DNA of 24,333 bases from a virus: positions 1 through 24,333 of IMG/VR virus record IMGVR_UViG_3300032240_000728; one strand, written 5' to 3'. The notes beneath the pieces were generated by a model that saw only the letters and a program-made list of their open reading frames with translations, did no database searches and was not told where the DNA came from. Shown piece by piece: positions 1 to 24,333 of the stretch (the first letter of the stretch is position 1; the number at the start of each line of letters is the position of its first letter). The position numbers were made by a program, and so were the translations under genes.

Positions 1-137
1 CTGGTTGGGCGAGCGGGTGCGGAGGTCTTGGTCGGCTCTTTACCGCCGAGCGATGTACCATCCAGCGATGCGCCCATTGCGATACGCTTGTGGTAGTTAA
101 CGTCTTGGCCCATTTGGGCGCTATCATTTTGTGCCAT
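1..137 (-). CDS. Hypothetical protein, N-terminal 45 residues only
   Basis: An ATG at 137 opens a frame that runs off the window edge. The visible protein starts MAQNDSAQMGQDVNYHKRIA and is rich in small polar residues, Gly and Lys. It begins 4 bases after the portal stop codon, and a good ribosome binding site (TAGGAG) lies inside the last codons of the portal gene, so it is cotranscribed and probably translated with the portal. Its place directly after the portal suggests a head or neck gene, but the visible part has no recognisable domain. Confidence 0.6.
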   Translation of the reverse strand, partial: MAQNDSAQMGQDVNYHKRIAMGASLDGTSLGGKEPTKTSAPARPT

Positions 138-141
138 AATC

Positions 142-2640
142 TTACACTCCTAGGGTTCGTTGTGCGCTTTCCTGCGCGGCTAGTGCAGTCTGCTCCTGCT
201 CGTGCTGCAGAAGCTGCGCGTTGTGCGACAGCTCGGCAGACTTGATTCGTTCTTCGGTGAGATTGTCGTTCGCATCGAGTGCGATCTTGATCTGCTGCTC
301 CCGATTCTTGTTTAGCGCTTCGTTTGTGAGCTTTTGCTGTTGCAATTCCAGCTCTTTCGCGTCGCGCTCTGCCCGTCGTTTGGTCTCGGCCATGCTTGTC
401 TGCAGGATCACCTGATCCGAGCCGTCCATCGGTGGTTGCGGCTTCATCTTCTGCATCGTTTGCATGATCTGCTGCACTGCGGGCATCACCTTCTCGAATG
501 CGGATTTCGCATCCAAGTTCGTATGCTGCGACGCCAACGCGTAAAGCTTGTCGATCTCGCCCGTGATTCCCGCGATGTCGTAGTCCTTCACCGAACGACC
601 CAGCGACTCCTCGACGTAGCCATTCATGTGACCGAGGTACCAGAGCATCAAATGCTGCTTGAAGTGTTCGAGGAACGCGGGCATGAAGGTGGGCGCGATG
701 ATCGGGTTTGAACCGAACATGGGAGAGAGTGCGAAATCCAAGTGCGACTGCATGTGCGCCAGTTGGTTCTGGTGCGGGTACGCGTACGCCGCCCGACCGA
801 TCGCCATCGCCGCATTTTCCTCGGCCGCATTGATCTCCATCGGCTCGGCAGTGGCGGGCATTAGCTCCTGCACGTTCGGCACCTTCATCTGCTTCAGTGC
901 CCGCTGCACCACGGCACGGCGGTCGAACAGGTCCGGGTATTTGTCCATGTACGCCATGACCGCTTGGGTCTGCGCCATGCGCTGGGTCTCGGAGAAGATG
1001 TGCGGGTCGCTGACCGGAATCACGTCGGTGTTGCGATTGAAATCCTCGCGCCGAATGTCCAGCTCCTGCACCACGTCGCCCATCCGCATCTCGTCTAGAT
1101 ACCAGCGGTTGATGCGCTGCAATACCTTGAACACTCGGCTTTGCGAATCGTGCAATCGAGCGTGAATCGCCGAGAACACCTTGGAGCCCTGCTCGATCAG
1201 CGCTTGGGTTGTGCCAACTGGCGCGTTAGCGTTGATCTCCGCGATCTTCTCCTCGCTGGTGGTCACCACGCCTTTGGCCGCATCGGTCAGGAATCCGACC
1301 AGCTTGAACAGCACCTCGGACGGCGGGTTGAATGGCATCGGCATCGCGATCTTGCGGATGTCGTCTACGCCCGGTGCGCCCTCGATCTCGGTCACTTGCG
1401 TCACATCGACGTTCTGCGACTGCCCGGAGATCTTCGCCCCTTTGAGCTTGAGCATCGTCGCCGCGTTATTGATGTGCGCCGTATCCAGCAGTGCACGCAG
1501 ACCGCCGGTGATCGCCGCAGACAGCCCGCCAATCAGGTGCGGCAGTCCGATCGCGTAAGCACCGCGCCACGGAATGAATTTGAATTCGATGATGTGGTCC
1601 AGCTTCGTCATCGCCTCGTCGCCCTGCTCCCAGTTACGGTACAGGCCCACGACCTCGGTGCTGTCCTCGTCGATCATCAGGATGTAGGGAGCCAGCTCGC
1701 CTTTCGAGTGCGAATCATCCTCCTGCACGAGGAACGTGTAAATGTGGTACACGCGGCGCAGCCCATCCATATTGTCGGACCACTGCTTGCCCTCGATCTT
1801 GTTGTTCGCCTTTTCCGGTCCGCTTTCGGTTGGCTCCATGCTGGTGCGCACCACGTCGACGTCGCGGTACAGACCGGAGGCTACACGCGACTCGAATTCC
1901 TGCTGCGTGATGTCCTGCACCTCAGTGACACGCTGCGCGGTGTAAAAGCTGCCAGCGGCAAAGGGTAGCAGGATGTTGTCGATCGGTACGAATTCGGTGC
2001 AGGGACGGCGCTTGCGCTCGTCGTACCACATCTTGAGGAACTGCGAACCGCCCAGTGGCAGCTGCGTGAGCATTTGCTCCTGCTCGTCCCTGAATTCCTC
2101 GATCTGCTCGGTTAGCTGCCAATTCATGAAGTCGCGTTTGCGCTCCGCTCGCTTGGTCTCTTCCTCGTCCACATCGCCGATGATGTTCGTGCGGACCGGG
2201 CCGTCCGGCGGGAACAGCTCCTTGATCGCCCGCGATTCGAAATCGATACAGGCCTCGGCCATCACCGGGTGCACGACTTTGGACGCGCCCTGGAATTGTG
2301 CGCCGCCCGGAGCTTCATTGCCCAGCCCCGTGCGCTTGAGCCCCTCTTCGTACTGTTTATCGCGCTCTTTCCGTGCCTCTTTATCCTTCTCGATCAGGTC
2401 TAGGTACTTGAGCGCCAGCTTGTCCATGTCCCACGACATGATCTCGTCGGCCATGTTCGCGTAGAAATCCTGGTCCTCCGTTGGACCCTTGAATTCATCC
2501 ATGCGAACGATCGCCGAGCCATCGGGCTGTTCCTCCACCTCCGCAAACGGGTCATCCATGTCCAGATCGAACACCATGCCCTGCTCGTCCTCGGGACCAG
2601 CGGTCGGGTCTACTTGCGGTTGTGGAAATTCGGTGGCCAT
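142..2640 (-). CDS. Portal protein (head-tail connector)
   Basis: This 832-residue protein should form the ring at the capsid vertex through which the terminase pumps DNA and to which the tail attaches. It has the size and texture of the large portal family found in many siphoviruses and podoviruses. An acidic N-terminus is followed by a conserved region (about residues 125-245, including FESRAIKELFPPDGPV, then QLPLGGSQFLKMWYDE and FVPIDNILLPFAA). Later comes a helical region with a glycine-rich segment (GLPHLIGGLSAAITGGLRAL). The last 80 or so residues are a charged, Gln/Glu/Lys-rich helix likely to be a coiled coil. Position after small and large terminase supports the call. The ATG at 2640 follows AAAGGA. 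The family call is firm; I cannot place it in a particular subfamily. Confidence 0.85.
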   Translation of the reverse strand: MATEFPQPQVDPTAGPEDEQGMVFDLDMDDPFAEVEEQPDGSAIVRMDEFKGPTEDQDFYANMADEIMSWDMDKLALKYLDLIEKDKEARKERDKQYEEGLKRTGLGNEAPGGAQFQGASKVVHPVMAEACIDFESRAIKELFPPDGPVRTNIIGDVDEEETKRAERKRDFMNWQLTEQIEEFRDEQEQMLTQLPLGGSQFLKMWYDERKRRPCTEFVPIDNILLPFAAGSFYTAQRVTEVQDITQQEFESRVASGLYRDVDVVRTSMEPTESGPEKANNKIEGKQWSDNMDGLRRVYHIYTFLVQEDDSHSKGELAPYILMIDEDSTEVVGLYRNWEQGDEAMTKLDHIIEFKFIPWRGAYAIGLPHLIGGLSAAITGGLRALLDTAHINNAATMLKLKGAKISGQSQNVDVTQVTEIEGAPGVDDIRKIAMPMPFNPPSEVLFKLVGFLTDAAKGVVTTSEEKIAEINANAPVGTTQALIEQGSKVFSAIHARLHDSQSRVFKVLQRINRWYLDEMRMGDVVQELDIRREDFNRNTDVIPVSDPHIFSETQRMAQTQAVMAYMDKYPDLFDRRAVVQRALKQMKVPNVQELMPATAEPMEINAAEENAAMAIGRAAYAYPHQNQLAHMQSHLDFALSPMFGSNPIIAPTFMPAFLEHFKQHLMLWYLGHMNGYVEESLGRSVKDYDIAGITGEIDKLYALASQHTNLDAKSAFEKVMPAVQQIMQTMQKMKPQPPMDGSDQVILQTSMAETKRRAERDAKELELQQQKLTNEALNKNREQQIKIALDANDNLTEERIKSAELSHNAQLLQHEQEQTALAAQESAQRTLGV

Positions 2641-2643
2641 CGT

Positions 2644-2688
2644 TTATTCCTTTGCAGTGTGCGATTGTAACACGGCGCTACCTATCAT
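2644..2688 (-). CDS. Possible 14-residue coupling ORF before the portal
   Basis: The 44-base gap between the unknown gene at 2685-3911 and the portal holds a minimal frame, MIGSAVLQSHTAKE. Its ATG overlaps the upstream TGA as ATGA, the junction type used throughout this genome. Its stop TAA lies just before the portal start, and the portal ribosome binding site falls within its last codons. It could carry ribosomes to the portal start rather than make a functional peptide. It may equally be chance. Confidence 0.2.
   Translation of the reverse strand: MIGSAVLQSHTAKE
2664..2669 (-). promoter_or_regulatory. Possible extended -10 promoter for the portal gene
   Basis: On the minus strand GCCGTGTTACAATCG gives a TACAAT hexamer (5 of 6 matches to consensus) preceded by TGT, an extended -10. 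The bases CCGTGTTA also occur just upstream of the clear promoter at 11389-11417. No convincing -35 hexamer is seen 16-18 bases upstream, so this is weak. Confidence 0.25.
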
Positions 2689-3911
2689 TGGCGTCTCTCT
2701 ATAAGGTCGTAAATCGAAGGATCATTGCGCAGATAACGCGCCACCTCGTCCTCGTTTCGCAATAACCCACTGTGAAGCATACCTTCGACCGAATCCATCG
2801 CTGTGTCCTTCGAATACGCTTTGGCCGTATCATACACCTTAGGCGACGCTTGTTTCAGTGCGCGCATATATGGGCGCATCGCGAACAAAGGACTATCGGA
2901 TGGAGCACCAGTGAACATTTTCATATTTTCGGCAGGGCGGCTCATTTCAAACATGTCTATAACATCTTCATCTAGATTAACATTTTTGTAAGGATTCTTC
3001 AATACTTTATATGTGTCTATTATCTGATCAGAGTCATATCCCGGGAATTGCGACTTGGCAAGATCCACTGCTTCTTTTTTCTTAACACCCTGCCCGATCG
3101 CCCCCGCCAGTATCGATTCAAGAGTAACTGGTAGTGCAGCTGTAGCTTGCACGGGTTTGGCCACATCGGCGATTTTAGCAATTTCGCCCAAGATGTCCGG
3201 CGTTGGTAGTGCCTCGTTTAATCCTGGGATCGCGTGGCGCAGCACCTGACCGGCGGCGGTCTGCATGACGGCACGGCGCGACATCGGGGTTTCGACCAGC
3301 GATTGCAGCGTTGATTTCGCCGCACCTTGGCCAGGATCGATCGTTACCGATTTCTCAGTGATCGCTGGGGCCTTGGCCAGATCCTTTTGGATGTCGTCCA
3401 TCCGCGCCAGCGGCAGGTCGAGCTTGGGCTGCGCCTTGAGACCGAACAGCGAACGTCGTGCGAGATCGGGGGTATCGGCTGTCTTGACGCCCTTGCTCAT
3501 CAATTCCTGCGCCATCTCCGCTAGCGTCTTGCGCACGCTGCCGCCCTTTTGGTACGGACGCATCTCGTGCCGGGGTTGGGGCGCGTAGTCCGCACGGCGG
3601 GTGGCTAGTGCTGGCGGGTACTGCTCCTCCTGCGACATCCGGGCGGCGACCGCTCGGCGCAGTGCCTCGTCCGGGATCGCGGCCAGCCCCTGCTTCTTCT
3701 GCAGCGCCGCGTACTGTGCGTCGCGCTGCGCTTGGGACATCGCGTTATTTCGCGCCTCGAATGCCAGCTCCTGCGGGCCACTGGCGTCCTTGGAGTAGAG
3801 TGCGGCGTAGATCGGCACAGAGCCGCGCATGCCGCTGAATGCCGCTGCCACATTGGCCGGGTCTTCGGGCTTAAGCAGATTTACGAGGTCGTCCATCCAG
3901 TTACTGGGCAT
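2685..3911 (-). CDS. Conserved-looking phage protein of unknown function between terminase and portal
   Basis: This 408-residue protein is not recognised. The N-terminal third (about residues 1-115) is Ala/Gln/Arg-rich and predicted helical. Around residues 118-140 is the stretch YQKGGSVRKTLAEMAQEL. A KGG motif after an aromatic-basic pair also ends the 395-residue protein at 11676-12863. The C-terminal 130 residues have several short helices with Asp/Tyr-rich turns. The start codon at 3911 overlaps the end of the large terminase gene by 11 bases, so the two are probably translationally coupled. Position among packaging genes hints at a virion, scaffold or packaging role, but nothing in the sequence proves it. 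No signal peptide or membrane segment is visible. Confidence 0.6.
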   Translation of the reverse strand: MPSNWMDDLVNLLKPEDPANVAAAFSGMRGSVPIYAALYSKDASGPQELAFEARNNAMSQAQRDAQYAALQKKQGLAAIPDEALRRAVAARMSQEEQYPPALATRRADYAPQPRHEMRPYQKGGSVRKTLAEMAQELMSKGVKTADTPDLARRSLFGLKAQPKLDLPLARMDDIQKDLAKAPAITEKSVTIDPGQGAAKSTLQSLVETPMSRRAVMQTAAGQVLRHAIPGLNEALPTPDILGEIAKIADVAKPVQATAALPVTLESILAGAIGQGVKKKEAVDLAKSQFPGYDSDQIIDTYKVLKNPYKNVNLDEDVIDMFEMSRPAENMKMFTGAPSDSPLFAMRPYMRALKQASPKVYDTAKAYSKDTAMDSVEGMLHSGLLRNEDEVARYLRNDPSIYDLIERRQ

Positions 3912-5340
3912 AAGGGTTGCTCCTTTGTGTGCGGTACTCCTCGTCCACGTACTCCGTATCGGGTGCGACCGGGTCGATATCGAGGAAGCCCATGTCTTTC
4001 AATAATCGCAGTGCTTGCGACAGCGTGTCGGTCAGGTCGTCCCGCTCCGCGTCGGGGAAAGAGCAGACCTGCGAGACCAGCGGCTCGGCCCAGTCGCGTG
4101 GCTGGCCCCGGTGCACGAGCGATTCGGGGATGTAGACGCGCCCGTGGGCGATGATGTTGGCGACCAGATGCAAGCGCTGGGTCTTGTCGGCGCGTCCGGG
4201 GTTGTAGGCGCGGCACGGCACTCCGGCCCGCTGCAGGTCCTGCAGGATCGAAATGCCCGATGCCTTGTCCTCTACCAGCACGAGGTCTACCTTTTTGCCG
4301 GGGTCGCCGTAGATCGATTTGTACTCCTCGATGATCTTGGGTCGCAGGTCCGGGTAGGCGAGGTGGTCCTCCCAGCAGTCAATAAGCATGGCGCACAGCT
4401 TGGAGTCGTCGTTCGGGCGAAAGATGCCCCAAACGCTGCACGCGGTCGGGTCGTTGATCGTCTTGTCCGTGTACGCGCAGTCGTAGGACTGGAGCACGTA
4501 CATGAAGTCGGGCAATGGCTTGTGTGCGTCCCACAGCTTGAACCATGGGCGCTGCACGATGCCGTAGTCCTCGGGGTCGATCACCTCGGCGTACAGCTCC
4601 TGCCGTCCGATTCGCGTGCCCTCGTACTGCGAGACGATTTCGTCGCGAAACGTCGGGGCGAGGTTATTGAAATTCTCGTGCGTCGTGCCGGTCGTGACGA
4701 ATGTGCGCTCCTCCAAGATCAGGCGGCGCACGATGGGGATCGGCTTGGGCGTGGTGGTCACGCAGACGCGGGGCTTTTGCCCCAGTCGCAGTCCGAACAT
4801 CAGGTTGGACCACATATCCTCAGCGTTTCGGAATTTGGCAAGCTCGTCGACCCAGGCCAGATCGTGCTGAGGTCCGCGCAGCGTCTCGGGGTCGTTGTCC
4901 GAGTAGATCGTGGCGATCGCGCCATTGGGCCACTCAAGTCGACGTTTGGACGGGACGAATACCGGTTTGCATTTGGGGTGGGAGATCGCCAAAATCCCCG
5001 ATTCGCCCTCGACCATCACGTCGCGTGCGTCCCCGGCATCCTCAGCGATCAGCGCGATGCGACCGGCGAGCCCGTTCTCGGCGTGGTAGCGCACAAACTC
5101 CGCGCCGCACCGGGTTTTGCCCCATCCGCGTCCGGCCAGGATCATCCAAACGGTCCAGTCCACACCCGGCGGGATCATCTGGTTGGGCCTCGCCCATGTG
5201 CGCCAGTCGTAGAACAGCTCCAGCGCTTCGACGTCCGATAGCTCCGCGACGAACTCGGACCAATTGTCCGGGTCCAGCGGCGCGGGCCTGGAATTACTCC
5301 GCTTTGGACCGCGAGGTGAGACGCTGGGCAAGACGATCAC
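3901..5340 (-). CDS. terL: Terminase large subunit (packaging ATPase and nuclease)
   Basis: This 479-residue protein powers DNA packaging and cuts the concatemer. Walker A is AGRGWGKT (residues 69-76), Walker B with the catalytic Glu is LAWVDE (161-166), and the coupling motif is VCVTTTPKP (192-200). The C-terminal RNase H-like nuclease carries the expected acidic residues: Asp287 in SYDCAY, Glu357 in LVEDKASG and Asp434-Asp438 in RDDLTD. The chosen start is GTG at 5340, with GAGG seven bases upstream. This start lies inside the small terminase gene, giving a 47-base overlap. Length and motif order are normal for the family and nothing is missing. Confidence 0.95.
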   Translation of the reverse strand: MIVLPSVSPRGPKRSNSRPAPLDPDNWSEFVAELSDVEALELFYDWRTWARPNQMIPPGVDWTVWMILAGRGWGKTRCGAEFVRYHAENGLAGRIALIAEDAGDARDVMVEGESGILAISHPKCKPVFVPSKRRLEWPNGAIATIYSDNDPETLRGPQHDLAWVDELAKFRNAEDMWSNLMFGLRLGQKPRVCVTTTPKPIPIVRRLILEERTFVTTGTTHENFNNLAPTFRDEIVSQYEGTRIGRQELYAEVIDPEDYGIVQRPWFKLWDAHKPLPDFMYVLQSYDCAYTDKTINDPTACSVWGIFRPNDDSKLCAMLIDCWEDHLAYPDLRPKIIEEYKSIYGDPGKKVDLVLVEDKASGISILQDLQRAGVPCRAYNPGRADKTQRLHLVANIIAHGRVYIPESLVHRGQPRDWAEPLVSQVCSFPDAERDDLTDTLSQALRLLKDMGFLDIDPVAPDTEYVDEEYRTQRSNPYAQ

Positions 5341-5953
5341 GAAGACCCTCGATGTTGACGTTTGAATCCAGCTGGCCCGACACGTTCATGTTCACGTCTT
5401 TCGAACGGAATTTCGCGTCGTACCCCATAAGCGTGAATTGCAGTAGCGAGTCGCTGAATTTCTTCACCGTTTCGGTCGTTTTGACACCTTGCCACACGAT
5501 CGGCTCGTCGTGCCCGATCACCGACCGGCGGTAGGCCTCGGCTCGCATCGTGTCGACCATCTCCTCTTGAATGCTTTCCATGATCGAATCGAAGAGCTTG
5601 TGCTCACGACGCCACTCGATCATCGTCGTACGATGCACCCCGGCGCTGGAGTACGCGTGACGCAGCGAAAATCGAGCCGTTTCGGGTCCATCCCGGAATT
5701 CGGCGATAATTTGCAGCATCGCGAAGGCTTTCGCTTCCTCACTTAGCTGCAATTCACCGATCGCCGTCACCGTGGGGTCGTTACAAGTGAGTGAGTGCGG
5801 CATGTGCATCGAATCACTGGGCGCGTGACGCACCCGATCACGTCGGATGGCGTCCAGCAGCGTGCGAACAGGAATGGTAGCGCGGCGCTCGTACTCGGCG
5901 AGCGTGTCAGGCCCAATGTCGGCCAGCAGTTTACGATTTGCGATGAAGCTCAT
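5294..5953 (-). CDS. terS: Probable terminase small subunit
   Basis: This 219-residue protein should recognise the packaging site and load the large subunit, which it directly precedes. A likely helix-turn-helix sits in the middle (about residues 95-125, AYSSAGVHRTTMIEWRREH). The C-terminal part has the pattern common in small terminases, a short helix ending LLQFTLMGYDAKFRSKD followed by a small N/V-rich strand (VNMNVSGQLD). The ATG at 5953 is preferred. An in-frame GTG at 5977 would add eight residues (MPCGLIRS), and neither start has a clear ribosome binding site. The palindromic repeat array lies about 180 bases upstream and is a candidate binding target. Confidence 0.7.
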   Translation of the reverse strand: MSFIANRKLLADIGPDTLAEYERRATIPVRTLLDAIRRDRVRHAPSDSMHMPHSLTCNDPTVTAIGELQLSEEAKAFAMLQIIAEFRDGPETARFSLRHAYSSAGVHRTTMIEWRREHKLFDSIMESIQEEMVDTMRAEAYRRSVIGHDEPIVWQGVKTTETVKKFSDSLLQFTLMGYDAKFRSKDVNMNVSGQLDSNVNIEGLRDRLAQRLTSRSKAE

Positions 5954-6135
5954 GGAGCGAATTAAACCACAAGGCACACGGAGAGTGCAACCCCCCGGAT
6001 TTATAGACTGGAGCTATTGGGCAGAGCGACACGGTAGGCAGGACCTATAACAATCGTGCGCGTACGTGAGGAGGATCCAAGAGGACCTGAGTGTGGTGGT
6101 GAATGACCCTTGGCGTCTGAAGACCCGGCTCTTGT

Positions 6136-6350
6136 GTTCCACCGTTCCACAATGATGGAACGCCTAATGGAACGCTTCTTCCATTCGAAGAAGACCACGT
6201 GTTCCATCGTTCCATCTCACATATCCCCAAGTGCCGATTTTCGTGACAGGCCCTCACGGGTGTGCGCATGTAGAACGATGGAACAGAGGGCCTTTTTTCG
6301 AATGGGGAGTGTGTTCCATTGTGCGTTCCATTATGATGGAACGGTGGAAC
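6136..6350. repeat. 215-bp two-sided palindromic array of GTTCCA iterons
   Basis: Twelve copies of GTTCCA or its complement TGGAAC occur (one degenerate, TAGAAC). Forward copies start at 6136, 6144, 6201, 6209, 6313 and 6325; reverse copies start at 6156, 6168, 6271, 6279, 6337 and 6345. Most pairs are 8 bases apart, some 12. The left cluster 6136-6173 and right cluster 6313-6350 are inverted copies matching at 33 of 38 positions. A further 9-base inverted match (CCATTCGAA at 6181-6189, TTCGAATGG at 6297-6305) sits at exactly mirrored positions. The inner pairs are mirrored to within one base, about an axis near 6243. Paired half-sites one short step apart suggest a dimeric DNA-binding protein. 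Confidence 0.9.
6249..6298 (+). terminator. Terminator-like hairpin on the plus strand
   Basis: GGCCCTC (6249-6255) pairs with GAGGGCC (6286-6292), and TTTTTT follows at 6293-6298. The loop is 30 bases, long for an intrinsic terminator, and includes one inner iteron pair. All genes run the other way, so it would only act on antisense transcripts. It may be a side effect of the palindrome. Confidence 0.25.
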
Positions 6351-6485
6351 GCGGCGGGGGTTGCCGCGATTCCAGGGTCCGATGACCCGGCCAGCCCACA
6401 TTGCGCGGGTGGATATCGGTGGTGGTCTGAATTCCTTCATTCCGTACGCACGGGGCTCCTATTACGTTCGCCACCGATGGACGGA

Positions 6486-6917
6486 TTAAACCACGCAGCG
6501 AGCGAGTGCGTCAAGCAGGTGCACGGCACGAGCGTTTCGCATCACCACGATTCTGCCGAATTCTTCCCATTCCGCGCGGGTCCAGTCCATCGAGATCGCG
6601 GCGGTCGCGGCGTTGAAGACGTAGACCTCCTCCTGCACTTGGACGACGAGCCAGCATTGGCCCCCGTGCAGTGAGTGCCGGTTCGCCCAGTAGCGCTGGC
6701 CGGTGGTCCAGTGCGCCAGTCGCACGGGGGTGGTAGCCCGGGCGGGCCACGCGGGCAGGACTTTAAGCTCCACCCAGCCGCGCAGTGCCATTGTCGCTTC
6801 GGCGATGTACAGATCCGGCGTGTCGCGTTTGACCCGGTTCTCCACCCGCTCGATGAACGCCGCCGGACCCAGTACGCGCTGCACCCAGTCGTACAGTCGC
6901 TGCTCAGGGAGTCTCAT
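6486..6917 (-). CDS. PD-(D/E)XK nuclease-like protein
   Basis: This 143-residue protein has the core of a PD-(D/E)XK nuclease: Glu27 in the first helix (RVENRVKRD), Pro34-Asp35 in TPDLYIA, and Glu50-Leu-Lys52 in GWVELKV. This arrangement resembles small phage nucleases of the VRR-NUC or resolvase-like type that cut branched or damaged DNA. The C-terminal half (LVVQVQEEVYVF, then a Trp/Glu-rich helix) fits the rest of a small alpha/beta fold. It is the last gene before the long gene-free region and overlaps the preceding gene by 14 bases. GGAG precedes the ATG at a normal distance. The nuclease call is good; substrate and exact family are inference. Confidence 0.7.
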   Translation of the reverse strand: MRLPEQRLYDWVQRVLGPAAFIERVENRVKRDTPDLYIAEATMALRGWVELKVLPAWPARATTPVRLAHWTTGQRYWANRHSLHGGQCWLVVQVQEEVYVFNAATAAISMDWTRAEWEEFGRIVVMRNARAVHLLDALARCVV

Positions 6918-7113
6918 TATCGCTCCGATGGGTCTCCGAGCCCTCCGGTGGGGTCTCCTCGGGCCTTGAGGATATAGTACCGGTATGGTAATAGCTCGGC
7001 ATACCTTGAGGCGCTCTCCGGGGCCTCTCTCTCGACCCCAGCGGTAGGGGGTCGCGCATTTTGAGCCGGTAGTATTCCGGCAGGTCGGTGTCGTCCAAGT
7101 CGAAGCTGCTCAT
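6904..7113 (-). CDS. Small hypothetical protein, Pro/Arg/Glu-rich
   Basis: This 69-residue protein starts MSSFDLDDTDLPEYYRLKMR and then becomes low-complexity, rich in Pro, Arg, Glu, Ser and Thr, probably disordered. Its ATG overlaps the stop of the preceding gene as ATGA, and AAAGG lies eight bases upstream. The same frame stays open further upstream, but that part is only a shadow of the neighbouring gene. The segment coding for EETPPEGSE is one copy of a short GC-rich DNA repeat (6937-6967). No function can be assigned. Confidence 0.6.
   Translation of the reverse strand: MSSFDLDDTDLPEYYRLKMRDPLPLGSRERPRRAPQGMPSYYHTGTISSRPEETPPEGSETHRSDNETP
6937..6967. repeat. GC-rich dispersed repeat, copy B
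   Basis: Plus-strand core CCCTCCGGTGGGGTCT. This 31-base segment matches 9575-9605 at 26 of 31 positions, yet the two copies lie in unrelated genes and are read in different frames. Related shorter sequences (GGGGTC, then GGCCTTCGGCGGGG) occur near 7268-7294. Confidence 0.5.
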
Positions 7114-7517
7114 GCTAGTACCTTTCTCAGTGCATTGGCCAGCCGCATAGCGGCCACGCCGGGGTTGGGGGCTCCGATGAAGATGGTGGGGTCCACGCCG
7201 TATGTTGCACACAGGGCGAGGCGGGCGTCGCGGGTCCGGTGCTCGGCGAGCAGCTCCTGCACCCTGTCGGGGGTCCGCACGGCCTTCGGCGGGGTCGCCC
7301 GGGGACTGGAGCGCGGGGGTTGGGGGGTCAATACCGGCTCGATCCTCGGGGTCCTCGGGAGCCTTCCGGTCAGCTCCCCATCGCGCAGCGTGTAGCCCGA
7401 TTCGGTCGTGTACGAGTACCCGTTCTTGCGGGCGAATTCGCCCTTTGCCCAGTACGGCACGTAGTCCGGGTCTCCGGCGGGCCGGGGGGCGTGGTCGGTG
7501 TGTGCGGTGAAGCTCAT
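7110..7517 (-). CDS. Hypothetical protein, 135 residues
   Basis: Not recognised. The N-terminal 50 residues contain a Tyr/Asp/Gly-rich segment (DPDYVPYWAKGEFARKNGYS, then TTESGYTL). The middle is a Pro/Arg-rich linker and the last 50 residues form predicted helices (VQELLAEHRTRDARLALC). The ATG at 7517 overlaps the stop of the preceding gene as ATGA, and GGGGGGT lies upstream. The gene downstream starts within its stop codon in the same way. A longer open frame through 7727 exists, but its first part overlaps the well-supported 78-residue gene. Confidence 0.6.
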   Translation of the reverse strand: MSFTAHTDHAPRPAGDPDYVPYWAKGEFARKNGYSYTTESGYTLRDGELTGRLPRTPRIEPVLTPQPPRSSPRATPPKAVRTPDRVQELLAEHRTRDARLALCATYGVDPTIFIGAPNPGVAAMRLANALRKVLA

Positions 7518-7750
7518 CGGGCGACCCCCCGTAGATGCTCGTCGACGAACGCTTCCAGCGCTTGCAGCGCCGCCCATTGGTCCAAGTCGCGCCCGGACGA
7601 GTCTCGGTCCGCAAGCTCGAACGCCGCGTCGATGCGCGGGTAGTCGATGATCGCGTCGAATTCGATGATCTGCCCGTCGAGCAGCATTTCGCCCTGGATT
7701 TTCGCCAGCTGGATGCGCAGCACGCACCTTTGTCGTTTGGTGATGTTCAT
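7514..7750 (-). CDS. Small hypothetical protein, 78 residues
   Basis: Not recognised. The protein begins MNITKRQRCVLRIQLAKIQG, a basic amphipathic helix. It continues with an acidic region (EFDAIIDYPRIDAAFELADR) and ends with a helix rich in Ala and Leu. AAAGGA precedes the ATG at normal spacing. Basic start, acidic middle and small size are typical of phage accessory proteins, but no motif points to a function. Confidence 0.6.
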   Translation of the reverse strand: MNITKRQRCVLRIQLAKIQGEMLLDGQIIEFDAIIDYPRIDAAFELADRDSSGRDLDQWAALQALEAFVDEHLRGVAR

Positions 7751-7775
7751 TCGGTGGTTTCCTTTCGTGGGGGGA

Positions 7776-7791
7776 CCGCCCCGGAGGGCGG
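7776..7791 (-). other. GC-rich hairpin with UCCG loop between two genes
   Basis: On the minus strand CCGCCC-TCCG-GGGCGG forms a perfect six-pair stem with a UNCG-type tetraloop, in the 51-base gap after the 151-residue gene. A C-run rather than a U-run follows, so it is not a classical terminator. It could protect the upstream message or reduce downstream expression. Confidence 0.5.
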
Positions 7792-7801
7792 GGGGAGGTG
7801 A

Positions 7802-8257
7802 TTAGGCGGTGGCGGCTTGGCGCAGCGAGCGGCGCAGCATATTGCCGAGGTTCATGCGCTGCATGCCGGGGTTGAGGTGGCCGAAGCGGTCCATCAGATC
7901 GGGAATCGATGTGCCGGTCGCGTTGGAGACGGTCGCGTAGACGGTGGTCAGGGTCAGGGGGCGCAGGGCTATGGCCACCGTGTCGCCCTTGTCGATCGAA
8001 CGCTTGGTCGTGCCCTCGGTCGTCAGCGCCTTGTAGGCCTCGTACTGGGGCAGGTACCCGGCGTAGACGACGCCGTTCTTGCGCTCCTCGATCAGGCGGG
8101 CGGTGGTGGGGGCGGTGATCGTGGTGTGGGCCGAGAGTGCCCCGTTGCGCACGTGGAGCGAATCGCCGCCGCCGATGTCGCGCACTGTGGTCCAGCCGCC
8201 TTTAACGCTAACGACTTCGACTTGGAGACCGGTCTTGGTGATGGTAGCTACTTTCAT
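7802..8257 (-). CDS. Hypothetical protein, 151 residues
   Basis: First gene of the module driven by the promoter at 8293-8321. The first 55 residues are beta-rich with alternating Val/Thr (MKVATITKTGLQVEVVSVKG), possibly a small barrel. The middle (RKNGVVYAGYLPQYEAYKAL) and the C-terminal basic helix (GHLNPGMQRMNLGNMLRRSL) look conserved, and I recall similar C-termini in other phage proteins without known function. GAGGAC precedes the ATG. No catalytic motif is evident. The basic C-terminus could bind nucleic acid. Confidence 0.6.
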   Translation of the reverse strand: MKVATITKTGLQVEVVSVKGGWTTVRDIGGGDSLHVRNGALSAHTTITAPTTARLIEERKNGVVYAGYLPQYEAYKALTTEGTTKRSIDKGDTVAIALRPLTLTTVYATVSNATGTSIPDLMDRFGHLNPGMQRMNLGNMLRRSLRQAATA

Positions 8258-8292
8258 GATTATGTCCTCTATTGGTTGGTTGAAAAGATTCT

Positions 8293-8321
8293 ATTATAGC
8301 ACGTGTGCAATAGGTCGTCAA
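8293..8321 (-). promoter_or_regulatory. Strong sigma70-type promoter P1
   Basis: TTGACG, 17-base spacer, TATAAT on the minus strand, with TG one base before the -10 (extended -10). The spacer holds CACACGTG next to the -10, matching CACNNGTG seen in sister promoters. The leader TTTTCAACCAACCAATAGAG follows. The -35 contains the TGA stop of the upstream 98-residue gene. Confidence 0.9.
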
Positions 8322-8614
8322 TTATTTCCTGCGACAAGCTCTGTCGCATTTGCGACACCGGAGGGGTCGAAGATCGTGGCGACGTACTCGGCCACGTTCT
8401 CGTCCCAGTGCGCGGCGGGCCAGTGGACCACGTACCCGTCCTCGTTCACCGACAGCCGGATTAGCGCTCCGGATTTGGGCAGGTCGTCCATGTTCGACCC
8501 CACGGGAATGAAAGTCGATACGCAGGGAGTGGCGGTCGCGCCGTACCACAGCACGGGGAGCCCCCGGTTGGCGATCGCGTCGATCAGGTCGGCGGTGGTG
8601 TTCAGTATCATCAT
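8318..8614 (-). CDS. Hypothetical protein, 98 residues
   Basis: Not recognised. It starts MMILNTTADLIDAIANRGLP, a short beta strand then a helix. It continues with a beta-rich middle (PVLWYGATATPCVSTFIPVG) and an acidic, Trp-containing end (GYVVHWPAAHWDENVAEYVA). It looks like a small folded alpha/beta protein. The first ATG overlaps the stop of the preceding gene as ATGA, and the second ATG follows directly. GAGG lies eight bases upstream. Its own stop codon sits inside the -35 hexamer of promoter P1. The longer open frame upstream is a shadow of the neighbour. Confidence 0.6.
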   Translation of the reverse strand: MMILNTTADLIDAIANRGLPVLWYGATATPCVSTFIPVGSNMDDLPKSGALIRLSVNEDGYVVHWPAAHWDENVAEYVATIFDPSGVANATELVAGNN

Positions 8615-8853
8615 GGGTAGGCCCTCATTTTCTTTAGCTCTTGCACATTTTTGCGGATTTCCATCTGCCGGTCCCGGATCGCGTCGATCTCGGCCCACAG
8701 CTTGACGATGTACGGGTCGGTGTACGGCACGTCCGAGCGCGCTTGCAGGGCCGAGTAGCAATCGGCCATGGCGCAGACGCATTCGTAGGCTCCGGCGTTC
8801 GCGAATTTCTCGCGGAACGCGTCGCACATTTCTCGGTACGACTGCGCCAGCAT
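8611..8853 (-). CDS. Small hypothetical protein, 80 residues, helical
   Basis: Not recognised. Predicted all-helical, with three Cys in the first half (YECVCAMADCYSALQ) and a charged C-terminal helix (IDAIRDRQMEIRKNVQELKK) that could be a short coiled coil. The Cys spacing does not form a recognisable zinc site. It starts at the TAATG junction with the preceding gene and is the middle gene of the three-gene module behind P2. Confidence 0.6.
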   Translation of the reverse strand: MLAQSYREMCDAFREKFANAGAYECVCAMADCYSALQARSDVPYTDPYIVKLWAEIDAIRDRQMEIRKNVQELKKMRAYP

Positions 8854-9119
8854 TATACGCCCTCCACGGAGCCGACCAATTCGCCGTCCATCACATCGAA
8901 CAGCACGGATTTCGCGATGTTCAGCGTTTGGCGTGCGCGCTCCACGTCGCCGTGCGCCATTAGCTCTTGCGCGTCGGACATCAATCCGGCGATGACCATA
9001 TTAGCGCCGGAGACCTTGTAGGTCGGGTAATCCCGCATCTGTGCTTTCCATCCGTCGATGTCGGCGATGCCGTACATGCGCATATTGCGGTCGATCCATT
9101 CGGTGGTTAGTGTGGTCAT
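8853..9119 (-). CDS. Hypothetical protein, 88 residues, helical
   Basis: First gene of the module behind promoter P2. It begins MTTLTTEWIDRNMRMYGIAD and is mostly helical, with the segment MVIAGLMSDAQELMAHGDVE resembling a helix-turn-helix repeat (helical hairpin) rather than a DNA-binding fold. GAGGAC precedes the ATG at normal spacing. I do not recognise a family. Size and position suggest an early accessory protein. Confidence 0.6.
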   Translation of the reverse strand: MTTLTTEWIDRNMRMYGIADIDGWKAQMRDYPTYKVSGANMVIAGLMSDAQELMAHGDVERARQTLNIAKSVLFDVMDGELVGSVEGV

Positions 9120-9152
9120 TGGAGTGTCCTCTATCGGTGGTTAAAAGACTTT

Positions 9153-9181
9153 ATTATAACACCAGTGCTACAGGCTGTCAA
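9153..9181 (-). promoter_or_regulatory. Strong sigma70-type promoter P2
   Basis: TTGACA, 17-base spacer, TATAAT with extended TGT before the -10: consensus in both hexamers. The spacer ends GCACTGGTGT, matching the CACNNGTG pattern. The leader CTTTTAACCACCGATAGAGG follows. The promoter lies across the end of the 242-residue gene, whose TAG is in the spacer. Confidence 0.92.
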
Positions 9182-9896
9182 GTATTGTCTCCAGCGCCGT
9201 AAGCCCACCGTTGCAGTAGTGCAACACTCCGTATTTGCGCCACCGCTCTTGCACGACGTGGGAGACGAATCGGGTCATCATCACGATGTGCGCCCGCTGC
9301 GATGGGGCGCGTCGCGCCGCCTCGTCCGAGTCCAGGTAGTCGATATCGAGCCGGTCGCCGTATTTCTCGCGCAGCGCGTTCCCCATCTGCGGCTGCACGC
9401 CGAGTAGCCAAACGCCGGGGCGGGCCTTGCTCGCACTAGTGCTCGATTGCGGGATGACGACCGCCGGTGCGGCCTTCTCCGGAGTCGCTTGGGGAAGCTG
9501 CAGCAGGACCCGCTCGACCACTCGATCCGCCACTTGGTCGGCGATGGCGTCCAATAGCTGCTCCAATACCCTCGCGAGCCCTCCGGAGGGGTCTTCCTTG
9601 GCCTTCGGCGCGGGGGCCGGTACATCAATAGGGGCGGGCGCTTGCGGGGCCTTCTCGGGCTTCTTCTCGGCCTGTCGCTTGCTGAATTTCGCCGCTTGGG
9701 TCTGCGCCTGCTCCAGCGCCATCTTGTAGTTGAATACCCGCTGGTCGGTCATCACCACTCGGCGACCCGGTGAGAGCACTTCCTGCGCATGCTGCAGCGC
9801 TACCTTTCGCTGCATGTCGCCCCGAATGCAGAAAAGCTCGAAAAGCCGGTCGTTTACAAGCTGGCGCTCGTGTTGGGTCCATACTATGCGTGCCAT
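9168..9896 (-). CDS. Two-domain protein with DUF2325-like C-terminus
   Basis: This 242-residue protein has a helical N-terminal domain (residues 1-75), a Pro/Ala/Lys linker (about 76-103) and a short amphipathic helix (LARVLEQLLDAIADQVADRV). A second linker leads to a compact C-terminal domain (about 160-242). That domain runs GVWLLGVQ, RAHIVMMTRFVSHVVQERW, then YCNGGLTALETIL. It resembles DUF2325, a small Rossmann-like family of unknown function with a conserved His after an aliphatic strand and a terminal GG/SG-x-L helix. One linker segment is encoded by a short GC-rich DNA repeat (9575-9605). A terminator and a weak promoter precede the gene. The DUF2325 link is from pattern memory only. 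Confidence 0.6.
   Translation of the reverse strand: MARIVWTQHERQLVNDRLFELFCIRGDMQRKVALQHAQEVLSPGRRVVMTDQRVFNYKMALEQAQTQAAKFSKRQAEKKPEKAPQAPAPIDVPAPAPKAKEDPSGGLARVLEQLLDAIADQVADRVVERVLLQLPQATPEKAAPAVVIPQSSTSASKARPGVWLLGVQPQMGNALREKYGDRLDIDYLDSDEAARRAPSQRAHIVMMTRFVSHVVQERWRKYGVLHYCNGGLTALETILDSL
9575..9605. repeat. GC-rich dispersed repeat, copy A
   Basis: Plus-strand core CCCTCCGGAGGGGTCT. The first 16 or so bases are nearly self-complementary (CCCTCCGGAGGG). It matches 6937-6967 at 26 of 31 positions, and encodes part of the linker of the 242-residue protein in a different reading frame from the other copy. Confidence 0.5.
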
Positions 9897-9925
9897 CGTC
9901 GTTAGTCCTCTATAGGTTCGTGGTT

Positions 9926-9949
9926 AAAAAGCGGGGGCCGAAGCCCCCG
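9926..9949 (-). terminator. Strong intrinsic terminator with UUCG loop
   Basis: On the minus strand CGGGGGC-TTCG-GCCCCCG is a perfect seven-pair stem with a UUCG tetraloop, followed by CTTTTT. It lies between the DUF932 gene stop (9970) and the start of the 242-residue gene (9896). It should end most transcripts from promoter P3. Confidence 0.92.
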
Positions 9950-9968
9950 AATAGACAACTGCAGGGCG

Positions 9969-9977
9969 ATTATACCA
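9969..9977 (-). promoter_or_regulatory. Weak extended -10 promoter upstream of the terminator
   Basis: TGG-TATAAT on the minus strand, a perfect -10 with an extended TG. No good -35 is seen 16-18 bases upstream. The TATAAT includes the TAA stop of the DUF932 gene. A transcript from here would meet the UUCG terminator hairpin within about 20 bases, then the common leader (TTTTTAACCACG, TATAGAGGAC), so attenuation is possible. Confidence 0.4.
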
Positions 9978-10947
9978 TCGCCAGCGCGGTATCGAGCGCG
10001 TCGCGTTTCAGTCTCGCGCCCGCCCCGAACCATGCCGATTGCAGTCGCGTGTCGCGCGATGCCGCTTTGCGCTCGTGGTCCGCGAATCGGGTGACCGCGT
10101 TGAGCAGTCCCCACGCCGTGCCGGTCGCCGTCTTCGTGCGCTGGCCGATGCCGTCGAGGTAGATCTTCGTCACCATTTCGATCATCGGGCGCTTGGTCGC
10201 GATGTCCACCGTGTCGGCGTCCGCGCCGTAGAACACGTCGAGGAAATAGCGGGTCGCCTCCTCCTTGGACACCTTGCGTTTGGTCAGCGTCGTGGCGTTC
10301 GTCTTGAACGCGTCCCATGCGCCGCCCACCAGTCCGAGGTCGGTTTTGAATCGGGTCGGGTTGAAATCGGTGCTGTGCGGCACGCGAATTTGGCCCGATT
10401 TGTTCCCCACCGCGATCGAGAGCGTATTGTTGCATACCACGCGGGTGGTGGTGAATTGGGCCACGTTCGAGAGGGACCCGTCGCACGAGGTGGCCAGCAG
10501 CAGGTAGGGCAGCACTACGTCGCCGCCGCCCACGTCGAACGAATCATCAGCGCGGGCCAGTGCCCAATACTGGGAGCCGCCGCGCAGCATACCGGCGGTC
10601 TCCATGCGAAAGCCGCCGACCTCGCACAGGTCGCGGAAGAATTCCATGACGGCGCGGGGCTGCGTGATGTGGTAATTGCTCGACATCACCGACAGCGGCG
10701 CACCCGTGTCGGAGCGGTACAGCGCCCAGCGGGCCGGGACGGTCTGCATACGCACCGGGGCGTCATTCTCGTCGCGTACCTCGTAGGCGATCGCGCCGCG
10801 TTTCACCTCCCAGTCAAAGCCCGCCTCGCGGGTCCATGTGTCGATCGTCGCGTCCGGGGTCAGCGCCTGACCGAGCCCGTGCCACGGGGTTTCGCCGACG
10901 TAGGCCATGTTTGCGCGAGCATTGGAGAAGTCGAGTTCGTGTGCCAT
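9970..10947 (-). CDS. DUF932 phage/plasmid-like protein
   Basis: This 325-residue protein matches the DUF932 or TIGR03299 family by its N-terminus: FSNARANMAYVGETPWHGLG (residues 6-25), with the hallmark PWHGLG. The next region (YEVRDENDAPVRMQ, then WALYRSDTGAPLSVMSSNYH) and the middle (TTRVVCNNTLSIAV) also fit. The family is frequent in phages and plasmids and its biochemical role is unknown. It is the third gene after promoter P3 and is followed by a strong terminator. AAGGA precedes the ATG. Full length for the family; nothing appears missing. Confidence 0.85.
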   Translation of the reverse strand: MAHELDFSNARANMAYVGETPWHGLGQALTPDATIDTWTREAGFDWEVKRGAIAYEVRDENDAPVRMQTVPARWALYRSDTGAPLSVMSSNYHITQPRAVMEFFRDLCEVGGFRMETAGMLRGGSQYWALARADDSFDVGGGDVVLPYLLLATSCDGSLSNVAQFTTTRVVCNNTLSIAVGNKSGQIRVPHSTDFNPTRFKTDLGLVGGAWDAFKTNATTLTKRKVSKEEATRYFLDVFYGADADTVDIATKRPMIEMVTKIYLDGIGQRTKTATGTAWGLLNAVTRFADHERKAASRDTRLQSAWFGAGARLKRDALDTALAMV

Positions 10948-10964
10948 AATGTATAGTCCTTAAT

Positions 10965-11057
10965 TTAGATGGTTGATGCGATTGATGCCAGGATTACGAG
11001 ACCGACCAGCATGATGACGCTGGCGGTCCACAGGAGTGCGTCGACGACGCGCTTCAT
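10965..11057 (-). CDS. Predicted 30-residue single-pass membrane protein
   Basis: The frame reads MKRVVDALLWTASVIMLVGL followed by VILASIASTI. Residues 8-30 are an unbroken hydrophobic helix after a basic N-terminus, so it should insert in the inner membrane with its N-terminus in the cytoplasm. Its ATG overlaps the stop of the preceding gene as ATGA, and it ends 17 bases before the DUF932 start. Junction type and composition make a real gene likely despite its size. Function unknown. Confidence 0.6.
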   Translation of the reverse strand: MKRVVDALLWTASVIMLVGLVILASIASTI

Positions 11058-11350
11058 TTAACGATGTCCATCTGGTCGATGTTCATCTTCACGACTTCCA
11101 CGAGGTGGGCCGCGATCCACGCCTCGCCCAGTGCTGCGCGGGCTGCGGCGGTATCCATCGAGCGGGCGGTCGTAAACTTGATCGCCACTTGATAGTGCTC
11201 GCCTCGGTAGGTCGCCTCGCCACCCTTGCGGAAGATCTCTTTCAAGTACTTCTCGCGGGCGGTCAGGGCGCGAAGCTGGTCGCGCACTTGGGCTAGCTCG
11301 TCCACCATTGCGGTGGTGATTACTGCGGGCTTGTCGATTGTCTTTGCCAT
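11054..11350 (-). CDS. Hypothetical protein, 98 residues
   Basis: First gene behind promoter P3. The ATG at 11350 is chosen because GAGGAC precedes it; a longer frame to 11389 would start inside the promoter leader. The protein has an N-terminal helix, possibly coiled coil (MVDELAQVRDQLRALTAREK), and a basic middle (FRKGGEATYRGEHYQVAIKF). The C-terminus follows an alternating pattern (AARAALGEAWIAAHLVEVVK). I do not recognise it. The middle looks like a small beta hairpin and could bind nucleic acid, which is inference. Confidence 0.6.
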   Translation of the reverse strand: MAKTIDKPAVITTAMVDELAQVRDQLRALTAREKYLKEIFRKGGEATYRGEHYQVAIKFTTARSMDTAAARAALGEAWIAAHLVEVVKMNIDQMDIVK

Positions 11351-11388
11351 CTTGATATGTCCTCTATCGGTTGGTTGGTGAAGGCTCA

Positions 11389-11417
11389 ATTATAACACGG
11401 ATCCAATATCTTGTCAA
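11389..11417 (-). promoter_or_regulatory. Strong sigma70-type promoter P3
   Basis: TTGACA, 17-base spacer, TATAAT, with extended TGT. The spacer ends GGATCCGTGT, a partial fit to the CACNNGTG element. The leader CTTCACCAACCAACCGATAG follows, then AGGACAT. The TGA of the upstream DUF6378-like gene lies inside the -35. Confidence 0.92.
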
Positions 11418-11695
11418 TCCCCCCTGCGTCCGATTCGGTCCGCGACGATTTGCGCATACCCAGCGATATCGACCCACGAATCGAGATGGTTCGGGTCGCC
11501 GTTCATGATGCGCGAAATCTTGTGCAGGATCATTTCCATCGATTCGCGCTGGTGCGGCTCCATCCGCTCCCAATTGGGCAGTGCGCGCAGGTAGGACTTC
11601 AAATCCTGAGCGATGACGCCCTGCACGGTAAAATCCCCGTAGGACGCACCCCGCTCGGTGATAATGACCTTGAGGTCAGGCTTCGACTGCGACAT
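11414..11695 (-). CDS. DUF6378-like protein, possible all-alpha NTP pyrophosphohydrolase relative
   Basis: This 93-residue protein shows the layout I associate with the phage DUF6378 family: RGASYGDFTVQG (residues 15-26), the helix MEMILHKISRIMNGDP (54-68) and DSWVDIAGYAQIVADRI (72-88). The paired acidic helices recall the MazG-type fold, in which Glu and Asp bind magnesium. Its small size and lack of a clear EExxE motif leave activity unproven. It is the third gene after promoter P4, overlapping the 395-residue gene by 20 bases. If active it would be a second nucleotide-pool enzyme beside MazZ. Confidence 0.6.
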   Translation of the reverse strand: MSQSKPDLKVIITERGASYGDFTVQGVIAQDLKSYLRALPNWERMEPHQRESMEMILHKISRIMNGDPNHLDSWVDIAGYAQIVADRIGRRGD

Positions 11696-12863
11696 GCGCC
11701 AGTCCCCCCTTCTTGTACCGGCCCTTCAGCGCCTCGTCCGCGCCGGGGTAGCTCAGCAGGTCTTGCACGATCTCCTCGGTCGTCTTGCCCTCCTGCAATC
11801 CCCGCAGCAACGCCTCGGTCGTTCCCGATCGCCCGACGATGCCGGTGCCGAATCCGGACCGAATGTCCCGGCTTCCCTTATCCGATGCCAGCGAGCCCCG
11901 AGTGCGAGCCACGTACTCTTTGAGCTTGTCCAAATCCATCGGGTGCGCCGCATCCATCAGCTCGTGCTCGCCGGGTATCGCACCGAGGTAGCCGTAGTCC
12001 GGCACCGTGTTGGCCTTGATCGCTTGCATCTCTTTCAGCGCCAGCAGCCCCGTTTTCGCCTCGTCGTTGTACCGGCTCGCGGCCATCGCGTCCAGATTCT
12101 TGGCCGTGTCGAGCGGGTGGCCCGAAAGCGAAGATTCGAGTGCGCGATCGGACGCGTCGGCGCTGCTGCCGGTGATGATGGGGTCGTAGGGGTTGAGGTC
12201 GTAGTGGCGGCCTTCGAACAGCGGCACATGCTTGTAATCCCCATGCGCTAAGCCGTGCGACATCACGTTGCCGGGGCGACGCATTTGGTTCACACCGGTC
12301 AAAATGTCGAGGTAGTTCATGTCCCCACCAGCCCGAATCGCATCGAGAACCGCCGCGTACCCGGTACGTCCCAGTCCGGCGGGCATTTGCATCGTGTCGA
12401 GGTTGAACGCCATCGGGGGATTGCCGTTCACTTGCGGTAGCCGGTTCAACTGCGCAAGCTGCGAGGGATCGTCCACATTCTTCGCCTCTTTGCCCTTCAT
12501 GTAGATGCGCCCCTCTTCGTCTCCGGTGCGCTTATTGGTGAACGTCATCACCCCTTGCTCGGGCAATTCACCCCGCGATAGTCGGCGAATGTTCTCGATT
12601 TGGCGCGACGGATTGCCCACCGGCAACAGCTTGTAGGTCAACGGGTCCCCGCTGCTGCCCACAAATCGGCCCTCGCGTTGCATTCGAGTGAGCACCTCGA
12701 TCGGCGTCTCGCCCGGTCGTATAGCGCGCTCGGCGCTCGAAATCGCTTGCGCTCCGGGTCGCTGGGCCAGCAGCGCGTGGCCGCGCCCAACGCCCTCCAT
12801 CAGATCATGAAAGCTCAGGCTCGCGGGATTGGGCTTGAACGTGTTTGGCTTTGGCATTGGCAT
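11676..12863 (-). CDS. Unknown 395-residue protein following the HDAC-like gene
   Basis: Not recognised. A low-complexity start (MPMPKPNTFKPNPASLSFHD) is followed by a helical region and a beta-rich part (MTFTNKRTGDEEGRIYMKGK). A Gly/Asp/Tyr-rich core has many conserved-looking turns (MNYLDILTGVNQMRRPGNVM, then HGLAHGDYKHVPLFEGRHYD). The C-terminus ends RYKKGGLAHVAVEA. A similar KGG motif occurs in the 408-residue protein beside the terminase, so a virion-associated role is possible. The ATG has an excellent ribosome binding site (GAGGT) that lies inside the HDAC-like gene, giving a 59-base overlap and pointing to coupled expression with that enzyme. Confidence 0.55.
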   Translation of the reverse strand: MPMPKPNTFKPNPASLSFHDLMEGVGRGHALLAQRPGAQAISSAERAIRPGETPIEVLTRMQREGRFVGSSGDPLTYKLLPVGNPSRQIENIRRLSRGELPEQGVMTFTNKRTGDEEGRIYMKGKEAKNVDDPSQLAQLNRLPQVNGNPPMAFNLDTMQMPAGLGRTGYAAVLDAIRAGGDMNYLDILTGVNQMRRPGNVMSHGLAHGDYKHVPLFEGRHYDLNPYDPIITGSSADASDRALESSLSGHPLDTAKNLDAMAASRYNDEAKTGLLALKEMQAIKANTVPDYGYLGAIPGEHELMDAAHPMDLDKLKEYVARTRGSLASDKGSRDIRSGFGTGIVGRSGTTEALLRGLQEGKTTEEIVQDLLSYPGADEALKGRYKKGGLAHVAVEA

Positions 12864-13692
12864 GTAGCACCTCGTCGGATTGTTGCAGTGTCATCAGATG
12901 GATGTCGATGGTGCGCTGCATCGGATCGGCGTACCCACCGGCCAGATTCCAGACGAGCGGAACGCCCGCATTGGTGGCGGCGAGGAATATCCCCCGATCA
13001 CGGCGTGCGAGTCCCATTAGCGACAGGTATCCGGCCCCATAGGGGTCGTCCTCCCAAGCGTCGGCTCCGGCCTGATACATAATTATACCCGGCTTGTGGC
13101 GCGAAATCAAGTCCCACGTCCAGTCGTACCACTCCTTGGTGCCGAATCCCGACTGCTCGTCACCCATCGTGCCCGCAGTATTGCCCCGCGTTACGTGCCG
13201 CACCTGCGCCCCCATCCCGTAGTGATCGATGATCGCCTGAGTCCCATTGCCGTAGTGCCCGTCGCCGTCGATGATAAGTACGCACCCAGCACCGGCACGC
13301 AGCGCGCGCTTGGCCGAGATCATCAGCCCGTTGAACGTGCAGTAGCCCCCACCATCGTTCCACGTGGCGTGGTGGAATCCCTGCGTCGCCGAGCACGAGA
13401 TGCCGCCGTTCTCCAGAGCGTGCCGGGTCGCGGCCCAGTGGCCAGCGGTCGTGTAGCGCAGCGCCTCGTTCACGTCGATGTCGCGATTGCCGAATCCGTT
13501 ATTGCGCTTGCGGAACATGACGTCGCGCACGTAGCCCAGATCGTGGACGGCGGCGATCTCCGAATTGTTGAAGGGTCGAAAATCCGACCGCACGTGTCGG
13601 TCGGACTGCGCGACGAATTCGGGGATCTTGTTCACCGAGATGAACGAGAATCCGACATCCTGCGCGGGGTGGTAGTAGATGGGTGTATGCAT
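12805..13692 (-). CDS. Histone-deacetylase-fold zinc amidohydrolase
   Basis: This 295-residue protein carries the full active site of the arginase/deacetylase superfamily in the right order. The His-His pair is in GFHHAT (His107, His108), followed by GGGYCTFNGL. Zinc ligands are Asp144 and His146 in IDGDGHYGNGTQ and Asp211 in QAGADAWEDDPYG, and the transition-state Tyr is in AGGY (Tyr254). Bacterial members remove acetyl groups from polyamines, lysines or small molecules. The N-terminus (MHTPIYYHPAQD) also fits bacterial members. It is the first gene after promoter P4 and is coupled to a protein of unknown function. No signal peptide, so it should act in the cytoplasm. The substrate cannot be read from the sequence. 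Confidence 0.88.
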   Translation of the reverse strand: MHTPIYYHPAQDVGFSFISVNKIPEFVAQSDRHVRSDFRPFNNSEIAAVHDLGYVRDVMFRKRNNGFGNRDIDVNEALRYTTAGHWAATRHALENGGISCSATQGFHHATWNDGGGYCTFNGLMISAKRALRAGAGCVLIIDGDGHYGNGTQAIIDHYGMGAQVRHVTRGNTAGTMGDEQSGFGTKEWYDWTWDLISRHKPGIIMYQAGADAWEDDPYGAGYLSLMGLARRDRGIFLAATNAGVPLVWNLAGGYADPMQRTIDIHLMTLQQSDEVLHANAKAKHVQAQSREPELS

Positions 13693-13700
13693 GCTATATA

Positions 13701-13961
13701 TTAGTCCTCTATGGTTGCTTTGGTGGGGGACGGATTATACCACGCGTGGGACAGTCTGTCAACCCCCGCACGCCGCCGATCGGCCCGGTTCGGGGCCTTC
13801 TTCTCGCGCTCGGCTCGCTCCAAGTCGCCCGAGTCCGGGGACTCGCGAGTGGTGAATCGAAAGTCGCAGTGCAAGCAGATCCGGCGACGCCGGGTCACTC
13901 CATTGGCGTTTTGGTATGTAGTGGACACCGAGGTGCCCTCGCCGCATTTGATACAGTTCAC
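13701..13961 (-). CDS. NrdR-like zinc-ribbon protein without ATP-cone
   Basis: From GTG at 13961, which overlaps the DatZ stop as GTGA, comes an 86-residue protein. Its first 40 residues match the zinc ribbon of NrdR, the repressor of ribonucleotide reductase genes: MNCIKCG (Cys3, Cys6), then GVTRRRRICLHCDFRFTTRE (Cys29, Cys32). NrdR's nucleotide-sensing ATP-cone is absent; a charged tail (DLERAEREKKAPNRADRRRA) replaces it. The last codons run through promoter P4 of the next module. It could bind NrdR-box-like DNA or interfere with host NrdR. A frame open further upstream is a shadow of DatZ. Confidence 0.7.
   Translation of the reverse strand: MNCIKCGEGTSVSTTYQNANGVTRRRRICLHCDFRFTTRESPDSGDLERAEREKKAPNRADRRRAGVDRLSHAWYNPSPTKATIED
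13734..13762 (-). promoter_or_regulatory. Strong sigma70-type promoter P4 of the HDAC-like module
   Basis: TTGACA, 17-base spacer, TATAAT, with extended TGG. The spacer ends with the perfect palindrome CCACGCGTGG directly before the -10, the best example of the CACNNGTG element. The promoter lies within the last codons of the zinc-ribbon gene. The leader shares ATAGAGGAC with the other modules. Confidence 0.92.
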
Positions 13962-14521
13962 ATCCACCCCCCATCGATTCCGATCTCGCGCAGCACGGCA
14001 CGCACGCCGGGACGAATTTCCAGATTCGGGTACTCGACCTCGTAGTGGTCCACCATCCGGCCCAGGATACCCCGCATGCCGTCCAGCACCTCGCGGGCAT
14101 GAGCCCCGACCCCATTGTCCTGCAGGAAGTAGATCGCCTCGATCTGGTCCGCGAGCTTGACGATCATCTCCACCTCGGTCCCTTTGATCTTGCGGTACGC
14201 CCCGCCCATCTCGCGATCCATCGCGTCCTCGGCCCGCTCCACGACCCCGCCCCCGGCCACCTGCTCCAGCGCCCTCTTGAATGGCGGCGGGATGTCGCCC
14301 GTGCGTACCTCGATGATGTCGTGCGATAGCGCCCATTGCAGCAGTCGCAGCTGATTCGAGTCGTGCAGCAGTCCCGGCCAGCGAATGCGAGCCGCGACCG
14401 ATCCGGCAATCACCGCCACACCGAACGAATGCTCCGCCAGCGTCTGCTCCCTCGACGTCTGCACGATGTGCCAGCGGCGCACGTGGCACGCCCTCAATTG
14501 TTCACAAATAGTTAAGCTCAT
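13958..14521 (-). CDS. datZ: HD-domain dATP triphosphohydrolase, DatZ-like
   Basis: This 187-residue HD phosphohydrolase resembles YfbR and phage DatZ. The start (RRWHIVQTSREQTLAEHSFG) gives Arg15 or Arg16 and the first metal His31. HDIIEVRTGDIP supplies the His67-Asp68 pair, Glu71 and Asp76, and VKLADQIEA supplies Asp125. DatZ of phage S-2L removes the triphosphate from dATP and so clears it from the pool in phages that use base Z. The same operon encodes PurZ, MazZ and a PolA polymerase, which makes DatZ much more likely than a general 5'-nucleotidase. It overlaps the preceding gene as ATGA. Length is normal. dATP specificity is inferred from context. Confidence 0.85.
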   Translation of the reverse strand: MSLTICEQLRACHVRRWHIVQTSREQTLAEHSFGVAVIAGSVAARIRWPGLLHDSNQLRLLQWALSHDIIEVRTGDIPPPFKRALEQVAGGGVVERAEDAMDREMGGAYRKIKGTEVEMIVKLADQIEAIYFLQDNGVGAHAREVLDGMRGILGRMVDHYEVEYPNLEIRPGVRAVLREIGIDGGWM

Positions 14522-14712
14522 ACGTTTTTCTCCTTAAGTTTATCTTCAATGCGTTTGTAAATGTGCCAAGGCAAATATTGGTCAGGCGTAATCTTAAAAC
14601 ACTCTGCAATTTCATCTTCCGTCAGCCCCACCCAAGGGCGCTGATACACCTGCGTATCGTCATCTTCCAGCTTGTCCCGCGCTGCTGCGCGTTTGCTTTC
14701 GTAGCCTGTCAT
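14518..14712 (-). CDS. Small conserved phage protein, 64 residues
   Basis: It begins MTGYESKRAAARDKLEDDDT. Small phage proteins with a YESKRAAA-DKL start are common, with no known function. The C-terminus has an acidic helix-rich segment (LTEDEIAECFKITPDQY) and a basic end (KRIEDKLKEKNV). The ATG at 14712 overlaps the preceding stop as ATGA; a longer frame to 14766 would run into the membrane protein gene. It directly precedes datZ. Confidence 0.65.
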   Translation of the reverse strand: MTGYESKRAAARDKLEDDDTQVYQRPWVGLTEDEIAECFKITPDQYLPWHIYKRIEDKLKEKNV

Positions 14713-14882
14713 TTCAGCACCACCGCTGCGACAATCATTCCCAGTGCCGCCATCACGATAATCCACGCGATGAGACCCTTGATCTGCTGCAAGAATTGCG
14801 CATAATCGCTGGTCTCGGGTTCGTCGAATTCCCAGTCCCGCTGCGTCTTGCGCTCGATATATGCTTTGTCCGCTTCATTCAT
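14709..14882 (-). CDS. Predicted 57-residue single-pass membrane protein
   Basis: A charged N-terminal half (MNEADKAYIERKTQRDWEFD) is followed by one hydrophobic helix, residues 37-56 (GLIAWIIVMAALGMIVAAVV), ending in Lys. Both junctions are ATGA overlaps, with the 80-residue gene before and the 64-residue gene after, so this is almost certainly a real member of the operon. It is probably an inner-membrane protein with its charged domain in the cytoplasm. It could be a small accessory or holin-like protein, but a single helix inside a replication operon does not show this. Confidence 0.7.
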   Translation of the reverse strand: MNEADKAYIERKTQRDWEFDEPETSDYAQFLQQIKGLIAWIIVMAALGMIVAAVVLK

Positions 14883-15121
14883 TGCGCCCGCTCCTTGAGC
14901 ATTGCGTCTGCCGTTTTGTACGCGGCTTCTGCCATAATGTCGAAAATGTCCGCATCTTCATGGTAGTGTTTGGCGTCCGATGCGAATAGCCCTTGCATAG
15001 CCAACCCAGCAAAGTGATCGCGCAGTGTCATGTCCTTTGCGTAGCCTCCGGTCTTGACCATCCAGTCGGTGTAGTCTTTTGCATACGCTGCACTAATTTC
15101 TTGTCTTGTTTCATATTTCAT
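14879..15121 (-). CDS. Small conserved phage protein, 80 residues
   Basis: The sequence MTLRDHFAGLAMQGLFASDA (about residues 31-50) followed by IFDIMAEAAYKTADAMLKER is a pattern seen in many phage proteins of unknown function (LRDYFA-A-AMQG-L, then AY--ADAML). The N-terminus is charged and helical. ATGA overlaps on both sides tie it to the operon. It may be a small regulatory or DNA-metabolism accessory; nothing in it shows catalysis. Confidence 0.7.
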   Translation of the reverse strand: MKYETRQEISAAYAKDYTDWMVKTGGYAKDMTLRDHFAGLAMQGLFASDAKHYHEDADIFDIMAEAAYKTADAMLKERAQ

Positions 15122-15336
15122 TGAGCCCGCTCCTCATTCTTGTAGGTCTTCAGATGCGCGTTCAGCCGTGTGATCCTCGTCGTGTTGTAGTCCACGATCG
15201 ATTGCGCATAATCCACCGCCGTCTCGGCTTCGAGCTTCTCCAGATGCGCTTGTGCCAGCTCCCGGCTGATCACCTCCAGTGGCGTTGGCTCGCGCAGTCG
15301 CTCCTTGAGCATGTCGAATAGTCCCGGCTTTTTCAT
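15118..15336 (-). CDS. Small conserved phage protein, 72 residues
   Basis: It contains PTPLEVISRELAQAHLEKLE (residues 17-36) and YAQSIVDYNTTRITRLNAHL (43-62). Proteins with this PTPLEVI-EL helix followed by a YA--VVDYN--RI-RL helix are common in phages and uncharacterised. It is predicted to be a two-helix coiled-coil hairpin. The ATGA overlap with the preceding gene supports the start. Confidence 0.7.
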   Translation of the reverse strand: MKKPGLFDMLKERLREPTPLEVISRELAQAHLEKLEAETAVDYAQSIVDYNTTRITRLNAHLKTYKNEERAQ

Positions 15337-15548
15337 GATTTCACCGCCTGTAGTCTCCGCACCTGATCCGCGATTTGATCGCCCGTGTACTCTTCGAACA
15401 GCACGAATTCGTACTGCTTGGCCACGTGCTCCAGCACTGCGTTCCAGATCCGCTTGATATTCTCCCGATTCTCGTCGTCCTCCGCGCCCAGCACGTTGCC
15501 GAACATCTGGTTGTAGAATTCGTCGAAAGCTTGATTACGTTTTGACAT
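15333..15548 (-). CDS. Small hypothetical protein, 71 residues
   Basis: Not recognised. It is acidic and helical: QAFDEFYNQMFGNVLGAEDD, then ENIKRIWNAVLEHVAKQYEF, ending in a short basic helix. Its start lies 14 bases inside the end of mazZ, and its stop overlaps the next start as ATGA. There are no metal-binding or catalytic motifs. Its place directly after mazZ could mean a partner of the nucleotide enzymes, but this is only position. Confidence 0.6.
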   Translation of the reverse strand: MSKRNQAFDEFYNQMFGNVLGAEDDENRENIKRIWNAVLEHVAKQYEFVLFEEYTGDQIADQVRRLQAVKS

Positions 15549-16035
15549 GGCGCATTATCCTTGTATGTTCGTCGACCTGCCACTCCCTTGCCTCGTTGAT
15601 CTCCATCTTCGCTTCGATCGCCGCGTGTACGTCGATGCCGTTCACATGGGCCACGTCCAGCAGCAGGATCATGACGTCGCCCAATTCGAGTGCCGATTTG
15701 GGGTCCCTAGCGTACTCACCCACTTCCTCGTAGAGCTTGAGTAGAATATCCGCCGTCGTTCGCTGCGGAAAGTTAGAGTCAGCCCACCGCGTGATCCGAT
15801 CTTGTAGTTGCCGAATGTCGGCACCCCCACGCTTCTTGTAGGCATTGACTGCACGAACAGCAAGCGCTGCATTCTTGCCGCAGTTAGCCAGTACTCCTCG
15901 ATAGTGGTGACGGACCTCGAAAGACGCGATGGTAGCGCCTTGCGCGTCGATAATCTGTGAATCGTCAATCGGCGAGACTTCCCAGGGTAGCTCGTTGACT
16001 TCATCAGTGTGCGCTTGTGATTCGACCTGTAGCAT
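15535..16035 (-). CDS. mazZ: MazG-like nucleotide pyrophosphohydrolase, MazZ
   Basis: The C-terminal half has the MazG core: LLKLYEEVGEYARDP with Glu103, Glu104 and Glu107, then LELGDVMILLLD with Glu117 and Asp120 to bind magnesium. MazZ of Z-genome phages hydrolyses dGTP to dGMP, the substrate of PurZ. The N-terminal 65 residues (NELPWEVSPIDDSQIIDAQG, then a LAVRAVNAY helix) match a short domain often found alone in other phage proteins, so this looks like a fusion. The ribosome binding site (GGAGAG) lies inside purZ, which overlaps by 32 bases. GTP-type specificity is inferred from this overlap, not from a diagnostic residue. Confidence 0.85.
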   Translation of the reverse strand: MLQVESQAHTDEVNELPWEVSPIDDSQIIDAQGATIASFEVRHHYRGVLANCGKNAALAVRAVNAYKKRGGADIRQLQDRITRWADSNFPQRTTADILLKLYEEVGEYARDPKSALELGDVMILLLDVAHVNGIDVHAAIEAKMEINEAREWQVDEHTRIMRHVKT

Positions 16036-17119
16036 GTGCTCTCCAATAGTTAATAATCTCTGCCCGATTTCGTACTTCGAACACGTCGCGATAGGACGGC
16101 CCGAATCCGACCCACCGAATATGCGACCGCGCCGCGTAAATGCCCTCCAGAATGCCGACCAGCTCGCTCTCGGTGCGGCAGTAATTGGCGAAGTTGAGGA
16201 ATACTAGATTCGCCCCATTGTAATCGATCGCCTCAGCGATCTGCTTGCGGCTGAATGTGAAAATGCGCCTCGGCAGCTTGGTCACCGTCGTCAGCTCGGT
16301 CTGCTGGCTCAGCTCCTCGAACGAGATCTCCAGCTGGTCGTCGTAGCACGGCCCCGAGTACCCGACCTGCGTCCCCTCGGTGTCGAACCGATTGGCCACT
16401 CGGATAGGATAGGTGCGACAAGTGCCAATGACCCGGATCTCCGAGATGCCTTGACGGTGCTCGTCCACCATAAGATGCGGAATCGCACAATCGGCGAGGA
16501 TCTGCCAGACGCTCACATCACGCGAGGTGGTGTAGGGGTAGAACCCGTGGTACATCGACAGCCCGTAGCCCTGCGCACCTTCGATCAGTACGTTCTTGGC
16601 CGACATTAACTTCATGCGGTAGTGCGCGGTAGAGCATACGTAGGCATCCAGCTCCGGGCAACTGGCCGCGATATTGAGGTCGTCCGGGTTGCGTCGGATT
16701 CGCTGGATCATCGCCGCGCCCACGCCCTTCTTGGTGGACCCGATCTTCGTCATCGGCCCCGCTTCCTCTTCGATGTGCCGGTCGGTCACGATCGCCGCGT
16801 GCGGGTGGATCAAAATCTCCGCTTCGCCGATCAGGTCTTTGCACGCCTCGATTTCCATCAGCAGCTGCGCCGGGTTGATCGCCGAGCCGGGTCCAAGCAT
16901 GACACGAGCGAGCCGGGGCGATACGATGCCATTGCCCAGATGCGTGTGGATGAATTTACGCCTATCCAGCCGGTCACTCGCTATATACGTGTGCCCCGCG
17001 TTCGGTGCCCACGCCGTCACGATTGTGTCCGGCTCTTCGTCCTCCGCGATCTTACCCACGATCAGCCCCTTGCCGGTGCTGCCGTATTGCAGATCCACTA
17101 CCATTGTGATTTTTGCCAT
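16004..17119 (-). CDS. purZ: PurZ, 2-aminodeoxyadenylosuccinate synthetase
   Basis: This 371-residue PurA homologue should join aspartate to dGMP, the first committed step to base Z. PurA signatures are present: the P-loop region YGSTGKG (12-18), NAGHT with His43, KIGSTKKGVGAA (125-136), EGAQG (180-184), YPYTTSRDVS, and RTYPIRVAN (235-243). The key difference is Ser14, where PurA has its catalytic Asp in WGDEGKGK. Loss of this Asp is reported in characterised PurZ and fits use of the 2-amino group of dGMP. The ribosome binding site (AGAGGA) shares bases with the stop of the polymerase gene. A host-type PurA is unlikely given the residue and neighbours. Confidence 0.93.
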   Translation of the reverse strand: MAKITMVVDLQYGSTGKGLIVGKIAEDEEPDTIVTAWAPNAGHTYIASDRLDRRKFIHTHLGNGIVSPRLARVMLGPGSAINPAQLLMEIEACKDLIGEAEILIHPHAAIVTDRHIEEEAGPMTKIGSTKKGVGAAMIQRIRRNPDDLNIAASCPELDAYVCSTAHYRMKLMSAKNVLIEGAQGYGLSMYHGFYPYTTSRDVSVWQILADCAIPHLMVDEHRQGISEIRVIGTCRTYPIRVANRFDTEGTQVGYSGPCYDDQLEISFEELSQQTELTTVTKLPRRIFTFSRKQIAEAIDYNGANLVFLNFANYCRTESELVGILEGIYAARSHIRWVGFGPSYRDVFEVRNRAEIINYWRAHATGRITSAH

Positions 17120-17128
17120 TTTGATCCT

Positions 17129-18964
17129 CTATCCTTTCGCTGCGTACCAGTCCTCACCCACGCCCCAGTCGCACGTGATCGGCACGCGCAGCTTGATGGG
17201 ACATTCTACACCGTCGAAGGTCGTGTAGATTCGAGCCACCTCTGTCGCCTTATGCGACGAATCATCATCGAGCGAGATCCCCACCTCGTCGTGCACCGTA
17301 AGAAGCAGCCGCCCGCATTCCTCGGCACGTAGGTATTTGTGCAGCTCGATTAGCTTTTGCTTCATGCAGTCCGCGCTGGTCGCTTGGTAGATCAGCCCCG
17401 ACGCCTTATGCACGAATTGGCCACCCGGGAATCGCAGTCGCCGCCCCATGACCGAATGCACCGAGCCACGCTCCTTGGCGATATTACTCGCCTTCTGCGC
17501 TGTGTTGCGCATTCCAGGATTCGCGGCGTGGTATTTCTCGAACATCGCCATCGCCTCGGGGCCCGCCTTGAGGAAGACGTTGCCATTCGGCCCCTCCTCC
17601 TCCGTGTACGGGAGCCCGCACTCCTGCGCCAGCCGCCCCGAGCCCATGTTGAATGCGAGCCCGAGATTAATAGCCTTGGAAGACGGCCCACCCGCATACT
17701 GCGCATTGCGGGGGATGCCGGTCAGGTCCGAGACGAGCTGGTGGAAGTCGAGGTTCGGATTCTCGGCATACGCTTGAAGAATAGCGGGTACCTGACCGTA
17801 ATGGTTAGCAACACGAAATTCGAACTGGCTCCAGTCCAGACCCAGCCAACTGGCCCCAAAGTCTGGCTTGAATATCGGGCGCACCAGCGATTTAATATGT
17901 TGATCTCGGGACGGGATCTGCTGTAGAGCCGGATTAGTAATCGACAGTCGCCCGGTTCCGGTCCCAGCCTCAGCATCGTTTTTAGTCTGGTTGTAATTGC
18001 AGTGAATAACGCCATCGTGTTGGTGTCCTAGTATGTGTCCCTTAAGGAACGTGTCCCGCGTTTTGAGCGCCTTGCGCAAATCCAGTATCATCGTCGCCGC
18101 CGGGTGCTTCATCCGACGCAGACAGTCCGCATTGATCGACGCCTTTCCCCCATCGGTCTTGTCGGCTTTGGTGCCATCGATCAGGTACCACTCATTGTCC
18201 TCGCCGAGCCGGGGCTTAAACAAATCCGTGATCGATCCGGAGGGGTTCGGGTTGACCTCGAAGCCCGCCAAGGTATTCAGATCCCGCTGCAGCTGGTCGA
18301 CGCGAACGGTGAGCCCACGGATGGCCCGCTCGGCCTGTTCCACGTCCACCCGCACTCCCTGCTCTTCCATGTCCATGATCACCGGCATAAGATCGCGCTC
18401 CAGCCGGTGCACTTGGTGCAGATTCTGCCGCTCGATCTCCGGCGTCTGCCAGTTGTACAGCGCCAGCGTCACTACCGCGTCTTGGATCGCGTACTTGGAC
18501 ACGAGCGAATGGGGGGCCTTCGATATGTTGGGCATCTGCGCATTCCTAGTCGGACGCCCGCCGAAGATCTTCGCCATTTCCTCGTAGATCTCCTCGTCCT
18601 TCTTCATCCCGCAGTATTTGCGAGCGAGGAAGTCCAGCGTGTAGACCGGCTCGTGCTCCGAGATCAGCGCAGCGCGGGTCATCGTGCAGTCGATCCGGTC
18701 CAGCGGAATCACCACCCCAGCCTCGCGCAGGAAGTGCAAGTCGAATTTAAGATTATGCCCGACCCACAGGTCCACCCGGCGCTCTTCGATTAGGTCTCCG
18801 AGCCACTGGATGATACCGGGGTTGGTGCGCACGTCCCAATAGGCCGAGAAGTCGGGCAGAGCGATGGAGATGCCAAATAGGCGATCCTCCCACCACTTCA
18901 AGCCCGTCGTCTCGGTGTCGATCACCACCACTGGGGCATGATCGATGCGTGGGAAAATGGCCAT
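17129..18964 (-). CDS. dpoZ: PolA-family DNA polymerase with proofreading, DpoZ type
   Basis: This 611-residue family A polymerase has the 3'-5' exonuclease motifs DTETTGL (Asp16, Glu18), HNLKFDL (Asp75) and YAIQDAVV (Asp162). Polymerase motif A is GLDWSQFEFR (Asp377), motif B SSKAINLGLAFNMG (Lys430) and motif C TVHDEVG (His558-Asp559-Glu560). There is no 5' nuclease domain, and length matches phage DpoZ. In motif B the residues matching E. coli Pol I Phe762 and Tyr766 are Leu434 and Phe438. DpoZ of phiVC8 prefers Z over A mainly through its exonuclease. The gene starts at a TGATG junction with the SSB-like gene. Polymerase identity is certain; the Z preference is inferred from the neighbours. 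Confidence 0.92.
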   Translation of the reverse strand: MAIFPRIDHAPVVVIDTETTGLKWWEDRLFGISIALPDFSAYWDVRTNPGIIQWLGDLIEERRVDLWVGHNLKFDLHFLREAGVVIPLDRIDCTMTRAALISEHEPVYTLDFLARKYCGMKKDEEIYEEMAKIFGGRPTRNAQMPNISKAPHSLVSKYAIQDAVVTLALYNWQTPEIERQNLHQVHRLERDLMPVIMDMEEQGVRVDVEQAERAIRGLTVRVDQLQRDLNTLAGFEVNPNPSGSITDLFKPRLGEDNEWYLIDGTKADKTDGGKASINADCLRRMKHPAATMILDLRKALKTRDTFLKGHILGHQHDGVIHCNYNQTKNDAEAGTGTGRLSITNPALQQIPSRDQHIKSLVRPIFKPDFGASWLGLDWSQFEFRVANHYGQVPAILQAYAENPNLDFHQLVSDLTGIPRNAQYAGGPSSKAINLGLAFNMGSGRLAQECGLPYTEEEGPNGNVFLKAGPEAMAMFEKYHAANPGMRNTAQKASNIAKERGSVHSVMGRRLRFPGGQFVHKASGLIYQATSADCMKQKLIELHKYLRAEECGRLLLTVHDEVGISLDDDSSHKATEVARIYTTFDGVECPIKLRVPITCDWGVGEDWYAAKG

Positions 18965-19233
18965 CAGAACGGGATGTCGTCGCTGGTGAAGCCGCCATCC
19001 GCGTAGGTGCGGGGTGCAGACGACGCGGGCGCGTCTTTAGGAGTGACCTTGAGCGAGAAGTATTTCTTCCCCTCCATCTTGCTCCCCGCCCGCCCCGCGT
19101 TCACCCAGCCCGGCAGCCAGTAATCCACGCCCGCCACATTGAGCGAGCCGGAGAAATCCGGGTGCTTGTCGGTCGTCTTGCGCTCATTTCGAGCAAGAAT
19201 GCCCGAATTGGTGTTGTCGTAAGTGCTTGCCAT
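18964..19233 (-). CDS. SSB-like protein with acidic DDIPF tail
   Basis: This 89-residue protein starts with a beta-rich domain: NSGILARNERKTTDKHPDFS, then GVDYWLPGWVNAG and KKYFSLKVTP. A short flexible linker rich in Ala, Ser and Pro is followed by FTSDDIPF, the same end as bacterial SSB (DDDIPF), which SSB uses to dock replication partners. It is the first gene after promoter P5 and directly precedes the polymerase. The domain resembles phage and plasmid proteins of the NTGIL-K--pdysG pattern and may be an OB fold. The start at 19233 has GAGGAC upstream; a longer frame would begin in the leader. ssDNA binding is inferred from the tail and the location. Confidence 0.7.
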   Translation of the reverse strand: MASTYDNTNSGILARNERKTTDKHPDFSGSLNVAGVDYWLPGWVNAGRAGSKMEGKKYFSLKVTPKDAPASSAPRTYADGGFTSDDIPF

Positions 19234-19267
19234 TGTAATCAGTCCTCTATTAGTTGGTGAAGGATGT

Positions 19268-19296
19268 ATTATAACATCCGTGGTATGCATCGTCAA
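19268..19296 (-). promoter_or_regulatory. Strong sigma70-type promoter P5 of the Z-biosynthesis and replication operon
   Basis: TTGACG, 17-base spacer, TATAAT, with extended TGT. The spacer ends CCACGGATGT, one change from CACNNGTG. The leader CATCCTTCACCAACTAATAG follows, then AGGACTG and the start of the SSB-like gene. The helicase stop is 4 bases upstream of the -35. Confidence 0.92.
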
Positions 19297-19299
19297 TCG

Positions 19300-20715
19300 T
19301 TACAGTTTGTAGCCGTTGTATCCCTCCACTATGTCTAGTATCCCCTTCGAACGAGTCATCCCGACGTAAAACACCCGGACCTCATCATCCGGTGATTTCT
19401 CCGCTGTCTGCTGCACCCTCGTCGTCATGTCCGTCAGCAATATCACTTGGTCCGCCTCGTGACCTTTAGCTGCGTGGATCGTTGATAGTCGGATGGTCGG
19501 CTCCTGTTCAAGGTCTGCATCATGGTAGAAATCGACGACCCGGCCTGGAATTTGAAGCGCGATCCAAAATGGCGACCGGGTGATCTCCGCGTAGTCATTG
19601 CGTTCCAGCGCTGCGCGAGTGTGTGCACTAGCGATCGTAAATAGCGAACCACGCTCACCGTCCGTGATCCGCTCGCCTCGAGCGAGCTTGTTGTAGACAC
19701 GGATCGCGGAGGCAAATCGATTTTGGTACATTCCCGGACGGCCCGATTCGCGAGTGTACGGAATGCGCCTTTCGATGAGCTGTTGTTCGACTTCGCGCAG
19801 GACCGAATGCGTCCGTCCCAGTAATAGCGTATCGTTCCCATGCCGGATATCGACCGAGTTGATCGAACCGTGTACTCGGACCAATCCCACATCTGGGCGG
19901 GGACTAAACTCCTTATCCACCCGGAAAGCGATTCGACGTATGAGGTCTTGAGATCGTGCGTGGACTGCAACAGGTAGTCGATGCGAGTACGAGAGAACAC
20001 GATGATCACCCTTGTGCTTCTGCGTGAATCTTGCCATGCCGTGCGGATCAGCACCGGCCCACGTATAAATCGCTTGATCGTCGTCCCCCGCGATATGGAC
20101 CTCGTGAGCTCTTCGCACGAGCTTCTCGACGACAGCCCACTGAAGAGGTGATAGGTCTTGAGCTTCGTCGACGTATACGACTTCGACATCGCTTCGCATC
20201 CCGCCTTTTGCGGCCCTCTCCAGCATATCGGTGAAGTCGTAATATCCGTACGTAGATTTCCACTCAGCGTAAGCTCGTACGAACGCATTGAATTCGGCAC
20301 GTGTCCCCGGCCGATCTGAAATGTCGTAGACTTCAGCCGGGTTTGAGAACGTATTTCTTGCATAATTGAGTATGTCGAGGTAGAAATCCCCATCTGCTCG
20401 CTCCTCATCGTCTTCGGGTGATTTACCCATTATCGGAATTCCCATCACCGTTGAGAATTCGCGCAGTTTCATCGCGTCCACCACCTGAGTCTGGCGCAGG
20501 TTCATGCTACGAAATGCCATCGCGTGGATGGTACTCACATTGTCGGATCTCTTCAGCCCCAGTCGCGAGAGCGCCTCGCCAGCGGCGGCGCGTGTGAAAG
20601 AGACGAAGGCCACGCGTTCCGCTTGAACGCCCGAATCCCTCGTCTCCTTCACCCGCCGCAGTAGCTCAGTGGTCTTGCCAGTCCCCGGTGGCCCGTAGAT
20701 GGCGTGGACCTGCAT
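19300..20715 (-). CDS. UvrD/Rep-type superfamily 1 DNA helicase
   Basis: This 471-residue ATPase has all SF1A motifs: Walker A GPPGTGKTT (residues 8-16), FVSFTRAAAGEA (38-49), STIHAMAF (61-68), VYVDEAQDLSPLQW (180-193), GDDDQAIYTWAGAD (210-223), SHRLP (244-248), STIHAAKGHEADQVIL (411-426) and VFYVGMTRSK (448-457). It should unwind DNA 3' to 5', serving as phage replicative or repair helicase. The start at 20715 forms a TGATG junction with the previous gene. An upstream GTG at 20748 would add 11 residues but has no ribosome binding site. It is shorter than host UvrD (about 720 residues), with reduced 1B/2B insertions. Confidence 0.92.
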   Translation of the reverse strand: MQVHAIYGPPGTGKTTELLRRVKETRDSGVQAERVAFVSFTRAAAGEALSRLGLKRSDNVSTIHAMAFRSMNLRQTQVVDAMKLREFSTVMGIPIMGKSPEDDEERADGDFYLDILNYARNTFSNPAEVYDISDRPGTRAEFNAFVRAYAEWKSTYGYYDFTDMLERAAKGGMRSDVEVVYVDEAQDLSPLQWAVVEKLVRRAHEVHIAGDDDQAIYTWAGADPHGMARFTQKHKGDHRVLSYSHRLPVAVHARSQDLIRRIAFRVDKEFSPRPDVGLVRVHGSINSVDIRHGNDTLLLGRTHSVLREVEQQLIERRIPYTRESGRPGMYQNRFASAIRVYNKLARGERITDGERGSLFTIASAHTRAALERNDYAEITRSPFWIALQIPGRVVDFYHDADLEQEPTIRLSTIHAAKGHEADQVILLTDMTTRVQQTAEKSPDDEVRVFYVGMTRSKGILDIVEGYNGYKL

Positions 20716-21020
20716 CAGAACGATCGACGCAGTGCTTCGATTGCCCACAGGTGGGCGGTACGTGCGGTCGTAATGGCCTGATTGAAATTCGCCTGAATCT
20801 CGCCATCATGGTACGAATCGCGCAGTGCAGTGAGGTACGAGATCAGATCGAGGAACTTCTCGTCCACCTTGCCTTTGCGGCTGTAGTCGTCCACCCCTTT
20901 CGGGGGTTCTGTGTGCACTGCCACCTCGACCGGCATCTGCTGCACCGGCGTTGCCACCGCTTGCTGCTCCGGATCGGCTCTGCCGAATGGCTCATCGGAG
21001 ATCGTCTTTTTCGTCGCCAT
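20715..21020 (-). CDS. Hypothetical protein with helical C-terminus, 101 residues
   Basis: The first 45 residues are a flexible Pro/Glu/Val-rich tail with little predicted structure (QQAVATPVQQMPVEVAVHTE). The second half is a helical hairpin: KGKVDEKFLDLISYLTALRD, then QANFNQAITTARTAHLWAIE, ending in LRRSF. The last helix loosely resembles the C-terminal helix of small phage proteins in the Acb2/Vs.4 group that bind cyclic nucleotides, but this rests on pattern alone. AGGAG precedes the ATG. It lies between the 247-residue protein and the helicase gene, with which it shares a TGATG junction. Confidence 0.55.
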   Translation of the reverse strand: MATKKTISDEPFGRADPEQQAVATPVQQMPVEVAVHTEPPKGVDDYSRKGKVDEKFLDLISYLTALRDSYHDGEIQANFNQAITTARTAHLWAIEALRRSF

Positions 21021-21033
21021 ACGTTATCTCCTA

Positions 21034-21777
21034 TCAATATTCGGTGGATGCGGCTTCGACCACTTCGCCGTCGTAGTCATTGCTGACCTTGACGCCGCCG
21101 GTGCGCACGGTATCGTACAGCTTCTCAGCACGCTCGTACAGATCCTTAGGCACGAACCCCAACGGGGTGATGTTGAAGTTAAAGTACGATTCGTTCCGCG
21201 CATTGGTCTCGGTCGTGGCCGATAGCTTGTAGGCGCGGCTGAAGGAGTCGGTATTCGTCATGCGAATCAGCGAATTCCAGCGCTTGGAGACCTTGATCTT
21301 GGACTTCGCCATCGAGATCACCGCCTCTTGCCAGTCGTCGCCATTGCGCACGAGAACGAAATGCTGCGCAGTATCGGCCACTTCTAGCCCTTCCTCGCCC
21401 AGGCCCGCAATCGCATCACGTGCTGCCGCCTCGGTCGGGAACGCGCCCCGGAATCCGTTGCTGCCGCCACCACCGAGCTTGCGATCTTTCCAGACGAGGT
21501 ACTGCTTGGTGTAGTACACCGGCACCACCGTCACCGTCTCGCCGTACAGTACGCGGGTCACGTTATTGTACAGCATCCCCTCCTCTGCGCCTTCAATATA
21601 CGACGCGTCAGTCTTTTTACGGACCGGCGACAGCGCTTGAATCAGCTCGATGCGGGGGATGATCATATCGTCAGTGCCGACGTTCTCGGCTCCGCGATTG
21701 CCCTGCTTCATGTAATCCGGTAATGTGTCGGACATTAACTGGAACTCTTCTTTCACTGCTACTTGGTTTTTAGCCAT
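21034..21777 (-). CDS. Conserved phage protein, 247 residues, probably DNA metabolism
   Basis: The conserved stretch DDMIIPRIELIQALSPVRKK (residues 36-55), then YIEGAEEGMLYNNVTRVLYG, VTVVPVYYTKQYLVWKDRK and a Gly-rich loop (GGGGSNGF), recur in many phage genomes near replication genes. I recall the family but not a proven role. The beta-rich middle and acidic end (YDGEVVEAASTEY) would fit an ssDNA-binding or recombination accessory protein, which is inference. It begins after a terminator-like hairpin and has GGAGAG upstream of its ATG. It is the first of three genes ending with the SF1 helicase. Confidence 0.65.
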   Translation of the reverse strand: MAKNQVAVKEEFQLMSDTLPDYMKQGNRGAENVGTDDMIIPRIELIQALSPVRKKTDASYIEGAEEGMLYNNVTRVLYGETVTVVPVYYTKQYLVWKDRKLGGGGSNGFRGAFPTEAAARDAIAGLGEEGLEVADTAQHFVLVRNGDDWQEAVISMAKSKIKVSKRWNSLIRMTNTDSFSRAYKLSATTETNARNESYFNFNITPLGFVPKDLYERAEKLYDTVRTGGVKVSNDYDGEVVEAASTEY

Positions 21778-21797
21778 GGTAATTACTCTCCATTAAG

Positions 21798-21822
21798 GTA
21801 AAACAGACGCACCGGAGTGCGC
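21798..21822 (-). terminator. Intrinsic terminator or attenuator with UCCG loop
   Basis: On the minus strand CGCAC-TCCG-GTGCG forms a five-pair stem with a UNCG tetraloop, followed by TCTGTTTTA. It lies between the stop of the 145-residue gene (21852) and the start of the 247-residue gene (21777). No promoter is visible before the latter, so partial readthrough is probably required. Confidence 0.65.
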
Positions 21823-21851
21823 CACTTGGTATCCGGCAAATGCCGAATTCT

Positions 21852-22289
21852 TTAGCGCCGAGTAATACTCGCACGCATGAACGGGGAGACATTGAGGAGG
21901 TCCTCCGGTATCTCTTGCCCGCCTTTAAACATACCCTTCACCGTCGCCTTGAGCGTCGATGCGTTAACCGTCGGCTGAATCAGATCACCGCGCCCGTTGT
22001 CGCGCAGCCAGTCGTAGAAGTTCCCTTTCATCTCGGCTTTAATGCTCACGTGCATATCGGCGGTCAGACTTACTCGGCCCACCCCGGTGATGTTGATATT
22101 GCTCACGCCTTCGTCATCCATCTTGGACGGGATCTTGGTGATCCGCAGGAAGTCGAAGCGCTTGTTCACCGCTTTGAGCTGGTCCTCCAGCACCTCTTTT
22201 TGCTTCTGCACCGCGTCCATCGCCACGATCAGCTCGTTCAGCGTCAGCGTGTCGTATTCGCTGAATTCGTTCATTTGTTCAATAGACAC
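21852..22289 (-). CDS. Conserved phage protein, 145 residues
   Basis: An N-terminal helix, probably coiled coil (LNELIVAMDAVQKQKEVLED), is followed by a compact domain. That domain runs KIPSKMDDEGVSNINITGVG, RVSLTADMHVSIKAEMKGNF, then NASTLKATVKGMFKGGQEIP and PFMRASITRR. The pattern IP-KMDDEG-SNI-I-GVGRVSLT occurs in uncharacterised proteins of other phages near replication genes. The tail RASITRR is basic. It overlaps the preceding gene by 11 bases and is followed by a terminator-like hairpin. No active-site motif is visible. Confidence 0.65.
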   Translation of the reverse strand: MSIEQMNEFSEYDTLTLNELIVAMDAVQKQKEVLEDQLKAVNKRFDFLRITKIPSKMDDEGVSNINITGVGRVSLTADMHVSIKAEMKGNFYDWLRDNGRGDLIQPTVNASTLKATVKGMFKGGQEIPEDLLNVSPFMRASITRR

Positions 22290-22620
22290 CTACTACTCCT
22301 TTAATTCCAATGCGAATCGCAGTGTATGCGCGATCGCGATTGTTCCATTTCAACACGTTGTACGTGTCACCCTTCTCACGAGCCAGTGCGAACACCAGTC
22401 CAGCGATTATCGGCGACCCGCTAGGGGCGATGTAGTCCACCTCCGGGTCATAACCTGCAAAGCGCTCACGGATTAGCCCCACGAGCTTCTGATTATGCAG
22501 TGAGTCGGGCACACTCGACACCTCGCTGGTGGACAGGAACACGGGGTCCCCAAATCGCTCGATATCGGAGTAGTTGGCCGTTGTGACCTCTTGGGTCACG
22601 TACACTTTAGCTTTGTTCAT
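22279..22620 (-). CDS. Conserved phage protein, 113 residues
   Basis: First gene after promoter P6. It starts MNKAKVYVTQEVTTANYSDI. The pattern of a VYVTQE strand, a Ser/Thr-rich region (PVFLSTSEVSSVPDS) and YDPEVDYIAPSGSPIIAGLV recalls a common uncharacterised family in tailed phages. It looks like a small alpha/beta protein. AGAGGG precedes the ATG and the gene overlaps the next one. No catalytic residues can be pointed out. Confidence 0.65.
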   Translation of the reverse strand: MNKAKVYVTQEVTTANYSDIERFGDPVFLSTSEVSSVPDSLHNQKLVGLIRERFAGYDPEVDYIAPSGSPIIAGLVFALAREKGDTYNVLKWNNRDRAYTAIRIGIKGVVGVY

Positions 22621-22654
22621 TCTTCCCTCTATTATGATGATTCGCTATGCCTCT

Positions 22655-22683
22655 ATTATACCTCACGTCAGCAGTCCTAGCAA
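22655..22683 (-). promoter_or_regulatory. Sigma70-type promoter P6
   Basis: TTGCTA, 17-base spacer, TATAAT. The -10 is consensus; the -35 has four matches. The spacer ends TGACGTGAGG, a weak form of the element before the -10 in the other promoters. It overlaps the end of the helicase gene, and the leader ends ATAGAGGGAAG. Confidence 0.75.
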
Positions 22684-24333
22684 TATGCTCTCGTTTCTAG
22701 CGTCGATGCTTGCTCGAACGAATTCGCTCACATTCTTCTTCTCCAGCAGCGCTTTCGTTACTGTCGCGTCCACTGTACCCTCGGCCACGATATCGATGTA
22801 CGTTACCGATTTGGTCTGCCCTATCCGGTGTGCTCGATCCTCGGACTGCTCACGGTCGGTGAACGAGAACGAGTTGGAGTAGTAGACCACTAGCTCGGCG
22901 CGAGTCATATTGAGACCCACACCACCGGTGGCAGCGTTGCCGACGAGAAATCGCGCCTTGCCGGTTTGGAACAGCTCCTTGACGTTATGGTGCCGATCAT
23001 CTTCTTCAATCGCACCGTAAATTTCCACTACCGCGCCGCGCCCGTATTTCTCCCGCAGCGCCTCGCTGACCATCTCGATCTCGGAAATGAAGCGACACCA
23101 GACGATGGTGCTGACCTCGTTCTCCTCCGCTATAGCCAGTAGCTCCTCGATTTTTGGGTTCTTGCCTTCAATGCGATTGCGCGAGAACTTATCCGGGTTG
23201 TAGAGATCGGGATTTCGCTCATAGGTGATGATGCCTCCGGCGATCTCCTGCAGTCGCAGCATTCGCTCAAGCACGGTTTTAACGGTGATGCCTTGATCGC
23301 CAGATACCGCTCGGTCACGCTTAGCAATTTCCTTGTATAGTCGTTTTTGTTCATCATTCAGCTTGACCTCACGGGTCTGGTATATTTTTGGCGGCAGCTC
23401 GGTGAGCACGTCCGACTTGCGCACTTGATAGACGAACGGGGAGACCAGCTCGATCAGCTCCTCCATGTTCTGGTACCCTATCACCTGCTTGCCCTCGAAC
23501 CCGCCCATCACCGCGTAGCGATTACGGAACGAGTAGAAATCCCCGATCCCGATGATATTCGGGTCCAGGAATTCGAACTGCATGAACACATCCATAGGCC
23601 CATTGGCCACCGGGGTCCCGGTCATAATCACTTTATAGCTCGCCGATCGCCCGAGCTTGACGCAGTTAGCACTCCGCACCGCCAAATGCGACTTGATCAT
23701 GTGCGCTTCATCCACCACCATGCCGACGCGAGTGCTGCAGCCCACGAACTTCTGCGCCAGCGCCATTGCGCCACCCGCAGCCAGTGATTCAGTGCCGACG
23801 ATCAGGAACTTCATGCGCCCGTCGACCTCAGTATTCCACTGCTCGAACGCTTTTGCTTTCGTCGTGTCGAGTATCATCACATCGCACTCGGTAGGGCAGT
23901 GAATCGCGATCTCGTCGGCCCAGTTGCGCCGTGTACTGAACTTGGTCACCACCAGCACTCGATCGATCTTCGCGTCGAGGTGATAGCCCGAGAACAGATC
24001 CAGCACCGTCTTGGTCTTGCCCGTCCCCATATCCATGTAGAATGCGAACGTGTGCTTGTCCCACGCCAGATCGAGCGCTCGCTTTTGGTACTCCCTCGGC
24101 TTGGTCTTGAATGGGTACGTAAGCGGGAACGTAGCGAGTCGGTGCGACCTTACTCGCTCAACAGTCGCATTCGCCACTTGTCTAGCTTCAGCCGCAAATA
24201 GGTCAGCGCTAAAAGCGGTAAGGAGATACTCACTATTAGCGCGTAGAGCAGGAGCAGTCCAAATTCGACGACGAGCATCCCAGCGACGGTTAGGGAGACC
24301 GCGAACTTTGTCGACCATCCAAGGCGGGGTGGA
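22663..24333 (-). CDS. SNF2/HARP-like DNA helicase or translocase, 5' end outside window
   Basis: At least 551 residues of a SNF2-family ATPase: FYMDMGTGKTKTVLDLF (Walker A around residues 96-102), VVDEAHMIKS (DEAH 203-206), VIMTGTPVANGPMDVF (230-245), IVWCRFISE in the second lobe, NAATGGVGLNMT, and SEDRAHRIGQT. These enzymes move along DNA and remodel or anneal branched structures. An in-frame ATG at 24318 exists, but the frame stays open to the window edge. The residues on either side, STPPWMVDKVRGLPNRRWDA, resemble the HARP-type substrate-recognition domain, so the true start is probably upstream. The gene is full through its C-terminus and ends at promoter P6. Confidence 0.9.
   Translation of the reverse strand, partial: STPPWMVDKVRGLPNRRWDARRRIWTAPALRANSEYLLTAFSADLFAAEARQVANATVERVRSHRLATFPLTYPFKTKPREYQKRALDLAWDKHTFAFYMDMGTGKTKTVLDLFSGYHLDAKIDRVLVVTKFSTRRNWADEIAIHCPTECDVMILDTTKAKAFEQWNTEVDGRMKFLIVGTESLAAGGAMALAQKFVGCSTRVGMVVDEAHMIKSHLAVRSANCVKLGRSASYKVIMTGTPVANGPMDVFMQFEFLDPNIIGIGDFYSFRNRYAVMGGFEGKQVIGYQNMEELIELVSPFVYQVRKSDVLTELPPKIYQTREVKLNDEQKRLYKEIAKRDRAVSGDQGITVKTVLERMLRLQEIAGGIITYERNPDLYNPDKFSRNRIEGKNPKIEELLAIAEENEVSTIVWCRFISEIEMVSEALREKYGRGAVVEIYGAIEEDDRHHNVKELFQTGKARFLVGNAATGGVGLNMTRAELVVYYSNSFSFTDREQSEDRAHRIGQTKSVTYIDIVAEGTVDATVTKALLEKKNVSEFVRASIDARNESILLGLLT

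Follow-up and report, generated by a model that had tools for sequence, protein, structure and literature searches.

The locus analysed here raises the question of whether its genes amount to a full set for a genome with adenine replaced by 2-aminoadenine (Z), as an earlier note on this DNA had claimed. The window, a 24,333 nt fragment from the IMG/VR virus record IMGVR_UViG_3300032240_000728, is interpreted as carrying an operon for replication and the nucleotide pool, from a tailed phage whose DNA contains Z in place of adenine, with a probability of roughly 0.93. The following features were assigned:

19296-19268, minus strand: sigma-70-type promoter P5 (TTGACG-N17-TATAAT, with TG before the -10 element)
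18964-19233, minus strand: SSB-like single-strand DNA-binding protein (phrog_7364, E = 1.2e-15)
17129-18964, minus strand: DpoZ, predicted family-A DNA polymerase of the aminoadenine-incorporating type with 3'-5' exonuclease (NF038380)
16004-17119, minus strand: PurZ, succino-amino-deoxyadenylate synthase (NF038379), judged by its homologues to convert dGMP and Asp to dSMP
15535-16035, minus strand: predicted MazZ-1 type dGTP diphosphohydrolase with an N-terminal extension of ~70 residues (PF04447)
15333-15548, minus strand: s1, clade-conserved 71-aa all-helical protein directly after mazZ
15118-15336, minus strand: s2, small ORF, variable cargo (6 searched loci gave matches; same place only in the sister phage L052)
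14879-15121, minus strand: s3, small ORF, variable cargo, phrog_2201-like (E = 2e-13)
14709-14882, minus strand: s4, 57-aa ORF with a hydrophobic C-terminus
14518-14712, minus strand: s5, small ORF, variable cargo (ORF opens with GTG at 14766; likely start ATG at 14712)
13958-14521, minus strand: DatZ, predicted HD-domain dATP triphosphohydrolase (phrog_7076)
13701-13961, minus strand: NrdR-like zinc-ribbon small ORF (weak TIGR00244 match, E = 0.0022)

On the minus strand from 19233 to 13958, the genes for SSB, DpoZ, PurZ, MazZ, the five small proteins and DatZ form a single chain in which neighbours overlap or almost touch. The junctions are overlaps, mostly of the ATGA type, except that DpoZ and PurZ are 9 bases apart, and a Shine-Dalgarno-like AGGA/GGAG motif is found at several gene starts. 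The same-strand run of the four Z genes and an SSB-like gene described in the earlier note was thus recovered, as were the promoter ahead of it, which matches the consensus at 11/12 positions, and the five small ORFs between mazZ and datZ. The proposed range of 13958-18964 covers the four Z genes, but the likely start of the SSB gene (ATG at 19233) lies just beyond it. The SSB ORF opens with TTG at 19296, and the ATG was chosen on the basis of the promoter position and the leader. A promoter with at least 10/12 consensus positions is located ahead of the SSB gene in 38/51 relatives, compared with 5.6% of random 210-base windows, and the SSB gene adjoins dpoZ in most relatives. The NrdR-like ORF is coupled to datZ by a GTGA overlap and has matches in 23 searched loci; it is outside the known Z pathway. 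No tRNA or Rfam family was detected in the window, and PADLOC returned only helicase-domain cross-matches to an SNF2 protein and one marginal match to s4.

PurZ was assigned with the curated model NF038379 (333.7 bits, cut-off 300) and phrog_1211 (E = 7.7e-81), and its best solved relative is PurZ of S-2L (7odx, 5e-78). Residues were compared with functional positions published for Z enzymes (PMC8342488, PMC8065100, PMC8599892). S14 in the motif YGSTGKG replaces the catalytic Asp13 of PurA, a substitution used as a criterion for PurZ (PMC12884076), and aligns with S23 of S-2L; the T277-T280 tip and V241 are also kept. In a maximum-likelihood tree (IQ-TREE, 34 rows), the protein falls inside the phage PurZ group (fork 99/95), with E. 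coli PurA and PurZ0 outside this fork on long branches. The separation from PurA that the earlier note had proposed as a check was therefore obtained.

DpoZ scored 790.7 bits with NF038380 (cut-off 500). It carries L434, F438 and G523 at the positions of the motif-B residues L455 and F459 and the motif-6 residue G548 of phiVC8-type enzymes, which, together with three palm/finger insertions, serve as criteria for DpoZ (PMC8599892). The insertion regions are present in the alignment, with varying lengths, and the exonuclease residues D16/E18 are kept. Since a close DpoZ homologue occurs in phage phiJL001, which has no Z genes (PMC8599892), the polymerase by itself proves nothing. DatZ matched phrog_7076 ('dATP triphosphohydrolase', E = 5e-27) and, as its best solved relative, S-2L DatZ (6zpa, 2e-16). 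It is identical at 13/13 functional positions of the S-2L enzyme (PMC8065100), comprising metal ligands, phosphate contacts and W20/I22/P79; the kept residues include R16, W17, I19, H31, H67/D68, P80, K82, K122 and D125. In the trees, DpoZ was placed beside Z-phage homologues, and DatZ joined a group with the S-2L enzyme and those of further Z phages (90/89) that leaves out three enzymes from non-Z phages. Several deep forks in both trees are unresolved. Both proteins lie among Z-phage homologues, as had been anticipated, but E. coli YfbR sits within an unresolved fork among some DatZ sequences, so that the tree neither bears out nor contradicts the expected separation from this host enzyme.

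MazZ, encoded between purZ and datZ, matched PF04447 ('dATP-dGTP_PPHyd', 36.2 bits, cut-off 23) and S-2L MazZ (7ody, E = 2.6e-13) as its best solved relative; 7ody was also the top Foldseek match of the predicted model, which has a MazG-HisE fold (E = 1.4e-6, TMt 0.88). The catalytic acidic residues (E104/E107/E117/D120) are kept, as is D127, which corresponds to the guanine 2-amino contact D60 of S-2L. The guanine O6 contact N20 of S-2L is F89 in the window, at a position that varies in other Z phages too, and a preference for dGTP is therefore only inferred. MazZ thus retains one of its two guanine contacts, whereas the specificity residues of PurZ and DatZ are conserved.

Co-inheritance was assessed in 42 well-flanked uncultured (metagenomic) PurZ loci. 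DpoZ and DatZ accompany PurZ in 42/42 of them and MazZ in 40/42, and the order SSB-DpoZ-PurZ-MazZ-DatZ is found in 33/42. The same Z set is present in the cultured phages SH-Ab 15497, PMBT28, K21lambda1, Bm1 and BUCT555, so a complete set is not unusual, and the earlier note's view that such a set interleaved with five small genes is less common is not supported. Gene presence and order, assignment to families, conserved active sites and joint inheritance were read directly from these data. The core claim, that the genes make up a complete set for a genome with Z, is strongly supported by the curated models, the trees, the residues of the active sites and the order of the genes. Very probably, the phage makes dZTP, destroys dATP and, as a step that we infer, builds Z-substituted DNA. 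By analogy with characterised homologues, MazZ would convert dGTP to dGMP, from which PurZ would form dSMP with aspartate and ATP or dATP; host PurB and kinases would then complete dZTP. DatZ would degrade dATP to dA, leaving little A to compete, and DpoZ would copy the DNA with Z opposite T, aided by SSB and a UvrD-like helicase encoded upstream. Virion DNA would then contain Z and would be expected to resist restriction enzymes.

The small genes between mazZ and datZ had been proposed as extra parts of the pathway. Their translational coupling to mazZ and datZ is consistent with this proposal, as is the retention of s1 after mazZ in 30/42 well-flanked relatives (48 searched loci in total have s1). 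Against it, s2-s5 are rare, and they are absent or located elsewhere in relatives with complete Z sets, many of which have only 0-12 bases between s1 and datZ; across relatives this gap ranges from 0 to about 2.2 kb. Matches to s3 were obtained in 5 searched loci, with the gene located elsewhere in the relatives' genomes, s4 has a relative in none of the searched loci, and s5 has weak paralogues in several mazZ-datZ intervals and elsewhere in relatives. Because of their rarity and the empty interval in many relatives, s2-s5 were rejected as pathway parts. For s1, no Pfam, PHROG or GenBank-phage match was found, cultured Z phages included, and its model (three helices, pLDDT 76) gave no usable match in a structure search. 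A role of all five genes in the Z pathway is accordingly improbable. Judged from the sequence comparisons, the space between s1 and datZ is an accessory-gene hotspot with s2-s5 as exchangeable cargo, and s1 is the only conserved neighbour among the five, in one clade.

It is a good deal less probable still that, despite intact genes, replacement of A is partial or conditional, with pool enzymes or a polymerase that are leaky in this lineage. The change from N20 in S-2L to F89 in MazZ would fit such leakiness, and S-2L itself needs its DatZ, since the S-2L PrimPol cannot tell A and Z apart (PMC8065100). In the window, however, the DatZ specificity residues and the DpoZ clade features are all kept, and the set is co-inherited. 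That a phage with normal DNA has acquired host-type housekeeping enzymes (PurA, YfbR, MazG, Pol I) as auxiliary metabolic genes of the ordinary kind, as the Pfam labels Adenylsucc_synt, YfbR-like and DNA_pol_A might suggest, is very improbable, given that the Z-specific models are far ahead (PurZ, 334 bits vs 94 bits with the purA model; DpoZ, 791 bits vs 213 bits with the Pol I model), that the phage PurZ groups do not include E. coli PurA and that Ser replaces Asp13.

Z-substitution of the phage DNA is thus the preferred reading, and two further ideas were considered in connection with it. Perfect extended -10 sigma-70 promoters may adapt the Z clade to Z:T pairs, which are harder to melt. 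The other idea is that s1 acts as a previously undescribed accessory protein to MazZ or DatZ; both are long shots. Among records sharing the portal gene of the window, those with purZ contain up to 12 perfect promoters, and none was found in five contigs without a PurZ match or in three Z-less phages. As a general mark of Z phages, hyper-consensus promoters are unsupported, since 41/43 sampled viral contigs having them lack a PurZ match and several Z phages do not have them; they are a lead at the lineage level only. Phages that share this portal gene, some having the Z module and others lacking it, provide a clean contrast, in line with published evidence for transfer of the module from one phage lineage to another.

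The window is convincingly a new member of the known Z system with an apparently intact full gene set. Its DNA resembles GenBank phages over only 2% of its length, within the portal gene, its nearest structural genes are those of Caulobacter phages and metagenomic siphoviruses, and its PurZ is at most about 48% identical to that of any GenBank phage. It thereby adds an uncultured Z-phage lineage, with nearest GenBank relatives below 50% in PurZ, that is well represented in IMG/VR: one scan yielded 70 PurZ loci, including many near relatives on contigs of 53-59 kb. The neighbours can be sorted into a core (DpoZ, PurZ, MazZ, DatZ and usually SSB), clade-specific genes (s1 and a deacetylase-like gene) and cargo (s2-s5). 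The deacetylase-like gene is co-conserved with the Z genes. Compared with the sister phages L052/L017, PurZ is 71-73% identical, far below DpoZ (91-92%) and MazZ (89-91%), which raised the suspicion of a replacement. Whole-gene replacement was rejected, as the PurZ tree still pairs the window with L052 (99/92), making faster divergence or partial mosaicism likelier.

Among characterised systems, the PurZ0 phages (Arthrobacter Aledel, Streptomyces Keanu, Gordonia Sapo) likewise use a PurZ-family enzyme for dZTP, but their PurZ0 forms a separate branch and DutZ/DmtZ replace DatZ/MazZ (PMC12884076). Vibrio phage phiVC8 (Enhodamvirus) shares the DpoZ motif changes and insertions and the order of purZ and datZ; it differs in having the MazZ-2 variant, an additional large gene that separates dpoZ from purZ, a podovirus genome and a PurZ only 42% identical to that of the window. 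Cyanophage S-2L, the source of the closest solved structures (7odx, 7ody, 6zpa), has purZ, mazZ and datZ in the same order and most functional residues in common with the window, but it uses PrimPol and has no DpoZ (PMC8065100), its MazZ lacks the N-terminal extension and datZ directly follows mazZ. In SH-Ab 15497 (Acinetobacter), PMBT28 (Salmonella) and K21lambda1 (Klebsiella), the SSB gene follows the polymerase, s1 and the small-gene insert are missing, and MazZ has a large fused N-terminal part (in SH-Ab 15497, DUF5664; PMC12884076) that differs from the extension in the window. Like the window, these three phages combine a helicase, a family-A DpoZ, SSB, PurZ (about 45-48% identical), a DUF550-type MazZ and DatZ in a one-strand block.

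The window, a 24,333-base IMG/VR virus record and probably a fragment, carries what we take, with a probability of roughly 93%, to be a real, complete and apparently functional operon for a 2-aminoadenine (Z) genome, a known system of which it is an additional lineage member. The full gene set named in the earlier note was present and complete; curated models, conserved active-site residues, trees and gene order in relatives agreed with this reading; Z in virion DNA we infer only. All genes of interest lay on the minus strand and are therefore transcribed towards lower coordinates, and the proposed single same-strand run including the single-stranded DNA-binding protein (SSB) was recovered; the gene order, from the helicase onwards, was as follows.

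Genes in order of transcription
20748-19300, minus strand, UvrD-like helicase
19233-18964, minus strand, SSB
18964-17129, minus strand, DpoZ
17119-16004, minus strand, PurZ
16035-15535, minus strand, MazZ
15548-14518, minus strand, five small ORFs (s1-s5)
14521-13958, minus strand, DatZ

Gene junctions overlapped, in most cases by 4 bases, with the exception of DpoZ/PurZ (nine-base gap), and AGGA/GGAG preceded several gene starts. DatZ was followed on the same strand by a small zinc-ribbon ORF and then a histone-deacetylase-like gene.

PurZ passed the 300-bit cut-off of the NCBI PurZ model (333.7 bits) but not the 396-bit cut-off of the purA model (94 bits). DpoZ exceeded the 500-bit cut-off of phage_DpoZ_1 (790.7 bits) and scored 213 bits with the Pol I model. 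The PHROG annotation was '2-aminooxy adenylosuccinate synthetase' for PurZ and 'dATP triphosphohydrolase' for DatZ, and a Pfam search placed a dATP/dGTP pyrophosphohydrolase domain in MazZ. By sequence search, the closest solved structures were S-2L PurZ, DatZ and MazZ; the predicted MazZ structure (mean pLDDT 88) also matched S-2L MazZ best (E 1.4e-6).

Functional residues were taken from structural papers and located in the window proteins by alignment. PurZ carried Ser14 at the position of PurA Asp13 and almost all of the base, ribose and aspartate-loop residues, with T197 replacing S-2L C204 and N312 replacing S-2L Q308, the latter shared with phiVC8. DatZ retained 13/13 residues, including W17, I19 and P80, equivalent to the sugar and base readers W20, I22 and P79 of S-2L. 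In DpoZ, the HD dyad and exonuclease residues D16 and E18 were present, and L434, F438 and G523 were of the phiVC8 type. MazZ retained its catalytic acids and D127 (for the guanine 2-amino group), but the O6-contact position was F89, at a site variable in other Z phages.

In a 34-row tree, the window PurZ was a member of the phage PurZ group (fork of 29 rows, 99/95), as were two proteobacterial MAG sequences; E. coli PurA and the PurZ0 phages branched outside it, the exact place of PurA being unsure because of its long branch. DatZ clustered with S-2L and uncultured relatives (90/89), apart from three non-Z phage HD enzymes, and E. coli YfbR lay among deep branches that the tree did not resolve. 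The grouping of PurZ or DatZ with host PurA or YfbR, named earlier as the contrary outcome, was not seen. DpoZ stood among Z-phage polymerases, in a tree with unresolved deep forks. Two proteobacterial MAG contigs (L081 and L082) each contained, at 8001-8993, a PurZ-like gene with 35-36% identity; these genes clustered with Ochrobactrum phage OH and locus L070 and possibly belong to prophages or misbinned phages. Towards the sister phages L052 and L017, PurZ (16004-17119, minus strand) was 71-73% identical, DpoZ 91-92% and MazZ 89-91%, which suggests faster evolution or, alternatively, partial mosaicism of PurZ.

One viral scan yielded 70 PurZ loci, 37-72% identical to the window PurZ; GenBank phages reached at most about 48%. 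Gene content was counted in the 42 loci whose flanks were long enough. The complete set, which the note called less common when interleaved with five small genes, is the rule, since DpoZ and DatZ were each found in 42/42 and MazZ in 40/42. UvrD (36/42), SSB (35/42), s1 (30/42) and the deacetylase-like gene (29/42) were also frequent, and the order SSB-DpoZ-PurZ-MazZ-DatZ occurred in 33/42. This content is consistent with datZ, mazZ and purZ being a co-varying Z-cluster (PMC8342488) and with most PurZ phages having DatZ plus MazZ-2 or DUF550 (PMC12884076).

The suggestion that the small genes are extra pathway parts did not survive for s2-s5. Across the 70 loci, the gap from s1 (or mazZ) to datZ ranged from none to about 2.2 kb; s2 had one match at the same position, s3 and s5 matched ORFs mostly elsewhere in relatives, and s4 had no match in the loci searched. 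Pathway-essential genes would not be expected to be so rare, displaced or absent, and s2-s5 are best read, from their distribution, as cargo in a variable spot. In one clade, s1 directly followed mazZ, and it was found in a total of 48 loci; it is predicted to encode a three-helix protein, for which no relative was found in Pfam, PHROGs or GenBank phages.

Downstream features and consensus promoters
12805-13692, minus strand, histone-deacetylase/acetylpolyamine-amidohydrolase-like gene (PF00850, E 1.8e-26)
9181, 11417 and 13762, minus strand, perfect sigma-70 promoters (12/12) with extended -10
8321 and 19296, minus strand, near-consensus sigma-70 promoters (11/12) with extended -10

The top PDB matches of the deacetylase-like protein were named histone deacetylase, the weaker ones acetylpolyamine amidohydrolases; GenBank phage matches were distant only (24-34%). 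Acetylpolyamine amidohydrolases of proven activity are known from giant viruses of eukaryotes (PMC9992855). The gene has its own perfect promoter (13762-13734, minus strand, 12/12), and a promoter of at least 10/12 preceded it in 47/47 relatives carrying it. The small ORF at 13701-13961 (minus strand) encodes an NrdR-like zinc ribbon (CxxC...CxxC), is coupled to datZ by a GTGA overlap and had matches in 23 searched loci. Next to the deacetylase-like gene, 11676-12863 (minus strand) encodes a 395-aa protein without family; its identity is 75% to the L052 counterpart but only 26-31% to those in the same position in most other relatives.

The near and fully consensus promoters shared the leader ACCAACCRATAGAGGACA. 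The window had three perfect promoters (TTGACA-N16-18-TATAAT) and its purZ-bearing relatives up to 12 each, whereas five contigs that lacked a PurZ match and three sampled Z-less phages sharing the portal gene had none. One contig (G028, 35.6 kb) had no PurZ, yet three perfect promoters; with an 81% portal, it is probably a piece of a Z-phage genome. Since perfect promoters are common in other, unrelated phages, any link to Z:T melting is only hypothetical.

The closest matches of the portal and terminase (142-5340, minus strand) were in MW202545, a Manatee Spring siphovirus, and in Caulobacter phages. No PurZ turned up in MW202545 or in Caulobacter phage RW; together, these observations suggest that the host is an alphaproteobacterium and that the replication module has been swapped. 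Contigs G034 (55.8 kb) and G035 (57.5 kb), possibly incomplete records, had portals 64-66% identical to that of the window and neither a PurZ match nor a family-A polymerase. A portal shared with and without the Z module fits the published evidence for its horizontal movement (PMC12884076).

In this clade, MazZ is extended at its N-terminus by about 70 residues, whose conserved core reads DAxGA..FEVRH..RGVL.NC.KNA..AVRAVNAY. Whereas SH-Ab 15497 MazZ is fused to DUF5664, a Pfam search found no DUF5664 in this extension, which is a different one; as MazZ-1 is known for N-terminal fusions (PMC8342488), it represents variation within a known theme.
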